NCBI GenBank assembly: GCA_018267825.1
Contig: JAFDXR010000011.1
Coordinates: forward strand, 186,001-250,000
From: Bacteroidota bacterium
Lineage (GTDB): Bacteria > Bacteroidota > Bacteroidia > B-17B0 > Aurantibacillaceae
Length of the DNA: 64,000 bases
Direction of reading: 5' to 3'
In this document: one piece after another, positions 1-64,000 of the stretch
How the letters are laid out: every line of letters begins with the position of its first letter
Numbering within the stretch: position 1 is the first letter of the stretch
Notes under the pieces: generated by a model
What the model was told of the DNA's origin: nothing
Database searches by the model: none
What the model saw: the letters and a program-made list of their open reading frames with translations, nothing else
Made by a program: the position numbers and the translations under genes

Positions 1-1071
1 GATCATCTGGTAGGCTTTCTTTGCCTCCTTGAAATCGAACACATGACTGGTGAGTGGTTTGATCTGCAGTTTACCCTGGTGAAGCAATTCGACAAAAGCC
101 TGCATATTGCGGTTTTCTGTCCAGCGCACATAACCATAAGGATAATCTGTTCCGGCTTCTTCATAGCTGCGGTCGTAGCGGCCCGGGCCATAGGAACAAG
201 ACATTTTCAGTTCCAGTTCTTTTTTATAATAGCCTGAGCGTTTAAACCCGGTTGGAACGGCTCCTACAATAATCACTTTTCCTTTCTGGCGGCAGAGTGT
301 GCCGGCCAGGTCAACAGGATCGGTGCTGCTTGTGGCAGCTGTTATAATAACAGCGTCTGCACCATAACCCTGGGTAAGGTCTGCAATAATCTGTTCGAGT
401 CCTTCCTGGTTCCTGTTTAAGGCCAGTGATGCGCCCAGTTCACGCGCCAGATCTACCATTTTTGAATCGATATCAATGCCTATACTCTTTACGCCGGATG
501 CCTGGAGCATTTGCATGGTGAGTTGTCCGAGTAAGCCAAGTCCAATCACCACACAACTTTCTCCCAAACGGAGATCGGCCTGGCGTATGCCCTGCATGGC
601 AATAGCTCCCAGCGTGGTAAATGCTGCCTCGCTGCAGTGAACATTGTCAGGCAGTTTCACGCAGAGGTTACGCGGCACGGCCACAACTTCGGCATGCACC
701 GCTCCTGCTCCGCCACAGGCGACGTGGTCGCCGATTTTAAATTCGGTGATATCATCTGCTACGGCGATAACCTCGCCGGAACAGCTGTAACCAAGGGCCG
801 ACGGAGCCTCCAGCTTATTCATCAGGAGTTTATATGTTTCGGTAATGCCAATTGTTTTGGCGGTATTAATTACTTTTTTTACATCGTCTTTACGTGCCAT
901 GGCTTTGCCAATATAGCCCAGCCGTGCATCCTTCACCGTTTTTCCTTCGGTGCCGGCACTGATAATGGAGTAATGGTTCCGTACCAGTACAGAGCCTTTT
1001 CCAAGCATGGGAAAGGGCACTTCCAGGATTTGCATATCCCCGTCTTTCAGGTTTTGTGTCAATTGCTCCAA
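1..1071 (-). CDS. Zinc-type alcohol dehydrogenase-like oxidoreductase, 3' end cut by window edge
   Basis: The minus strand is open from a TTG at 1069-1071 to the window edge, giving about 357 residues without a stop. An N-terminal GroES-like part (LEQLTQNLKDGDMQILEVP at the start) is followed by a Rossmann segment with the NAD(P)-binding stretch VIGLGLLGQLT and then IDIDSKMVDLARELGA. This matches the N-terminal dehydrogenase half of the bi-domain oxidoreductases common in Bacteroidota polysaccharide clusters, which are expected to oxidise a sugar or sugar nucleotide. No ATG is available: the asparagine synthetase stop lies in the same frame 12 bases upstream of the TTG, so TTG (or an upstream CTG) must be the start. 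Whether the fused second oxidoreductase domain is present cannot be seen. The substrate is inferred only from context. Confidence 0.8.
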   Translation of the reverse strand, partial: MEQLTQNLKDGDMQILEVPFPMLGKGSVLVRNHYSIISAGTEGKTVKDARLGYIGKAMARKDDVKKVINTAKTIGITETYKLLMNKLEAPSALGYSCSGEVIAVADDITEFKIGDHVACGGAGAVHAEVVAVPRNLCVKLPDNVHCSEAAFTTLGAIAMQGIRQADLRLGESCVVIGLGLLGQLTMQMLQASGVKSIGIDIDSKMVDLARELGASLALNRNQEGLEQIIADLTQGYGADAVIITAATSSTDPVDLAGTLCRQKGKVIIVGAVPTGFKRSGYYKKELELKMSCSYGPGRYDRSYEEAGTDYPYGYVRWTENRNMQAFVELLHQGKLQIKPLTSHVFDFKEAKKAYQMI

Positions 1072-1083
1072 GGTCAGATGTTT

Positions 1084-2955
1084 TTATGTAAAGTTCAGCT
1101 TATACCATTCCTGGAAAGAGATCAGCGCATACAGGATCGATGAGTTGTCTTCTTTTCCGGAAATGTGATTATCTGTCAGGGTATCGATATGCGCTACCGA
1201 GAACCCATTAAAATTAGCAAAAAAGGCCTTATCCAGCAAACCATTCACTTTTTCGCGCGAGCTGAATATGCTTCGCAAAGGCATGCCAAATCCGGCTTTA
1301 CGACGGTTGATGATATACTCAGGCAGGCGTGTTTTGAATGTATCTTTCAGAATACGCTTGGATTTACCGCTGGCCGAAAGTTTGTAATGACGCGGAATGC
1401 TGAACGCAAACTCCAGCAGGCGATGATCCAGGAAAGGCACACGACACTCCACAGAGTTGGCCATGGCCATGCGATCCATATAGTGCAGGTTTTTCACCAG
1501 GACGTTTTCCTGTTCAAATCGTGCCAGGGCATCAAAAGTATCCTCTCCTGCAGGAAAATACGATTCGAGCATGTGTACCAGCCTGTCTTTATCGCCAGCA
1601 AACACAGCACATGAGTTTTCGAAATCGCCGACAAGATTCAGAATACCATATTTATACGGTGGGTATTTTCCGTACTTCCCTATTTTATGTATATAACGGC
1701 GATAGGCCAAAAATTTTCCCTTGCCCTGATCTACTTTGGAGGCCATACTATAAAAAGCACCGGAGAGTCCAAAGGGCATTTTTTCCATGACGTTGAGCGA
1801 CAGCAGTGTCAGCATGTGGCCGGCGTAGCCCAGGAAAATCTCGTCGGCACCCATGCCCGATAAAATCACTTTTGAATGCAGGGCAGCATCTTTTGTGATC
1901 AGGTACGATGGAATTTGTGATCCGTCAGCAATCAGGTCGTCCGAATAAAAAAGTGTTTTGCGGATCAGACCGGTATTCGCTTCTTCGCTACCGATAGGCG
2001 CTTCACGCAGATTCAGATTCCATTCTTTGGCCAGCATGGACGCGTAATGAAAATCGGATGTTGTTCCTTCTTTTTTCAAATCGGATTCGGCCTTACGTGC
2101 ACAATAGTGTGTCATATCGCGGCGGTCTTTCACAAAATAAGCCAGGATCGAAGAGTCGAGTCCGCCCGATAAGAAATTTCCTACCGGCACATCCGATACA
2201 AGCCGCATGGTTGTACTATCGCGCAACAGTTCGAAAAGTGCTTCTTCTGCGTCGCGGTAGGCAAGGCCCGTATACATACTTTGTTTCTCAAGCCTCCAGT
2301 AATGCTGCTGGCGGCTGGTGCCTGTACTCAGATCATACTCCAGGTAGCTCGCCGGTGGCAAACGTTTTATATTCCGGTGCAGGGTATTGTTTCCCGGCAC
2401 GTATTTAAACACAAAATAATTCAGCAGCTCATCCTGGTTGAGTTCAGGCTTTACACCGGCTGCAAGCAGTGACTTAACTTCCGATCCGAAAATCAGCGTG
2501 GGGCCTTCGTTGCAGTAATACAGGGGCTTTACGCCAACACGGTCTTTTACGAGGAACACTTTACCCTGGCGCTTATCGTAAATAGAAAAAGCAAAATCGC
2601 CGTTGAGTTCCTGCAACGCGGCCATTCCCATTTTTTCATAAAGCCGCAATACGACTTCGGTATCGGTACGCGAATGAAATGAAACGCCTGACAGGTGGCG
2701 GGCCCTCAGTGCTTCGTAATTATACACTTCGCCATTGAATACGATGGTGATTTGCCCATCGGGTGTACTCATCGGCTGGTTGCCCTGCTCAGAAAGATCG
2801 AGGATGCTTAAGCGGGTATGTCCGAGAAATACAGTTGTGGCATTATGCTGATCGCTGTAGCCTCCCGCGTGGTCGGGTCCGCGGTGATGCAGGCTCGACA
2901 TCATGGCCTGCCCGTTGAAAGGCTGCGTGGAAATATAACCGACAATGCCGCACAT
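1084..2955 (-). CDS. Asparagine synthetase (glutamine-hydrolysing)-type amidotransferase, copy 1
   Basis: The 623-residue protein starts MCGIVGYIS, exposing Cys2 as the class II glutamine amidotransferase nucleophile. It continues with HHRGPDHAG, the LSILDLS and FNGEVYNY segments of the Gn-AT domain, and then the synthetase domain with the ATP-pyrophosphatase loop SGGLDSS. Length and order match AsnB. Family knowledge: AsnB-like enzymes in polysaccharide loci are thought to transfer ammonia to sugar uronic acids or other carboxylates rather than to make asparagine. A second paralogue lies at 7430-9382, so two different amidations, or one with asymmetric specificity, are possible. It sits 6 bases downstream of a methyltransferase gene in the same operon. 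The enzyme class is secure; the acceptor is unknown. Confidence 0.92.
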   Translation of the reverse strand: MCGIVGYISTQPFNGQAMMSSLHHRGPDHAGGYSDQHNATTVFLGHTRLSILDLSEQGNQPMSTPDGQITIVFNGEVYNYEALRARHLSGVSFHSRTDTEVVLRLYEKMGMAALQELNGDFAFSIYDKRQGKVFLVKDRVGVKPLYYCNEGPTLIFGSEVKSLLAAGVKPELNQDELLNYFVFKYVPGNNTLHRNIKRLPPASYLEYDLSTGTSRQQHYWRLEKQSMYTGLAYRDAEEALFELLRDSTTMRLVSDVPVGNFLSGGLDSSILAYFVKDRRDMTHYCARKAESDLKKEGTTSDFHYASMLAKEWNLNLREAPIGSEEANTGLIRKTLFYSDDLIADGSQIPSYLITKDAALHSKVILSGMGADEIFLGYAGHMLTLLSLNVMEKMPFGLSGAFYSMASKVDQGKGKFLAYRRYIHKIGKYGKYPPYKYGILNLVGDFENSCAVFAGDKDRLVHMLESYFPAGEDTFDALARFEQENVLVKNLHYMDRMAMANSVECRVPFLDHRLLEFAFSIPRHYKLSASGKSKRILKDTFKTRLPEYIINRRKAGFGMPLRSIFSSREKVNGLLDKAFFANFNGFSVAHIDTLTDNHISGKEDNSSILYALISFQEWYKLNFT

Positions 2956-2960
2956 ACACT

Positions 2961-3827
2961 TCAGGCTTTACGGGCCCACACCAATTGATGAAACCCCATG
3001 AAACCAGCCAGGAAACGTTCGAGCTTTGGAAATTTACCACCGATGGGAAAATGTCCCTTTTTCATTTTTTCAATTTTAAACCCTGCTGCTTCAAGCATGT
3101 GGCGGGTTTCGCGCTGTGTGTATATATTGGCGATATAGCAATCCGGGCCATCGGTACAATGGTGCGGGAAGTTTTTCCAGGAAAGATAAGACCATCCGTC
3201 TTTCTTCACATTTTTGACGTGCAGCGCCCAATTGCCTTTTGATTTACCGCCAAGCTTGTTTTTGAGCAATTCCAGCAAAAGTCTGAAACGAAAATAAAAC
3301 TGGATGCGGAACCAATAGTTGAAAGATCCTTTGGCATAGAGCATGACAATAAACTGCCCGCCCGGCCTGAGTACACGGTATACTTCGCGGAATGTTTTAT
3401 CGATATGCGTGGTATGGTGTAATACGCCGTGTGAGTATACAATATCGAACTGTTCCGAGGGAAGATCGAGTGCCTCTGCATTGCCCTGCATGGCTCTGCC
3501 TTTAAGTCCCAGATGCTCCAGATGAATATTGGTAGCATACACTGCTTCAGAGGTAAGATCAACGCCCGTATATGATCTGGCGTGTGTTGCCCAGCGGGTA
3601 CCATCGGCACCGATGCCAAGTCCGATTTCGAGAACGTCTTTTCCGGCGGCACTTTTCCAGTCGATGTATGTATCGAGGTGATGCGTTTTTTTGTAGCGGA
3701 ATTCCCTGTAATAGGCAAAAAATTCTTTGGATGGAAATTTCGCATCTACAAATTGTTTTCCGCAGAGGTGACTGTTCCAGAAATCCTGGACCTGTTGTAA
3801 TTCCTGGCTATCAATAAGGGTTTTCAT
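2961..3827 (-). CDS. Class I SAM-dependent methyltransferase
   Basis: The 288-residue protein has the Rossmann motif I as DVLEIGLGIGADGTRWA near residue 65, followed by VDLTSEAV (motif Post I) and FDIVYSHGVLHH with VLRPGGQFIV (motifs II-III), the pattern of UbiE/COQ5-like small-molecule methyltransferases. The C-terminal third carries an insertion with a conserved-looking HHCTDGPD stretch and an aromatic-rich helix. It is likely to methylate a sugar or lipid-linked intermediate of the polysaccharide; the exact acceptor cannot be read from sequence. The gene lies 5 bases downstream of the start of the preceding glycosyltransferase gene and 5 bases before the amidotransferase, as in an operon. 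Confidence 0.85.
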   Translation of the reverse strand: MKTLIDSQELQQVQDFWNSHLCGKQFVDAKFPSKEFFAYYREFRYKKTHHLDTYIDWKSAAGKDVLEIGLGIGADGTRWATHARSYTGVDLTSEAVYATNIHLEHLGLKGRAMQGNAEALDLPSEQFDIVYSHGVLHHTTHIDKTFREVYRVLRPGGQFIVMLYAKGSFNYWFRIQFYFRFRLLLELLKNKLGGKSKGNWALHVKNVKKDGWSYLSWKNFPHHCTDGPDCYIANIYTQRETRHMLEAAGFKIEKMKKGHFPIGGKFPKLERFLAGFMGFHQLVWARKA

Positions 3828-3832
3828 GTGTA

Positions 3833-4930
3833 TCAGTGACCAATAACCGATTGAAAAGTCCGGGAGAAATTTTCAACCATGTTCGCTTCTGTAAAGTTAT
3901 TCAAATATAAGCTTCTGCTTTGTTTCCCCATCGCTTCCCGCAAAGATTTATCCATAAGCAGTGTTTGTAATTTTTCAGCAATCGCGGCGGGATTTCCCGG
4001 CGGCACAATAAATCCATTGACACCATCCTGAACCGACTCAACGATGGCTCCCTGGTCTGTAGAAATAACAGGCAGTCCGGCGGCCATAGCTTCAACAACA
4101 GACCATGGATGTCCTTCCGGGTCACGTGGCGGAAACACAAACACATCCGCATTGGCGAGGTATTGAAATTTGTTTTTGCTTTCGGCCGAAGTATGGATGC
4201 GGACCGGCAGATGATACCGTTTCACAAGATCCAGGCAATAGGCTTTGGTATCGTCATGCAACCATTCACCGATAAAGTCTGCAGAGTAGCGGACGTTTTT
4301 TTGAGAAAGGATCACAAGAGCGTCGAAAACATCCTGAATACCCTTTGATGCCAGTAAATTGGAGAGGTATAAAATACGCGGTTCATCTGATGATACGTTG
4401 CGTTGCGGAACCTGGTAATTGGCACCGTTCGGCACAACAAAAATCTGTTCAGGTCTGTAAAAATCCCCGAACAGGTGACGAAGGTTATTTCCAAGAACAA
4501 TAACACCCTGTGTGCGTTTCAGAACAAAGCGCACATAACGGTTCACCGAGCCCGAAGCGGAAGCCAGCCAGTTTTTAAAATTGCTGCCCCGCAATTGTAC
4601 AATGACCTTGCGGCCGAGAAGTTTTGAAATCAAAATAAAAACAGAATCCTTTACGAAGCCCGTACTGGTCTGACTGATGGGAATAAGCACCAGGTGAGGT
4701 CTGTGACGGATAATAAGTCCAAACAGGTTGAAATAAATTCCCACGTTTTTAAAGATTTTGGAAAGGTTCCATTTGCCAAGTGTATCGATAGAGTCGTTGG
4801 CTTTGACATTCAGAAAAATGAGGTCGAAACGCCTGGCCAGTTCTGAGTTGAGGATAATGCCCGTGGCAATAGCAGGCCCCATATAGGGCGGCGGAAGCTT
4901 ACCAAGCAATATAACACGTTGTTTACTCAT
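3833..4930 (-). CDS. Family 4 glycosyltransferase
   Basis: A GT-B glycosyltransferase of about 365 residues. The N-terminal domain begins VILLGKLPPPYMGPAIATG, the usual glycine-rich entry loop; the C-terminal domain has DVFVFPPRDPEGHPWSVVEAMAAGLPVI, the E-x7-E region of GT4 enzymes, followed by GAIVESVQDGVNGFIVPPG. I chose the ATG at 4930 (MSKQRVILL) over an upstream in-frame ATG at 4972 because it overlaps the preceding stop by four bases (ATGA) and puts the first beta strand at the usual distance. It probably adds one sugar of the repeat unit at the inner membrane. Donor and acceptor are unknown. Confidence 0.9.
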   Translation of the reverse strand: MSKQRVILLGKLPPPYMGPAIATGIILNSELARRFDLIFLNVKANDSIDTLGKWNLSKIFKNVGIYFNLFGLIIRHRPHLVLIPISQTSTGFVKDSVFILISKLLGRKVIVQLRGSNFKNWLASASGSVNRYVRFVLKRTQGVIVLGNNLRHLFGDFYRPEQIFVVPNGANYQVPQRNVSSDEPRILYLSNLLASKGIQDVFDALVILSQKNVRYSADFIGEWLHDDTKAYCLDLVKRYHLPVRIHTSAESKNKFQYLANADVFVFPPRDPEGHPWSVVEAMAAGLPVISTDQGAIVESVQDGVNGFIVPPGNPAAIAEKLQTLLMDKSLREAMGKQSRSLYLNNFTEANMVENFSRTFQSVIGH

Positions 4931-6183
4931 ACAGACTTCGCAAGAACAGATTTGGGCAAAGCCACATAACACAATACAGCATAGAGAATATAAAGCATAG
5001 GCGCATATAAGGTTGGACAGGTACTGATAGAATACAGGAGCAGGATCATAACCGAACCAAGTGCCAGGAAGTGATGATCGGGATCGAGGTATTTGAGCCG
5101 GTTGAAATACGCAAAAAAGGTAAGCACATAAATGAGCAGACCGATATAGCCTGTGAAAAAGAGAATGCGCACGAAGTCGTTATGAGCCCCGGTACTCACT
5201 TCGGCATACGAGGGTTCCATGGTAGAGGGCATGCCTACAAACTGTGTGGTAACGGGGAATTCGGAATACTGTTCAAGCATCATTTTCCAGCGACCCACAC
5301 GACCGTGAAGCAAACGTTCGTTTGATTTTTTTCCTTCATATACCGCAATATCGGTTTTGAGAAGGGGCGCCACATTTTTCTCGATAGCCTCTCCTCCGAA
5401 AAAATAACCGGCAGCAGCAATCACAATCACCAGCACAAATCCGGCGGTTTTATTTGTTTTCAGGTTGAATACAATAAACAAAAGCAGGATGGATAAAAAA
5501 ACCGCGTAACTGGCCGTGTGACTGATTTTAAAGAGCATGGCCACACACAGGATCACGGTGAGGATCAGGTTGCGGTTACGCGTGAACACAGACTCGATGT
5601 TACGTTTGCGGAAATAGAAATAACACATGATGAGAAAACCCTGGGTCAGGTAAATGGCGTAGTTCATCACATCCCCGTAATATCCCTGGATTCGTTCAAG
5701 GTCCCGTGTCTTCTGCACTTTAATAGGATTGACCACAAGCTCAAACAAAAACACGGCCACTACGAACAAGGAAGAATATAAGAAGGTTTGCAAAACGCCG
5801 TCCAGGTCGCGGGCCGAGCGGATCAGCAGGCGCAGGAAGAAAAACAGGTAAATGGGCATAGATAATTTCAGGAAATACTCGAGGAAAGTCACCGACAGAG
5901 GATCGGCAATAAACATGAAGAGTAAAGAGAGAAAAACAAGGATGGACCAAAAGCCAAACAGGAAATCGAAAATAGAACTGTCCCTGCGCTTCAGTGAAAT
6001 GATGGCATACAGGGCCAGGATGGGTGTGGCTATCCCCACAATATAAAGCGGTGAGAGAAACGGGGAAATATTTTTGAGGTAATAAAAGTTGTCGACGACC
6101 GGCCTGATCAATACCAGAATCACAAACCACCGGAGATTCCAGGGGAGTGATTTCAACCAATATTTCCAGTCTCTGAATGTCAT
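4927..6183 (-). CDS. O-antigen ligase/polymerase-like (Wzy-type) membrane protein
   Basis: The 418-residue protein is almost entirely hydrophobic, with roughly ten to twelve predicted membrane segments and one longer polar periplasmic loop in the second half (around GRVGRWKMMLEQYSEFP to STGAHNDFVRILFFTG). The HNDFVRILF motif in that position is typical of the Wzy_C/O-antigen ligase superfamily (PF04932). Its role would be polymerisation of lipid-linked repeat units in the periplasm, in a Wzx/Wzy-dependent pathway together with the flippases and the Wzc-like kinase of this operon. It overlaps the next glycosyltransferase gene by 4 bases. Polymerase and ligase cannot be separated by sequence alone, but the context favours polymerase. 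Confidence 0.82.
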   Translation of the reverse strand: MTFRDWKYWLKSLPWNLRWFVILVLIRPVVDNFYYLKNISPFLSPLYIVGIATPILALYAIISLKRRDSSIFDFLFGFWSILVFLSLLFMFIADPLSVTFLEYFLKLSMPIYLFFFLRLLIRSARDLDGVLQTFLYSSLFVVAVFLFELVVNPIKVQKTRDLERIQGYYGDVMNYAIYLTQGFLIMCYFYFRKRNIESVFTRNRNLILTVILCVAMLFKISHTASYAVFLSILLLFIVFNLKTNKTAGFVLVIVIAAAGYFFGGEAIEKNVAPLLKTDIAVYEGKKSNERLLHGRVGRWKMMLEQYSEFPVTTQFVGMPSTMEPSYAEVSTGAHNDFVRILFFTGYIGLLIYVLTFFAYFNRLKYLDPDHHFLALGSVMILLLYSISTCPTLYAPMLYILYAVLCYVALPKSVLAKSV

Positions 6184-6239
6184 GCTGTTTCTGAATTCAT
6201 CGTGAATCCGGGGGCAAACAAAATTTGAGTTATTTAAAT

Positions 6240-7433
6240 TTAATCAATTTCGAGTGTATCCAGGATCTTTTGTGCAATGTGGTCATAAGACAGTGTCTGC
6301 GCATTGAGTTTTACCATATCCTGCCGGTTTATGGGTTGTTGCGACAGCTGATCCACCACCTCTTTCACTTTCTGATCAAATCCTCCTTTTTCGTAGAACC
6401 AGCCATTCACACCATTTTTCAGCAGGTGATTCACGCTTGGTTTATTTTCAAGGATCACCGGCAAACCGGTACCCATGGCTTCCTGGATAGAAATGGCCGC
6501 TTTCAGCCAGATGCCTGCGTCCGCTGCACAATAAAGCCTGCGAATTTCCGCCGCATTCAGAAACGGGTAACAATGAAATACAGAAGGATCGGGTTGAGAT
6601 TGTATAAACGCCTTCAGTTCCTGCTCGTAAGCATCACCGAGGAAACCCACCATTACATAATGCACTTGTTTGCCGTGCTGTTTCATTTCAGATACCAGGC
6701 GAATCACCTGTTCCAGTCCTTTACGGCGGTTCACGCGTGTGGATGTCATCAATACAATATCCTGCTCTTTCACATTCAGTTTCTTACGCCATTCCCGGCG
6801 GTCTTCCTCCGTGAAATAATATTCTTCGGGGTCGTAGCCCAGGTTGAGAAACACCCGTTTTGCTTCATAATCCTTCAAAGCATCACCTTTCAGAAAAGCC
6901 CTGAAGATCTGATCTGTTTCCGGGATATTCAGGATAATTTTATCGCCATACTTCACTGCTTTTTTATACAGGGGTTTTTTGATGGTGGCATAGCCGAGTT
7001 CATGCAGCCAGGCTTTTATTTTTTGTTTCCAGGTATTCCGGTCCAGGTATTCGCTTGCATCGCCATACACCGACACCATCGCAAACTGCTCATGGAATCT
7101 GGCATTGAGCAATGTACGCGGAAATACTTTTGCTACCCCGAGAATCACCAGTACATCGGGATTAAACGCGTAAACCGCTTTTTTAAGGCCGAAAGGAATG
7201 ACTTTCGATTTATAGGAAAGTGATTTGAGCCGCAGCACATCATAAGCTCCTTTAGTATCCCTGGTAATGCCCGGTTTGTAGGAAAGACTCCCCACGCTTC
7301 CACCCAGGTTGACCGTAGCAGCCGAAGTAAATACCCTTACCTGGTGACCAATGCGCGCATAGGCCCTGGCCAGGTGAACTTCCTGGTAACCTACTTCCGG
7401 CATGTAATGGGCTGTTATGATTCCGATTCTCAT
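6240..7433 (-). CDS. Family 4 glycosyltransferase
   Basis: The 397-residue GT-B enzyme starts MRIGIITAHYMPEVGYQEVHL, the N-terminal Rossmann domain of GT4 enzymes. The C-terminal domain has TSTRVNRRKGLEQVIRL and AADAGIWLKAAISIQEAMGTGLPVI followed by VNHLLKNGVNGWFYEKGG. The usual first glutamate of the E-x7-E motif is in the SIQEAMG segment, but the proline-rich P-S-x-x-E stretch typical of the family reads KAAISIQE, a modest deviation. It overlaps the downstream end of the second AsnB gene by 4 bases. It is expected to transfer a hexose or modified sugar in repeat-unit assembly; specificity is unknown. Confidence 0.88.
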   Translation of the reverse strand: MRIGIITAHYMPEVGYQEVHLARAYARIGHQVRVFTSAATVNLGGSVGSLSYKPGITRDTKGAYDVLRLKSLSYKSKVIPFGLKKAVYAFNPDVLVILGVAKVFPRTLLNARFHEQFAMVSVYGDASEYLDRNTWKQKIKAWLHELGYATIKKPLYKKAVKYGDKIILNIPETDQIFRAFLKGDALKDYEAKRVFLNLGYDPEEYYFTEEDRREWRKKLNVKEQDIVLMTSTRVNRRKGLEQVIRLVSEMKQHGKQVHYVMVGFLGDAYEQELKAFIQSQPDPSVFHCYPFLNAAEIRRLYCAADAGIWLKAAISIQEAMGTGLPVILENKPSVNHLLKNGVNGWFYEKGGFDQKVKEVVDQLSQQPINRQDMVKLNAQTLSYDHIAQKILDTLEID

Positions 7434-9382
7434 GAAGGGTTCCTGTTAAATGTAACGTGAAATACCGATGCCCATTTCAAAAAAGAAATAATCTTCCAGA
7501 ACTCGCTCAGGTGAGCACTTTCGCTCATGTTGGCTGAACACAGGCGTTGAATATAATCCTTGTCGAGAAAATCCGGTATTTCGAGATCCTGCATGAAGCG
7601 GGCCAATTGTCCGCCCGAATTTTCTTTCCATGATTTTTGTGGCGTGAGAAATCCCATTTTATCTTTTCTCCAGACCACTTCTTTATTCAGGAGTGGTTCT
7701 GCAGATTTACGTAAAATATATTTCGTCCAGCCATCTCTTATTTTCCAATTATTGCGCAGGGCAATCGAAAACTCCACGAGGCGATGATCCAGGAAAGGTA
7801 CACGGCTTTCGATGGAGAATGCCATGGAGTTGCGGTCTTCGTATCTCAATAAATCCTGCATGCCAAACTGTATGCTGAGCAGGGATTGCTCGCGAAAACT
7901 TCGTCCGCCGCGTTCAGGCACTTTGATATGCTGCATATCCTGTGCATACGCGGGCCCTATAGCTCCCATGCCGATGCGTTTACGCGACCGGATACGGCGT
8001 TGTGCAAATTCAGGTAAAAAGTAGAAACCCGCACGTCCCATGATGGTGTTGACATGGGGCGTGAAATTTTCACGAAGCCTGTTCCGTTCATGCGCAAATG
8101 TTTTCCATTTGCCGCTTTTGGCAAGTTCAATAAGATGTATGCCTGCAAAATTATAATACCCACCGAGCATTTCATCGGCACCCTGTCCGTCGAGCAGTAC
8201 CTTTACATGTTGCTGATGTGCTGTTTTCATCACTTCCCATTGCGCAAACATGGATGTTGAATTTACAGGCAGGTCCTGGTGCCAGATCATTTTTCCGAGA
8301 TCATTCCAGTATCCTTCGATATCCGGAAAAGCCAGGTGAGCCTCTACATTCGGCAATGAATCTGTAACCAGGCGGGCATAATGTGATTCGTCGATATTTT
8401 TTTCGCGGTACGCTGCTGTGAATGTTTTGAAGGTTGCGCCTTTCATTTTGTGCGCAGCCAGTGCCACGAGTGTACTGGAATCAAGTCCGCCGCTTAATGT
8501 GGAGCCAACCGGCACATCGGCCCGCAGGTGCAGATCAACCGAGCGATCCAGCAATGCATTGAACGTTTGCTGAACCTCCGGATCGGCGGGAAGTTTGCAG
8601 GCGGCAACGGCTTCCTCCAGGTTATAGTACATTTTCTGACGGTATGTTCCACTGTGGCTGTCGGCAACCATCGAATGTCCCGGCGGCAGGCATTTCACGT
8701 GGTGAAACAGATTTGCCGATGGATCACTGGTCGCACCGAACGAAAGGTATTCCAGAACCGCATTCATGTCGGCTTCAGGTTTCACTGCATCGAGTGTCAA
8801 CAAGGCTTTAATCTCCGAGGCAAATGCCAGGAACCCTGCTCCGGTGGCATAATACAGCGGTTTGATTCCGAAACGATCGCGCGATAAAAACAGTTGCTGT
8901 TTTTGCTTATCATACAAGGCAAATGCCCACATACCAACAAAATACTGTACACAATCGTGGCCCCATCGCTGATAGGCCGCCATGATCACTTCGGTATCGC
9001 TTTCGGTGTGAAAGGTGTATCCGGCAGATTTCAGCTCATTGCGTAATTCACGGTAATTGTATATTTCACCGTTAAAGACGAGTGTATAGAGTCCATGATT
9101 ATACGTCATGGGCTGATGTCCCTGAGCCGACAGATCGAGGATGGATAGACGCCGGTGCAATAAACCCAGGGTGTATGCTGTCTGTCTTGAAACCTGTGAA
9201 GCAGCCGGGATTGTTTGAAGTTCAGGGATGGTATCGTCGCCTTTCAGAAAAAGATCCGCGTCGGCGCTATGCATTGAAAAGCCTTCGTCATCGGGCCCGC
9301 GGTGTTTCATGACGCGCGACATGCCCTGCAGGGTTGAAGGATCAACCCCAACCGAATGAATTATTCCTGCAATACCACACAT
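7430..9382 (-). CDS. Asparagine synthetase (glutamine-hydrolysing)-type amidotransferase, copy 2
   Basis: The 650-residue AsnB-family protein has an N-terminal MCGIAGIIH (Cys2 nucleophile), MKHRGPDDEG, RLSILDLSAQGHQPM and FNGEIYNYREL, then the synthetase loop SGGLDSSTLVAL. It keeps a full Gn-AT plus synthase layout and carries a short extra segment (DADLFLKGDDTIPELQ) between the first strands of the Gn-AT domain, absent from copy 1. The two copies differ widely in sequence, so this is not a recent tandem duplication. The likely role is amidation of a uronic-acid-type sugar or another carboxylate during polysaccharide assembly. The gene is followed at ATGA overlap by a glycosyltransferase, consistent with co-translation. 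Confidence 0.92.
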   Translation of the reverse strand: MCGIAGIIHSVGVDPSTLQGMSRVMKHRGPDDEGFSMHSADADLFLKGDDTIPELQTIPAASQVSRQTAYTLGLLHRRLSILDLSAQGHQPMTYNHGLYTLVFNGEIYNYRELRNELKSAGYTFHTESDTEVIMAAYQRWGHDCVQYFVGMWAFALYDKQKQQLFLSRDRFGIKPLYYATGAGFLAFASEIKALLTLDAVKPEADMNAVLEYLSFGATSDPSANLFHHVKCLPPGHSMVADSHSGTYRQKMYYNLEEAVAACKLPADPEVQQTFNALLDRSVDLHLRADVPVGSTLSGGLDSSTLVALAAHKMKGATFKTFTAAYREKNIDESHYARLVTDSLPNVEAHLAFPDIEGYWNDLGKMIWHQDLPVNSTSMFAQWEVMKTAHQQHVKVLLDGQGADEMLGGYYNFAGIHLIELAKSGKWKTFAHERNRLRENFTPHVNTIMGRAGFYFLPEFAQRRIRSRKRIGMGAIGPAYAQDMQHIKVPERGGRSFREQSLLSIQFGMQDLLRYEDRNSMAFSIESRVPFLDHRLVEFSIALRNNWKIRDGWTKYILRKSAEPLLNKEVVWRKDKMGFLTPQKSWKENSGGQLARFMQDLEIPDFLDKDYIQRLCSANMSESAHLSEFWKIISFLKWASVFHVTFNRNPS

Positions 9383-9427
9383 GAGACCCGGGCGTTCTGT
9401 TTTTAGGTTTCGCCAATGTATTGCTTT

Positions 9428-10558
9428 TTACAGCAGGCTTTGGTAGATGGCGTTTAATTTTTTCCCGAAGTTTTCAAACCCAAAACGTTCAATAACCGCT
9501 CCGCGGATAGCAGAAGCGCTATAGGATGCATGCGTTTGAATCATTTTTTGCATGGCCCCGGCGATCGCATCCACATCTTCGGGTGGCACCAGGATGCCGG
9601 AATCGGCAGAGATGTATTCTTTTGGTGCTGTTTTGTTGGTGGCAATGACGGGCAATCCGCACGACATGGCTTCGGCCACCACCAGTCCAAAACTCTCGTG
9701 AAGGCTTGGAAATACAAAGAAATCGGCCTCTGCCATTTCACGGGCTATTTCTGCCTTGGTCATTTTCCCTTTAAGGTAAACCCTGCTTTGCAACTCCGGA
9801 TGCTGACGCATGTACGCTTCAATGGCGCCATATTCTTCCCCATCGCCCACCATCGTTAATTTCCAGTCGGGATTGGCCTCTGCCATGTGTTGAAACGCTT
9901 TGAGTGTGCGAAGCCCGCCCTTGAATACATCGAGGCGGCTGGCAAAAAGAATATTACGATATGTGCGATCTGGCTTCTGTGCGAAAAGGGCTGTATCAAC
10001 CGGGTTATGTGTTACATGAATGGTTTTGGGATGAATCCTGCTGGCCAGAATCTCCTTGCGCAGGTGATCGCTGACAGTGAGCACGGCATCTGCGCGTTGC
10101 ATGGTGCGGCGTGCCCAGGCAAGTTTCCAGAAACTGTCTGAGATCATGGTGAAGGGTCCCTGGTGTTCGGTAATGATGGCGGGTACCTGCCAGGCTTTGC
10201 CGAGCCTGCAAGCCAATGTGCCGCTCAATATGGTACCATGTGCATGCACGAGATCGGGTTTTGCAATTTGCCGGCGAAGTGCATAGCCTTTGCGAAACCA
10301 GGCCCAGTAATAAAACGGCTTGAGGTAAAAAGGAATTTTTGTGGTAGAAAAACAATATCTGTAAACCGTAGCGCCACCTTCCTGTGTAACGGTCAGTCCT
10401 TTCTTTGCCCCGGTAAGTCTAATAAACAGGACACTGACCTTACAAAAGGGTTCCACGGCGGTGAGGTAATCGCGTACAAATATTCCCTGTACATCGCCGT
10501 CGTAACCGGGAAACAGATCAGGCACTACGAGTACATTTATTTTTCCGGAAGAGCTCAT
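9428..10558 (-). CDS. Family 4 glycosyltransferase
   Basis: A GT-B enzyme of about 376 residues. The N-terminal domain begins INVLVVPDLFPGYDGDVQG and includes PDLVHAHGTILSG; the C-terminal domain has FVFPSLHESFGLVVAEAMSCGLPVIAT, the complete E-x7-E donor-binding motif of GT4, then EYISADSGILVPPED. I take the ATG at 10558 (MSSSGKINV) rather than the one at 10576, because it overlaps the preceding methyltransferase stop as ATGA and leaves a normal N-terminus. It should act at the cytoplasmic face of the inner membrane, extending a lipid-linked oligosaccharide. Confidence 0.9.
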   Translation of the reverse strand: MSSSGKINVLVVPDLFPGYDGDVQGIFVRDYLTAVEPFCKVSVLFIRLTGAKKGLTVTQEGGATVYRYCFSTTKIPFYLKPFYYWAWFRKGYALRRQIAKPDLVHAHGTILSGTLACRLGKAWQVPAIITEHQGPFTMISDSFWKLAWARRTMQRADAVLTVSDHLRKEILASRIHPKTIHVTHNPVDTALFAQKPDRTYRNILFASRLDVFKGGLRTLKAFQHMAEANPDWKLTMVGDGEEYGAIEAYMRQHPELQSRVYLKGKMTKAEIAREMAEADFFVFPSLHESFGLVVAEAMSCGLPVIATNKTAPKEYISADSGILVPPEDVDAIAGAMQKMIQTHASYSASAIRGAVIERFGFENFGKKLNAIYQSLL

Positions 10559-11286
10559 GCGCGTTTCACGAAGCAATAGGTATAGTCACTGCCCCACGAT
10601 GCATGCTTGTTGTGGCGCGTATCACCAAAAAAACGCCGGGTGAGTTCATATTTTTTCTCGTTCGAAAAGAGGTTTGAAAACCCGAGGAATGACTGGTTGT
10701 AGCGATAGGCAGCTTCACGCCGGAAACCTTCTTCGTGAAGCACCTGTTCCAGGAATGAAGCCTTTACTTTATTAAGCTTATAGGGTTGTTTGCGGATCAG
10801 TCCTTTCAGTCCGAGGTAAAAACGAATGAGGTGGCTATAGAAGTGTGATGCGTCGGTATTCTGAATAATGAGCATGCCACCGGGTTTGATGATGCCGCTG
10901 ATTTTACGAAGTAATTGTTCGGGTGAGTTGACGTGGGCCAGCAAACCCAGGCAGATTACCAGGTCGTATGATCCGGGTGGAATATCGAGTTTAAAAAAAT
11001 CGTCATTGATGCATTCTGTCTTATAGCGCTGAGTTTCCGGAATATTTTCAGAAGCTATTGCCAGCATGTTAGCCGAAATATCAACGAGGCTCAGTTTTTT
11101 TGTTTTATCGAGCAGGGATCGTGACATAGCACCGGTACCGCAGGGCATATCCAGCACGGCATCGAATGTTTTCCCTTCGGTGTAGGCATCCACCGTTTCC
11201 TTACGGATGCGCAGGTTATAGTCGTATGTCAGATAGAGCGCTGTGTTTTCGAAGAGCTCCTTCACCAATATGCTTTTGTCTGTCAT
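10555..11286 (-). CDS. Class I SAM-dependent methyltransferase
   Basis: About 243 residues from the ATG at 11286 (MTDKSILVKELFEN). Motif I is AVLDMPCGTGAMSRSLL, then LVDISANMLAIASEN (acidic loop binding the ribose) and YDLVICLGLLAHV with IIKPGGMLIIQNT. This is a standard small-molecule or sugar methyltransferase fold. A longer upstream in-frame extension to 11436 reads through the end of the acyltransferase gene and has a basic, low-complexity composition, so I reject it. The C-terminus overlaps the next glycosyltransferase start by four bases. The acceptor is unknown; possible roles include O-methylation of a sugar residue or chain termination. Confidence 0.85.
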   Translation of the reverse strand: MTDKSILVKELFENTALYLTYDYNLRIRKETVDAYTEGKTFDAVLDMPCGTGAMSRSLLDKTKKLSLVDISANMLAIASENIPETQRYKTECINDDFFKLDIPPGSYDLVICLGLLAHVNSPEQLLRKISGIIKPGGMLIIQNTDASHFYSHLIRFYLGLKGLIRKQPYKLNKVKASFLEQVLHEEGFRREAAYRYNQSFLGFSNLFSNEKKYELTRRFFGDTRHNKHASWGSDYTYCFVKRA

Positions 11287-11297
11287 GCTTCTTATTC

Positions 11298-11870
11298 CTA
11301 TTTCCTGGTTCCGATCTGGCGCAGGGGATTTCCTGCATAAATGCCATATTCTTCTGTGATTGTTTTTTTTGTGACCACTGAGTTTGACCCGATGAAAACG
11401 CCTTTGCTGATCTTGGCGCCCATCAATACCACACATCCCGCAGCAACCCCGGAGTCTTCCCCGATATCGATAGCTTCGCTGACACCTTCCTGCAAACGAT
11501 AGGGTTTATCTTTGGCAAACTGATGATTGCCATCGCGGATACTCACATTTTCAGCCACTGCCGCCCATTTGCGGATCCTGATCTCCTTATTGCAGCTGAT
11601 GAGAATATTCTGATGAAAGAGCACATGATCTTCCAGGATTACCTGTCCGCTGGCGGAGAGTTCAAACGTATTGTTCCGTCCGAGATCGACATAATCGCCG
11701 ATGGTGATGTTACGATTCGGAAAGCCCTTGAAATAAGGAAATCCCGAACATTTGAGGCCTTTACCCACTTTACAGCCATGCAAAACAAGATAGCATTTCA
11801 GGAGCATGCCCCTGAACCGCGACAACCTGTTGCGACGAACAGCTTCCAGGTATGTTATAACACCGATCAT
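11298..11870 (-). CDS. Left-handed beta-helix (hexapeptide) acyltransferase
   Basis: The 190-residue protein has imperfect hexapeptide repeats ([LIV]-G-x4) from about residue 50: ITIGDYVDLG, VILEDHVLF, ISKGVFIGSNSVVTK, ending in GIYAGNPLRQIG, the usual finish of the WcaF/LacA acetyltransferase branch of the LbH superfamily. His in SIRDGNHQF is the likely catalytic base. It probably O- or N-acetylates a sugar with acetyl-CoA. It follows the family 2 glycosyltransferase with a 4-base overlap and precedes a methyltransferase by 11 bases. Start at ATG 11870 (MIGVITYLEAVRRNR). Confidence 0.85.
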   Translation of the reverse strand: MIGVITYLEAVRRNRLSRFRGMLLKCYLVLHGCKVGKGLKCSGFPYFKGFPNRNITIGDYVDLGRNNTFELSASGQVILEDHVLFHQNILISCNKEIRIRKWAAVAENVSIRDGNHQFAKDKPYRLQEGVSEAIDIGEDSGVAAGCVVLMGAKISKGVFIGSNSVVTKKTITEEYGIYAGNPLRQIGTRK

Positions 11871-12649
11871 CTTTTACCCAAATGTATTACTTTTTTCAGG
11901 AAGGTTTTTACATAACACCTGATGGCGCGGCCAATAACCTGCCGGTGAAAGCCGGTGTGGTGCACTTTCATGATATGATAGCCCTCGATGTTGGATGCAC
12001 AGGAAGCGCTCATGCCCCCAGGGCGAAACACCGTGAGCGGATGCGACACATAGCTGAAGCGATATTTCTGTTTGAGGCAACGCAGCAGGAAATCGTAATC
12101 GGCCGAAATTTTATAGCGGGTATCGAATGTACCAGCTGCATCGTATATTTTTTTTGACACAAAGCAACTCGGATGAAAGATGGATGGTTTTTCGTCCATC
12201 TTCATGATGTCTGGTTTCATGAGCGATTGCGTATCGCCAGTGAGTACCAGCATATCGCCGTAAAACAGATCGGCGGTGTCCGACTTCCACTTATCCACAA
12301 CATGCTTAACGGCATCGGGCGTATAATAGTCGTCGGCATTGATAATGCCAATAATCTCGCCGGTTGCCAGCGCAATGCCTTTATTCATGGCATCGTAAAT
12401 GCCCTTGTCGGGTTCACTTTGCCAGTAATCTATCCGGGATTCGTATTTCCGGATAATGTCCAGCGTTCCATCCGTTGAGCCGCCATCTACAATAATATAT
12501 TCGATCAGGCTGTAGGATTGTTCCAGTACACTCCGGATGGTTTGTTCGAGATGCGCACCACCATTCAACACCACAGTTATAATACTCACCAGGGGAGCTT
12601 CAGCCGAAGTTGTTTTCAGAATATGATTCATACGAAGGCCGCCTTTCAT
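11867..12649 (-). CDS. Family 2 glycosyltransferase
   Basis: The 260-residue GT-A enzyme has PLVSIITVVLNGGAHLEQTIRSV, YIIVDGGSTDGT (nucleotide-binding aspartates), WQSEPDKGIYDAMNKG and INADDYY, the DxD-like metal site of this GT2 subgroup, then FHPSCFVSKKIYD. This subgroup (WcaA-like, about 250 residues) commonly acts in colanic-acid- or capsule-like clusters. The start at 12649 overlaps the previous gene's stop as ATGA; a second ATG at 12631 (MNHILKT) is also possible and would remove only six residues. The donor is unknown. Confidence 0.9.
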   Translation of the reverse strand: MKGGLRMNHILKTTSAEAPLVSIITVVLNGGAHLEQTIRSVLEQSYSLIEYIIVDGGSTDGTLDIIRKYESRIDYWQSEPDKGIYDAMNKGIALATGEIIGIINADDYYTPDAVKHVVDKWKSDTADLFYGDMLVLTGDTQSLMKPDIMKMDEKPSIFHPSCFVSKKIYDAAGTFDTRYKISADYDFLLRCLKQKYRFSYVSHPLTVFRPGGMSASCASNIEGYHIMKVHHTGFHRQVIGRAIRCYVKTFLKKVIHLGKR

Positions 12650-13815
12650 ACTGTTGGCCTCCTTTCGATGCGTTCATGAATACGTCCGATAATTCCCGAC
12701 CATGTGAACTGGGTATCGGAATAATGCATGATCTCCGGGCAAAGCTTCGCCAGCGAAGATTCATTGTCTATTCTGTTTTGCAGGGCTTCGGCAAGGGCTG
12801 CATCATCGTTGGTTTTGAGGGTCGTGCCATACTTCCCGCGATTGGTAATATCGGGCATGCTCACGATGCCTTCGGTGCCGATGATGTAGTTTCCAAAATA
12901 AAGGGCCTCGCCGATCGAATGACAAAACGATTCTTTTAACGACGTCATGCAGAATATTTTGGAGCGATCGTACCATGCATAAAGTGTTTTGCGATCGCAG
13001 ATCTCGCCGGTGAATAAAATACGGGATTCCAGATGCGGGTATTCGCGGATCCAGGCTTTGTATTTTTGTTCGAACGAAGGATTGACAGGCCCTACGAAAA
13101 CCAGTTTCCAGTCTTTCAGATCGAGCCGTGCCAGGGCTCTCAGCATCATATCATGATTCTTGATCTCCTCACCTACCCGGCCAACCGTGAGTATAATATT
13201 TTCTTTTTCGTTATAAAGCTTCCGCTGTGGAAATGCTTCGCGCAGGTAAACATCATTAACACCAACAGGCAGGTAAGATACCTTATGCGCCACCTGCGGA
13301 AATTTACGTTTTACAAGGCTTTCACCCTCGGAGTTTTCAATTGTAATGAGATCGACCTGTTTCAGGAATTTTTTCTCCAGCGATTTCAGAAAGCGGTTCT
13401 TCATGCGATGTACCGAGTGCCGCAGTTCCGATTGCTCGGCAAAGGTTTCATTATAGCCATCGAGTTTCAGAAATAAAAAACCTTTCGGATTGAGCTTCTT
13501 GTACAGAATCCCATAAACGAACGTGAACTTGGAAAAGATATACAGGTTCAGTACATCAATATGCTTCGCATTTTTATAGATGTATGATAAAACGCTTTTT
13601 TCGAGGAAGCTGACCCGGCCACGGTTCGGGATAAATTCCATTTTCAGGCCTTTTACTTCGCCATCGAGATTAGAGTATTGCTGGCTGTTTTTGTAGCTGA
13701 CGATGCGGGCGTTATAGGAAAAAGTCTTGTGCAGAAAATAGGGGATCTGCCCCAGGTCTTTGGTCAGGTGAACATTTTCACAGATCGGAAATATGGTTAC
13801 AAATGTTCTGCTCAT
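12646..13815 (-). CDS. Family 4 glycosyltransferase
   Basis: The 389-residue protein has a GT-B fold. The C-terminal domain carries ENIILTVGRVGEEIKNHDMMLRAL and the donor site KIFCMTSLKESFCHSIGEALYFGNYIIGT, where the E-x7-E motif reads ESFCHSIGE. The N-terminal domain is less typical, with a basic region (SVHRMKNRFLKSLEKKFLKQVD) suited to membrane association. It lies 7 bases downstream of the unknown gene at 13823-14557 and overlaps the next gene by 4 bases. It is expected to add one residue of the repeat unit. Confidence 0.87.
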   Translation of the reverse strand: MSRTFVTIFPICENVHLTKDLGQIPYFLHKTFSYNARIVSYKNSQQYSNLDGEVKGLKMEFIPNRGRVSFLEKSVLSYIYKNAKHIDVLNLYIFSKFTFVYGILYKKLNPKGFLFLKLDGYNETFAEQSELRHSVHRMKNRFLKSLEKKFLKQVDLITIENSEGESLVKRKFPQVAHKVSYLPVGVNDVYLREAFPQRKLYNEKENIILTVGRVGEEIKNHDMMLRALARLDLKDWKLVFVGPVNPSFEQKYKAWIREYPHLESRILFTGEICDRKTLYAWYDRSKIFCMTSLKESFCHSIGEALYFGNYIIGTEGIVSMPDITNRGKYGTTLKTNDDAALAEALQNRIDNESSLAKLCPEIMHYSDTQFTWSGIIGRIHERIERRPTV

Positions 13816-13822
13816 GTTACAC

Positions 13823-14557
13823 TCAGTACTCCGTTAAAAATTCTTTTTTGCCCATCCACCCCAATACAAGGCGCTCGATGTTACGGATCCGCATCTTTAG
13901 TTTGTTCCGGTTCAGGGTGCCGCCGTAAGATCCTGAAATGCCCGTGATCACGGGATTAACAGGAAACAACTTCACCTCATGAAACAGGTTTTTGTTTACC
14001 AGCACCTGGTATACCAGTTTTTCAATAAACACACCTTTCTCATCATTCACGTTCAAATATAATCCTTTCAGATTGTTTTTGTAGAACTCTCCGGTCACAT
14101 AAAACACATTTGTCTGAGTTACAGCGAATTTCTTATGACTGTCGGCTACAAGGCCCGGACAAGGCCCCGATACAAGGCGTTGCAGGTTATGCACGCGATA
14201 GCGCCCGGTTATTTTAACAAATGATAGGTATTTTCCGCATAACTGCTCTATAGCCTTGTCGAGCATTTCGAATTCCTGGTATCCCTTTCCCTGGGTGTAT
14301 TTATCAGACACCGGAAATTTCAGTAATGTAATCTTACGTTCTTCCAACAGTTGCATAAACGCCGCATCGGATGCCAGATCGTAAGCAGAATTTTCGAGGA
14401 AGTAAAGATCATGGCCTGGAAAAGCATTGCTGTAAAACACCAGGTTATCGTAGTATTCCTGACGGCGCTGCGCCACATCGGTGTGTGCCACAAAATTACT
14501 GTTCGGCACAATGGTACCGGTTATCAGCAGGGCTATGTCTGTGTTTACTTGTTCCAT
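13823..14557 (-). CDS. Conserved polysaccharide-locus protein of unknown function, possibly a GT-A-like transferase
   Basis: A 244-residue soluble protein without signal peptide. It starts MEQVNTDIALLITGTIVPNSN, then has RRQEYYDNLVFY and YFLENSAYDL, reminiscent of the first half of a nucleotide-diphospho-sugar transferase fold, and FVKITGRYRVHNLQRL further on. I recognise the general look of a family found in capsule clusters but cannot assign a named function. No DxD motif is obvious. Its start overlaps the end of the glycosyltransferase-flippase fusion by 13 bases, arguing for coupled translation. It could be a glycosyltransferase or a regulatory or assembly protein. Confidence 0.75.
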   Translation of the reverse strand: MEQVNTDIALLITGTIVPNSNFVAHTDVAQRRQEYYDNLVFYSNAFPGHDLYFLENSAYDLASDAAFMQLLEERKITLLKFPVSDKYTQGKGYQEFEMLDKAIEQLCGKYLSFVKITGRYRVHNLQRLVSGPCPGLVADSHKKFAVTQTNVFYVTGEFYKNNLKGLYLNVNDEKGVFIEKLVYQVLVNKNLFHEVKLFPVNPVITGISGSYGGTLNRNKLKMRIRNIERLVLGWMGKKEFLTEY

Positions 14558-16995
14558 ATACCGCTTGCTGTGTTGTGAACAATTTTACTGTATTGAATCG
14601 GGTGCAGAAATACCTGCGGCAGCACACAGAGGCAAGTGCCAATCATAACACCTGCACTGCCCAGGTTCAGGTATTTAGCCAGGAAAACCGATAAAGGGAT
14701 ATTGATCACGATGATCACTATCGAATGGTAAAGGCTGAGGCGAATCTTGCCCACACCGCTCAGAAAGTTGCCAAAAATACTGGTCCAGGCCGACATCATG
14801 ACCCACACAGCCATGGAGCAGGAAAGCAGGAAAGGAATCTCTACCTGGTCGCCGATCCAGATGTGGTAGGCAAAATTGGCAAGTACCAGCATGATTACAA
14901 CACCTGCCGCGAGCAGGATCCACAACATCTGCTGTTTGCGTGTAATCCGTTTGATCCATTCGAAATCCTGCTTATGGTATGCATCTGTATAGGCTGTCCA
15001 GAAAGGTGTTGTGATGAGTGAAAACCCCATCGTTACCACGCTGAAATATTTAAACGCAATACTGTAAGGTGTAACAGCTGCCGGGCCGTAGAGCTGGTCA
15101 ATAATAATACTATCGGTGGCAAACAGGATCAAAGCGGCAAACTGCATGATAAAAAACTGGAAGCCCAGGCTCATGAGATCACGTGCATGACCCAGACGAA
15201 CGTATTTCCAGGAAGGGATCAAATGCCTGTAATCGCGGCTGAAAAACCAGACCGATACAATGAAAGGCGCTACAATATTGGCGGCACTTACACCAACACT
15301 GAGCCAGAAGAGTGAACCGTGTGTTGTTTTGGTGAGGATATACACAACAATAAGCGACAAAAGACTAGCCAGTGTATTGATACCCCCGCTGATGGCTGAG
15401 CGCTGATCGGCCTTGAGCACCATGGAGATAAGCTTGATAATGAACTGAAGGCTGAAAAAACTAAAGACGATGAAAATCAGGCGGTTTATTTCATGGCTCA
15501 TTTCAGGCGGTGTATTCAGAATCCAGGTCCAGTTGATGAGCGGAAAGAGCAAGACAAACAGAACATACACCACACCAATAATGATGCTTAAAACTGCATA
15601 GGACGTGCTGATGTATATGCGCGCCGATTCCTGGTCATTCCTGGCCAGCGCTTCCGCCAGTTTATTCCGGAGGCCATTACCCAGACCGAGATCAAAAAAA
15701 GCAAACCAGCCAATGACGGTCGTCAGTGCAATCCATATACCATAGCGTACCGGATTCAGGTAATTAAGCGCCAGCGGGATAAGCAGGAAACTGATAACAA
15801 TGCTCACGCACTTGATGAGGATGGAGGTGAGGATATTCTTTTTTGTTTTCACGCTCCGCTCATGTCCCTGTGTGAAAAAAGAACGAAGGTTGAATTTCGT
15901 GGGTGGACGCTCATCGACCCATGAAATAAATGCTTTAAATGCGGTTTTAAAATCGAAGGCCCGGGAAGCCCTGATACAATTGGCAGAACAGGATTCATAA
16001 TTCGCTTCTACCTCCGAAATGGCTTTCCGGATATTTTCCGGCGTTACGGCATCGATAAGGACACCCGCTTTAAAATCAAGAACGCTTTTGAGGCCAATGA
16101 TATTAATGCCTATCACGGGCACCCCGGCAGCATAATAATTAAAAAGTTTGCCGGCAGGCGACGAAAAATAATTGAAGCTTTGCCTGGCCAGTTCGAGATC
16201 GTAACCCGTAATGCCTATATAATACTGCGACACATATTCGATGATCTGTTCCTGGGCCACGTAATTGAAGTCGAAACGGAGTTTACCGCTTTGTATCATA
16301 TCAGCATATTGCCCACTTAACCAGTTGTAGTATCTGTCGTTTTTAATCCCTTTCATGGTGAGTGAGTAGGAATCGTCGAGGGTACGGATGCATTCCACAA
16401 AATGCTCGAGCCCATATCCAAACTCGATGTTCCCCATATAAAGGATTCTTTTCTCTTTCGGGCCGCGGAAAATCACCTGGTGTTCATCAATAATGGGGGC
16501 ATTCTGCAGAAAAAACGTTTTGATATGAGGATCGTCACCTACCATGAATTCACGCCGCTCTTCGCTTTGAATCAGCAGTGTATCAATCCCCAGCTTTTTC
16601 GAAAAATTATAGAACACATCTTTTTCCGTTTCCAGCGAAAAATAAACGGCTTTACCAAAAAGCAGGCGTGTGGCGGCATAACCCGAGGAGTCAATGGCAA
16701 TTACGGTATCGTATCGCCGGTCAAAGAGCTTGATGAATATTAATGTCCAGATGAGCCGCAGCACTTTGTAAAATTTGTAACCGAAGGTTTTGCGCCAGAA
16801 GTAGGCTGCTGTTTTTCCGATATGAATGCTTTTGGAATGTTCTGCGAGTCCTTTGTTCTGAAAACGACCGTTGTCGACATACACCAGCTTCGTGTAACCT
16901 GTTTCGCTACAACACCTGTAGAGGTTGAGCACAGAAGGCGAATACTGCAACCATTCGTCGGGGAAAACAATGAGTATGGACTTCTCTTTTTTCAC
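14545..16995 (-). CDS. Fusion of a glycosyltransferase-like domain and a Wzx-type flippase
   Basis: The 816-residue protein has two parts. Residues 1 to about 365 are soluble and GT-B-like (SILIVFPDEWLQ start; ILYMGNIEFGYGLEHFVECI; FNYFSSPAGKLFNYYAAGVPVIGIN in the donor-site position). Residues about 372 to 816 are a polytopic membrane domain of MATE/Wzx type with roughly 12 predicted helices, containing FDLGLGNGLRNKLAEALA. The membrane part is a paralogue of the stand-alone flippase at 20161-21549; both share the lead-in FFTxGHxRS and the C-terminal end GIWNK. The reading frame is continuous across the junction, so this is not a sequencing break. The fusion suggests that sugar addition and translocation of the lipid-linked unit are coupled. 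Confidence 0.85.
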   Translation of the reverse strand: MKKEKSILIVFPDEWLQYSPSVLNLYRCCSETGYTKLVYVDNGRFQNKGLAEHSKSIHIGKTAAYFWRKTFGYKFYKVLRLIWTLIFIKLFDRRYDTVIAIDSSGYAATRLLFGKAVYFSLETEKDVFYNFSKKLGIDTLLIQSEERREFMVGDDPHIKTFFLQNAPIIDEHQVIFRGPKEKRILYMGNIEFGYGLEHFVECIRTLDDSYSLTMKGIKNDRYYNWLSGQYADMIQSGKLRFDFNYVAQEQIIEYVSQYYIGITGYDLELARQSFNYFSSPAGKLFNYYAAGVPVIGINIIGLKSVLDFKAGVLIDAVTPENIRKAISEVEANYESCSANCIRASRAFDFKTAFKAFISWVDERPPTKFNLRSFFTQGHERSVKTKKNILTSILIKCVSIVISFLLIPLALNYLNPVRYGIWIALTTVIGWFAFFDLGLGNGLRNKLAEALARNDQESARIYISTSYAVLSIIIGVVYVLFVLLFPLINWTWILNTPPEMSHEINRLIFIVFSFFSLQFIIKLISMVLKADQRSAISGGINTLASLLSLIVVYILTKTTHGSLFWLSVGVSAANIVAPFIVSVWFFSRDYRHLIPSWKYVRLGHARDLMSLGFQFFIMQFAALILFATDSIIIDQLYGPAAVTPYSIAFKYFSVVTMGFSLITTPFWTAYTDAYHKQDFEWIKRITRKQQMLWILLAAGVVIMLVLANFAYHIWIGDQVEIPFLLSCSMAVWVMMSAWTSIFGNFLSGVGKIRLSLYHSIVIIVINIPLSVFLAKYLNLGSAGVMIGTCLCVLPQVFLHPIQYSKIVHNTASGIWNK

Positions 16996-17942
16996 GGGTT
17001 ATTGTTCAGAATATACGGCTTCAGATCGCGGATCACCTGCTGTGTGCGTATATCTACTCCTTTTTTATTTAAGTGATAATATGAATTAAAAAAATACGGC
17101 TTTTCAAAGGCATAATTTACGGGTTCCTGAATATATGCCATGTCATTTTTTTTCAACATGTATGTTACCGAATCGATCATGGTTTGCTGTGCAGCAAAAG
17201 CTTCGCGGTCGATTACCGGTGGCAGCATAAGCAGCCTTGCTCCGCGAGCCACCAGATCCTGCCTGAATTGTTGCAGGAATACGCTGACTTCCGGATTCAG
17301 CTTTTCTTTACCCGAATTCCGTGTACACGGCATATAATCCTGATCCGGCATTTGCCAGTGAACAAAGGCATCGCCATAGCGGTTAAACGAAAGGCGGTGG
17401 TATATATCGACTGGTAACTGCTTATGCCGTTGCCATAGTGATGGAACAAAGTTCTTTAGCTTCTTTGCCGAATAAGTCGGGATGTAAGGGGCCAGGTGTC
17501 GCCACTGGCGAATATCTACAAGCGCCCGGCCATCAGGTTCTATACCAAACAATACAGATACAAGCTCCATCTCTCCGTAGAAATTATCCGTATAAAAATT
17601 TTCATATTCCGAGGCCAGTACGATCACATCGCCCTTCTCTGCAAAACGCACGATATTACGTGCTGTGTATTCGAGGCCAATACCGGCATGTAGCCCCATG
17701 TTCATGACAGGCTTATGCAGTGAATCGGAAATGGTTTTACTATCGAGCCCGAAACTCAGATTGGAACCTCCTACAAAAACGATCTTTCCAGGCCCCAGTT
17801 GGGCCAGTTCTTTTTCTTTGTCGGGCAATGCCGCCAGGATACTGTTTTCGGAAACAACATCGGGCACAAAAAACAGGGAAGCACTCAATACAAGCACCAC
17901 CAGGAGCGTCAATTGCAGGCAGTATTTGAGAAAGCGTTTCAT
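16992..17942 (-). CDS. SGNH-like membrane-anchored partner of the O-acyltransferase
   Basis: The 316-residue protein has an N-terminal signal anchor (FLKYCLQLTLLVVLVLSASLFFV) followed by a periplasmic domain with KIVFVGGSNLSFGLDSKTI, a block I of SGNH/GDSL type (GGSNLSFG with Ser as candidate nucleophile), and FNSYYHLNKKGVDIRTQQV near the end, where the D-x-x-H-like block would carry the catalytic His. Similar proteins (AlgX/AlgJ/DltD-like) follow MBOAT genes and finish transfer of acyl groups to the polymer. The start overlaps the MBOAT stop (TAATG), strong evidence for a functional pair. Catalytic assignment is inferred. Confidence 0.78.
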   Translation of the reverse strand: MKRFLKYCLQLTLLVVLVLSASLFFVPDVVSENSILAALPDKEKELAQLGPGKIVFVGGSNLSFGLDSKTISDSLHKPVMNMGLHAGIGLEYTARNIVRFAEKGDVIVLASEYENFYTDNFYGEMELVSVLFGIEPDGRALVDIRQWRHLAPYIPTYSAKKLKNFVPSLWQRHKQLPVDIYHRLSFNRYGDAFVHWQMPDQDYMPCTRNSGKEKLNPEVSVFLQQFRQDLVARGARLLMLPPVIDREAFAAQQTMIDSVTYMLKKNDMAYIQEPVNYAFEKPYFFNSYYHLNKKGVDIRTQQVIRDLKPYILNNNP

Positions 17943-19363
17943 TAAAACTGAAAATAAATAAAGGCCTGGTTCTGTTTATAAAAAGCCAGGCAGGTTATGA
18001 TCATGATCAGGTATACACTCCAACGCAGCACAGGATGCAAACGGGGTGGCTGCACCCATGAAACCTGGCGATAGCGCATCCACTCTACCACAAACAAAAC
18101 AGCTATCAGTGGCAGGGTCATGGCCATGCCATGCTGCACCGGGTATGTGAAGAGTGAACGCGAAAAAATACCGTGTATATATTCAAAAGCCTGCTGGCTG
18201 CTGGATGATCTGAAAAAGATCCAGGTGAATGTAACCAGTCCGAATGTAAATGCCATCTGTACAAAACGAATCAACGGCGATGTGCTTTCTGCCGGCCTTT
18301 GTTTCAGCAGGTGAGTACGAAATACATGCGGCAAAATAAAAAGTCCGTTGAGTAGTCCCCAGATAATAAAGGTCCAGTTGGCCCCGTGCCAGAAACCACT
18401 GAGGGTAAAAACAAGCAATGTGTTTACAGTCGTGCGGAACAATGAACCACGACTGCCACCCAGCGGAATATATACATAGTCGCGGAACCAGGAGGTGAGT
18501 GAAATATGCCAGTGACGCCAGAAGGAAGCCACGCTTGTACAAAAATAGGGATAGGAGAAATTGGTCATGAGTGAAAACCCGAAGAGCCGTGCCGTGCCGA
18601 TCGCGATGCTTGAATAGCCTGAAAAATCGCAATAAATCTGCACGGCGAAATAGACCGCTCCTAATACCAGCGTACTTCCAGGCAAATGTGCGTAATTACC
18701 GAAAATCTGATCGACATAGGTAGCCAGTGTATCGGCGATAACGACCTTTTTGAAGAGGCCCCAGAGAATCTGTCGCATGCCGGCAACAGCCAACTGAAAA
18801 TCAAAGCGACGTTCTGCGTAAAACTGCGGCAACAGATGAAATGCCCGCTCGATAGGCCCGGCTACCAGCTGCGGAAAGAAACTGATGAAGGCTGCAAATG
18901 AAATGAAATCGCGGGTCGGTTCCATTTTGCGTTTATACACATCGATGGTGTAACTCAACGACTGAAAGGTATAAAAGCTGATTCCTACCGGCAGAACCAC
19001 TTTCAGCGTACCCGCATGCAGGTGATACCCCAGTCTGGAAAAAGCCAGGATGAAATTATCGACAAAGAAATTGTAATATTTGAAAAAGCCCAGAAAGCCG
19101 AGGTTAATGATGATGCTGAGCATAAAAATGAGTTTGCGCCGGCGCGCATTCTGCTCACTGCCCAGCCAGCGGCCCACCGTATAATCGAGCGTAGTGCTGA
19201 ATGCGATCAGGAACAGAAAACGCCAGTCCCACCAGCCGTAAAAAACATAACCGGCTACAAGCAGAAAGATATTCTGAACTCTGACGGATTTATGGAACAC
19301 AAACCAATAGAGCAGAAAAACAAGGGGCAGGAATATGGCAAACTCGAACGAATTGAACAGCAT
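17942..19363 (-). CDS. MBOAT-family O-acyltransferase (AlgI/DltB-like)
   Basis: The 473-residue polytopic protein begins MLFNSFEFAIFLPLVFLLYWF, the standard AlgI-type start. It contains LPVGISFYTFQSLSYTIDVY, FPQLVAGPIER, the FCDFSGYSSIAIG-like stretch (YCDFSGYSS) and SFWRHWHISLTSWFRDYVYIPLGG, then LSGFWHGANWTFIIWG, which holds the invariant MBOAT histidine. It moves acyl groups (usually acetyl) across the inner membrane to decorate the exopolysaccharide, with the SGNH-like protein encoded immediately downstream as likely periplasmic partner. All core motifs are intact. Confidence 0.95.
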   Translation of the reverse strand: MLFNSFEFAIFLPLVFLLYWFVFHKSVRVQNIFLLVAGYVFYGWWDWRFLFLIAFSTTLDYTVGRWLGSEQNARRRKLIFMLSIIINLGFLGFFKYYNFFVDNFILAFSRLGYHLHAGTLKVVLPVGISFYTFQSLSYTIDVYKRKMEPTRDFISFAAFISFFPQLVAGPIERAFHLLPQFYAERRFDFQLAVAGMRQILWGLFKKVVIADTLATYVDQIFGNYAHLPGSTLVLGAVYFAVQIYCDFSGYSSIAIGTARLFGFSLMTNFSYPYFCTSVASFWRHWHISLTSWFRDYVYIPLGGSRGSLFRTTVNTLLVFTLSGFWHGANWTFIIWGLLNGLFILPHVFRTHLLKQRPAESTSPLIRFVQMAFTFGLVTFTWIFFRSSSSQQAFEYIHGIFSRSLFTYPVQHGMAMTLPLIAVLFVVEWMRYRQVSWVQPPRLHPVLRWSVYLIMIITCLAFYKQNQAFIYFQF

Positions 19364-19368
19364 CTTGC

Positions 19369-20148
19369 TCAGGGTTTATGTCGGCACACATAGCATGCAT
19401 TCCAGGTATGTTCGGAAAGAGGCGCTTTATTCAGCCATTCTTCGGCATGAATCATATCCATGCCGTTTTCATCGAGCAGGCTTTTCAGTTCCTCGGTGAA
19501 AAGGTAGCGCATGGCATGCACTTCATGAAGTTTTGTATGTGCGTTTGTTTTCTTATTCTGTATATCAATATCAAAATGTACATCTACCACATGGCGATCC
19601 GGAAACAGTTCAGGCACAGAGGTACGTTTCACGGCAATCGTTTCGTTCTCGAATGTTTTGGTGCGTGACACCGGTTTGTCGTGCAGCACGGCCGGTCCAT
19701 GCCAGCAGTCGAAAATAAACACGCCCCCGCGTGTGAGGTGAGTGGCTGCGGTTTTAATGGCCATTTCGAGATCGGCTGTGGTTGTCATGTAGCTCATCAC
19801 ATGAAACAATGAAATAACCGCATCGAACCGGTTGGCTGTTTTATAGTTGCGGATGTCCCCTTCCATAAACGACAAACGTTCAGCTGTTTCGAGGTTCATT
19901 TCGCTGCGGCGTTCCAGGGCCATACGCAACATGGTGTCGCTCTGATCGATGCCATGTACGGTATACCCGCGCGACGCCAGCTTCCCGGCATGAATGCCTG
20001 TACCGCAACCAAGTTCCAGAATGGTTTTTGCTGAGGGATGAAATGCCTTCAGAAGGTTATGTATATAAGCGGTTTCCGCTTCATAGTTTTTATCCCTGTA
20101 AAGCAAATCGTAATACTGACTGTATGCTTCAAATACCCTGGCATCCAT
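19369..20148 (-). CDS. Class I SAM-dependent methyltransferase
   Basis: The 259-residue protein starts MDARVFEAYSQYYDLLYRD, with motif I TILELGCGTGIHAGKLA, VHGIDQSDTMLRMA, FMEGDIRNY, FDAVISLFHVMSYM and LTRGGVFIFDCWHG. The YDLLYRDKNY entry and FDCWHG ending are characteristic of a methyltransferase_25-like family seen in polysaccharide loci. It is probably a sugar O- or N-methylase. It is placed 5 bases before the MBOAT gene and 12 bases after the flippase. The acceptor cannot be told. Confidence 0.87.
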   Translation of the reverse strand: MDARVFEAYSQYYDLLYRDKNYEAETAYIHNLLKAFHPSAKTILELGCGTGIHAGKLASRGYTVHGIDQSDTMLRMALERRSEMNLETAERLSFMEGDIRNYKTANRFDAVISLFHVMSYMTTTADLEMAIKTAATHLTRGGVFIFDCWHGPAVLHDKPVSRTKTFENETIAVKRTSVPELFPDRHVVDVHFDIDIQNKKTNAHTKLHEVHAMRYLFTEELKSLLDENGMDMIHAEEWLNKAPLSEHTWNACYVCRHKP

Positions 20149-20160
20149 AATGGTTGTTTT

Positions 20161-21549
20161 TTATTTGTTCCAGATTCCTCCGGCTTTATTGTGTATGATT
20201 TTGTAATACTGGATTGGAATCACGATAATATCAGGCACCAGTGAAATGCAGGATGCGAGTATAATGCCGGTTACGCCCATGTGGCAATACTTTGCCAGGA
20301 TGATGCATAGCGGAATATTGACAATGGCCGTAATGATTGTCAGGTAAAATGCCACCCGCATCTTGCCGACACCATTGATGAAATTTCCGAAAATCTGGTT
20401 CCATGAGGATAACAGTACATAGAGCCCCATGCTGGCGCTTAGTGCAAGTGGAATCTGAATATCTTTACCCACCCATATTCTGTAAACGAACCCGGCCAGA
20501 AAAATCATGGGGATTACTGCCAGAAAAACAAGTACCCAGATCTTCATCATCTTGGTGGTAATACGCCGGATCCAGGCCATGTCGTGCTGTGCGTAGGCTT
20601 CGGTATATGCACTCCAGAGCGGTGTGGAAATAATGGAAAAAGCGACGGTAACCGGCGTGAAATATTTAAGCGCAATGTTATAAGGTGTTACTTCTTCGGC
20701 GCCATAAAGTCGTGAAATAATGAGGTTGTCGGTTGCCACAACGATCAGTGCTGTCGACTGAAACAGGAAGAACATCACACCCACATCCATCAATTTGCGG
20801 GCATAAGAGAAATTGACGTATTTCCAGGCAGGTGCATATTCTTTATAATAGACTCCGTAAAACCAGAAGCTCACCGCCAATGGTACTACAATATTAATAA
20901 TGCCAACTGCCAGTGCCAGGTAAAGCAGCGAGCCCATGGTCGTTTTGGTCAGTATATAAACAGCGGCCAGCGACAAAATACTGCACACGGTATTTATAGC
21001 ACCTGCTACCGCTGCACGCTGCACAGCCAGCAGCATAGAGCTCACCAGTTTTACCACCAGCTGCATACAAAACGAGCCGAAGATCACTGCCATTACTTTA
21101 CGCAATTCATCTTTCTTTTCGGCAGGCACATTTAAAATAGACGACCAGTCGAGAAACATATTCACTGCCAGGAAAGCGATACAGGCCAGGGTCATAATCG
21201 CACCCAGCATGGCATAGGATGTACTCAGGTAGACACGGGCCGACTGCTTATCGCCTCCGGCAACAGCCTCGGCAAATTTATTGCGCAGGCCATTGCCCAG
21301 GCCGACATCGAGCAGGCCAAACCAGCTAACAATACTGTAGAGTGTAAGCCAGATACCATAATTAACAGGACTCAGGTAATTGATCGTGAGAGGAACGAGT
21401 ACAAAGCTCGTGAGCACACTTACACCCTTGATGCAGGCCAGGGCCAGTATGTTTTTCTTTGCCCGGATACTCCGGCTGTGACCCCTGGTGAAAAAACCTT
21501 TCAGGTCCAGCTTTTTGTTTTTACCGGATAAACTCTCTCCCTCTAACAT
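20161..21549 (-). CDS. Wzx-type polysaccharide flippase
   Basis: The 462-residue membrane protein has about 12 hydrophobic segments and belongs to the polysaccharide biosynthesis/MATE-like superfamily (PF01943/PF13440). Features include NYGIWLTLYSIVSWFGLLD, LGNGLRNKFAEAVAGGD and TPLWSAYTEAYAQHDMAWI. A soluble N-terminal lead (KKLDLKGFFTRGHSRSIRAKKN) is shared with the linker region of the fusion protein at 14545-16995, showing that one arose from the other or from a common ancestor. Its task is moving lipid-linked repeat units to the periplasmic leaflet. Having two flippases in one operon is unusual and may mean two different lipid-linked products. Confidence 0.9.
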   Translation of the reverse strand: MLEGESLSGKNKKLDLKGFFTRGHSRSIRAKKNILALACIKGVSVLTSFVLVPLTINYLSPVNYGIWLTLYSIVSWFGLLDVGLGNGLRNKFAEAVAGGDKQSARVYLSTSYAMLGAIMTLACIAFLAVNMFLDWSSILNVPAEKKDELRKVMAVIFGSFCMQLVVKLVSSMLLAVQRAAVAGAINTVCSILSLAAVYILTKTTMGSLLYLALAVGIINIVVPLAVSFWFYGVYYKEYAPAWKYVNFSYARKLMDVGVMFFLFQSTALIVVATDNLIISRLYGAEEVTPYNIALKYFTPVTVAFSIISTPLWSAYTEAYAQHDMAWIRRITTKMMKIWVLVFLAVIPMIFLAGFVYRIWVGKDIQIPLALSASMGLYVLLSSWNQIFGNFINGVGKMRVAFYLTIITAIVNIPLCIILAKYCHMGVTGIILASCISLVPDIIVIPIQYYKIIHNKAGGIWNK

Positions 21550-21568
21550 AGGTTAAAAATAGGGCAAA

Positions 21569-23977
21569 TTATTTCTTACCGAAAAACCGCCCCAATACGG
21601 TCTTTCGGGATTCATGCTGTTCGTCGCCGTATCCATAACCATATCCGTAACCATAGCCATAATCGTAGCCATAGCCGCTGCTGCTCCGGGATGCTTTCAC
21701 GGCATTAAAAATAATTCCAATGTTTTTGATCTTGCCTTCTTTATACAGTTTATTGATAAACTGTATATGCTGCTTGCGCGTGACGTTCTGACGTACCACA
21801 TAAATATTGACATCCGAATATTTGGTAAGTACAATGCCATCGGCCACAAGGCCCACAGGCGGTGTATCTACAATCACATAATCATAATGCTCGCGGAGGT
21901 AATCAAACAGTTTATCCATTTTATCCTTGAGCAGCAGTTCCGAAGGATTCGGCGGAATCGGTCCTGATAATATGATATCGAGATGCGGAATACTCGAATG
22001 TTGAATCACTTCGTCCCAGGTGGCATTCCCCGCCAGGTAATTGCTCATCCCGAGGTCGGCCTGGAGGCCCAGGTTATCCGGGATTTTCGGCTTGCGTAAA
22101 TCAAGACACACCAGTACTGTTTTCTTTTCCGATAAGGCAAAAATACCAGCCAGGTTATAGGAGCAGAACGTTTTTCCTTCGGTACTGATGGATGATGTAA
22201 TGAGAATAACGTTTTGTTTTTTGGCTTCCTGTTCGCTCAGAAAATACTTGATGTTCGTTCGTATCGAGCGGAATGACTCCAGGATCACATTCTTCGGTTT
22301 CTTTTCAGAGAAGAGGCTGGCGTTATCTTCATTCACCCCGATGATGCCAAGCACCGGAATTTTGGTATTGGCTTCGAGCACATCTTTCCCGCTGATCTTA
22401 TCGTTGAGCATGTTTCGCAGGAAAATGAGAAGCGCCGGAACCAGGAGACCAAGCACAATGGCGATGGCATACGTTTTACTTTTTACCGGCTTAAACGGAT
22501 TGTAAGAAGGTGTAGCAGGATCGATGATCCAGTTGTCGGATACCGTAGAAGCCAGCAGAATGGCTGTTTCGGAGCGTTTCTGAAGCAGGTAGAGGTACAA
22601 GCCTTCTTTTACCGAGAACTGACGCTTAATACCAATGAGTTCAATTTCATTTTTAGGCATGGCGCTCGCTTTGCCTTCGATTTTATGAAGCTGATCGGCT
22701 GTTTCTTTCTGCGATACTTTATAGCCCTGTTTAATGCTGGCCAGGTTCTCAAGGATATCCTTCTTTGTTTTTTCGATCTGCAGACTGATCTCGTTCAGCA
22801 CAGGGCTTTTGGCTGTCGACTCACGCTGGCGTTTCTCACGGTCATTTTCAAGCTCACTGAGGCGTGTGATCAGTTTGAGCAACAGCGGATCATTGATCCC
22901 GAAGCTTGCCGGTGCCACATCATTGATGCGTTTATCTTCTTTGATGTAATTTTCGAGGTAGTCGATGAAGCTGATCTGAACCTGGTATTCCGAAATTTTT
23001 TCATCGTAATCTTTTACTTTATCCAGGAAAAGTTTCGACTCCATATCCATGTCTACAATGCCTTTGCTGGTTTTGAAATCGAGCATGGAGTTTTCGACGC
23101 TTTTCATTTCACCGGAAATCTGTTCGATCTGTGCATCAATAAATTTCAGTGAATTACTGGCCAGCTGATTCTTCTGTTCGATGCTGCTTTGAATGTACAC
23201 TTCGGTGAGTTTATTCAGAAAATCGGAACACTGTTCCGGAACGGCATCTACTACGGTGAGCTGAAGTATAGAGGATCCGGAAGCTACTACTTCTACAGAG
23301 GTATTGGCCAGGTAATAATTGACAATGTTTTCGAGAGGATTGAAAAAGATCTTGAAATTCTTCTTATCGTAAGAAGGGTCGTTGTAAAGCGCGTTGTCGA
23401 ATGACTCGCGTTTGTTGACCTTGAAAATGCCGAGGTCGTCTTTCACAGTTTCACCAAAACGGTAGGTGTTCACCACTTCTTTATCCTTGTTGAGTGTGTA
23501 GCTCAGTTCATAACTGTTCTGATCCAGGATGCGGATGCCAACGCCGGAGAAATAGGCAAAATCATACAGTGTGTCGGCGTTCACCACAAAAGGGCTTTGC
23601 TTATACAGTTCGGTTGATTTGATCTTTCCCTGCAGGATATAGGTTACCCCGAGTTCGAGCTGCTCCACCGCCTTGGAGATCAGCAGGCGCGAGTGCAGAA
23701 TCTGGATTTCGTTTTCGAGGTTTCCGTTTCGCTTGTAATCGTTCAGGTCTTTCAGCAGATTCTCGGCTGTATTTCCGCGGTTCTCATCTTTGATAATGAT
23801 CCGGCAGGACGCACGGTACATGGGTGTGGCGTACCAGTTGTAATAGCGGGCCAGTAACATGGCAATCACCAGGCTGATGGCAAAAAAGTACCAGTGCCTG
23901 ATGTATTTTAAAAGAAAACCCTTGATGTCAAAATTGCGTTCTTCGAGGTCAAAAGGTTTTTCCGTCCGCTCACTCAT
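21569..23977 (-). CDS. Wzc-like polysaccharide co-polymerase and BY-kinase
   Basis: The 802-residue inner-membrane protein has a Wzz domain (N-terminal helix HWYFFAISLVIAMLLA, periplasmic beta and coiled-coil part, second helix TYAIAIVLGLLVPALLIFL), then a cytoplasmic tyrosine autokinase domain with Walker A SSISTEGKT, Walker A' CLDLRKP and Walker B VIVDTPPVG. The C-terminus is a tyrosine cluster in which GY alternates (GYGYDYGYGYGYGYGYG), followed by a basic tail GRFFGKK. Autophosphorylation of such clusters controls chain length and export in Wzx/Wzy systems. It is the first gene of the operon, following a 468-bp spacer. No cognate phosphatase or outer-membrane export protein is present within the window. 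Confidence 0.95.
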   Translation of the reverse strand: MSERTEKPFDLEERNFDIKGFLLKYIRHWYFFAISLVIAMLLARYYNWYATPMYRASCRIIIKDENRGNTAENLLKDLNDYKRNGNLENEIQILHSRLLISKAVEQLELGVTYILQGKIKSTELYKQSPFVVNADTLYDFAYFSGVGIRILDQNSYELSYTLNKDKEVVNTYRFGETVKDDLGIFKVNKRESFDNALYNDPSYDKKNFKIFFNPLENIVNYYLANTSVEVVASGSSILQLTVVDAVPEQCSDFLNKLTEVYIQSSIEQKNQLASNSLKFIDAQIEQISGEMKSVENSMLDFKTSKGIVDMDMESKLFLDKVKDYDEKISEYQVQISFIDYLENYIKEDKRINDVAPASFGINDPLLLKLITRLSELENDREKRQRESTAKSPVLNEISLQIEKTKKDILENLASIKQGYKVSQKETADQLHKIEGKASAMPKNEIELIGIKRQFSVKEGLYLYLLQKRSETAILLASTVSDNWIIDPATPSYNPFKPVKSKTYAIAIVLGLLVPALLIFLRNMLNDKISGKDVLEANTKIPVLGIIGVNEDNASLFSEKKPKNVILESFRSIRTNIKYFLSEQEAKKQNVILITSSISTEGKTFCSYNLAGIFALSEKKTVLVCLDLRKPKIPDNLGLQADLGMSNYLAGNATWDEVIQHSSIPHLDIILSGPIPPNPSELLLKDKMDKLFDYLREHYDYVIVDTPPVGLVADGIVLTKYSDVNIYVVRQNVTRKQHIQFINKLYKEGKIKNIGIIFNAVKASRSSSGYGYDYGYGYGYGYGYGDEQHESRKTVLGRFFGKK

Positions 23978-24445
23978 ATCGGATTCTTGCTTAATTTGGA
24001 ATTCATGTAAAGATAATCCAAAAATGCCTATCCTATACCCCTGCAGCGGCTCTTTAGAGGGTCGCTTTATAACAATGTAATGTTAATATGTAACCCGTCG
24101 GCATACAGGTAAAGCTTTCTGGTCCGGTATTCCATTTTCACATTAAGAAATCGTTCACTCTTTCGCATGGAATGATGTGAAAAATACCTACTCCTGAAAA
24201 TGAGTATTTATACCTATACACATTTGAATTTTATGTTCTATGTTTACAAACGCAAGTTCCCGGGGTTATCTCCATTTAAATTGTTCTCCCGGCATTTGTT
24301 CCTTTATGCTCCATGCCCCCGCCTCAAAAGGTGCTTATGCCATGATGTGATCCCCGCGTATTGTCATTCAACCATCCGGTGCAAGCCTGGCACTGTACTA
24401 GAGTTAAATCTTCTGTGTGGGCAGACAGAAGTAAAAACAAAAACT
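23978..24445. promoter_or_regulatory. Divergent intergenic region between the polysaccharide operon and the giant subtilase gene
   Basis: This 468-bp stretch separates two divergently read units and must hold the promoters for both. An imperfect inverted repeat (AAATAC ... GTATTT, arms about 16 bases apart) lies at roughly 24181-24210. I could not identify a convincing TTTG-N19-TAnnTTTG Bacteroidota promoter on either strand by eye. An open frame extends the subtilase upstream to 24200, but the signal peptide argues against its being translated. Confidence 0.4.
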
Positions 24446-27400
24446 ATGAAAAAATTTCTAGCCACTCTCATGGCCCTGTGCTGTTATGCACTGGTCTATG
24501 CACAAACCGTCGATTCGCTGGCCATCGACGGACAGATCTTTGTGAAGATCCGAAATTCAAGCAGCCAGAGTTTTCCCGACTTTAATGGTAATGAAGCCAT
24601 ACTCACAAAAGACCTGCAGCGGCTTCACGCCATCTACCACCTGACAAAAATTTCAAAACCATTCAAGGCGTTGAAGTCCGAAAAGGTACAGAAAACCTAT
24701 CTTTTTGAATTTGAAAACAAAAAGGCTGTGCAGGCATTGATAACTGAACTTAAAGCACTCTCCTATGTGGAGTATGCCGAACAGGTACCAATAGCGCACC
24801 TGAGTTATGTTCCCAACGATCCCAATTCGAACATTGCCGGATTCGATAACCGAAACTGGCATTTCAAAAAGATAAATGCAGAATGTGGATGGGACTTTGC
24901 ACCGACCTATTCCGTGATTGTTGCTGTAATCGACAATGAGATTGACACCAACCATCCGGACCTGGCAGCCAATATCTGGCAGAATAATGATCCGGTAAAT
25001 GGTGTAGACGACGACAGCAACGGCTATATTGATGACCTGAATGGCTGGGATATGGCTGACAATGACAATAGTACAATAGCACCTGCCGCCTTTTCACATG
25101 GAAGTCACGTATCCGGGCTTGTGGGTGCCGTTACCAACAACAGCATTGGCATAGCCAGTATCGGCGGCATGAATCCGAATATCCGTATCATGCCGCTTAA
25201 AACCACTTACAATTCCTGGATCGGGCAACCTACAAGTTTATCAGGAACGGCCATTATTAACGCCATATATTATGCTGCCGACAACAATGCCAACATCATC
25301 AGTATGTCACTGGGCATGGGTTACAGCATGACTCTTGAAAATGCTATCGGCTATGCGGTGAACACTAAAAGCTGTCTTGTGGTTGCCGCAGCCGGCAATA
25401 GCAATACGACCTCCACAACATCGGCATTTCCTGCTGCATTTAACGATTCAGGCACTTATCCAACCCTGTATAACAAGGTGATTGCTGTAGGTGCAACCGA
25501 CGAACTGGATCATAAAGCTTCATTCTCCAATTATGGAAGCTGGGTCGATGTAATGGCCCCGGGCAATAACATATACAGTAGTGATAATACACAAATCACC
25601 AATCCGTCCGGCGGAAATTATTCCTACAAAAGCGGTACATCTATGGCCACACCACAGGTAAGTAGTTTATGTGCCCTGCTCTATGGTCTCGATAATACGC
25701 TTTCAGCCAGTGCCATTGAGAATATTGTTAAAACGACTGCCCGCGATATTTATCCGGTGAATCCTTCCTACACCGGACAACTTGGCACCGGAATCATTGA
25801 TGTATGTGCGGCAGCATTATACGCCAGCAACACATACTCGATCAACTTTTCGGCTGATATGGTAAATGCCTGTCCGGGCAGCACGATCGCATTGAGTGCT
25901 TTCGCCGGACCCGGGATCACTGTTACCAACTGGCAGTGGAACTTCAGCAGTGCCGTGACTTATGTGAGTGGAAATCAGAACACACAAAATATAAGCATTA
26001 CAGTAGGTTCTCCAACGGTGCTGTCGGCAACCCTCACTGCCACAACAACTGTTGGAACGGCCACACTTGTAAAACCAAACTACATTAACATAAACAGCCC
26101 TACTGCCACCATGCAGGCAGCAGCCAGCGGCAGCCTGTGCAATGGTTCCCCACAGGAGTTCCTTCTTGACTTTGATGGTGGTGCACCGCCATTTACCTAT
26201 ACCATCACAAACGGTTATACTACTTCTACCTATACCTCCGTCACATCAACCGACGTGTATTACTTTGTGGCAGATCCAAACTATGTCAGTTATACCATGA
26301 CGGCTATGTCGGATGCAGCGGGCTGTATTACCAATAATCCGGCCGGCCAGAGTGTTACAATTATCGACTGCTGTCAGAATCTTGTTGTGAATGGTGACTT
26401 CGAACAGGGCAACGTGGGAATTACCAGTGGAAATTATTATTCCTGCAATGCCGGCAATACTGCTCCCGGATGGTATACAGTTACCGATTATCCAACAACC
26501 TCTTCCAATATCTGCTCTGAATTTCCGGGTTGGGTTTATGCTGCCAATAATAATCAATCGCATCTTCACAAACATATTTCCATGGCGTATGACGGCCCGT
26601 GTGATACCGGCCCCGGAATAGCCTTCAATGCGGGTATCGGGACGCCCACCTCCAATTCCGGTTATGTACATACGATCTGGTCGCAGACTATTACAGGAAT
26701 TAATGCCGGCGAAAATTACAACATTGATTTCTTTGTCTGGAGTTACGAAAACTATTACTCCGGAATGAAATTACAGTTCGATGTGCTCGACAACTCAAGC
26801 GGCACACTTCTTAGTTCCGGAACAATCGACCAGCCGTCATTTGTAGGATGGAAGCAGTACAGTTATCTATGGAACAATGCGTCCTACACCGGTAATGTGA
26901 CTTTAAAACTCAGTCAGATCAAAGCTTTCGATTATGTATTCTTTGATATAGCAGTTGATGACATTTCCATGCGCCGTAATAATGCCTCTAACGGAGCTGC
27001 GTATGCCGGGCAGGATTATACAATTTGTGCAGGCAACACTTTCTCCCTCAGTGGTTCCGGAGGCCCATCCTATACATGGTCTCCGTCAGCAAGCCTGAGT
27101 GCCAGTAATATTGCACAGCCTGTGGCATCACCAACGGTTACAACCATCTATACACTCACTGTTAACAATGCCGGCTGCGGAACAAGTACCGACCAGGTAA
27201 CTGTTACGGTTAATCCGGTTCCGACCCTCACTGTATTATCGACCTCAACGGTGATCTGCGCCGCGCAAACTGCATCACTCTATGTTTATGGCGCCAGTTC
27301 CTACAGCTGGACACCTTCGGCAGGACTCAGCAGTACCACTGCCTATTCGGTAGCGGCTTCACCAAGTGTAACGACTACTTATTCCGTTACAGGCATCAAC

Positions 27401-30400
27401 AGTTACGGCTGTCAGAGTACATCCGTTATTACGGTTAGTGTGGTACCCGCTCCTACAGTCGCGGTAACACCGAGTTCGACCACCATCTGCAACGGCACCG
27501 GCACAACACTATATGCAAGTGGCGCAAGTTCTTATGTATGGGTTCCCGGATACTATGGTGGCTCCTCCCTGTATGTGAATCCGGGAAGTACTACCATATA
27601 CACTGTTACAGGAAGCAACGGCGTGTGCAGCTCCAGTGTAACTGCCACTGTGAATGTGGGGGCCACACCGGTGCTCACTGTCACACCAACCAACACGGCA
27701 GTGTGTTTCAAGCAATCGCTGACCCTTACTGCTGCAGGCGCCAGTACGTATAGCTGGACACCTTCTATTGATCTCAACGCATCGACGGGCGCTGTCGTCA
27801 GCTGTACGCCGGGTGCCACAACGATTTATACGGTTACCGGAACAAGTGCTGCGGGTTGTACAGCCACGGCTACACTCACAGTAACTGTCAACCCGCTTCC
27901 AAGTCTTACCGTTACACCAAGCTTCACGGCTATCTGTTCGGGGCAATCGACACCGTTGAATGCATCCGGAGCAAGTACCTACAGCTGGTCGCCACCCGAC
28001 GGTCTCAGTGCCACATCCGGAGCCTCGGTATCGGCATCACCAACCGTTACCACTATTTATACTGTTACAGGAACCAGTGCAGCAGGTTGCACAAGCCAGG
28101 CAGTGGTCACGGTCAGCGTCAACACCATGCCAACCGTAACGGTCTCTCCGTCTATTGTAAAAATCTGCGCCGGACAATCGGCCACACTCACGGCATGCTG
28201 TGCCACATCCTATTCATGGGCGCCGGGTTCGAGCCTGAGTACCACTACAGGATCTGTGGTTGTAGCCACACCAAGCGTTACTACCAATTACACGGTCACT
28301 GCCAGCAATGGCGCCTGTACCGTCCAGGCCGTAAGAGCAGTATCTGTAGCACCGTTACCATCGCTTACCGTTACTCCGACAAGCACAACAATCTGTAGCG
28401 GTCAGTCAACCACCCTAACTGTTTCCGGAGCTGCCACGTATTCCTGGTCGCCGGGCAGCGGGCTAAGCAGCACTACCAATTCGGTGGTCACTGCCTCGCC
28501 ATCCGTCACCACTGTTTACACGGCCACAGGAACTACAGGAGGCTGTTCGTCGCAGATCAGTACAACGGTTACCGTATTGCCGCTTCCGACATTAACCGTC
28601 GTTGCCAGTCCTACTGCTATTTGCTCCGGGCAAACATCAACACTCACCGCAAGTGGTGCAAGTACTTATTCATGGGGTCCGGGAACAAGTCTGTATTCAA
28701 CTACGGGCTCATCTGTTGTGGCCGGCCCTACAAGCACCACTGTGTATACGGTAACCGGCACAGGCGCTAATGGATGCAGTTCAACTGCAAATGTTACAGT
28801 CACTGTGTTTGCATTGCCTTCGCTTACGATCACGCCAAGTGCAACTGCTATCTGCAGCGGGCAATCTGCCACGTTAACAGCCGCTGGTGCCTTCACCTAC
28901 TCCTGGTCTCCGGGTACGGGACTTAATGCAACCACCGGAAGCTCGGTCATCTCTACACCATCTGCAACGATTATATATACTGTAACAGGTACCAGTTCAC
29001 GAGGCTGTTCCTCGCAGCTTACCTGCACCGTGACAGTTAATCCATTACCAACAGTGACGGTTTCGCCGACAACGGCAACTGTGTGTTCCGGCCAGTCGAC
29101 CACGCTCACAGCCGGCGGGGCCAGTACTTATTCATGGGCCCCTGGTACCGGACTCAATACCACCACCGGCAGTTCGGTTATTGCCACACCGGGCAGTACA
29201 ACCATATATACTGTTACAGGCACCAGTGCCGCAGGCTGTACAGGTAAAGCCACAGCAACATTAACCGTAAAACCTACGCCAACCGTTGGTGTAAATCCCA
29301 GTGTACTCAATTACTGTATTGGAAATCCGGTGACACTCACCGCTTCAGGTGCAACAACGTATGCCTGGTTGCCAACAACATACCTGAGCCCTACAACGGG
29401 GTCGGTTGTTGTTGCATCGCCAACCACATCTACTATTTATACGGTTACCGGCACTACCAATGGCTGTTCGGGTACGGCCACGGTATCGGTTATTACAAGC
29501 ACCAATACCTGTACATCAAGCACCGCCCAGGTAACCTCTCCTACATCGTATGCAGGTTCCACAAACCTTGGGTTCAGCAGTCCGGCAAGTATCAGCATCA
29601 TGGCCGACATTACATTTACAGCCGGTGTCAGCACCATTGTGTGTAATGATGTACGGATCGCTCCAGGCGTGCAAATCACGGTGAAGAACGGAGCCACCCT
29701 GCGCATCTCTGCATCGTGGTTACACAGTTGTGCAACCTGCAGCGGCGGTATGTGGGATGGTATTTATGCGGAGAACGGCGCCACACTCACCATTTCCGGC
29801 AACTCTTTTATTGAAGATGCATCTGCAGCCGTATCCACACAATTTTACAGCAGCGGCACGTTGGTGCCCGATATTGAAATCACGGCTACTGTATTCAATA
29901 AAAACACAACGGCCATTAAACTTGACCTGAACAATCCGAATAATGTGCAGGCACTTGGCACACCAAACATTGTAGACAACAGTGTTTTCACCTGCCGTAA
30001 CCTGAGTTCATTATCTACACCGATTCCGAGCTCTACCAATTTCAATGCCGTGAAAGCCGCCCTGTATACCAATTCGGGCACCTATGCCACAACTACAACC
30101 AATAGTGGTGTCCGCTCCATACATGGTATGGCACTGACCGGAGCCGGTACAAATACATATCCTTACAAGATCGGGGAGGCAGCCAGCACGACGACAGCCG
30201 GTGTAGGTACAATCAATATTTTTGACTACCTCGATTACGGCGTTCTGGCACAAAACAGTGTATTCGACATTAAGAATAACCTGTTCCAGAATCTGAAAGG
30301 AAACTGCCTGAGTACCCCTATCGGCGTGGGTATTTATGAAGCCACCACGAGCAGTACCTATTCAGTGGTGATTGGCGGTACAGGTGCCAATGAGGGCAAT

Positions 30401-32302
30401 ACATTTAAGACCTGTTTGCGTGCGGTTGATCTTACCGGAACCGACAAAGTGTATATTTACAACAACGTGGTAAATAATGCAGCCACCGATGCCTACACCA
30501 ATTTTGCTACATCGGGTAGTTGGTCGGGGCAGTACGGTGTGTTCCTGAAACCAACAGGTTCATCGGCATCGGTGTTGACGATCGATGGAAACAGTATCAG
30601 CAACTGTGCCTATGGGGTTCACATTAACCGAAGCACCAATTACAACGGAACCAGCACATCGGTAAATAACAACACCATTACGGCCGGCGGAACATCCTCC
30701 CTGTATTGCAATACAGGCGTGTTCCTGGAAGATGTAACAGGATGCTCTACCTGCATGTCGGACAATACCATGGATATTACATCCAATACCATTACGTATG
30801 CCGAAAACCAGGCCATTCACTGCACCAACATCCTGTCAGGGCTTTATATCCACTGTAACAATGAATTGTCGATCCGTTACCGTAACGTCACCAATAACTC
30901 CATCAGTGGAACGACGTATGATGTAATAAGACTCGATAATTGCAAGAACACGAATACAGATCACAACGTGTATATCAAGACCAGCGGTGGCAATACTGCC
31001 GTGAACAATTCCAACCTCACCGGCATTTACATCAACAACTCCGGTGCGGCAGGAAATAACAACGTGGTGACCTATAATGAGGTGAACTATCTCGGCTCCT
31101 GTATTGTGTGGGAAGGCAGCAATGCCACGGCAGCAACGTTCAAATACAACAAGATGACATCCGGACGTCATGGCATGTATATGTATACCGGTGCGCACTT
31201 CACCAACCAGAGCATGTGTGCCAACCGTTGGGGTAACACCACGCTTACCAATCACACTTACGTGGATAACGGCGTGAGTTACGACTATAACCTGAGTACC
31301 AGCGACAGTAAGCTTACTGTGAAGAACATGGGTGTGTCGGGAGGTTTTGCCGCTGTACCAACCATCAATGGAGGCGCGCCAGCTTACTCTGTGGGTACAA
31401 CCTCTTCGTTCGGGATCATTACGAGCACATTATCGGAAGCTTCCTGCCTGAACTGCGACTGTGCAGGTGGCGGCCCGGCCGGAAAAGCAAGCATTACGTC
31501 TCCCGACACGGATGAGGCTCCTGTTATCATGACGGCGAATGCCGATGCCATAAAACATCTGCTCGACAATGCACGTCATGACGACCTGTATACAAACGAA
31601 CATCAATGGGCCAACGAGAAACTGGCTTATGAGTTGCTGAACGCTGACCGGTCTTTATATGAAAGCGACAAAACGCTGCAGACTTTCTATCGCCAGTTGC
31701 AGAGCGGTAATATCGGTTTGCTGACGCTCGCCGAAACAGCCATTCAAAGCGGACGGTATGCAGAAGCGATGGATCATGTGCAAGCCGTAAATCCGGTGAA
31801 TGTGCCCGAGCAAAATCTGAAAACCGTTTATACTATTCTACTGAATACGCTGCAAAACCGTGAAGCCGATCTCTCCGGCTACAAAGCAGCGCTGTGGGAT
31901 ATTGCCAACCAGTGCGAGCATGCGGGAGGAGCCGGTGTTTCCAAAGCCCGCGCTCTTTACAACAAGCTGAGCAATCAGGCCATCCTGTTTGAGAGCAGTT
32001 GCGAAAATCGTCCTTATATACAAAACCAGGAAACAAATACTGTTAAAGGCGGCATTTCCGTGAACCTGTATCCGAACCCCGGCCAGGGTGAAATGACACT
32101 CGATTACAGCGGTCTGAACGGCCAGGATGCCCTGTTTATTATCTATGATATCCATGGCAACCAATTGTACACCGCAGCAATGCCTGCCGATGGCAACCGC
32201 ATCGCCATTCACGTAAAAGAACTGATGAATGGTGTGTATATGTATAAAGTTGAAAGCGGCACTGTGTCTGTAAAAACAGGCAAGCTCATTATTGTAAAAT
32301 AA
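24446..32302 (+). CDS. Giant secreted subtilisin-like (S8) protease with Ig-like repeats and T9SS sorting tail
   Basis: A 2618-residue protein from the ATG at 24446, chosen because it begins a clear signal peptide (MKKFLATLMALCCYALVYAQ); the frame also opens upstream at 24200 without export features. Order of parts: propeptide-like region; S8 domain with Asp163 (VAVIDNEID), His218 (SHGSHVSG) and Ser399 (SGTSMATP); an Ig-like region; a carbohydrate-binding-like module beginning NLVVNGDFEQG; 11 Ig/PKD-like repeats of about 77 residues; a parallel beta-helix stretch (ITVKNGATLRIS, TLTISGNSF); a helical segment; and a type A T9SS C-terminal domain (NLYPNPGQGEMTLDY to GKLIIVK). The Asp motif reads DNEID rather than the usual DTGID. 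It is probably a surface or secreted protease or adhesin. Confidence 0.93.
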   Translation: MKKFLATLMALCCYALVYAQTVDSLAIDGQIFVKIRNSSSQSFPDFNGNEAILTKDLQRLHAIYHLTKISKPFKALKSEKVQKTYLFEFENKKAVQALITELKALSYVEYAEQVPIAHLSYVPNDPNSNIAGFDNRNWHFKKINAECGWDFAPTYSVIVAVIDNEIDTNHPDLAANIWQNNDPVNGVDDDSNGYIDDLNGWDMADNDNSTIAPAAFSHGSHVSGLVGAVTNNSIGIASIGGMNPNIRIMPLKTTYNSWIGQPTSLSGTAIINAIYYAADNNANIISMSLGMGYSMTLENAIGYAVNTKSCLVVAAAGNSNTTSTTSAFPAAFNDSGTYPTLYNKVIAVGATDELDHKASFSNYGSWVDVMAPGNNIYSSDNTQITNPSGGNYSYKSGTSMATPQVSSLCALLYGLDNTLSASAIENIVKTTARDIYPVNPSYTGQLGTGIIDVCAAALYASNTYSINFSADMVNACPGSTIALSAFAGPGITVTNWQWNFSSAVTYVSGNQNTQNISITVGSPTVLSATLTATTTVGTATLVKPNYININSPTATMQAAASGSLCNGSPQEFLLDFDGGAPPFTYTITNGYTTSTYTSVTSTDVYYFVADPNYVSYTMTAMSDAAGCITNNPAGQSVTIIDCCQNLVVNGDFEQGNVGITSGNYYSCNAGNTAPGWYTVTDYPTTSSNICSEFPGWVYAANNNQSHLHKHISMAYDGPCDTGPGIAFNAGIGTPTSNSGYVHTIWSQTITGINAGENYNIDFFVWSYENYYSGMKLQFDVLDNSSGTLLSSGTIDQPSFVGWKQYSYLWNNASYTGNVTLKLSQIKAFDYVFFDIAVDDISMRRNNASNGAAYAGQDYTICAGNTFSLSGSGGPSYTWSPSASLSASNIAQPVASPTVTTIYTLTVNNAGCGTSTDQVTVTVNPVPTLTVLSTSTVICAAQTASLYVYGASSYSWTPSAGLSSTTAYSVAASPSVTTTYSVTGINSYGCQSTSVITVSVVPAPTVAVTPSSTTICNGTGTTLYASGASSYVWVPGYYGGSSLYVNPGSTTIYTVTGSNGVCSSSVTATVNVGATPVLTVTPTNTAVCFKQSLTLTAAGASTYSWTPSIDLNASTGAVVSCTPGATTIYTVTGTSAAGCTATATLTVTVNPLPSLTVTPSFTAICSGQSTPLNASGASTYSWSPPDGLSATSGASVSASPTVTTIYTVTGTSAAGCTSQAVVTVSVNTMPTVTVSPSIVKICAGQSATLTACCATSYSWAPGSSLSTTTGSVVVATPSVTTNYTVTASNGACTVQAVRAVSVAPLPSLTVTPTSTTICSGQSTTLTVSGAATYSWSPGSGLSSTTNSVVTASPSVTTVYTATGTTGGCSSQISTTVTVLPLPTLTVVASPTAICSGQTSTLTASGASTYSWGPGTSLYSTTGSSVVAGPTSTTVYTVTGTGANGCSSTANVTVTVFALPSLTITPSATAICSGQSATLTAAGAFTYSWSPGTGLNATTGSSVISTPSATIIYTVTGTSSRGCSSQLTCTVTVNPLPTVTVSPTTATVCSGQSTTLTAGGASTYSWAPGTGLNTTTGSSVIATPGSTTIYTVTGTSAAGCTGKATATLTVKPTPTVGVNPSVLNYCIGNPVTLTASGATTYAWLPTTYLSPTTGSVVVASPTTSTIYTVTGTTNGCSGTATVSVITSTNTCTSSTAQVTSPTSYAGSTNLGFSSPASISIMADITFTAGVSTIVCNDVRIAPGVQITVKNGATLRISASWLHSCATCSGGMWDGIYAENGATLTISGNSFIEDASAAVSTQFYSSGTLVPDIEITATVFNKNTTAIKLDLNNPNNVQALGTPNIVDNSVFTCRNLSSLSTPIPSSTNFNAVKAALYTNSGTYATTTTNSGVRSIHGMALTGAGTNTYPYKIGEAASTTTAGVGTINIFDYLDYGVLAQNSVFDIKNNLFQNLKGNCLSTPIGVGIYEATTSSTYSVVIGGTGANEGNTFKTCLRAVDLTGTDKVYIYNNVVNNAATDAYTNFATSGSWSGQYGVFLKPTGSSASVLTIDGNSISNCAYGVHINRSTNYNGTSTSVNNNTITAGGTSSLYCNTGVFLEDVTGCSTCMSDNTMDITSNTITYAENQAIHCTNILSGLYIHCNNELSIRYRNVTNNSISGTTYDVIRLDNCKNTNTDHNVYIKTSGGNTAVNNSNLTGIYINNSGAAGNNNVVTYNEVNYLGSCIVWEGSNATAATFKYNKMTSGRHGMYMYTGAHFTNQSMCANRWGNTTLTNHTYVDNGVSYDYNLSTSDSKLTVKNMGVSGGFAAVPTINGGAPAYSVGTTSSFGIITSTLSEASCLNCDCAGGGPAGKASITSPDTDEAPVIMTANADAIKHLLDNARHDDLYTNEHQWANEKLAYELLNADRSLYESDKTLQTFYRQLQSGNIGLLTLAETAIQSGRYAEAMDHVQAVNPVNVPEQNLKTVYTILLNTLQNREADLSGYKAALWDIANQCEHAGGAGVSKARALYNKLSNQAILFESSCENRPYIQNQETNTVKGGISVNLYPNPGQGEMTLDYSGLNGQDALFIIYDIHGNQLYTAAMPADGNRIAIHVKELMNGVYMYKVESGTVSVKTGKLIIVK
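26993..29520 (+). repeat. Eleven tandem Ig/PKD-like coding repeats of about 230 bp
   Basis: Within the subtilase gene, about 77-residue units repeat eleven times. Each has the pattern LTVTPS-x-ICSGQS-TLTASGASTYSWSP, a variable loop, then a TTIYTVTGT-like strand and a GC..S strand ending TVTVNPLP. The middle units (numbers 4 to 10) are the most alike, suggesting expansion by unequal exchange from the centre; the two outer units on each side are more divergent. Confidence 0.9.
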
Positions 32303-32327
32303 GCAAAGGCTGTATTTTCTTAATGAA

Positions 32328-32354
32328 ACGCCCTCCCTCATGGGGGGCGTTTTT
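32328..32354 (+). terminator. Rho-independent terminator after the giant protease gene
   Basis: An ACGCCCTCCC arm pairs with GGGGGGCGT across a four-base loop, followed by a run of T. It lies 26 bases after the subtilase stop and separates it from the sensor kinase. Confidence 0.85.
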
Positions 32355-32436
32355 ATTTGGCGGGTCGATTGGATAAGTTTTTTACACAGCCAAAACACGA
32401 ATCCCCAAGCGTCGATATTACTTAGTATATTTGATA

Positions 32437-35361
32437 GTGTCCCTGAAACGACTTTACTCCTTGTTGTTGCTCGGCTGGCTACCTGCCTGGATAGCCGCAC
32501 AGGAATTCCCTTTCCGGAACATAGGCACAGACATGGGGCTCCCGAGCAGTGAGTGCTATTATGTGCATCAGGACAGCAAGGGCTATATCTGGATTTGTAC
32601 CAATGCCGGCATGGCACGTTACAACGGACGGTCTTTCAACTATTTTACAACGGCCAACGGGCTTACAAGCAATTCCGTTTTCAAAGTATTTGAAGATGAT
32701 CAGAACCGCCTGTTTTATACAACCTCCAATTCAAAGATCGGCTATATCCGGAACGACTCCACCTTTATTCCCCCCGCCAGCGCTCAGCTGGCAGGAATAC
32801 TCGGCAACGGTCAACTGTTTATAAACTCCATTGCTGTCTATAATGCTTCCCACCTTATTATCAATACTGAAAAAGGCGCGTACCTGCTGGATAAGAAAAC
32901 CCTGTCGCACCTTGAGCTTCTGAAACAACCCGCCGGCACCCAGTTACTGGTAGAGGTCCGGCAGAATATGGCAAACGGGTCTTATTATCCGGATCCGGCG
33001 CCTGTAAACGACGCGTTCTTTTTACACATAAATGTAACGATTCAAAAATCCGGAAAACGCACAATTGTTCCGGTAAAGATTCCACTGGGAACCTGGGGCC
33101 TTTCGGTTTTCAAACCCTGTTATCTCCGCGACGGAAGGATCATGGCCGGTTTCTGGAATCACATCGTCGTGATCGGCGAAAACGGTGTGGAGGCTGAAAT
33201 GCCGCTGGAAGCAAAACTGACCGATATATACCAGGATCCAAATGACGGGGTCTGGATCAGCACACTCGACAGCGGGCTTTGTTATTATCCGAAAGCCGAC
33301 CTGAAATCCAAACCTTTTCGCATGTTCAGAGGGCAATCGCCAAGCCATGTATTCATGGACCGCGAAGGAGGTGTGTGGGTCAGTACCCTGAACGATGGTG
33401 TATTCTTTTGCCCTAATCTGGGAATCGTGCAGTATAAAAACACAAGCGGGATCAACGGACAGATCTTCGCTTTGAGTAAGGTTGGCAACCGTATTCTAAC
33501 CGGTGGTAACGGTAATTCTATTTTTGTGTTCAGCGACAAATACCATTATGAACGGGTGGTTCTTCCGCATATCACCAATATCCGCAATGGATACTCCTAC
33601 ATGTCGCATGGTAAAGAAATTCTGGTTGCCGGCATGTCGAGTTCGTTTGTGCTCGACAGCAATTACCGTTTCGTAGAATTGATGAAAATGCCTGGTGTCA
33701 GGTATGGCAGTCATCTTTACAGGCTGACCGCTGCAGCTGGTAATACGGTGTGGGGAATCAGTTATTATAACCTGCTGCGGTACCAGGATCACGGGCTCTC
33801 CGTAGCGCGGCAATTGCCGGCCAGGGGAAAAGACATCTGCACCGACGGTAAAGGCCGCACTTATATAGCGACAGTGACCGGGCTATACATGATACGTGAC
33901 AGCAACATGCTGGAGGTTCATGGATTGAAAGGAAAAATAAATAATCTGAATACAGACACAAAAGGCAGGCTCTGGGCCTGTGCCGATGGCAGAGGTGTTT
34001 TCCGCATTGAGGGGTTGTCGCTTGCCGACAGTATTACTGTTACAAGCGGATTACCTTCGAATATTTGTTACAGTGTTGCTTTCGATCAGGACCGGCATAT
34101 CTGGATCGGTACCAATAAAGGCCTGTGTCGTTTCGACAGCTTGATGCGCTGTTTTATCTTTACAACCAATCATGGTTTGCCCGGCAATGAGATTTTTAAA
34201 CTGGAAATCCTCAACAGGGAATTGTACATAGCCACACCCAAAGGCCTTTGTGTGGCCAACCTGGATGCCCTTAAGCCAAATGCAGTTCCGCCGCCGGTGT
34301 ACATCAGTGGCATTTACAACAATCGCAAGCCGGTGAGCGGGCAGTCTGTTTTCGATAGCCATGAATGTAATTTTCAGTTCAGGGTCGAGGGTCTTTCCTA
34401 CCAGGATCCGGGAGACATAAGCTACCTGTACCGGCTCATGGGCTATGATACCAGCTGGGTGAATAGCGCAGCGGGCGATATCTCTTTCAACAACCTCGCC
34501 GACGGTTCTTATACCCTGCAGGTGAAAGCACTTAATGCCGATGGTGCCGGAAGCATGAGTCCGGTAATTTACAGCTTTACCATTTCGCCGCCGTACTGGA
34601 AAAGCATCTGGTTTGCATTGCTGCTGTTGCTCATGCTGGCTGCTGTTATTTATCTTATTATCCGGGGCCGTATTGAGATCATTGAAGTCCGTGAAAAAAG
34701 AAAAACGGCGCTTAACAAACTCATTGCCGAATACCAGATGTCGGCCATCCGTGCACAGATGAACCCCCATTTCATTTTCAACGCCATCAACAGCATACAG
34801 CATTACATTCTGAGCAACGAAACCCAATATGCCTACGATTACCTGGCGCGCTTCAGCAAACTCATCCGGCAGGTGCTGGCCAATTCGCGTCACAGCACCA
34901 TCAGCATTGAAAAAGAGCTGGAACTGCTTGAATTGTATATCGACCTCGAGCAACGCCGTTTCAAAAACCGCTTTGAATACGAGATTCGCTATGCCGACAG
35001 TTTGCCCATTGAAGAAATAAAAATTCCGGTGATGCTCATTCAGCCCTTTGTGGAGAATGCCATCTGGCACGGCATTATGAATCTGGAAAACCAGCGTATG
35101 GGAAAACTCAGCATTGAGCTGGAACTCCAGGGCGAGGTATTACGTATTGCTATTACGGATAATGGTGTGGGTCGCAAGCATGCTGCGGAGCTCAGTTCCA
35201 GAAGCAAACACGAATCGATGGGCATGATGCTGACCCAGCAGCGTATGGAGCTGATGAAAGCCATGAGTAAGGAAGATGCACGCATTGTGATAACAGACCT
35301 GGAGGAAAACGGCAATCCGACAGGCACACGTGTGGAGCTGTTTTTGCCGGTACAACTTTAA
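32437..35361 (+). CDS. Membrane sensor histidine kinase with two-component propeller, Y_Y_Y domain and LytS-type kinase domain
   Basis: About 974 residues. A signal peptide (SLKRLYSLLLLGWLPAWIAA) precedes a periplasmic seven-bladed propeller region with repeated Reg_prop signatures (QDSKGYIWICTNAGMARYNG; DQDRHIWIGTNKGLCRFD), then a Y_Y_Y domain, a single membrane helix (IWFALLLLLMLAAVIYLII) and a His_kinase domain: NPHFIFNAINSIQHY with His778, and an HATPase with FVENAIWHG and ITDNGVGRKHA. No ATG fits: the frame opens with TTG at 32431 and GTG at 32437, and I prefer GTG. A TATATTTG sequence at 32425-32432 resembles the -7 box of Bacteroidota promoters, which would make the mRNA leaderless. 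The response regulator gene follows after 11 bases. The signal is unknown. Confidence 0.9.
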   Translation: MSLKRLYSLLLLGWLPAWIAAQEFPFRNIGTDMGLPSSECYYVHQDSKGYIWICTNAGMARYNGRSFNYFTTANGLTSNSVFKVFEDDQNRLFYTTSNSKIGYIRNDSTFIPPASAQLAGILGNGQLFINSIAVYNASHLIINTEKGAYLLDKKTLSHLELLKQPAGTQLLVEVRQNMANGSYYPDPAPVNDAFFLHINVTIQKSGKRTIVPVKIPLGTWGLSVFKPCYLRDGRIMAGFWNHIVVIGENGVEAEMPLEAKLTDIYQDPNDGVWISTLDSGLCYYPKADLKSKPFRMFRGQSPSHVFMDREGGVWVSTLNDGVFFCPNLGIVQYKNTSGINGQIFALSKVGNRILTGGNGNSIFVFSDKYHYERVVLPHITNIRNGYSYMSHGKEILVAGMSSSFVLDSNYRFVELMKMPGVRYGSHLYRLTAAAGNTVWGISYYNLLRYQDHGLSVARQLPARGKDICTDGKGRTYIATVTGLYMIRDSNMLEVHGLKGKINNLNTDTKGRLWACADGRGVFRIEGLSLADSITVTSGLPSNICYSVAFDQDRHIWIGTNKGLCRFDSLMRCFIFTTNHGLPGNEIFKLEILNRELYIATPKGLCVANLDALKPNAVPPPVYISGIYNNRKPVSGQSVFDSHECNFQFRVEGLSYQDPGDISYLYRLMGYDTSWVNSAAGDISFNNLADGSYTLQVKALNADGAGSMSPVIYSFTISPPYWKSIWFALLLLLMLAAVIYLIIRGRIEIIEVREKRKTALNKLIAEYQMSAIRAQMNPHFIFNAINSIQHYILSNETQYAYDYLARFSKLIRQVLANSRHSTISIEKELELLELYIDLEQRRFKNRFEYEIRYADSLPIEEIKIPVMLIQPFVENAIWHGIMNLENQRMGKLSIELELQGEVLRIAITDNGVGRKHAAELSSRSKHESMGMMLTQQRMELMKAMSKEDARIVITDLEENGNPTGTRVELFLPVQL

Positions 35362-35372
35362 ATTGACAAACG

Positions 35373-36125
35373 ATGATGATCACAGCACTTATTGTAGATG
35401 ATGAAGCCGACAGCCGCAGTGTTCTTAAAAAGCTGCTCAGCCAGTTTTGCCCGCAGGTACAGGTTATAGGCGAGGCCGGCAGTGTAACGTCGGCATACGA
35501 CCTGATACAGGAAACCAAACCGCAGCTGGTATTTCTTGATATACAGATGCCGGGGGGCAGCGGTTTCAGCCTTGTGAAAAAATTTGACGAAGTGCCTTTT
35601 GAACTCATTTTTGTAACGAGCTACGATAAATACGCCATTGATGCCATTAAAATGAGTGCTCTCGACTACCTCGTGAAACCGGTGGAAGTGGCGGAGTTGC
35701 TGGCAGCAATCACCCGCTTTGAAAAATACCATAGCCGGCAGGAATCGCACCAGATGCAGGTGGTGAACCTGATTGCCAATATGGAAGAAAGCAATGTGGA
35801 GAAAAAAATTGCGGTGCACAACAACGACAATGTTGTATTACTCTCGCTGGGTCAGATCACGCACATGGAGGGTGAACGCAATTATACACAGATCTATACC
35901 AACAAAGGCGACAAGTATACCTCTTCCAAAAACCTCGGTGAATTTGAAGACATGCTCGAAAGTTATCCGCAGTTTTTCAGGATCGGTAAAAGCTGCATGG
36001 TGAATCTGAACTGGGTCACCAATTACAGCAAGCGCGAACCCTGCGTGATCACCATTAACGACCGCCACACCTACGAAATATCACGCCGCAAAAAACAGGA
36101 CCTGCTGGAGAAGTTGAAGAAGTGA
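35373..36125 (+). CDS. LytTR-family response regulator
   Basis: The 250-residue protein has an N-terminal receiver domain with ALIVDDEADSR, phospho-acceptor Asp56 in LVFLDIQMPG, and switch Lys in SALDYLVKPVEV, then a LytTR DNA-binding domain: EGERNYTQIYT, FRIGKSCMVNLNWVT and ISRRKKQDLLEKLKK. It is the cognate regulator of the kinase 11 bases upstream. LytTR regulators bind pairs of direct repeats; obvious candidate targets are the divergent spacer at 23978-24445 or genes outside the window. Two adjacent ATG codons (35373 and 35376) are equally possible starts. Confidence 0.94.
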   Translation: MMITALIVDDEADSRSVLKKLLSQFCPQVQVIGEAGSVTSAYDLIQETKPQLVFLDIQMPGGSGFSLVKKFDEVPFELIFVTSYDKYAIDAIKMSALDYLVKPVEVAELLAAITRFEKYHSRQESHQMQVVNLIANMEESNVEKKIAVHNNDNVVLLSLGQITHMEGERNYTQIYTNKGDKYTSSKNLGEFEDMLESYPQFFRIGKSCMVNLNWVTNYSKREPCVITINDRHTYEISRRKKQDLLEKLKK

Positions 36126-36185
36126 ATTTTGCGATGTGTAGACAAGACAAGTATTATAAGTCTGTGGCTCAACCTGCTTCATGCT

Positions 36186-36209
36186 AAAGGGCCTTTAAAT
36201 AGGCCTTTT
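36186..36209 (+). terminator. Probable terminator after the LytTR gene
   Basis: AAAGGGCC pairs with GGCCTTTT over an eight-base loop, ending in four T. It lies 60 bases past the stop and marks the change from GC-balanced core DNA to the AT-rich accessory region. Its right flank also belongs to a short dispersed repeat. Confidence 0.6.
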
Positions 36210-36252
36210 AAAGGTACAATTTTTGCAAAAGTGATTTCATGATGCATTATCC
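36210..36252. repeat. Dispersed repeat, copy A
   Basis: The segment reading GTACAATTTTTGCAAAAGTG then ATTTCATGATGCATTATCCC has diverged copies at 37406-37446 (ending GATGCATTATCCC) and 45459-45500 (GTGCAATTTTTTCAAAAGTG). The three copies share about 35 bases at roughly 70-80 percent by eye and lie in the AT-rich cassette region, so they may be scars of cassette exchange. Confidence 0.5.
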
Positions 36253-36861
36253 CTAGTATCTAGGGGGTGGAATATGGACATCATCAGAAATAAACGACTC
36301 TGATGGCACTTCTGATGGGAACGGTATTTGATATAAGTATTGAAAATCTACTGTTCTCTTGAATCTTTCTATTTGTTTCCTTATTATTTTCTTATAGTAT
36401 TTCTCAATGAATAACTCTACACAATGAATTATTAAATTAATAAGCTCCTCGTTTTGTTTTCGTGACTCATTAATGTTATCTCTAGAACACACAGCACCAT
36501 ATAACTTATTATTTGCGCCTTTCTTATCCCATAAAACAATATCCTTAGGGCTATTTGGGTAATTCGAATCCGATACATGAATCGTAAATACAATTCCTTG
36601 TCTTGATCCAGCGGAGGCAAGCCCTTCATACAGCAACTCTTTCACTACTTTATCTTCAATATAAGAAATGACATTCTCCGAAATTGGAATGTAAAAATCT
36701 TTACTAAAACTTACATATAATTGAAATTCTGACATCTTACAAAGGTCTAACTTGATTTTCTTATTTCTTATAGTTCTTTCTGAAATTTTGATCTCCAACC
36801 AGAACCTGTGTAATGCTAAGGAAACATCCGGCTGCCGGTAGATTTTGTGATACATTATCAA
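36253..36861 (-). CDS. Hypothetical protein, not recognised
   Basis: A 202-residue soluble protein with no signal peptide, rich in Ile, Lys and Ser. It has a charged helix (FIEKYYKKIIRKQIERFKRT) and a C-terminal proline-rich end. An internal Met (SEFQLYVSFSKDFYIP) could also be the start. It lies 3 bases downstream of the exported protein at 36865-37380 and may be co-transcribed. The base composition is far richer in AT than the genes before 36125, a sign of acquisition. The position near an RHS remnant suggests an immunity or effector-related role, but no motif supports this. Confidence 0.6.
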   Translation of the reverse strand: MIMYHKIYRQPDVSLALHRFWLEIKISERTIRNKKIKLDLCKMSEFQLYVSFSKDFYIPISENVISYIEDKVVKELLYEGLASAGSRQGIVFTIHVSDSNYPNSPKDIVLWDKKGANNKLYGAVCSRDNINESRKQNEELINLIIHCVELFIEKYYKKIIRKQIERFKRTVDFQYLYQIPFPSEVPSESFISDDVHIPPPRY

Positions 36862-36864
36862 CCT

Positions 36865-37380
36865 CTAAAACTCCTCCAAATGTTCAAAAAAATACTGATA
36901 TGGGCTGTTCAATTCTAAAATATATTGTGGAACAAATTTCGAATTGTATGTACCTTCCCAAAATTCCTTAGAGATAAAAGCACTTCCGAAGGGAAATTTA
37001 CTCCACAATTCAATAAACGGATATTTAGAGCTTTGCCGATAATCTTTCCAAAGAATAAAGTATTTTCTATCTGTCTGAAAGTAACATTTCAAACGAACAT
37101 CATGGGACCTGCGCCCTCTACACTTTTCTATTACTATTGGCAGCAAAGAACAATCTTTTATCGTACTATCAATTGGTAAATAAAAATACCAGGCTTTTAT
37201 AGAACAAAATTTGTTTTTGCTTCCGTTAATAATATAGGTCTTTCCGGGGGTATAAATCTTAAAATGTTCTCTTCTGGAAAAATCCCCAACAATATATACT
37301 TTTAAACTGTCAGATGCTCTATGACTCAGATAAGCCATAATTAAACTTACTATAAAAAATATCTTTTTCATGCCTTTCAT
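36865..37380 (-). CDS. Small exported hypothetical protein
   Basis: 171 residues with an N-terminal signal-like segment (KKIFFIVSLIMAYLSHRAS). The mature part has alternating hydrophobic strands (SLKVYIVGDFS, RKYFILWKDY) and is rich in Tyr, Phe and Lys. Met1 and Met4 are both possible starts. I recognise no family. It shares an AT-rich composition and strand with its neighbours and ends 3 bases before the start of the gene at 36253-36861. Confidence 0.6.
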   Translation of the reverse strand: MKGMKKIFFIVSLIMAYLSHRASDSLKVYIVGDFSRREHFKIYTPGKTYIINGSKNKFCSIKAWYFYLPIDSTIKDCSLLPIVIEKCRGRRSHDVRLKCYFQTDRKYFILWKDYRQSSKYPFIELWSKFPFGSAFISKEFWEGTYNSKFVPQYILELNSPYQYFFEHLEEF

Positions 37381-37508
37381 TTAAAATATTCTGTTCATCT
37401 GAGGCAGGTACAATTTTACGAAAAATGAATCAGTGATGCATTATCCCGACGAATCAGGCAAGTGTAAAAGTGAACACTACCAAAGTGAACACTACCTTAC
37501 CTACCCTA

Positions 37509-38003
37509 TCATTGCCTCCAGGTATTTCTTATAGGTTTAGGAACATAATCCATAAATATATCATAACAACCGTAAGGTAGATTGTATACACCCGCACGTG
37601 TTATGATCATATTTCCACTAGAAACAGCCATTTTTATTTTCTCTCCATAAGAATACATAAAGCAAAAAGCCCCAATCTCTCTTATTGTATCAGTAATACA
37701 AGGCTTGCCCATCAATCCTATCATGTTCCTTCTAATACTCAGAAGTTCAAGTGTATCTTTTATAGTAGTTTGAAACGTAGGAATATTCTTATGCTTCTCA
37801 GCGGCAAATCTATCCAAAAATGTATTTATTGAAGCCGCACCAGCTCCACTAAATCTAGGCTTTTCGATTATATAAAAACTTATAGAATCAATCCGTTTAA
37901 TATGTTCAAACTCACTAATATACTTTTGGCTAGCTTCCTGAGTACATGAAGTAAGCACGCCAAAAATCGCTAAAACAAAGTAAATAAAAATGTCACGCTT
38001 CAT
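37509..38003 (-). CDS. Putative small lipoprotein
   Basis: 164 residues. The N-terminus DIFIYFVLAIFGVLTSC looks like a lipoprotein signal with a lipobox ending at Cys20 (LTSC), followed by TQEASQKYIS. The rest is a small alpha/beta domain with FCFMYSYGEKIKMAVSSGNMII. The family is not recognised. Lipoproteins of this size next to RHS tails are sometimes periplasmic immunity proteins; that is only a contextual guess. Confidence 0.6.
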   Translation of the reverse strand: MKRDIFIYFVLAIFGVLTSCTQEASQKYISEFEHIKRIDSISFYIIEKPRFSGAGAASINTFLDRFAAEKHKNIPTFQTTIKDTLELLSIRRNMIGLMGKPCITDTIREIGAFCFMYSYGEKIKMAVSSGNMIITRAGVYNLPYGCYDIFMDYVPKPIRNTWRQ

Positions 38004-38048
38004 AATTTAAAATTAAAGAATCATTGTTTTCAATCACAAAGCTTTTAA

Positions 38049-38303
38049 TTACGCTTGAGATTTTCCCGTTCGAGCGGATATGCAGCGTGGTCTGTGTGAA
38101 AGCCTATCCGTGCGTTTTCTAAGCATAGTTTTTATTCTAAATTTGCATATTACAATAAAAAAACTAAAAACAGAATACAGCATACTATTAAAAATAGTGG
38201 TAGTAATACAATAAGTTAAACAAACCACTAAAACTGGCCAAAACATTTGTTTAAGGTTGTCTTTTTGACCAGAATATTTAGACGTGTCCAGCATCTTTAC
38301 CAT
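38049..38303 (-). CDS. Doubtful small membrane protein or remnant
   Basis: 84 codons with one or two hydrophobic stretches (WPVLVVCLTYCITTTIF and SVFSFFIVICKF) and a basic C-terminus. The end of the frame coincides with a CCGTTCGAGCGGATATGCAG sequence that recurs in altered form between other small genes here, so the true gene may be truncated. Kept at low confidence. Confidence 0.3.
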   Translation of the reverse strand: MVKMLDTSKYSGQKDNLKQMFWPVLVVCLTYCITTTIFNSMLYSVFSFFIVICKFRIKTMLRKRTDRLSHRPRCISARTGKSQA

Positions 38304-38572
38304 ATAAATGAAGGGGACTCAATTTTTTTCTTATCAGACCAACGTTACCTACCTTCTTGCTTTACAATAATAGTTTTTGAATCCATTATAGTAACTATAT
38401 TCCATTAATTGATCCTTATTACCAATCAAAATAAATGTAATATAGGGAACATGAATCCAAAGATACAGTATAAAAAAAACCTATTTTCACAGTCCAATTT
38501 TGTCAGATTCACTGAATTTACTTCCAAAATAGGTAATTTATATTTCACAAAATATAATGTGGCAAACTTCCA
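38304..38572. other. AT-rich gap without a convincing gene
   Basis: About 270 bases, strongly AT-rich. A 67-codon plus-strand frame is present but has no recognisable features and no neighbours on that strand. No hairpin or promoter was seen. Confidence 0.4.
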
Positions 38573-38953
38573 TTACCTCTCCCGCCATCTTATCTTCCAT
38601 ACAACAAAATAAAAAACAAAAAAAATTGGTATTGCAGTTTTGGTAGTTAAAACATTTATTAAAGAATCACTTCCTAAATACAGGAAAAAAATGGTTCCCA
38701 TCATTAAGATAATAATCATGAAAAATATCGCCACTGCTCTACTCTTTTGTTTCCGTCCAAAATAAAAACACAATAGCTCGTATATTAAAATAGTCAAGCC
38801 TGTAGGCAGTAAATAGACCCCAAAAGAAAGAAAATTATAATAAATTATAGCATTAAAATTGTCTTTAAAATCATTAGATAAAATGACAGTTGCAGAAACT
38901 ATTAAAAGTATAAAAACCGAATATGTGATTATGTATCGTCCTATTGCTTTCAT
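38573..38953 (-). CDS. Small four-helix membrane protein of unknown function
   Basis: 126 residues with four predicted membrane helices (YIITYSVFILLIVSATVIL; FLSFGVYLLPTGLTILIYELLCFYF; AVAIFFMIIILMMGTIFFLYL; AIPIFFVFYFVVW). No signal or enzymatic motif. Small four-helix proteins recur in toxin/immunity regions as immunity proteins, but nothing specific supports that here. A frame fragment upstream, ending in ANTVERE, abuts the start. Confidence 0.6.
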   Translation of the reverse strand: MKAIGRYIITYSVFILLIVSATVILSNDFKDNFNAIIYYNFLSFGVYLLPTGLTILIYELLCFYFGRKQKSRAVAIFFMIIILMMGTIFFLYLGSDSLINVLTTKTAIPIFFVFYFVVWKIRWRER

Positions 38954-39021
38954 TTCTGCTCTCTTTCCCGTTCGACAGTATTCGCAATGCTGCGAAACTC
39001 TTTTTGCGAGGTCACAGGTTC

Positions 39022-39423
39022 TTAACTTATTTTTTTAACCTCAATTTTCTCAATGAAAATATAGTATATAAGTAAACAGTATGTAGCGGCCAGGAATGGG
39101 AAATAATAAAAATTCAATTGTTTATCAACCCAATACTCCTGCGGCAAAACAAATGGGGTCAGATAAAGATATGCAATCAGGATAGACATAAAAACAAATA
39201 AACAGAAACGAATCCTTGTTCCGGTCTTCGACTTTATCAAAAACACCTGACTTAAACGATAAAATGCAATCACGATAATCATGTCAAGCCCAAAAAGATA
39301 TATCAATGCCTCTAAAACATTTGGTAATCGCTGCCAATCAAACTTATTGTATATCATAAAGTTAAAAAATGACATGAAAGATACTATCAACGATAAAATA
39401 AAAGAGATTTTAACTGTTTTCAT
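39022..39423 (-). CDS. Small four-helix membrane protein of unknown function
   Basis: 133 residues with about four hydrophobic helices (ISFILSLIVSFMSFFNFMIY; LIYLFGLDMIIVIAFYRL; FCLFVFMSILIAYLYL; YYFPFLAATYCLLIYYIF). Similar in size and topology to the neighbour at 38573-38953 but not obviously homologous. AT-rich composition. Function unknown. Confidence 0.6.
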   Translation of the reverse strand: MKTVKISFILSLIVSFMSFFNFMIYNKFDWQRLPNVLEALIYLFGLDMIIVIAFYRLSQVFLIKSKTGTRIRFCLFVFMSILIAYLYLTPFVLPQEYWVDKQLNFYYFPFLAATYCLLIYYIFIEKIEVKKIS

Positions 39424-39508
39424 AGTTTAAATGCCATTTGCCATTTTTGACAACCTGTGTCAAGGCATTTGAAATAGGCACACTTATCAGGAAAAAGAAA
39501 AGACTAAT

Positions 39509-40354
39509 TTACCAAAATTCATATGCCATGCGATATTCTGCAAATTGCTTATACATCAGATTATTTATTCCTATACGATCCGGCAACCCAATAGACGAAT
39601 ATTCTATTTCCTTTATCTCCAACAATTGACCGTCTAAATAGAAATAGATCGTTTTTTTTACCATCTGATTTCCCGAATAGGTATTTTTCTCTTTAGAAAT
39701 CAAGGCGTCTTTTCCTGTATGACTATCAATAAACACAACGGAATCAAGTCTTTGCCCATTATAATATTGCATATTTGTCTGTTCAGCTGTTCCATTCACA
39801 AAATGGCGTATCTCTTTAATCAATCCGGATTTTCCCATTTTCTTAAGAATGGTATCCGTTTTACAAAATCTCTCCGGATCCTTCTCTTTCTTTCCAATAA
39901 CCGGGTCAAATCCCGGTATTATATCTATGACGTAACGGGTGCTATCCTTAAGTGCCGCATTAAATACCTTCATGTCTGAAACATTCATGCCCTTTCGGCT
40001 TCTATACATAGTTATCTCACTCACCTTTTCCTTTTGCCCATTATATAAAAAATAAACGCAGCCTTCTGTCATGTCGTTGGGCTTTCCATCAATATTAAAC
40101 GTATAGAAATTTCTCATGACCATAAGCCCGTTCTTATCATATTCAGCGTAGTATAAGTTTGAGTAATTTTTTGAATATTCTATTGAATCAGTTCCGTACA
40201 AATATGCTTTACTGACACCTCGTTCCCTCACCAGATCAAAGTTCAAATAATCAGCTATGTTCTGTGAATATGCACTGTTATAAAACAAAAACATACTATA
40301 GAGTAAAACCCAGAGTCCAAAATATACACTTCGTTTACAATTAACTATTCTCAT
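39509..40354 (-). CDS. Exported hypothetical protein with MORN-like strands
   Basis: About 281 residues from the ATG at 40354 (MRIVNCKRS), chosen over 40378 because it places the export signal (VYFGLWVLLYSMFLFYNSAYSQ) near the N-terminus. The mature protein has repeated strand patterns such as YYAEYDKNGLMVMRNFYTF, MQYYNGQRLDSVVF and TIYFYLDGQLLEIKEIEY, reminiscent of YwqK/MORN-like beta hairpins found in secreted Bacteroidota proteins. I would not assign a function. AT-rich and on the same strand as its neighbours. Confidence 0.62.
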   Translation of the reverse strand: MRIVNCKRSVYFGLWVLLYSMFLFYNSAYSQNIADYLNFDLVRERGVSKAYLYGTDSIEYSKNYSNLYYAEYDKNGLMVMRNFYTFNIDGKPNDMTEGCVYFLYNGQKEKVSEITMYRSRKGMNVSDMKVFNAALKDSTRYVIDIIPGFDPVIGKKEKDPERFCKTDTILKKMGKSGLIKEIRHFVNGTAEQTNMQYYNGQRLDSVVFIDSHTGKDALISKEKNTYSGNQMVKKTIYFYLDGQLLEIKEIEYSSIGLPDRIGINNLMYKQFAEYRMAYEFW

Positions 40355-40392
40355 AATAACGATTCCTGTGTTTTGCATCTCTCTGTTTTATT

Positions 40393-40702
40393 TCAAAGAG
40401 TGGTTTCCGCGATATCAGCTTCTCCGCTCCGCAGTATTTGCAATACCTCAACTATATTTTCTTCAAAGCTAAGAAACAAGTTGGTAAGAACCAGCTGAAT
40501 TTTCACCCTAACATCTGCCATTAAAAGACACATAAAAGGGTCTTTTCTCCTCTGTTTTTTCAAAAAATAAATTAGCGTTGCTAAATTCCTTATCATAAAT
40601 TACCACATTTCCCCGCTCCGCCGTATTACCAACCAACATATCAAGAACCCGATCAAAGAACTCTTCTACACTCTTTTTAATTTCTTTCCAGTTAATTTTC
40701 AC
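40393..40702 (-). pseudogene. Remnant of a small gene, broken in frame
   Basis: A 64-codon frame from 40702 (KINWKEIKKSVEEFFDRVLDMLVG) stops at 40508, and a second frame overlaps it and runs on to 40393 (IQLVLTNLFLSFEENIVEVLQIL). The two read like halves or neighbours of decayed small proteins. The endings contain the recurring motif seen elsewhere in this region (CGCTCCGC.GTATT). Probably non-functional. Confidence 0.4.
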
Positions 40703-40775
40703 GCTTATTTAATATTTAACATCACCGCTCCTGTCCCAATCTGTTCACAATTGAAACACCTCATTGGGAAAGAAA

Positions 40776-41351
40776 TTAAAAACTTCTTCTTTCCAGGCCC
40801 CTGAGCACGCTGCTCCTATAGGGGTCTAAATAGTTAAACTGATTTTCTTCAAATAAGTCTTCCAGTTTGTCGCTTCCGTGTTCTATTTTATACTTCACCT
40901 CTTCTTCCGAAACAGGAATCAGCCAGAGAAATTTCACAAGCGCTTGTTCAGTTTGCATATTCATAAAATCAGGGCCATCCAGATAGGGCAAGGAAATATA
41001 CCCATAGGTGTTTCGTGAGTTATCCTGCCAGGGCATACCAAAGTTCACTGTATGACTCAACCCTAACGCTGCCTTGCAACGATGATAATACGACACCATG
41101 GTTAACAGTTCGACTAAACCGATATCCTTTTTTGAGGACAACAAATGCAGTTCCAGACCTTGCTCCTCGCCGGGCTGCGACAAACAGCAGGTGGCATAGG
41201 TCCACATATCGCGTTCGGCTGTAGGCTGAAATTCCAGAATGCAGAAGTCTTCCGGCAGTTTGTCTACTGGGCCCCTTTCCCAGCGCAACGCCTTGCCTTC
41301 ATCGACCCAAAATTTTCTGTAGTGCTTTAATATGCTTTCCTTATAATTCAT
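40776..41351 (-). CDS. Suppressor-of-fused (SUFU)-like domain protein
   Basis: The 191-residue protein has the SUFU-like core: FCILEFQPTAERDMWTYATCCLS, GLELHLLSSKKDIGLVELLTM, then LGLSHTVNFGMPWQD and GYISLPYLDGPDF, typical of the bacterial family PF05076. Bacterial members are frequent immunity proteins in contact-dependent or polymorphic toxin loci. That fits a neighbourhood with an RHS tail and many small exported proteins, although no adjacent toxin gene is visible, so it may be an orphan immunity gene. The start ATG at 41351 gives the usual N-terminus. Confidence 0.8.
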   Translation of the reverse strand: MNYKESILKHYRKFWVDEGKALRWERGPVDKLPEDFCILEFQPTAERDMWTYATCCLSQPGEEQGLELHLLSSKKDIGLVELLTMVSYYHRCKAALGLSHTVNFGMPWQDNSRNTYGYISLPYLDGPDFMNMQTEQALVKFLWLIPVSEEEVKYKIEHGSDKLEDLFEENQFNYLDPYRSSVLRGLERRSF

Positions 41352-41645
41352 GAGATCTTATACAACAGGGCTCGTTCCAAATTATCATTTGTAAAACACC
41401 CTTTTCAATCAGAAGCTTCCTGTTTATAGCCGGTCCCGGATTTTATTCTTTCTGCCCGGCATAAACATACCGGGTAAAGATATTAAAACCGAAAGAGTTT
41501 AACTACTCGCAGATAGCCGGCTCCTTCGGTTTCTACGATTGATCCGAAGCCCTTTGTGATTTCAACGGATAAATCAATCGTTTATGCGCCGGAATTATAG
41601 CAATTGCTGAAAAACACAGCGTTTTTTTTCTTAATTTTAACCTGC
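41352..41645. other. Divergent spacer with a segment repeated at 44370-44452
   Basis: Nearly 300 bases between divergent genes. The part at about 41438-41510 resembles 44370-44452: both have a CCGGTCC..GGA-type start, a region ending in AAAG.TATTAAA and a common GAGTTTAACTACT end. It may carry a regulatory sequence shared by the two genes. Confidence 0.4.
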
Positions 41646-43088
41646 ATGAGATACCTTGTACTGTTCATATCTGCTCTGCTTTTTCAAAACGCCTTCGCTC
41701 AAACAAAACGATACGACAACTGGCACTTCGGTTTTAATGCCTGGATGTCGTTCAGTACCACACCGGTCAGTACATTTTCCTCATCGATCAATACCCTCGA
41801 AGGTTGTTCTTCAATTTCAGACACTCTCGGGCAAACGCTTTTTTATACGGATGGGGTTACTGTTTATGATAAAAGCGGGCAGATCATGCCCAATGGTACA
41901 GGGCTGGGCGGTAACTTTTCGTCGACACAAAGTGCTTTGATTGTTCCCATACCGGGCAAAGTAGATAAGTACATTATTTTTACAACAGGGGGCTATGGTT
42001 ACAGTCCATGCGAATGTTTACAATACTCGCTAGTAGACATGAGCCTTAACGGCGGGCTTGGCGATATTACCTCCAAAAACAATCTTCTGGACAATGTTTC
42101 TACTGAGCGACTGGCCGGTGCTTTGCACAGCGACAGCTCTTCTGTGTGGGTTATTGCACATGAGTATACCAATAACCATTTTTTTTCTTATTTAGTAGAT
42201 ACTGCCGGTTTACACCCAGCGCCCATTATAAGTTCTGCCGGAATCTCAAACACACCGCCCAGTGGCGTCAGTATGGCTCCCTGTGCAGAAGGGCAAATGA
42301 AAGTATCACCAGACGGCACAAAGATTGCTTATTGTCTTCCCAGCTTTCAGCTTGTTGAGATCCTGGATTTTGATAATACAACAGGACTTATCTCAAATCC
42401 GATTACGATCAAACACAACCATATATACCCATATGGTCTTGAGTTTTCCCCTGATTCCAAACTCTTGTATGTTACCAATGACATTTCACCTACCTATATT
42501 ATCCAATATAGTCTATTAGTACAGGACTCGATCCATATTGCCTCGTCTGCGTATCAAGTTGCCAATTCACCATTTCTATTTGGGCAGCTTCAGCTTGCTC
42601 CAGACAAAAAAATTTACGCTGCCCTCGATGGCAATAATGGTGCGCTCCAGGTAATTGCTCAACCGGACAATGCCGGGAGCGCCTGCCAGTTTATTCCACA
42701 ATATGTTGTGTTTCCGGGTGAAACCCCATGGCACACCGGCCTGGGCTCCCAGCTCGGGCTTCCCAATTACATTGCGGGTTATTTTAAAACGGCTTATGTC
42801 CCGCCTGGCCCTGAACCTGAACCGCCTAAAACCTGTGAGGCTTCTCAGTTACAGGTTCCCAACGTCATAAGTCCCAACGCCGATGGTATTAACGACGAGT
42901 TTAAAGTAAACTGTGAGGGCAGCCGTTTTATTCCGGAAGATCTTATTATCTATAACCGCTGGGGTAAAGTAGTTTATGACTCTCAGAAATACAATATCAG
43001 TTTCAGCCTCCTCGACGATGGTACGTATTTCTACGTATTCAGCTATAAATCTGTGACGTACAGAGGTTTTCTGACCGTTTTGCATTAA
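41646..43088 (+). CDS. Secreted protein with beta-propeller-like region and CHU_C (T9SS type B) tail
   Basis: 480 residues from the ATG at 41646 (MRYLVLFISALLFQNAFAQ), preferred over 41604 because it gives a compact signal peptide. The body starts KRYDNWHFGFNAWMSF, which with SDTLGQTLFYTDGVTVYD and KVDKYIIFTTGGYGYSP resembles the blades of a propeller-like family common in Bacteroidota. The last 80 residues, PNVISPNADGINDEFKV, IYNRWGKVVYDS and DGTYFYVFSYK, are a gliding-motility/CHU_C-type C-terminal sorting domain. It would be exported by T9SS and anchored on the surface. It is the only plus-strand gene of its immediate region. Confidence 0.9.
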   Translation: MRYLVLFISALLFQNAFAQTKRYDNWHFGFNAWMSFSTTPVSTFSSSINTLEGCSSISDTLGQTLFYTDGVTVYDKSGQIMPNGTGLGGNFSSTQSALIVPIPGKVDKYIIFTTGGYGYSPCECLQYSLVDMSLNGGLGDITSKNNLLDNVSTERLAGALHSDSSSVWVIAHEYTNNHFFSYLVDTAGLHPAPIISSAGISNTPPSGVSMAPCAEGQMKVSPDGTKIAYCLPSFQLVEILDFDNTTGLISNPITIKHNHIYPYGLEFSPDSKLLYVTNDISPTYIIQYSLLVQDSIHIASSAYQVANSPFLFGQLQLAPDKKIYAALDGNNGALQVIAQPDNAGSACQFIPQYVVFPGETPWHTGLGSQLGLPNYIAGYFKTAYVPPGPEPEPPKTCEASQLQVPNVISPNADGINDEFKVNCEGSRFIPEDLIIYNRWGKVVYDSQKYNISFSLLDDGTYFYVFSYKSVTYRGFLTVLH

Positions 43089-43144
43089 GCGACAAGGGCC
43101 ATGCTTTCAACCAGGTACCTTTAACACTCCGGAGTAAAAGAAAA

Positions 43145-43774
43145 TCAGAATTTTGTACGGCGCACAAGCCGTATCATGTGTTTGGCTGTTTCGCGGCCGG
43201 CCCGCCAGATATTCACATACAGCGCTTTCTGAACCTTGTCTGGTTTAGCAGGTTTTTTAGGATGAACCGGCAATGTATAATACGGGGTTGGGTTAGTCAG
43301 GTTTGTCATTACCATCGAGAGTTTCACCGAGCTATCAGCCTTGCTGATGAGTTCAACCTTATAATCACCGACAAAATAATACGATGTTGAAGACGAACCA
43401 CCGCTAGCGCCAACTCCGTTCGAACTACTGTAATATACGGTTGTTACGTAAAATTTTAAAGGTGTGAGCCGTAAAATATACCTGAAATCATTCGGCATGC
43501 TCCGGCTCAGGCGCCTGCGTTTATTGCCTACTACATGATTGTAACTATACTTGTACATTGCTTTCATACTATCAAGCACAACCTTGCTGGTCAGGTCCTC
43601 TTCCCACATAAGAAGCATGTTGTCGATTTTGACTTTACTGGAGTCAAAGTAAAAATAAAGTTTCTCTTCGGGTATTATAGAATCAATTTTACCACTATCT
43701 GTCCAGTGCAGGTGCATCTGGGCATTTACTATCTGGGAGAAAAGGCAGATAAGTAATATATAAACAAGTCTCAT
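43145..43774 (-). CDS. Exported hypothetical protein
   Basis: 209 residues from the ATG at 43774 (MRLVYILLICLFSQIVNA, signal peptide). The mature part begins QMHLHWTDSGKIDSII and has a glycine/serine-rich loop (SSSNGVGASGGSSSTSYYF) followed by strands and a basic C-terminus. I recognise no family. It converges with the CHU_C-tailed protein, whose stop is 57 bases away. A 10-bp palindrome ACTCCGGAGT at 43126-43135 lies between them and could be part of a weak bidirectional terminator. Confidence 0.6.
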   Translation of the reverse strand: MRLVYILLICLFSQIVNAQMHLHWTDSGKIDSIIPEEKLYFYFDSSKVKIDNMLLMWEEDLTSKVVLDSMKAMYKYSYNHVVGNKRRRLSRSMPNDFRYILRLTPLKFYVTTVYYSSSNGVGASGGSSSTSYYFVGDYKVELISKADSSVKLSMVMTNLTNPTPYYTLPVHPKKPAKPDKVQKALYVNIWRAGRETAKHMIRLVRRTKF

Positions 43775-43861
43775 AACACTGTAAAAATACAAATATAATG
43801 CAGCACAACCGGACATAAAACAGGAAAGATAGTATTTCTCCTAACGAAATTCCCACGTCAT

Positions 43862-44331
43862 TCAATGATTTATAACTCTCATTGGTAATGGCTGAATGTT
43901 GAAATATATATCGGATGTATCGGGCCGGTATCTGTTTCTGAAGTGCCCCCATTCTCCGGGGTCTTTTATTTCGCGCATCGATGCTGCATCAAATACAAGT
44001 TCCGTAGACTCATCAATATTGCAGAACACAATTACATCCCGCAGAGAATCAGACCCCGTGCCGGCAGCATTAAAAGCATAAAACCCTATGTATTGTGAAG
44101 GGTACAAATTCACTTTAACACTATCCGACGTTTCCCTATTTATTAAATAAATGTCGCGGCCGTAAACCATATCCATAAAACCTTCATCGATCACCCTGTA
44201 CTGAATGCTCACTTTGTATTTATTATTGTACTGCTCCACAAGGTATTCTTCTTTTTGGCCGGATTCTTTAAAAAAAGAAACACCGCAAATGCCGCTGCAA
44301 AAAACAACAACAGGCTTCCGGCCACAATCAT
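43862..44331 (-). pseudogene. Small membrane-anchored protein split by a frameshift in a run of seven A/T
   Basis: From the ATG at 44331 the minus strand codes for an N-terminal membrane anchor (MIVAGSLLLFFAAAFAVFLF) and soon runs out of frame; the other frame codes for the soluble part (KESGQKEEYLVEQYNNKY onward, to IQPLPMRVINH at 43862). The two join cleanly if one base is gained or lost in the A7 run at 44270-44276. An alternative in-frame start at 44422 gives a 186-residue protein without an export signal and with an unlikely N-terminus, so I treat it as less probable. Causes could be assembly error, a real mutation, or slippage-based switching. The family is not recognised. Confidence 0.6.
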
Positions 44332-44539
44332 GATGCTTAGCTTCTTCCTGTCTGAAATTCGCTTTGTTTAACTTCCGGTCCGGAATTACCTTCACTCCGG
44401 CCGGTTTAAACAGGCTCAGCAAAGGTATTAAACTACAGGGAGTTTAACTACTTAACAAGAGTGTCGCTATTCCGGTTTCCCGGTTCAGTCTGTTTTTACA
44501 GCCGTTCAGGCAAAATGACAAAAGGTTCGGTCTTAAATA

Positions 44540-45150
44540 ACAGAAGATCGAACGACAATACACGCAGATCGATCTGAAATGACTCCCGTTCGATCTGAAA
44601 TGCATCCCGATCGATACTTTAGTAAGGGGTTCGAACGGCACACATTTTTGTTCAGACGAAAGGCATTTTTGCCTGAGCGTCTGTTACTTTTGTCCGGACG
44701 GTATATATTTTTGTCAGAACCTTTATCATCGCCGTTCGATCTTCGGTACTTCCGGATCGATCTCAAATGTCTTTCGCCCGATCTTTTTTCACTTCCGTTC
44801 GATCTTTTACAATTGCCCTTCGAACGGAAATGTGCTTTGTTCGATCTCTTTTCATTTTTGCCTGAACGGAATACATCGCCGCCTGATCTTTTGCATCTTT
44901 AAGTCGATCCGAAGGTGTTTTCGTTCGAACGGCAGATTCTTCAGATCGGACCTCCTCCACGAAAGATCGACCGGAAATCATTTTTGTCTGAACCTTCTTC
45001 ACTGCCGTTCGATATCGATGAAGTTCAGACCGATCTTCATGCATTTTTGCCTGAACCTCTTGCATTTTTGTTCGATCCCCGATCATTTTTGTCCGATCCT
45101 TTGTGATTCTGGTCCGAACGGCATGCATATCGGCCTGAACCACAGTATAT
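44540..45150. repeat. Degenerate 21-bp tandem repeat array of about 29 units
   Basis: Successive units of exactly 21 bases follow one another with very few length changes, for example CATTTTTGTTCGATCCCCGAT (first 20 bases diagnostic) next to CATTTTTGTCCGATCC and CATTTTTGCCTGAACC. Each unit has a T-rich left part and a core that is TTCGATC, TTCGAAC or CCTGAAC. The unit is a multiple of three, so every frame reads as heptad repeats; the minus strand gives [DV]-[RQ]-[TA]-K-M-x-x for 18 units without stop (45143-44763). No unit spacers exist, so this is not a CRISPR array. Coding or protein-binding function is unproved. Confidence 0.8.
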
Positions 45151-45402
45151 AAAGTCTGGCCGGGAGTTTTTTAATAACACACGTGGGTGATGTTTTCAGA
45201 ACCTGAGATATGCTCCGAATAACCCGACATGCTTTGATCAAGGCCGTAATCTGCCGGGGTATATACCCCTTGAAGCCTTGTCTGCTATAGTTTGATCTCC
45301 TGTATTTCTTTACAAAGTGGGCATTGGTATTTTTGAATCCCTGCTGGTGTGAGGCCTTTTTTGATGCGCTCCTCTTTCTCACTTTGTGTTTTCTATAACG
45401 AA
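45151..45402. other. Non-repetitive spacer next to the array
   Basis: About 250 bases. A minus-strand frame of 110 codons starts inside the palindrome at 45403-45428 and runs into the array, but its composition is very basic and without domain features; I do not call it a gene. Nothing else recognised. Confidence 0.35.
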
Positions 45403-45428
45403 AAACGAGTATCATATGATACTCGTTT
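45403..45428. repeat. Perfect 26-bp palindrome
   Basis: AAACGAGTATCAT is followed directly by its exact reverse complement. With T-rich flanks on the right (CAACATTTTTCTATTTT) it could end plus-strand transcription, or bind a dimeric regulator. It borders the dispersed repeat copy C. Confidence 0.7.
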
Positions 45429-45683
45429 CAACATTTTTCTATTTTACCCCCCCTAAAATAGGGCCTTTCATACGTGCAATTTTTTCAAAAGTGATTCTAT
45501 GAAACACCTAAATTTTGCACTAAGCTATAACTAAAACAACCCTGTGTTTCAATAAGATAAAAGGCAGGCTCCGGTTGCTGGTGGATTTACTGGAACATTA
45601 TCAAAGTGAACACTACCTTACACAATCAAATAATGTTTATTTTATTCTCACCTAACAGTGCGTTCGTACCTTCAGACCATTTA
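45429..45683. other. Spacer with dispersed repeat copy C
   Basis: Contains the third copy of the dispersed repeat (about 45459-45500) and, at 45604-45620, AGTGAACACTACCTTAC, which also occurs at 37480-37496 beside copy B. No gene supported. Confidence 0.45.
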
Positions 45684-45733
45684 CGCCGGGTCGTTTTACC
45701 CGGCGCTATAAATTATGTCGCCCCTATGGGGCG
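45684..45733. repeat. REP-like double hairpin
   Basis: Two adjacent strong hairpins: CGCCGGGT with ACCCGGCG (loop six bases) and CGCCCC with GGGGCG (loop three bases), separated by 13 AT-rich bases. Paired GC-rich hairpins of this layout recur as interspersed palindromes in Bacteroidota genomes. An apparent 70-codon frame through them is not a gene. Confidence 0.65.
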
Positions 45734-45782
45734 CAAATGGAAAAAGAGTTATATTGTTTTGAAAGAACACTACTCATTACCC

Positions 45783-46310
45783 CTAATGATGAATCTCTAC
45801 TTTAACGTTTGTGTCTAACTTAAACTCATATTTTTCGCCCAGTCTCCAAGTATATGTCTTTCCATCTATTGTCTCTATCGTGCCGTCAGGCTTTGCATCT
45901 TTTGCATAAATTTTTCTCCAAACAGCTTTACTTTTTTTATATGAAACAGGAATCCAAACGCTTTTACTTACAATCTCCCCATTAGTATTATAGATTGTCA
46001 AAGTATCTATGCCCGTCCAGTTTTTATAAAACCCTTTTTTATGAATTTTTCCATTTTCGAAATAGTTATAAAATACTCCATTTGGAACCCCATGTTCATA
46101 ATTATACTCATTTAACAATACTCCTGAAGTAGAATACTCTTTCCATAATCCCTCTTTTTTATTATTAACTAAACATCCTTCTTCCTTTTTGACCTTGTTC
46201 TCATAATAATAAATTTTGTATGAACATCCTTTCTGTTTCTTAATAATGTTTTGTGACCTAACACTAAATTGAAAAAAAAAGATTAGCAATGTTAAAATTA
46301 TATTTTTCAT
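45783..46310 (-). CDS. Exported MORN/YwqK-like protein, possible immunity protein for the RHS tail
   Basis: 175 residues with a signal peptide (MKNIILTLLIFFFQFSVRS) and beta-hairpin repeats of the YwqK/MORN-variant type: NNKKEGLWKEYSTSGVLLNEYN, HGVPNGVFYNYFENGKIHKKGFY. Such proteins are widespread in Bacteroidota and appear next to toxin tails. It lies 58 bases downstream of the RHS fragment on the same strand, in the position of an immunity gene. The role is inferred from position only. Confidence 0.75.
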   Translation of the reverse strand: MKNIILTLLIFFFQFSVRSQNIIKKQKGCSYKIYYYENKVKKEEGCLVNNKKEGLWKEYSTSGVLLNEYNYEHGVPNGVFYNYFENGKIHKKGFYKNWTGIDTLTIYNTNGEIVSKSVWIPVSYKKSKAVWRKIYAKDAKPDGTIETIDGKTYTWRLGEKYEFKLDTNVKVEIHH

Positions 46311-46368
46311 AGGTTAAAATTTTTCTGGTTTTTATATCGTAAATATATAATATTAATTCTATGTGTTA

Positions 46369-47229
46369 CTAGTGTCCTTCATCAAGCTTCTTAGCCTCAT
46401 CAATGACCTTTTCCTTTCCATCATCAATAGCCTTGTCAATCAAATCTTTTACTTGTTCTTTATTTGAGTTATTTTCTAGTTTTTTATCAATTACTTTGTC
46501 GATTACATTACCCACGACTTCGCCACCAACTCTCGCAGCAGCAGTCCTGTAGTTCTTATCCTCAATATCTCTTGATGTCTCGCCAATCAGTAAAACAACG
46601 TCTAAGGCCAATGAAACTTTTCCTAAAACAGGCACCTCGTCAATTTTGTCAGAAATGTCATGCCCGACCTTAAACACTTTAGTTTGGCCGTCTCTACCTT
46701 CCAAATACCCATAGTTATCTATACTTCCTGGGAAAGCATCCTTTACAGCTTTATCACCGGCATAACCCATTTCTTCGAGTAATTCTGAAATTGTCTTTTT
46801 AGGATTAACTATAACCGTTGGCTGGTATTCAACCTTAATATACTTTCCTGTGCTAACATCAAACACAGTAGTTAATACCCCGCCCTCTTTAAGTTGTGGT
46901 ATATGTAGAGCAACAGAATTATTAATTTGAACGTCTTTAGCGATGTCAACTATATTCGATATTACCCATTCTGTTCCATCTGCCTCTCTCTGAATCTGAA
47001 CCCATTGATCCTCTAATCCATCAACATCTATAGCAACTATTGGTCTATTTCCTGCAAACTGATATGGTGTTAAATATGGGTATTTAGGACTTAAAGGATC
47101 CACACTCAAAAACTTACCCAATGCCGGATTATAAATCCTCATACCATAATCCTGTGCACCTTCTCCTGTGCTTGCTATGTTACCATCATTCTCCTTACCA
47201 TTAAACCCATACGGATATGACTCGATGCG
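46369..47229 (-). pseudogene. RHS-family core end with C-terminal toxin-like tail, 5' truncated
   Basis: The frame is open from 47229, right behind an in-frame TAA, and shows the conserved RHS core end without its own start: YPYGFNGKEND, DYGMRIYNPALGKFLSVDPL and YPYLTPYQFAGNRP. These are the last motifs of a normally 1000-3000-residue RHS protein. After VDGLEDQW the variable tail of about 200 residues follows, ending in a Lys/Asp-rich helix. All of the large N-terminal part is missing; the break lies at about 47230, where integrase-side sequence begins. The first internal ATG is at 47142. The tail has no motif I can name as a toxin class. Confidence 0.8.
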
Positions 47230-47315
47230 TTACAGAAACAAACTCCAAATTTCAACACTCAAAGGTTGTCACAAACTATTTTAAAGAACGTTCACAGGTA
47301 TAAATATAACAAAAA

Positions 47316-47337
47316 AAGGAAGCCGTGAGACTTCCTT
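47316..47337 (-). terminator. Rho-independent terminator downstream of the recombinase genes
   Basis: Read on the minus strand, AAGGAAG pairs with CTTCCTT across an eight-base loop and is followed by a run of T. It ends the recombinase operon about 53 bases after the last stop. Confidence 0.8.
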
Positions 47338-47389
47338 AAAAACATTGGTTTTTAATCAATTATCAGAGGGGATTCAGGCGTAAAGTCGC

Positions 47390-48262
47390 CTAAGCTAAAG
47401 GATGGAAGCGGTTTACAATCGCTCTCCTGTCGTCCGCCGAGGTTTGGCGGTATTTTTCGGTGGTAGATATCCAAGCGTGGCCAGCCATCAGCTGAACCTG
47501 CTCTAAAGGAAAGCGGCGTTCATTGATCCAGTTAGCGATCACGCTTTGCCGGATCGCTTCAGGTGTAAGGTTACGGTCGGGAAACAAAGGCTTAAAGGTC
47601 GAGATGATATAGTGAACCTGATCTTTAGTGATTGGCGTTCCCCGTGTGCCAACAATCAGCTTGTCGCTTTCTATTTTGAGCAGCTCTCTCCTGGACTCGT
47701 TTATGTAGCTATCAAATATTTTGTACTGCCTTGGGTGAAGGTCTAAATGCCTTCTCTTTCCGCTTGGCGTAGACTGAACATAAACTTTGCCTTCATCAAG
47801 ATTGATGTGCTGCACTTTCAGGTTTTCCAATTCCTGAATTTGAAGAGCCTGATAGATCAGCAAGGAAACAATAACCTGATTCCTTAACCGGAGCATTGGA
47901 AAACGCTCATCTCTTTCCATCAGCAATTCCAGTTCAGCGGAATTAAAAAGATCGCTGTGGATTACTTTGTTATTCCTTACCGCTTTGAATTGCATCGTGC
48001 GGCAAGGGTGATCATTGCGCTGGCCGGTTTCGATCAGGTAATCGTAATATTTTTTTATGGCAGCAAGGATCGAATTTTTGTAGTTCTGATTCTTGTGGTT
48101 CTTCAGGTATTCAGTCAACGCCAAATGAACCTGTTTGAAAGTGAACGTGTGCATTTCAGGAAACATCGTAATAAACGGTGTTACCTCAAAGGAATAAGTT
48201 TTCACCGTTTCCTTCGTGTGTCCCTTTTTCAAAATGTATTCTTCAAAACTATTAGCTTCCAT
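47390..48262 (-). CDS. Tyrosine recombinase-like protein with degraded active site
   Basis: The 290-residue protein has an N-terminal SAM-like (core-binding) domain (EEYILKKGHTKETVKTYSFE) and a C-terminal phage-integrase domain. The box I arginine position reads ALQIQELENL (Gln in place of the Arg of GLRxSEL), and box II reads TPEAIRQSVIANWI, keeping one Arg but lacking both usual His of HxLRHxxAT. GHAWISTTEKYRQ keeps the last His and the Tyr. This looks catalytically weakened and may act as a partner or regulator of the intact recombinase encoded just upstream (11-base overlap). Confidence 0.85.
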   Translation of the reverse strand: MEANSFEEYILKKGHTKETVKTYSFEVTPFITMFPEMHTFTFKQVHLALTEYLKNHKNQNYKNSILAAIKKYYDYLIETGQRNDHPCRTMQFKAVRNNKVIHSDLFNSAELELLMERDERFPMLRLRNQVIVSLLIYQALQIQELENLKVQHINLDEGKVYVQSTPSGKRRHLDLHPRQYKIFDSYINESRRELLKIESDKLIVGTRGTPITKDQVHYIISTFKPLFPDRNLTPEAIRQSVIANWINERRFPLEQVQLMAGHAWISTTEKYRQTSADDRRAIVNRFHPLA

Positions 48263-49202
48263 AAGTTGGTGCGTTTATTTTATTGTAAAGATTCAAACGC
48301 TGCTTTCTGCGGCGTGAATAAACGGTGGTTGTATCCATCAGCGAGTGGCCTAAGAACTCCTGCACGAATTCAACATCAGCACCGTTGTCCTGCAAATGCG
48401 TGGCGATGCTATGGCGTAAACAATGCAGAGTAATATTTTTACTTAGGATCGCCGGATTTTGTGTTCGCTCAAGGATGCCTTTCAAAAGATCGCCTAAGTA
48501 CTGTCCTTTCATCCGGTCGCCTGATTTATTGATAAAGAAAGCTGGCGTTATTTCCATGCCTTCGTGCGGAAACAAAGTAGGGCGTTCTTCTACAATGTAT
48601 TCTCTCAGAGTTTGCACTCCGGTATCCGATAAAGGAACGGTGCGGCTCTTGCCACCTTTACCATCACGCACGGTTAAAATTCCCCGGCTAAGATTTACGT
48701 CGTTCACATCGAGCAGTTCTATTTCCGTTCTGCGTAACCCGCAACCGTAAGCAATAGCGATCAACGCTTTTTCCATTTTCGTGATGCAAGCCTTATCTAC
48801 TTCTTTTATTTCAGCGATGGTCAAGATTTGCCTGTTGCCGTGTTTACCAATATTCAGTTTCGGCAAATGCGCCGGAGAAGCTGTTACTTCACCCATGTCC
48901 ATCAGGTAATCAAAAAACAAACGCAGCGAAAACAAATGGCCTCTGATCATCGATTCACTCAGGCCGCCTTCTCTTCGTTGGTTTGGGCGTTCACGCAAGT
49001 ATTCGTAATATTGGATCACGTCGAAAGCAACAACGGTTTTTATTTCAGCAATGCCTCGGTTTTCAATAAAGAAAAGGAACTCCCGCACGTTGCTGGCGTA
49101 GCTGGTGTTCTTGCCCCGTGAATAACCCTTCAGGCGAATGAAGTCCGCAAATTCGCTGTAAAGGCGTTCGAACTCAAGGTTATTTATCGGTAGGCTTTTC
49201 AT
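48252..49202 (-). CDS. Tyrosine recombinase/integrase, intact catalytic residues
   Basis: The 316-residue protein has a core-binding domain (FADFIRLKGYSRGKNTSY) and a catalytic domain with all key residues: Arg in YGCGLRRTEIELL, HCLRHSIATHL (His-x-x-Arg), GHSLMDTTTVY (His and nucleophilic Tyr). It resembles XerC/XerD-like integrases of Bacteroidota elements. It overlaps the degraded partner by 11 bases, so the two are translated together and probably work on the same site. The nearest attachment site would be in the broken RHS gene. Confidence 0.93.
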   Translation of the reverse strand: MKSLPINNLEFERLYSEFADFIRLKGYSRGKNTSYASNVREFLFFIENRGIAEIKTVVAFDVIQYYEYLRERPNQRREGGLSESMIRGHLFSLRLFFDYLMDMGEVTASPAHLPKLNIGKHGNRQILTIAEIKEVDKACITKMEKALIAIAYGCGLRRTEIELLDVNDVNLSRGILTVRDGKGGKSRTVPLSDTGVQTLREYIVEERPTLFPHEGMEITPAFFINKSGDRMKGQYLGDLLKGILERTQNPAILSKNITLHCLRHSIATHLQDNGADVEFVQEFLGHSLMDTTTVYSRRRKQRLNLYNKINAPTYGS

Positions 49203-49279
49203 TTCTATTTTTCGTCTTCTTTTTTACTGATTATTTCTGCTATACAATGCGCACTCCTGAACTAATGGAACACTACGGC

Positions 49280-51823
49280 TCAATCGCCCTGTTTGTGCGA
49301 GTTTTGGTGTTCCATGCCTTTTGAACCAACAAGAACCAGCTGCTTTTCAAGATCGGCTTGCACCTTTTCCCTGATCTTATCCATTTCATCCCAAAACACA
49401 ATTTTGTATTTGAACCCTCGGTTGGCGTAGCCTCCGGTGCGCTGGATGTATTCCAGCAGTTCCAGTTCCTCGAAATACCGGAAACATTGCGTTTTACTTA
49501 TGTTCAGGGCTAAACGAACGTCCCGCTGCGTAAATTGGAATTCCTTTTCCTTGCCCTTGCCAGCGAGTTCCACAACGTATTGTTTCATGCGGTCGTAAAA
49601 TTGCCGGAGCGATGAGTCCAGGTCGTCCACCTTCAGCATGATCGCATCGAACAATATTTCACACGCCAGTTTTAAGTCCTCCGGTTCAGCGATTAAACGA
49701 CCTCTGTCGTCCTTTTTGCGCTGGTATTGGTGAAGGATAGTAATTTGCTTAACGAACGCCTGATAATGGCTATTTAAGCGGCGTAGCATCTTCGCTTCAA
49801 AGGGCAAATAAACCTTATCAGCATAAGGGTTCACCACCTCCAGCGGCATTATACACCGCATACAGTTTTGCAAAAACTCTTTTGCCTTGCGTTCCTCCCG
49901 TGTGTCAATGATGCCAGCCAGCTTGCGGTTCTGATGCGTTATAATACGCTTGGTTTGCTCTTCGCTTTCATCTACGCCCGTGATCATGGAGCGACTCATG
50001 TTATCGTAATACACCTCTGCTTTGGTTGTGGCAAGCATCGAAGCAAAATGGCTGCGGACGGTTTTCACCGCCGACATCAGGTTTCCGTACCTATCTTTAT
50101 ACGTTGTTGAAGAGGAGATATTTCCTGCGCTTTGCAATTCACGGAAAGCAAATTGCGCTTCTTCATCAAGGCCGTCGTAATCTTGGATCAGGATCAGCTT
50201 ATCCACCAACTCGTCCTTTGTATAGTGATAAAAAGATTTGCTGGTAACCCGTGTCATGCTGATTACATCTTCAGGCGGGAAGCAATCCCCGATGGTATTA
50301 ATCAGGTGGCTCTTTCCTGAACCGGACGTTCCCTGAACCAAAGCGTGAAGCGGTGTCGACATTTTATAGGTTGAAGCAATCACGAATAAAAGCCTTCGGG
50401 TACTTTCCTCTCCAACAACTCCAGCTTGCTGAATCAGATCGTCTATTCCCTTCATGAAGTTTTTACCTTTCAAGAACTGAATGCAGTCGTTTTGTTTTTC
50501 CGGTGTAAGCACACGGCCTTTGCGTTGCGACTGAAAGGGTGTTTTTACCTGCTCCAGTTGTTCTTCCCTGAATTTCTCCAGTAAATCAGTAAGCAGCAGC
50601 ATATCGCTTTCCAGTTCTTCGGGTGATTGGTTATAAAGCTCGGAGATCTGCTGAACGTATAAACTGATTTGCTCACGCTCGTACAAATCAATTTTAGTGC
50701 GCTCCTTCCTTCCTGTAGCAGCTTCCTCTACCATCAGCGTAATGCGCATACTTCCGATATCAGTTACCATTGAACCCAGCACATAATAGTTATTGTTAGG
50801 TCGCCGAAGCACAATCTTATGTTCATGGAGTACTTCGAGTTTTGGCTTCTCAAAATCCACCTCGCCTTCTAAGGTTGGATTAAGAAATTGCTGGGCGTTG
50901 TTCTCCCATTGTGACTCATTTACCGGATTGCTTTTAACCACTTCCTTAGTCGGTGAGAAAACAACCACTTCCTCTTCTTGGATGTTTTCCTTCGGTGTAA
51001 TTGGAAGCGGTGTACTTTCCACTTCGGTTACTTCTTCCACGCCTGTTGAGGACTCCAGCAACTTTTGAATTCCTGCGCTTCCTTCTCGCAGGAATATCTG
51101 ATTTAGGTTTTCCTTTTCAGGAACAACCACTCTTCGTAAAGGAACCCGCTGGATCAGGGTCTTTAACTGGTCTGCTGAATCTTTCATATTTGCTTCGTTT
51201 TTATTGATTGTGTCAACCCAAACAATGGATTGAAGCAGCGATAAACGTTTGATGGCGTCCTCGTGCTGTTTTAAAATTTTGCCATTGGGAATAAACAGTA
51301 AAGCATCTCCGTACTGGAGGATGTTTGCTTCGGCAATGGTTGCGGCATCTATTATGTCCGTGACAATGAAAAGGCGCTTTGCCATTTCATGCGGGTACGT
51401 TGGATAGATACCGTCTTCATTCAGTAAGGAGTGTTCTTCGGGATCAGTTTTAATCCTGATAGCGTAGAAGTTGACGATCTTTCCTTTGGCGTTTCTTAAT
51501 GGAAATAGAATCCCATAATTTCCAAAGGTTTTAAATCCATCCACTCCATTGCTGTTTCTGCGAGAGAATTTTCGCCAGCCAATTTCAATCAGAAGGTTTT
51601 TAGTTTTATCGTCCGCATCAAAATGAAACTGGCCAGCATTAAAACCAGCCCCTGTACGTTCTGAAGTAAACCCACGATCAAGCATCCACTTTTGTGGTAC
51701 TTTAGAATAAACGTTACCCAAGCCCTTTTTAAGAGTAGAATAAATCTTCTCAAAAAGCTCGTGGCGATCTCGTTCCTTCTGAAGCGAAATGCTTAATGGT
51801 ATTTTACTCCGTTCTTGTCCCAT
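49280..51823 (-). CDS. Primase-like/P-loop helicase protein of the element
   Basis: The 847-residue protein has two halves. The N-terminal 230 residues resemble the DnaG catalytic-core/Toprim_N arrangement (WMLDRGFTSERTGAGFNAGQ; GILFPLRNAKGKIVNFYAIRI), but the acidic residues expected in the Toprim site appear altered and no CHC2 zinc finger is seen. The C-terminal half has Walker A GTSGSGKS and Walker B LILIQDYDGLDEE, then a helix-turn-helix-like end (FTQRDVRLALNISKTQCFRYF). It is probably a replication or mobilisation helicase of the element. The overlap of 31 bases with the preceding gene suggests coupling. Confidence 0.8.
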   Translation of the reverse strand: MGQERSKIPLSISLQKERDRHELFEKIYSTLKKGLGNVYSKVPQKWMLDRGFTSERTGAGFNAGQFHFDADDKTKNLLIEIGWRKFSRRNSNGVDGFKTFGNYGILFPLRNAKGKIVNFYAIRIKTDPEEHSLLNEDGIYPTYPHEMAKRLFIVTDIIDAATIAEANILQYGDALLFIPNGKILKQHEDAIKRLSLLQSIVWVDTINKNEANMKDSADQLKTLIQRVPLRRVVVPEKENLNQIFLREGSAGIQKLLESSTGVEEVTEVESTPLPITPKENIQEEEVVVFSPTKEVVKSNPVNESQWENNAQQFLNPTLEGEVDFEKPKLEVLHEHKIVLRRPNNNYYVLGSMVTDIGSMRITLMVEEAATGRKERTKIDLYEREQISLYVQQISELYNQSPEELESDMLLLTDLLEKFREEQLEQVKTPFQSQRKGRVLTPEKQNDCIQFLKGKNFMKGIDDLIQQAGVVGEESTRRLLFVIASTYKMSTPLHALVQGTSGSGKSHLINTIGDCFPPEDVISMTRVTSKSFYHYTKDELVDKLILIQDYDGLDEEAQFAFRELQSAGNISSSTTYKDRYGNLMSAVKTVRSHFASMLATTKAEVYYDNMSRSMITGVDESEEQTKRIITHQNRKLAGIIDTREERKAKEFLQNCMRCIMPLEVVNPYADKVYLPFEAKMLRRLNSHYQAFVKQITILHQYQRKKDDRGRLIAEPEDLKLACEILFDAIMLKVDDLDSSLRQFYDRMKQYVVELAGKGKEKEFQFTQRDVRLALNISKTQCFRYFEELELLEYIQRTGGYANRGFKYKIVFWDEMDKIREKVQADLEKQLVLVGSKGMEHQNSHKQGD

Positions 51824-52449
51824 ACTTTGTTTTCCTTCTTTGGCTTTACAAGTGGCGTGTCGATATATATAACTTCCACCAGCGCAGTCAACCTCTTAAT
51901 TGCTCTTTCATGTTCAGGCATCACTTTCCCTTCATGAAGAGCAATCACCGCTTCTTTGTTATCGAGAACTTTCGACTCCAGTATCGTTGCGGCCTCCAAT
52001 ACGGTGTTCACCACAAACAGCCGTTTTGTTAGTTCGCTTGGATAGCCGGGATAAAGTCCAGGTTCCTGATTCATGTAGGCGGTATTTTCACTCCTAATCC
52101 TAATCGAGTAAAAATTCACAATCTCATTACTCTCGTTTCTTAACGGGAACATAATCGAGAAGATTCCGAACACCGTGTAAGGAACAGTATCGCTGTTTAC
52201 TCCGACAGTTGACTTTTGCATAAAGCCAACTTCAGCGAGTGCCATTTTAAATGACTGCTCCTGCCTGTGATGCATTTGGCCTGAATTAAAACAGGCTCCG
52301 GTTGCATCGATGCTCAAACCTTTTTTTGCCAACCATTCCCTCGGCGCATTCGATTTTGCAGCACGTATTCCATTTGAACACGACTTGTAAATGAAAGCCA
52401 TCCATCCGGTCTTAGTGGTTGGTAGTTGTTTTTCATTTTTTGTTTTCAT
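51793..52449 (-). CDS. Short primase-core-like protein, paralogue of the N-terminal part of the next gene
   Basis: The 218-residue protein aligns by eye with residues 40-215 of the protein encoded at 49280-51823: EWLAKKGLSIDATGACFNSGQ against KWMLDRGFTSERTGAGFNAGQ, IMFPLRNESNEIVNFYSIRI against ILFPLRNAKGKIVNFYAIRI, and LFVVNTVLEAATILE against LFIVTDIIDAATIAE. The C-terminal helicase half is missing, so it is either a standalone core or a partial duplication. Function unknown; probably paired with the larger protein. Confidence 0.78.
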   Translation of the reverse strand: MKTKNEKQLPTTKTGWMAFIYKSCSNGIRAAKSNAPREWLAKKGLSIDATGACFNSGQMHHRQEQSFKMALAEVGFMQKSTVGVNSDTVPYTVFGIFSIMFPLRNESNEIVNFYSIRIRSENTAYMNQEPGLYPGYPSELTKRLFVVNTVLEAATILESKVLDNKEAVIALHEGKVMPEHERAIKRLTALVEVIYIDTPLVKPKKENKVWDKNGVKYH

Positions 52450-52728
52450 GTTTATCCTTTTTATTCAACCCAGCAATAGCAAGGCTTTGAGAACAAACAT
52501 CGATACACCTTTCAGCACACGCAAGACAACTCAAAGAATAATCTGATCACCACAAGCAGATAAATTCTTCGAACAATTTGCACGTTCCGAAACGAAATGC
52601 CATACGACAAAAAATGAAAAATGCTTCCGTTTTTGAAACTTGGAAGCAAATGTAAAAATGGGGTTTAAGACTTATCCCCTGTTTGAAACGCTATGAAGCA
52701 CATTGGTGTGCATTGCGAAGAGATGAGA
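52450..52728. other. Spacer with three small hairpins
   Basis: About 280 bases. Within 52623-52720 lie GCTTCC/GGAAGC (52623-52647), GGGG/CCCC (52660-52679) and GCACA/TGTGC (about 52698-52711). They follow the stop of the 55-residue gene on the minus strand and precede the primase-like genes. They could end the radical SAM operon, or form a structured RNA or an origin for the element. Confidence 0.4.
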
Positions 52729-52896
52729 TTATTTCTTTTTGGTGTAACCCAAGGCAGCCGCAAATAAAGGATTTTTGTCCAACCAAATTTTTAGTTCCTG
52801 CAAATTATTAAAGTCGTTTGCACCTTTACTTCGGTTAGTATCATAAGTTACAGTGATCTTAATTGACCTAACTATCTCTTGTGGGATTTCGTTCAT
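52729..52896 (-). CDS. 55-residue protein, last gene of the radical SAM operon
   Basis: The ATG (52896-52894) comes one base after the glycosyltransferase stop, giving tight coupling. The protein starts MNEIPQEIVRSIKITVTYD, has a middle NNLQELKIWLDKNPLFAAAL and ends GYTKKK. It has no Cys, no signal peptide and no double-glycine leader motif, so a typical modified-peptide precursor is not evident. It could be a substrate, a recognition partner, or a small protein unrelated to the chemistry. It was found by hand because it is too short for most gene finders. Confidence 0.6.
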   Translation of the reverse strand: MNEIPQEIVRSIKITVTYDTNRSKGANDFNNLQELKIWLDKNPLFAAALGYTKKK

Positions 52897-52897
52897 C

Positions 52898-53854
52898 TTA
52901 TTGTATAACTGATATTTCTATTGTTTGATTAAAATAAGCGTAGTAGTTTGGAACTTGCTCAAGCAATATTCTTTCCCCTGCTCCGTACTTCTTGAATAGA
53001 TTTCTAAACTTTTTAAAATTGGCTAACGCATTTTCATTGTACCCATAGTTGTGCATAACCATCATGGCTTTTATATATGCAATTGAGTAACCAGCCGTAT
53101 TTGCCCTGAAGCAGAATTCAATATCTTCCCCAGCAGCGAATGGAAACTGCTCATTGAAATTTAAACCTTTCGCAACTTCTGCTGCAACTGCTAAATTCGC
53201 TGTTGTACCATAAAGTAACAGATCACTATTTTTCAATTTCCTGCCATTGAGTGTTCCGTTTATATTGTGATACGTTCCAAACCAATGCTCATCAAAAGAA
53301 ATTGTATTCCCTGATAAAATGTTACACTTGCGGTTCTCAATAAAACCTTCACTTATAGTTTTTAACCAATCAGTATCAGCGATACAATCCGAATCAATGA
53401 AGGCTACAATATCTGCCCCTAATTCTAAAGCAATGTCCTTTCCTATATTTCTCGCTTTGGCTGGCCCGAAATTCTTTGATAGACGATGTACCCGACAACC
53501 ATTAGCATCGAATGAATGCGGGGAACAATCATCCACTAAAATTATTGATTCCGGTTTATAGGTTTGTTTATTGAGCGACTCGGTCAAGTTTCGGATGTTT
53601 GTTGCTTCCTGCTTATTGCGAACATAAACAGGAGCTACAACTACTATTACCGGATGCTCAGGTACTTTATTGTAAATGGGTTCAGGGAACTCGATAAAAT
53701 TGCCCGACTCCCGTGCCTTGCCACTCTGCGATTTAAATGTGAATACCTCAATTAACTTGGTAAGGATAAACTTACGCCTATGCTTGTGGCCATCCAGACG
53801 TTCATACCAGTAATCCAGTATTTTTCCATATGGTAGATTTGATAATGAACTCAT
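52898..53854 (-). CDS. Family 2 glycosyltransferase of the radical SAM operon
   Basis: 318 residues. After an 65-residue lead with basic residues (DGHKHRRKFILTKLIEVF), the GT-A domain has VIVVVAPVYVRNKQEATNIR, IILVDDCSPHSFDANG, FGPAKARNIGKDIALELGAD, the DxD-like FIDSDCIADT, and LNFNEQFPFAAGEDIEFCF, which holds the catalytic Asp of the ED motif. It overlaps the upstream radical SAM gene by four bases and the 55-residue gene follows after one base. The acceptor may be a peptide, a lipid or a polysaccharide. Composition is AT-rich, unlike the glycosyltransferases of the capsule operon. Confidence 0.88.
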   Translation of the reverse strand: MSSLSNLPYGKILDYWYERLDGHKHRRKFILTKLIEVFTFKSQSGKARESGNFIEFPEPIYNKVPEHPVIVVVAPVYVRNKQEATNIRNLTESLNKQTYKPESIILVDDCSPHSFDANGCRVHRLSKNFGPAKARNIGKDIALELGADIVAFIDSDCIADTDWLKTISEGFIENRKCNILSGNTISFDEHWFGTYHNINGTLNGRKLKNSDLLLYGTTANLAVAAEVAKGLNFNEQFPFAAGEDIEFCFRANTAGYSIAYIKAMMVMHNYGYNENALANFKKFRNLFKKYGAGERILLEQVPNYYAYFNQTIEISVIQ

Positions 53855-54780
53855 ACTCCAAGGTTAGCACAATTTTTACAGTAATAATGATCTTTGTAAG
53901 AAGTAAGAAACCTGGCTCTTGCTTCACCCTCCCATATTTCCGAAACCGAGTTATTAAACACGTTTCCGTACTCATAAGGATTAAACATATTACAAGGTGT
54001 TACCGTTCCGTCATATAAAATGCACAATTCTTTTTGAAGAGCAGGACAGCTTTTCATTGTTCCGTGTGTCTTAGGTGACGAATCTGTATCAATTATGACT
54101 CCCGCCAATTGATCAGGACATAAGCATTTTAAATCACTATTTGAATACAGACTGTTTACCTTTTCGAATTGCGAAACAATGGAAGCGTGATTTTTATTTA
54201 CTTCGTCAATAAACGTTTCTATTCCCTTGTCCCGGCGGATTGTATTATAAAGTATGTGACAACGATTATTGAAAGCAAACTCACCAATATCAAAAATGCG
54301 ATGAAGGTTCGCTTCCTGAATAGTGAAGATGATAAATGGCCTGTTGGGAAGGCTTGCCAATTTTTGGATGTTTGATACAATCAATCCGTGCCTTGCTCCC
54401 TTCCTTATAATTGACAGCTCCCCGGCTTCAGGACTATCCATCGAAATGAAAAGTTGCACTTTATGATTAATCAAAACATCGAGAATGTTTTTGTTATTGA
54501 ATGAAAAATTGGAGAACAAATTGATATTTAAATCGGGGTGATTCTGCTTGGTGTAATTTACGATATCGATAAAATCAGGATGAATTGTACTTTCTCCTCT
54601 ACCGTTTAAACGAATGGTATTGGTTATGCCTCCAATTTCTGAAAGGATAGTCCGATAAGTTTCAAATGGTAAAAACTTACTCTTGCTAAACGGATTAACT
54701 TCTTTACCAAAGCCGCACATAGTACAACTTAGGTTACAGTTATAGCTCAGTTCAACTATTATCTCTTCAAATCTTTTCAA
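53851..54780 (-). CDS. Radical SAM protein with C-terminal SPASM-like cysteines (second of the operon)
   Basis: 309 residues. The radical SAM cluster motif is Cys15-x3-Cys19-x2-Cys22 (YNCNLSCTMCGFG), followed by IRLNGRGESTIHPDFIDI (where the GGE motif reads GRGES) and FSNFSF and FISMDSP. The C-terminus is cysteine-rich: LKCLCPDQ, SCPALQKELCILYDGTVTPCNMF and YYCKNCANLG, resembling SPASM/twitch auxiliary-cluster regions that bind extra iron-sulfur clusters. It probably modifies a peptide or protein. It overlaps the upstream radical SAM gene by four bases. Confidence 0.88.
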   Translation of the reverse strand: MKRFEEIIVELSYNCNLSCTMCGFGKEVNPFSKSKFLPFETYRTILSEIGGITNTIRLNGRGESTIHPDFIDIVNYTKQNHPDLNINLFSNFSFNNKNILDVLINHKVQLFISMDSPEAGELSIIRKGARHGLIVSNIQKLASLPNRPFIIFTIQEANLHRIFDIGEFAFNNRCHILYNTIRRDKGIETFIDEVNKNHASIVSQFEKVNSLYSNSDLKCLCPDQLAGVIIDTDSSPKTHGTMKSCPALQKELCILYDGTVTPCNMFNPYEYGNVFNNSVSEIWEGEARARFLTSYKDHYYCKNCANLGV

Positions 54781-55604
54781 TCGTTCTTTGTATTACATTT
54801 TAGCACTTTGCAAGGTAAGTTACAGCTACGCATTTTTGCGCTTACCTTAGCAGCGTATTCCGAATTTAGTATTTCATCCATTGACTGATGATGAAGATTT
54901 CCGAGAGGCTTTTGGCATTCAGAAATCCAATTTTGCTGGAAACAAGTATAAACATCTCCGTTCTGCACAATGGAAAGGTTACGATCAGCAGCATAACATT
55001 GTTGATCTGAAGCCGGAACAAAAGCATTCTTGTTTTCTAATGGAGTCCAGGAGCCCTCAAATCCTTCTGCAACATAATCCTGTATTGAATGATAAACACC
55101 GTGTTCCTTTGCATATAATGAAACAGCCTCCAAGTACGACTGAGTTTCTTTTGAAAGTACAGACTGTACACTTATTTGCGCCGGGGTTAAAACCGTTCGG
55201 GCATATTCAAAATTACTAATTACCCTTTCTTTAGAATTTGCACCACGCACAAACTTCCAAAACTCCACGTCCATTGTGTCAATGGAAACTACAATGTGAA
55301 TGTTGAATTTTGATACTCTGTCAATAAACTCCTTATCCATTGGCACGCCATTAGTAACGATTACGGTGCGGATTTTACTCTTTGATATTCCTTCAATGAT
55401 CTGATAAATCTCTTCTTTGAACAACAACGGTTCACCTCCCACAATGCACAACTCCTGTAATGTTGGGATACTCAGGATGCCATCTATTATTCGATCAGGC
55501 GCAAGTCGATCTGCCTTATCCTTATACTTCCAATGAGAACACTTGGTGCAACGCTGATTGCATTCAATTGTGTTCATGTAGTATATGTGAGTTGGTTGAT
55601 ACAT
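54777..55604 (-). CDS. Radical SAM protein with C-terminal SPASM-like cysteines (first of the operon)
   Basis: 275 residues. Cluster motif Cys15-x3-Cys19-x2-Cys22 (IECNQRCTKCSHW), then LCIVGGEPLLFKEEIY (GGE motif intact), VIVTNGVPMD and VVSIDTMD. C-terminal cysteines (QQCYAADRNLSIV, VYTCFQQ, RSCNLPCKVLKC) look like a SPASM-type auxiliary-cluster region. It is the first gene of a four-gene unit and shares a 200-bp divergent spacer with the restriction system. Known relatives act on peptides and proteins. Confidence 0.9.
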   Translation of the reverse strand: MYQPTHIYYMNTIECNQRCTKCSHWKYKDKADRLAPDRIIDGILSIPTLQELCIVGGEPLLFKEEIYQIIEGISKSKIRTVIVTNGVPMDKEFIDRVSKFNIHIVVSIDTMDVEFWKFVRGANSKERVISNFEYARTVLTPAQISVQSVLSKETQSYLEAVSLYAKEHGVYHSIQDYVAEGFEGSWTPLENKNAFVPASDQQCYAADRNLSIVQNGDVYTCFQQNWISECQKPLGNLHHQSMDEILNSEYAAKVSAKMRSCNLPCKVLKCNTKND

Positions 55605-55804
55605 TTTTCGATAAACTAATCTACAATATTTAAGTCAGTTTAAATTAAAAAATCAATTGAAACTGTTAGATTAAAGTGTAAACACAAAATATAAATCTAT
55701 CATGCTGAATACGTGTTAATTACATTCTGCATTAAGGCCGAATTATTGATGTTTAAATTCAAAAAAAATCGTATTTTTTACCTTTCAAAAAACAGAAAAT
55801 TTGT
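55605..55804. promoter_or_regulatory. Divergent promoter region between the radical SAM operon and the restriction system
   Basis: A 200-bp, very AT-rich spacer. TACCTTTC at 55779-55786 resembles the TAnnTTTG -7 box, with TTTA at 55752-55755 as a poor -33 box (spacing 23, longer than the usual 19-21). No operator repeat was recognised. Confidence 0.35.
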
Positions 55805-57160
55805 ATGCTAAAATTCATAGATTTGTTTGCGGGGATTGGCGGCTTTCATAAAGCACTGCATGAGTTGGGGCATGAATGTGTATTCGTAAGTGAACTTGAT
55901 CCGAACTTAAGAAAATTATACCAAGAGAATTGGGGAATCAGACCTGAAGGAGACATCCGAATGATTACAAACAAGGTCATTCATGTAATCCCTAAACACG
56001 ATATTTTATGTGCCGGATTTCCGTGCCAGCCTTTTTCAAAAGCAGGAAAACAACTTGGTCGTGAAGATAAAGAGCGAGGTACCCTCTTCGATGACATTGT
56101 GAAAATTCTTGATTACAGAAAGCCTAAATATTTCATACTTGAAAATGTACCTTTTATTGCCAAACACGACAATGAGGAGACATGGAATTACATGAAGAAG
56201 CAACTTGAGAAGTTAGGATACGAAGTTGATCACAGGAATTATTCCCCACATGATTTTGGAGTTCCACAACATAGATTAAGAATTTTTATTGTTGGTTCAT
56301 TGAAAGGGCTCAAACATTTTAGTTTCGATAATATTGACAAGTTAAAAACAGGCTTAGGTGAAAATGATATTTACAATTTCATTGAACAGAATCCTGAACA
56401 CGCAAAAAAATTACCCAAAAAAAATATTGAATGTTTAAAACTGTGGCAGGAGTTTATTGATGCATTACCTAAAGAAGTGAAAATTCCGGGCTTCCCAATT
56501 TGGAGCATGGAGTTTGGAGCAACGTATCCTTACGAGGAGACATATCCTTTCAAAATGTCTGCAAATAAACTATCTGAATACAAAGGAAACTTTGGTGTTT
56601 CACTCAGCGGACTATCGAAAGAAGACCAGTTTCAATTATTACCAAGTTATGCGAGAGTTGAAGATGAGTTTCCTGATTGGAAAAGACGGTATATCGCAAA
56701 TAACCGAAAGTTCTATCAGGAGAATAAGAAATATGTAAAAGAAGTGGTTAAACAAATTTCTAATTATGATTCGCAGAGTTGGCAAAAATTAGAGTGGAAT
56801 GTTGGTGATGCAGAAAGGAAATTAAAAAATTACATTATCCAATTCAGAGCCTCCGGTATTAGACTTAAAAAAGTTGACTTCTTCCCTTCTTTAGTTTGTA
56901 CTAATACACAAATTCCAATTATAGGTTGGGAAAAGCGATACATCACAAGAGAAGAAGGATTAAAATTGCAATCAATGGAGGGAATTGCACTTCCCGAATT
57001 TGATAATGCTGCTTTTAAAGCACTTGGTAACGCAGTGAATTCTAAAATCGTGAAGATGATTGCGCAAGAGCTAATTATTGATAAGCCTAAGCAAACCACC
57101 AACGGTAAGAAACACCCAAAGGCAAAAGCTAAATCAAAAAAAGTATATGAAACAGCCTGA
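55805..57160 (+). CDS. C5 cytosine-specific DNA methyltransferase
   Basis: 451 residues with the C5-MTase motifs in order: I FIDLFAGIGGF at the start, IV CAGFPCQPFSKAG with catalytic Cys74, VI ILENVPF (residues 111-117), VIII QHRLRIFIVG (155-164), a long variable target-recognition region, and X GNAVNSKIVKMIAQ near the end. The C-terminus is lysine-rich. It methylates a cytosine at C5 in the recognition sequence and so would protect host DNA. The target cannot be inferred. It heads a four-gene operon; the next start lies inside its end (14-base overlap). Confidence 0.95.
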   Translation: MLKFIDLFAGIGGFHKALHELGHECVFVSELDPNLRKLYQENWGIRPEGDIRMITNKVIHVIPKHDILCAGFPCQPFSKAGKQLGREDKERGTLFDDIVKILDYRKPKYFILENVPFIAKHDNEETWNYMKKQLEKLGYEVDHRNYSPHDFGVPQHRLRIFIVGSLKGLKHFSFDNIDKLKTGLGENDIYNFIEQNPEHAKKLPKKNIECLKLWQEFIDALPKEVKIPGFPIWSMEFGATYPYEETYPFKMSANKLSEYKGNFGVSLSGLSKEDQFQLLPSYARVEDEFPDWKRRYIANNRKFYQENKKYVKEVVKQISNYDSQSWQKLEWNVGDAERKLKNYIIQFRASGIRLKKVDFFPSLVCTNTQIPIIGWEKRYITREEGLKLQSMEGIALPEFDNAAFKALGNAVNSKIVKMIAQELIIDKPKQTTNGKKHPKAKAKSKKVYETA

Positions 57161-58685
57161 AAAAGTTAGTATCCGACCTAAAGTGACCATGCTTTCTATT
57201 CTAAAACACGTAGAATATGAAATGTGGTTTGCATTGGCTGAGTTCATCGATAATGCTATTGCAAGTTATTTGAAATATGAAAAGGAACTAAAGGCCGCAG
57301 AGGGCAAAGATTACAAGCTATGCATACAAATCGAAATTAATGAAGCTGAAAATAAAATTGTAATTAGGGACAATGCTGCCGGGATTCATGAAGCAGATTT
57401 CGGAAGAGCGTTTCGTGCTGCTGAAATACCACCTGACAACACTGGCTTGTCTGAATTCGGAATGGGGATGAAATCCGCTGCTTGTTGGTATTCGGATAAT
57501 TGGACGGTGAGAACAAAGGCATTAGGAGAAGATCAGGAGAAAATTGTTCATTTTGATATGAAGAAGATTTTTTCTGATAATATGGAAGAGTTGGATGTTG
57601 AGAAGAAGGCTGCAAATAAGAAGCATCACTACACTATCATAGAATTAATTGATGTAAATAAGATACCAAGAAGAAAGGGTATCGGAAAAGTAAAAGATCA
57701 TCTAAGGAGCATATACAGAGATTTCCTTCGCAAAGGTATTATTGAAATCAAACTTGGAACGGATGTATTGACATACGAAGAACCAAGAATTTTGAATGTA
57801 GCAAGATACGATGACCTAAAAGGGAATCCAGTTTTATGGAGAAAGGAAATTGATTTTGATTTGGGAAATGGGATGAGTGTAAAGGGCTTTGCTGCTATTA
57901 GAGAGAAAGGTTCTACACAAGAAGCGGGCTTTGCTTTATTTAGAAGAGGTCGTGTGATTGAAGGAAGTTTTGATAACGGATTCAGACCGGAATATATTTT
58001 TGGAAACCCTAATAGCTTTAGGTATCAAAGGGTTTTTGGGGAATTACACTTAGATGGTTTTGAAGTTAGTTTTACTAAAAAGGGGATTCAATGGGATGAA
58101 AATTTGGAAATTTTCCTACAATTGTTGCGACATGATTTAAGCACAAAGGAATTTCCTTTATTACAACAAGCGGAAGAGTATCGTGTTCGTGCAACCGAAA
58201 AAGAATATAAAGCTGCACAGAAAGCCCTCGATGAAACTGTCGATGACTTAAAAGAAAAAGCACCGCAGGCCATCAAGGAAGTTCAGGAATCTCCGGTTGT
58301 TGCAGCGGAAGCAGAGGAACTGGTTAAAACGGATAAAACCATACAACGGGAATTTGAAGTTAGGTTCAATAAAATAACCTGGAAAATTTCAATAGAACTT
58401 TCTTTTGATCCATCCCTGAATGAGTTGATTGAAGTTGGTGACCATCTTGTCAACCAAAACTCAACAGATGCTTCTTTTAGAAATATTGGCATTCGCTTGT
58501 CCTTAACGCATCCTTTCATGGTTCAATTTGCGGGGACAGATACCAATAAAATTGAACCGATATTACGATTCGCTGCGGCCTTCGGTCTATCTGAGGTAAT
58601 CGCTAAAAGTTCAGGTGCAAAAACTCAAGGTGAAGTAAGGAGAAACTTCAACCAACTCATTAGTCATTTAAGTAAAATGCAATAA
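57147..58685 (+). CDS. MORC-like GHKL ATPase of a restriction system
   Basis: 512 residues from the ATG at 57147 (MKQPEKVSIRPKVTM), which overlaps the methyltransferase end; an earlier in-frame ATG at 57078 would lie far inside it. The GHKL ATP-binding motifs are Glu32 and Asn36 (AEFIDNAIAS), DNAAGI (75-80, with Ala where Gly or Thr is common), and FGMGMKSA (104-111). A S5-like segment and a coiled coil (KEYKAAQKALDETVDDLKEK) follow. Prokaryotic MORC-like ATPases were described in restriction-modification contexts by Iyer, Abhiman and Aravind (2008). It may load on DNA and couple ATP use to restriction. Confidence 0.9.
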   Translation: MKQPEKVSIRPKVTMLSILKHVEYEMWFALAEFIDNAIASYLKYEKELKAAEGKDYKLCIQIEINEAENKIVIRDNAAGIHEADFGRAFRAAEIPPDNTGLSEFGMGMKSAACWYSDNWTVRTKALGEDQEKIVHFDMKKIFSDNMEELDVEKKAANKKHHYTIIELIDVNKIPRRKGIGKVKDHLRSIYRDFLRKGIIEIKLGTDVLTYEEPRILNVARYDDLKGNPVLWRKEIDFDLGNGMSVKGFAAIREKGSTQEAGFALFRRGRVIEGSFDNGFRPEYIFGNPNSFRYQRVFGELHLDGFEVSFTKKGIQWDENLEIFLQLLRHDLSTKEFPLLQQAEEYRVRATEKEYKAAQKALDETVDDLKEKAPQAIKEVQESPVVAAEAEELVKTDKTIQREFEVRFNKITWKISIELSFDPSLNELIEVGDHLVNQNSTDASFRNIGIRLSLTHPFMVQFAGTDTNKIEPILRFAAAFGLSEVIAKSSGAKTQGEVRRNFNQLISHLSKMQ

Positions 58686-58687
58686 TT

Positions 58688-60982
58688 ATGACAGAAATTA
58701 TTGAAGTACAAACCAATAATCCGTCCAGTCAGTGGAATCCCAATGTAGGCGATGAAACATTAGAGTTACTTCGCAGTAAAGGTTTTGCAAATTCAGAAGG
58801 TGTGCTTAATGCAACCGGAGAGCGTGTACTCGATGAAACATACAGAATTATGCAGGTCTGCGGTAATCCCGCTACTGTTCAATATAACGAAACAGGAATT
58901 GTTATTGGATATGTGCAAAGTGGTAAAACACTTTCATTTACTACCTTAACAGCATTGGCTCGTGATAACAATTATCAAATAGTAATTGTTATTGCGGGAA
59001 CTTCTACTCCCCTTGTAAATCAATCAACCGAGCGATTAAGAAGAGATTTAAGAATCGATACAAGATTCGATAGAAAATGGACTGTGCTAAGAAATCCCAA
59101 CAGTGTTGAGGATTTTGAAAACATACAAACTATACTAAGCCAATGGGCTGATGCCACATTTCCGAAGGATCGTTGCAGAACATTACTGATTACAGTAATG
59201 AAACAGAAAGATCACCTAAGAAACTTAACCGAACTTTTACAGGATATTTCGTTGGCCGGAGTACCAACACTTATTATTGATGATGAGGGCGATCAGGCCA
59301 GTTTGAATACTGCTGCGAGAAGAGCAGCAAGAGAGGGCATCGACCTGGAGGATTTAACAGAAAATGAGGTATCAACGATTTACCGCAGAATAAGAAATCT
59401 AAGGGCAATCTTTCCGCATCACACATTCTTGCAATACACTGCAACTCCACAGGCAAATCTGTTCATCAACATTATGGACAGATTATCTCCGAACTTTATT
59501 AAACTTTTAACGCCGGGTGGTGATTATACAGGAGGCATTTCTTTCTTTGTACAACGACCTGAACTGATAAGAGAAATTCCTTTGCAGGATATCTCGACAC
59601 CCAATCAACCTTTACTTGAACCGCCTGAAAGTATGCTTTCAGCGTTGCGTTTGTTTTACATGGGAGTTGTGGCAGGAATCATTCTTGGGCATGATAAATT
59701 ATCCAATCAAAGGAATCGCTCCATGCTGATTCACCCATCACGTTTGCAAGGAGATCACAACACTTATTATAGTTGGTTAAACAATATTCGTGATAGTTGG
59801 ATTCGCTTAATAAGAAGCAATGATTTATCTGACAAGGAAGAGCGAGATTATTTAATTAGCGAGTTTAAAACCGCTTATGATGATTTACGATCAACTGCGG
59901 GAGCTGAACTCCCTGCGTTTGATGCAATGATCGGCCACGATTTAATTCACGCAATTAACTATACTCCTATTGTAGAAGTAAATTCAAGACGAGGCTCAAC
60001 GCCGCAAATCAATTGGCAAGATTCATACTCTTGGATTTTAGTGGGTGGGCAATCAATGGATAGAGGCTTTACGGTGGAAGGATTAACGGTTACCTATATG
60101 CCCCGAAATGTTGGCGTTGGTAACGTTGACACCATTCAGCAGCGGGCTCGTTTCTATGGTTACAAAAGGGCCTACCTGAATTATTGCAGAGTGTTTTTGG
60201 ATCAGGTTACAATCGATGCTTATACATCTATTGTGGAGCATGAAGAAGATGTAAGAGAAAGATTAGTTGAGTTCGACATAAACAACAAGCACTTGAACGA
60301 TTGGGAGCGTGATGTTGTTTTAGATGGTATGCTTAATCTTACAAGAACGAATGTCCTGTATGATGACCTTGATCGGGATTTTTTCGGTAACGAATGGTTT
60401 ACTATCAGAGCTCCGCACGACACTGAAAATTATATCACATTAAATCTTAACAGCATTCTTTCCTTCCTTCAGCCAAGAATGCAGTCTTTTCAGGTTGATG
60501 AAGGGCATCCTAATAGGACGCAGGAACAGAAACATCTTGTTTCGAGAATGACCGTAAAAGATTGTCTCGAGCATTTATTGAATAAACTAAAATATACTCG
60601 TGAAAGCGACTCTGCGAGTTATTCTTCAATAAGAGGAATTTTAAAACGCTATATCGAGGATCATCCGGACGAAGAGTGTCTTGTTTATTTAATGAGTGCA
60701 AGGAGTTCAGATGACTGGACGAGAAGAACTCGTAGGCTAAACAACAATAACGAAATACAGCAGTTATTTCAAGGTAAGCAGCCTACTAAGAAAACGGCTC
60801 AATATGAAGTCGGAGAAGTATATCCGGGCGATAGAGAAATAAAGAATGATAATCTACTGTCTATTCAAATACATTTATTAGACATCAGAAATACCACTTT
60901 TGTGAGTGTGCCAACGCTTGCGATATGGATTCCCGATCAAATGAGTAAAGACATTGTTCGACAACCAAGTAATTCAATATGA
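58688..60982 (+). CDS. Z1-domain ATPase (superfamily 2 helicase-like) of a restriction system
   Basis: 764 residues. Walker A is GYVQSGKT (residues 74-81), typical of the Z1 family with its Gln-Ser start; Walker B DDEGDQ (198-203); the Z1 signature YTATPQAN (250-257); later SMDRG (456-460) and QQRARFYGYK (484-493), matching helicase motifs V-VI. Z1 proteins are characteristic partners of MORC-like ATPases and methyltransferases in this restriction class and are thought to act as DNA translocases. The gene starts 2 bases after the MORC stop and overlaps the nuclease gene by 4 bases. Confidence 0.92.
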   Translation: MTEIIEVQTNNPSSQWNPNVGDETLELLRSKGFANSEGVLNATGERVLDETYRIMQVCGNPATVQYNETGIVIGYVQSGKTLSFTTLTALARDNNYQIVIVIAGTSTPLVNQSTERLRRDLRIDTRFDRKWTVLRNPNSVEDFENIQTILSQWADATFPKDRCRTLLITVMKQKDHLRNLTELLQDISLAGVPTLIIDDEGDQASLNTAARRAAREGIDLEDLTENEVSTIYRRIRNLRAIFPHHTFLQYTATPQANLFINIMDRLSPNFIKLLTPGGDYTGGISFFVQRPELIREIPLQDISTPNQPLLEPPESMLSALRLFYMGVVAGIILGHDKLSNQRNRSMLIHPSRLQGDHNTYYSWLNNIRDSWIRLIRSNDLSDKEERDYLISEFKTAYDDLRSTAGAELPAFDAMIGHDLIHAINYTPIVEVNSRRGSTPQINWQDSYSWILVGGQSMDRGFTVEGLTVTYMPRNVGVGNVDTIQQRARFYGYKRAYLNYCRVFLDQVTIDAYTSIVEHEEDVRERLVEFDINNKHLNDWERDVVLDGMLNLTRTNVLYDDLDRDFFGNEWFTIRAPHDTENYITLNLNSILSFLQPRMQSFQVDEGHPNRTQEQKHLVSRMTVKDCLEHLLNKLKYTRESDSASYSSIRGILKRYIEDHPDEECLVYLMSARSSDDWTRRTRRLNNNNEIQQLFQGKQPTKKTAQYEVGEVYPGDREIKNDNLLSIQIHLLDIRNTTFVSVPTLAIWIPDQMSKDIVRQPSNSI

Positions 60983-61959
60983 GATTAATCGAATTATTTG
61001 AAACACTTGAATTGCCTGACGATAACGATGGAAGCATTTTTAGTGCAATGCCTATTCCTGATTATCCAACGTTCAGAATTGCGGTAGATAGTTTCGGTTT
61101 TCCAATTCTGCTTTTGACCATTGCTAACAGAGGGAAAGTAGGAATTTTAAAAAATTTCAAACTAAAATATTTGCAGTTAATTCAAAATGTCGATTGCAAA
61201 ATCATTGAATCAGGAAATACTACGCAGCAACAGTTTACGGTTATTAAATTTACTTGCGATGATAAATTACTGCAAAATTATTTCCTTCAAATAGCAGAAC
61301 CCTTTTTAAAATCTCTGAATTCAAAACCTACACAGGAGCAAGTAACTCATTCTTTTAACAGATTTATTGAGGTATTCAGGGCTTTAAGTGATGTGCCGAC
61401 AAAAACTATTCAGGGCTTATGGTCTGAACTGTTCTTTATTGACAGCTGTAATTCTCCGGAAGTAATGCTAAACTATTGGCATCAAGTCCCCGAAGAGAAA
61501 TTCGATTTTAATTCGGGTATTGAAAAGATTGAAGTTAAAAGCAGTGGCAATTTTGAACGCATACATATTTTCTCTTCTGAACAATTACACCCGTACGCAG
61601 GAGATCAGGTTATTATTGTCTCCCTGTTTGTAAGACAGAGCAGTTCAGGAAAAACTGTACAAGATTTAATCGAAAATATCTCCGCTAAAATTAGCGATTC
61701 AGAGCTAATAGAAAAAATGAATTCTATAGTTTGTAAAACTCTTGGATCATCACTGGAACAATCACTAAAAATCAAATTTGATTATATGATTGCGCAGGAC
61801 TCAATGAGGCTTTACAAGCATCAAGATATCGTAAAAATAGAGGAAGTACATATTCCAAGTGAAGTTTCTGAGGTGAAATACAAATCGGATCTAACCAACA
61901 TCAAATCGATTGAGTTGCCTAAATTTTCTCCTAAGAATGCGCTGTATAATGCTATCTGA
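60979..61959 (+). CDS. PD-(D/E)XK nuclease-like protein (DUF4420-like) of the restriction system
   Basis: 326 residues with Glu150 (GLWSEL), Asp176 (EKFDFNSG) and EVKSS, Glu185-Val-Lys187, matching a PD-(D/E)XK active site. The N-terminal 130 residues are a separate alpha/beta region. Proteins of this kind, the PF14390 type, occur at the end of MORC/Z1 restriction operons and supply the cutting activity. The start overlaps the Z1 gene (ATGA). Its stop codon is immediately adjacent to that of the convergent gene at 61960, leaving no room for a terminator. Confidence 0.9.
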   Translation: MRLIELFETLELPDDNDGSIFSAMPIPDYPTFRIAVDSFGFPILLLTIANRGKVGILKNFKLKYLQLIQNVDCKIIESGNTTQQQFTVIKFTCDDKLLQNYFLQIAEPFLKSLNSKPTQEQVTHSFNRFIEVFRALSDVPTKTIQGLWSELFFIDSCNSPEVMLNYWHQVPEEKFDFNSGIEKIEVKSSGNFERIHIFSSEQLHPYAGDQVIIVSLFVRQSSSGKTVQDLIENISAKISDSELIEKMNSIVCKTLGSSLEQSLKIKFDYMIAQDSMRLYKHQDIVKIEEVHIPSEVSEVKYKSDLTNIKSIELPKFSPKNALYNAI

Positions 61960-62787
61960 TTAGTTCAACTTTTGCCCACACCAAGCAACAACTGCGGCTC
62001 TTAATCCTGCATCAATTACAGTTGTAGGCTTGTATAGGAATCTGTACAATCTTGCCCTGTCAAACACCACTCCATAAGACTCAACTGCATCCTTACCCCA
62101 TTTCTTTGTTGGAATAATCTCAGTTATAGACATTGAAGGAACAGTAGTTTCGTAGAACCAGTTAATGTATTGACTCCATACGCTTAACTGTATTTGCTTT
62201 TTCAAATTCCAATTTCTCCCGGCTGCACATTGCATAAGAACTATGATTTGCCCTCTTCGTTCGTCTCCAAATGGTATCCAACCAATTACGTCAACACCTC
62301 TGTCTTTTGCTTGTGCGGGAGGGTCTTTTGCTGCGCGATCTTCAAACATTTTCGCTGCAATTTGGTCTATCTGTTGAGGCAGGTTTCCATTATTAGGAAA
62401 ACCTAATATTACAGTTTCTCCATTAAGATAACTTTTTAAAGCAACGTCTGAAATCCTTTCAAACAGGCTTGTTCCACCATTGGCGTTCGCTGCTCCCCAG
62501 TATGAAAAAATCAGACATAATAAATACTCCGGATAATTATTCCAGTCTATCTCAGGACTAATTACACCGCCATTAACTGTAAAGGGAGGATTAGCTCCGT
62601 AAAGTCGTTGGCGTTTTTCTAATTCCTGTATAACACTATCAAATAGAGCATCACTGTCTGCTGCTCCATTATCCTCAAGCAATGAAGTCAACTTTGCTTT
62701 TGACATTGGTGCATTACCATAAACAACATTCAGTTCAGCCCAATCAGAAATTAAAGAGATATCCTCAACGTTTGTAAGTTCAATCAT
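61960..62787 (-). CDS. Putative nuclease-fold protein, second gene of a two-gene unit
   Basis: 275 residues. The central part has RGVDVIGWIPFGDERRGQ then IIVLMQCAAGRNW, with Asp166 and Gln186 spaced as in restriction-endonuclease-like folds (GVD ... QxK), and Glu110 in a preceding helix. The expected Lys is replaced by Ala at 188; Lys196 or Lys197 might take its role. I know this pattern from nuclease-like proteins encoded beside ParB-like genes, but cannot name the family. It overlaps the ParB-like gene by 8 bases and converges on the nuclease of the restriction system. Confidence 0.65.
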   Translation of the reverse strand: MIELTNVEDISLISDWAELNVVYGNAPMSKAKLTSLLEDNGAADSDALFDSVIQELEKRQRLYGANPPFTVNGGVISPEIDWNNYPEYLLCLIFSYWGAANANGGTSLFERISDVALKSYLNGETVILGFPNNGNLPQQIDQIAAKMFEDRAAKDPPAQAKDRGVDVIGWIPFGDERRGQIIVLMQCAAGRNWNLKKQIQLSVWSQYINWFYETTVPSMSITEIIPTKKWGKDAVESYGVVFDRARLYRFLYKPTTVIDAGLRAAVVAWCGQKLN

Positions 62788-63967
62788 TGCTGTTAATCAT
62801 TTTTTGAAGTTCCTCAATTGCACTAAAACACTCCGCAGTAGCTTCCTTTATTTCAGCATCTTTTTTATACTTCCACGCAAAGCCCAAAGCATATTTTATC
62901 GAACTGCTTGCTGTATTAATCTTTCTTACAATGTAATCACGTTCTCCCTCGCTTCTTTCATATGCCTCCTCCAAATTGTGGTTCTTGATTAGAAAGTCGG
63001 TAGCTTCCTTACTTGCCAATACAGGTGCTAATTCAGATGTAATTCTACGTGAGTCACTAAGCACCGGCTCTTTCTTTCCATCACCGTATATCCAAGTGAG
63101 TAAGTTTTTAAGTTGCTCAGTTTTATTTATTGGTACAATCCTATCTTGAAAATTAGCGTCTTTGTATGTTGGAACTCCAATGTATGCTCTAATCGAAGGC
63201 GAGTTTAGCGCAACGGTTAAAAGCGAAAATTTATCTTTAATTTTTTTAGTTTCAAATGATAAATCATCCTCCGCTTCTTTCATTACTTTGAAACATAAAT
63301 ACTGCTTCTTAATAACATCGCTTCGATCTGCAATTTGTTGTTGAATGGTTTTAATACTTGTATTAATATCTTCGCCACCTTTTACACTTTCATCTATATT
63401 CTGAGCAATGTAAGCTGCTTTAGCGAACGCATCCCACTTCAGTAACCCGGTGATGTGACGCACTCCCAAATATGGAGCAACCTGTTTCCTGTCAAAATAG
63501 ACAATTGAAGGAAGAATACTCAGGTCTTCTCGAACATCATCATTTTTTGGAGAAGGGAAACTGCCTTCTCTTATTTTCAATTTGGTTCTTAGTTCACTAT
63601 CGGTAAGAATTTTCGCCGTCGCAGTCCTTCTATTTCCTTCAACAACGATGAATTCGATTTTTTTTGCTTTCACCAGTTCAGCAAGTTGTTTTTGAACTGT
63701 ATCTGTGTCGGAATTTACATCAATTCCGGCAGGAATTGTTTTTGGAACGAGAATAATTGGTTCTTCATCAAAATATCCGTTCTCAGACATGGACATAGCC
63801 AACTCTTCTAAATCGTACTCGTCATACAAAGTTTTTATGATATCGAAATCAGATATTGAATCCCTTTGCTTTGCGAGTCTTGGATTTTCTGTATCGGGGA
63901 AAATAAGTTCAATTGGCACATCCAATTGCGGCCTTCTTTTTCCCTTTCCTGCATAGTCGTCACTCAT
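62780..63967 (-). CDS. ParB-like (ParB/Srx-fold) protein, first gene of a two-gene unit
   Basis: 395 residues. The N-terminal domain has LDVPIELIFPDTENPRLAK, LEELAMSMSENGYFDEEPIIL and EFIVVEGNRRTATAKIL, the ParB signature with GNRR at 111-114. The rest is helical and shows no clear helix-turn-helix of chromosomal ParB. ParB/Srx-fold domains can bind nucleotides and also occur in restriction and phosphorothioation-linked proteins (DndB-like). Next to the restriction operon and a putative nuclease, a defence role is likely but not shown. Confidence 0.78.
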   Translation of the reverse strand: MSDDYAGKGKRRPQLDVPIELIFPDTENPRLAKQRDSISDFDIIKTLYDEYDLEELAMSMSENGYFDEEPIILVPKTIPAGIDVNSDTDTVQKQLAELVKAKKIEFIVVEGNRRTATAKILTDSELRTKLKIREGSFPSPKNDDVREDLSILPSIVYFDRKQVAPYLGVRHITGLLKWDAFAKAAYIAQNIDESVKGGEDINTSIKTIQQQIADRSDVIKKQYLCFKVMKEAEDDLSFETKKIKDKFSLLTVALNSPSIRAYIGVPTYKDANFQDRIVPINKTEQLKNLLTWIYGDGKKEPVLSDSRRITSELAPVLASKEATDFLIKNHNLEEAYERSEGERDYIVRKINTASSSIKYALGFAWKYKKDAEIKEATAECFSAIEELQKMINSND

Positions 63968-64000
63968 AATTTCCCAAATTAAATTGTACGCTTTAAAAAT

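Follow-up and report, generated by a model that had tools for sequence, protein, structure and literature searches.

The window, a stretch of 64,000 nucleotides from a Bacteroidota bacterium, carries two radical SAM genes (rSAM1 and rSAM2) and a GT2 glycosyltransferase gene (GT) which, as judged from the sequences, are a rare, scattered, self-contained and horizontally moving unit found in unrelated sites. This conserved unit of three genes, about 2.7 kb in length, is referred to as the cassette; a gene for a 55-aa protein that adjoins it in the window is not one of its members. Our preferred reading, held tentatively and at somewhat less than an even chance, is that the three enzymes would tailor a substrate supplied by the host, as a self-contained unit that moves horizontally and is carried with defence cargo.

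The three-gene unit and the 55-aa gene

All four ORFs that the earlier note had described as overlapping or touching were found, on the minus strand (Table 1), and Pfam supports its identification of the larger three as radical SAM, radical SAM and GT2. The rSAM1 and rSAM2 genes overlap by 4 nt (TTGA), as do rSAM2 and GT (ATGA), and the 55-aa ORF starts 1 nt past the GT stop. The grouping of all four into one set stood in part: each of the genes is real, but the conserved unit has three genes and ends at the GT.

Table 1. Positions of the features discussed, in the window unless a locus is named
Feature	Position	Strand	Description	Basis
rSAM1	54777-55604	minus	radical SAM, SPASM/twitch-type C-terminus, 275 aa	Pfam; conserved in 14 other genomes
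rSAM2	53851-54780	minus	radical SAM, twitch-type auxiliary domain, 309 aa, TTG start	Pfam; invariant Cys
GT2 glycosyltransferase	52898-53854	minus	318 aa	Pfam; alignment; AlphaFold model; Foldseek
55-aa protein	52729-52896	minus	small conserved family; fixed flank of the mobile element	homologues; locus comparison
55-aa family members	window 52729-52896; L055:7191-7358; L056:6201-6368; L057:7184-7351; L058:7777-7941
Intergenic region, rSAM1 / C5-methylase	55605-55804	none	divergent; 200 bp between start codons	sequence
Defence module	55805-61959	plus	C5-methylase, HATPase_c_3, Z1 helicase, DUF4420 (PD-(D/E)XK)	profiles; another complete copy elsewhere in this genome
Tyrosine recombinases (two)	47390-48262, 48252-49202	minus	mobile-element backbone	adjoin cargo
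DnaG_N/primase-like proteins (two)	49280-51823, 51793-52449	minus	mobile-element backbone	adjoin cargo

A scan of a genome collection with rSAM1 gave ten loci, 70–77% identical, and whole-genome searches added G546, G869, G914 and G995; with G048 being the genome of locus L004 and G552 that of L009, the total is 15 genomes including that of the window. One locus (L008) ends at a contig end within rSAM2, which leaves 14 complete loci, the window among them. The order rSAM1-rSAM2-GT is kept in all 14 with nothing between the genes, the complete cassettes measure 2707–2764 bp, and rSAM1 is 69–77% identical to its relatives.

The earlier note had offered the 55-residue protein as a possible substrate, to be given up if the small gene proved to be lost where the three enzymes stay. 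This is what was observed. In tblastn searches over all loci the gene was missing from all 13 other complete cassette loci, and in four places (L055, L056, L057 and L058) it is present without the cassette, after other cargo. The family is also conserved instead of variable, with 63–73% identity over 55 aa. As the note had stated, the protein is devoid of cysteine, and it gave no significant match in Pfam. A chance ORF was considered and rejected: an ORF of this kind arose in 33% of shuffles, yet homologues exist, and the 55-aa ORF is for that reason regarded as a real gene.

Comparison of the loci places this gene at the border of the cargo. One homologue in G030 follows TIR/AAA cargo on a sister element and a second, in the same genome, follows a kinase-helicase operon. 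A further homologue was found in G026, a truncated relative in G004, and another copy in the genome of the window itself, where it follows a GT4::rSAM fusion, a Pol-beta nucleotidyltransferase::phosphatase and a WG-repeat protein. Between the window and the sister element L055, DNA homology begins inside the 55-aa gene and extends, at 77%, into the primase-like gene, and the cargo upstream of the 55-aa gene differs. Locus L004 has no 55-aa gene, and at this border it shares with the window nothing but the primase-like gene's leader. Missing from the other cassettes, present elsewhere in cassette-free homologues and joined by continuous homology to the primase-like gene, the 55-aa gene is therefore a fixed-flank gene; it is part of the mobile element, outside the cassette, and is no dedicated substrate. 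A modified-peptide pathway of four genes acting on the 55-residue protein is thus very improbable, even though the genes touch in the window. Members of the 55-aa family, which end in GYTKKK, are found at the 3' end of various cargo operons, mostly adjoining recombinase or replication genes.

The search for a precursor was extended to 454 small ORFs within 1.5 kb of the 15 cassettes, and comparison of all against all gave no common candidate. The matches between L004 and the window fall in their common mobile element; most of the others are antisense ORFs at the conserved rSAM1 5' end, which were discounted as overlapping conserved coding sequence. The cassette seems to need no local partner, because in L002 it lies tightly between scpB, 3 bp after which it starts, and an rluB-like gene, 19 bp before which it stops (gene names by reading). 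Elsewhere it starts 2 bp after an HNH-type gene (L004) or stops 5 bp before a PDC-S02 gene (L042).

Domains of the three enzymes

The Pfam matches for rSAM1 were to Radical_SAM (2e-16) and SPASM (8.5e-8), and those for rSAM2 to the same families (1.2e-6 and 6.5e-13), although the Radical_SAM match of rSAM2, at 29.3 bits, is slightly below the curated cut-off of 29.5; the SPASM matches are to PF13186 in both proteins. The CX3CX2C motif reported in the earlier note is present in both as C15/C19/C22 and is invariant among relatives. There are exactly ten cysteines in rSAM1, at identical positions in 15/15 aligned sequences. Beyond the motif these are residues 53, 203, 221, 230, 261, 265 and 270, with an auxiliary-domain pattern of C203-X12-G216-X4-C221 followed by C230, C261, C265 and C270. 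By sequence, the rSAM proteins thus have the CX9-15GX4C pattern and later cysteines of an auxiliary cluster. The auxiliary cysteines of rSAM2, also invariant, form CX17C at 245/263 and CX2C at 301/304, and its twitch region aligns to BtrN (4m7s/4m7t) Cys on Cys, both motifs falling on the fully ligating cysteines of the BtrN auxiliary cluster (ligation from PMC6231123). For the radical SAM core of rSAM2, the nearest PDB match was SkfB. By these sequence features, both proteins are of the SPASM/twitch type. A fold-based reading of rSAM1 was dropped, as its predicted structure was poor (pLDDT 58) and unusable.

The cysteine-rich C-terminal ends had been likened to those of peptide-modifying enzymes. 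They do represent twitch/SPASM domains, but such domains are known too in enzymes with substrates other than peptides, e.g., BtrN and MoaA (PMC6231123). The cassette proteins have in common with BtrN, SkfB and MoaA the CX3CX2C motif, the radical SAM barrel and an auxiliary-cluster domain, and differ in that no protein of known function is closely related to them in sequence, their best NCBIfam scores being far under the cut-offs. They differ further from SkfB which, like CteB and SuiB, carries an N-terminal leader-binding RRE (PMC6231123). No RRE was found in rSAM1 or rSAM2 with Pfam or NCBIfam, and both proteins begin at the barrel, with the radical SAM motif at residue 15, and therefore have no room for one at the N-terminus. 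Of the features that characterize radical SAM maturation in RiPP pathways, neither a linked precursor gene, in the comparison of small ORFs around the 15 cassettes, nor an RRE, with Pfam and NCBIfam, was found.

The GT matched GT2 in Pfam (PF00535, 1.8e-14) and has a conserved N-terminal extension of 65 aa. Its DXD (D154/D156) and ED (E243/D244) motifs are invariant, and its AlphaFold model (pLDDT 81.6) had GT2 enzymes as Foldseek matches; the GT-A fold, the DXD and the acidic base motif together are those of a GT2 member. The matches included polysaccharide, teichoic-acid and polypeptide types, none clearly favoured. Homology of the extension to the N-terminus of the type-B rSAM protein was considered and found to be unsupported (hhalign probability 0.2%).

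These features bear on two alternatives to the preferred reading. In the first, the radical SAM enzymes would modify a host protein or an unlinked peptide that the GT then glycosylates, i.e., a RiPP-like or glycoprotein system with a remote substrate. Twitch/SPASM enzymes often act on peptides, the SkfB-like core of rSAM2 and the resemblance of the GT model to polypeptide GalNAc-transferases, as well as to polysaccharide GTs, are in keeping with it, and radical SAM domains in the FtsH ternary conflict systems are predicted to modify peptide effectors (PMC7159879). Against it are the short lengths of the two proteins, with no RRE-like N-terminal extension, the lack of a small ORF common to the flanks of the 15 cassettes, and that no PqqD-like gene, exporter or peptidase was seen in those flanks; we regard it as rather unlikely. 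In the second, the radical SAM enzymes would alter a sugar that the GT places on a surface glycan or glycolipid, hiding phage receptors. The GT2 fold with its polysaccharide and teichoic-acid matches, the defence-associated mobile setting and the BtrN-like twitch domain argue for this, BtrN having an aminocyclitol as its substrate. However, no polysaccharide, flippase or polymerase genes were recognised near any copy, and the cassette has no gene for a transmembrane protein. We regard such remodelling, too, as rather unlikely. Under our preferred reading, the host-supplied substrate may be a glycan, a small molecule or a protein.

Spread and genomic setting

The cassette was found in one of 396 genomes of the phylum, which is the window's own, in two of 87 genomes of the family and in six of 248 genomes of one sampled family, its centre genome counted. 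No copy was found in phages, plasmids or IMG/VR, and rSAM2 without the cassette was not seen in 238 phylum genomes beyond the one already known. All copies are from Bacteroidota save one, in an Ignavibacteria MAG; in a tree of weak resolution, the rSAM1 of that MAG nests among those of Bacteroidota.

The earlier note had located the genes inside defence cargo and divergent from a restriction system. Both points were borne out, the former by the window's neighbours and by comparison of elements, the latter by the set of C5-methylase, HATPase, Z1 and DUF4420 genes. The recombinases and primase-like genes of the backbone are 84–94% identical in G030. With L004, the recombinases and the large primase-like protein share 86–89% identity and the small primase-like protein 76%; in the two loci one and the same mobile element carries the cassette, but the defence cargo differs. 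A family of such elements with variable defence cargo is seen in Bacteroidota (window 47390–63967; L024–L026, L055, L080), made up of paired tyrosine (or serine) recombinases, DnaG_N-like proteins and an amidase-like gene, and its backbone genes have almost no PHROG match. Two further cargo genes at window 61960–63967, encoding 395 aa (weak PD-Lambda-5_A/PDC-M38A similarity, phrog_3694) and 275 aa (phrog_14650), are possibly another defence pair. Elsewhere in the window, positions 40776–41351 encode a bacterial Suppressor-of-fused (SUFU) domain protein of 191 aa.

At several other, unrelated loci the neighbours are again defence-like. Locus L004 has PDC-M62A/B, L007 has HsdM and a Schlafen-domain protein that shows similarity to type I specificity, L008 has GmrSD with a methylase, L009 has two caspases and an nSTAND/NACHT-like protein, and L042 has a PDC-S02 protein and a type I methylase. 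By reading, with no profile match, more hsd-like subunits were identified in L007 and L042. No defence gene was seen near the cassette in L002, L010, L044 and L045. A PF02384 or PF00145 methylase lies within 10 kb of the cassette in 4 of the 15 genomes, against 0.58 expected, a moderate excess (P about 0.002 at 10 kb and 0.013 at 20 kb) in a test that was picked after the loci had been seen. A nearest-gene test with PADLOC gave no excess (5/20 vs 3/18 random genes). Because the one test was post hoc and the other without excess, the link to defence is read as no more than suggestive. The cassette could instead be cargo unrelated to defence, such as a trait of metabolism or resistance that has simply collected in these islands. 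The four loci without visible defence genes and the weak nearest-gene statistics fit this view, and the proximity of methylases and the RM, NACHT/caspase, PDC-M62 or PDC-S02 neighbours at several unrelated loci speak against it, making it unlikely.

Other modules that pair a radical SAM enzyme with a GT were found. The window's own genome has a second mobile element (L058:7777-15385 and L080:2-5150, contig C1) with a methylase-HATPase-Z1-DUF4420 module like that of the window, 90/72/69/56% identical over the four genes. It also carries the 55-aa gene, and its cassette slot is occupied by a GT4::rSAM/SPASM fusion (767 aa) with the nucleotidyltransferase::phosphatase and WG-repeat genes named above. 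That one slot next to this RM module can be filled by two non-orthologous rSAM+GT modules hints at a possible common role. A second cassette type consists of GT2, rSAM/SPASM (340 aa) and a P-loop kinase (AAA_33/chloramphenicol-phosphotransferase-like) with no rSAM2, and was found in six genomes (L020, L021, L022, L023, L034, L035). Its rSAM and GT2 proteins are distant homologues of rSAM1 and GT, at about 34% identity, and its rSAM proteins are mutually 85–89% identical where compared (L021, L034, L035). By reading, two of these cassettes adjoin HsdM-like or SMC-like ATPase genes.

Proposed function and relation to known systems

We hypothesize that rSAM1 and rSAM2 would each cleave SAM, using an auxiliary twitch-type Fe-S cluster, and abstract hydrogen from a host-cell substrate, which would be oxidised, epimerised or cross-linked in one or two steps. 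Glycosylation would follow, the GT adding a sugar to the product or attaching the product. No gene for a precursor, an exporter or a flippase and no polysaccharide gene was recognised with the cassette, so the substrate would have to be one that its hosts commonly contain. Given its carriage as cargo, often next to restriction or other defence genes, the cassette would most likely serve defence or competition, perhaps by altering a cell-surface or intracellular host molecule. Defence is our leading guess, at roughly an even chance.

The earlier note's description of a pathway of unfamiliar type held up, in that no curated NCBIfam family or PADLOC system matches it. PADLOC 2.0 gave no complete system, the GT was unmatched and the rSAM proteins had weak matches to prokaryotic viperin (pVip); the open-access papers that were searched contained no description of the cassette. 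The core of rSAM1 resembles pVip (PADLOC 6.9e-16 over residues 8–137), as does the defence setting, but rSAM1 scores 52.2 bits against an NCBIfam viperin cut-off of 180 and, unlike pVip, has a C-terminal SPASM-type domain, a second radical SAM partner and a GT. Mycofactocin (MftC and MftF) also joins a radical SAM enzyme to a GT2, and MftF is the top NCBIfam match of the GT; however, the score is 79 bits against a cut-off of 280, and no common small ORF near the cassettes is a candidate for MftA or MftB. The order of HATPase, Z1 and DUF4420 in the neighbouring module resembles MzaB-MzaC-MzaD of the MZA anti-phage system, to which the module is distantly related, although all its scores are under the NCBIfam cut-offs and the module adjoins the cassette without being part of it. 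The FtsH ternary conflict systems (PMC7159879) likewise have a predicted radical SAM enzyme, but with a predicted peptide effector and vWA/FtsH partners, which the cassette lacks; in the passages of that paper that were found, a unit of two radical SAM enzymes and a GT is not mentioned.

A more specific proposal, by analogy with viperin and its modified nucleotides, is a new chemical phage defence. In it the two radical SAM enzymes and the GT would jointly produce a small molecule or host factor, radical-modified and glycosylated, by which infection is blocked; the logic would be like that of viperin but the chemistry new, and the GT2-rSAM-kinase and GT4::rSAM modules would be further variants of this idea. 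We consider this quite improbable.

The exact boundary of the three genes makes the cassette directly clonable and testable. Paired radical SAM enzymes and a dedicated GT that appear to move between phyla with no precursor gene are unmatched by the NCBIfam and PADLOC models used and, if the link to defence is true, radical SAM chemistry would, with the cassette, have a second role in prokaryotic immunity in addition to that of viperin.
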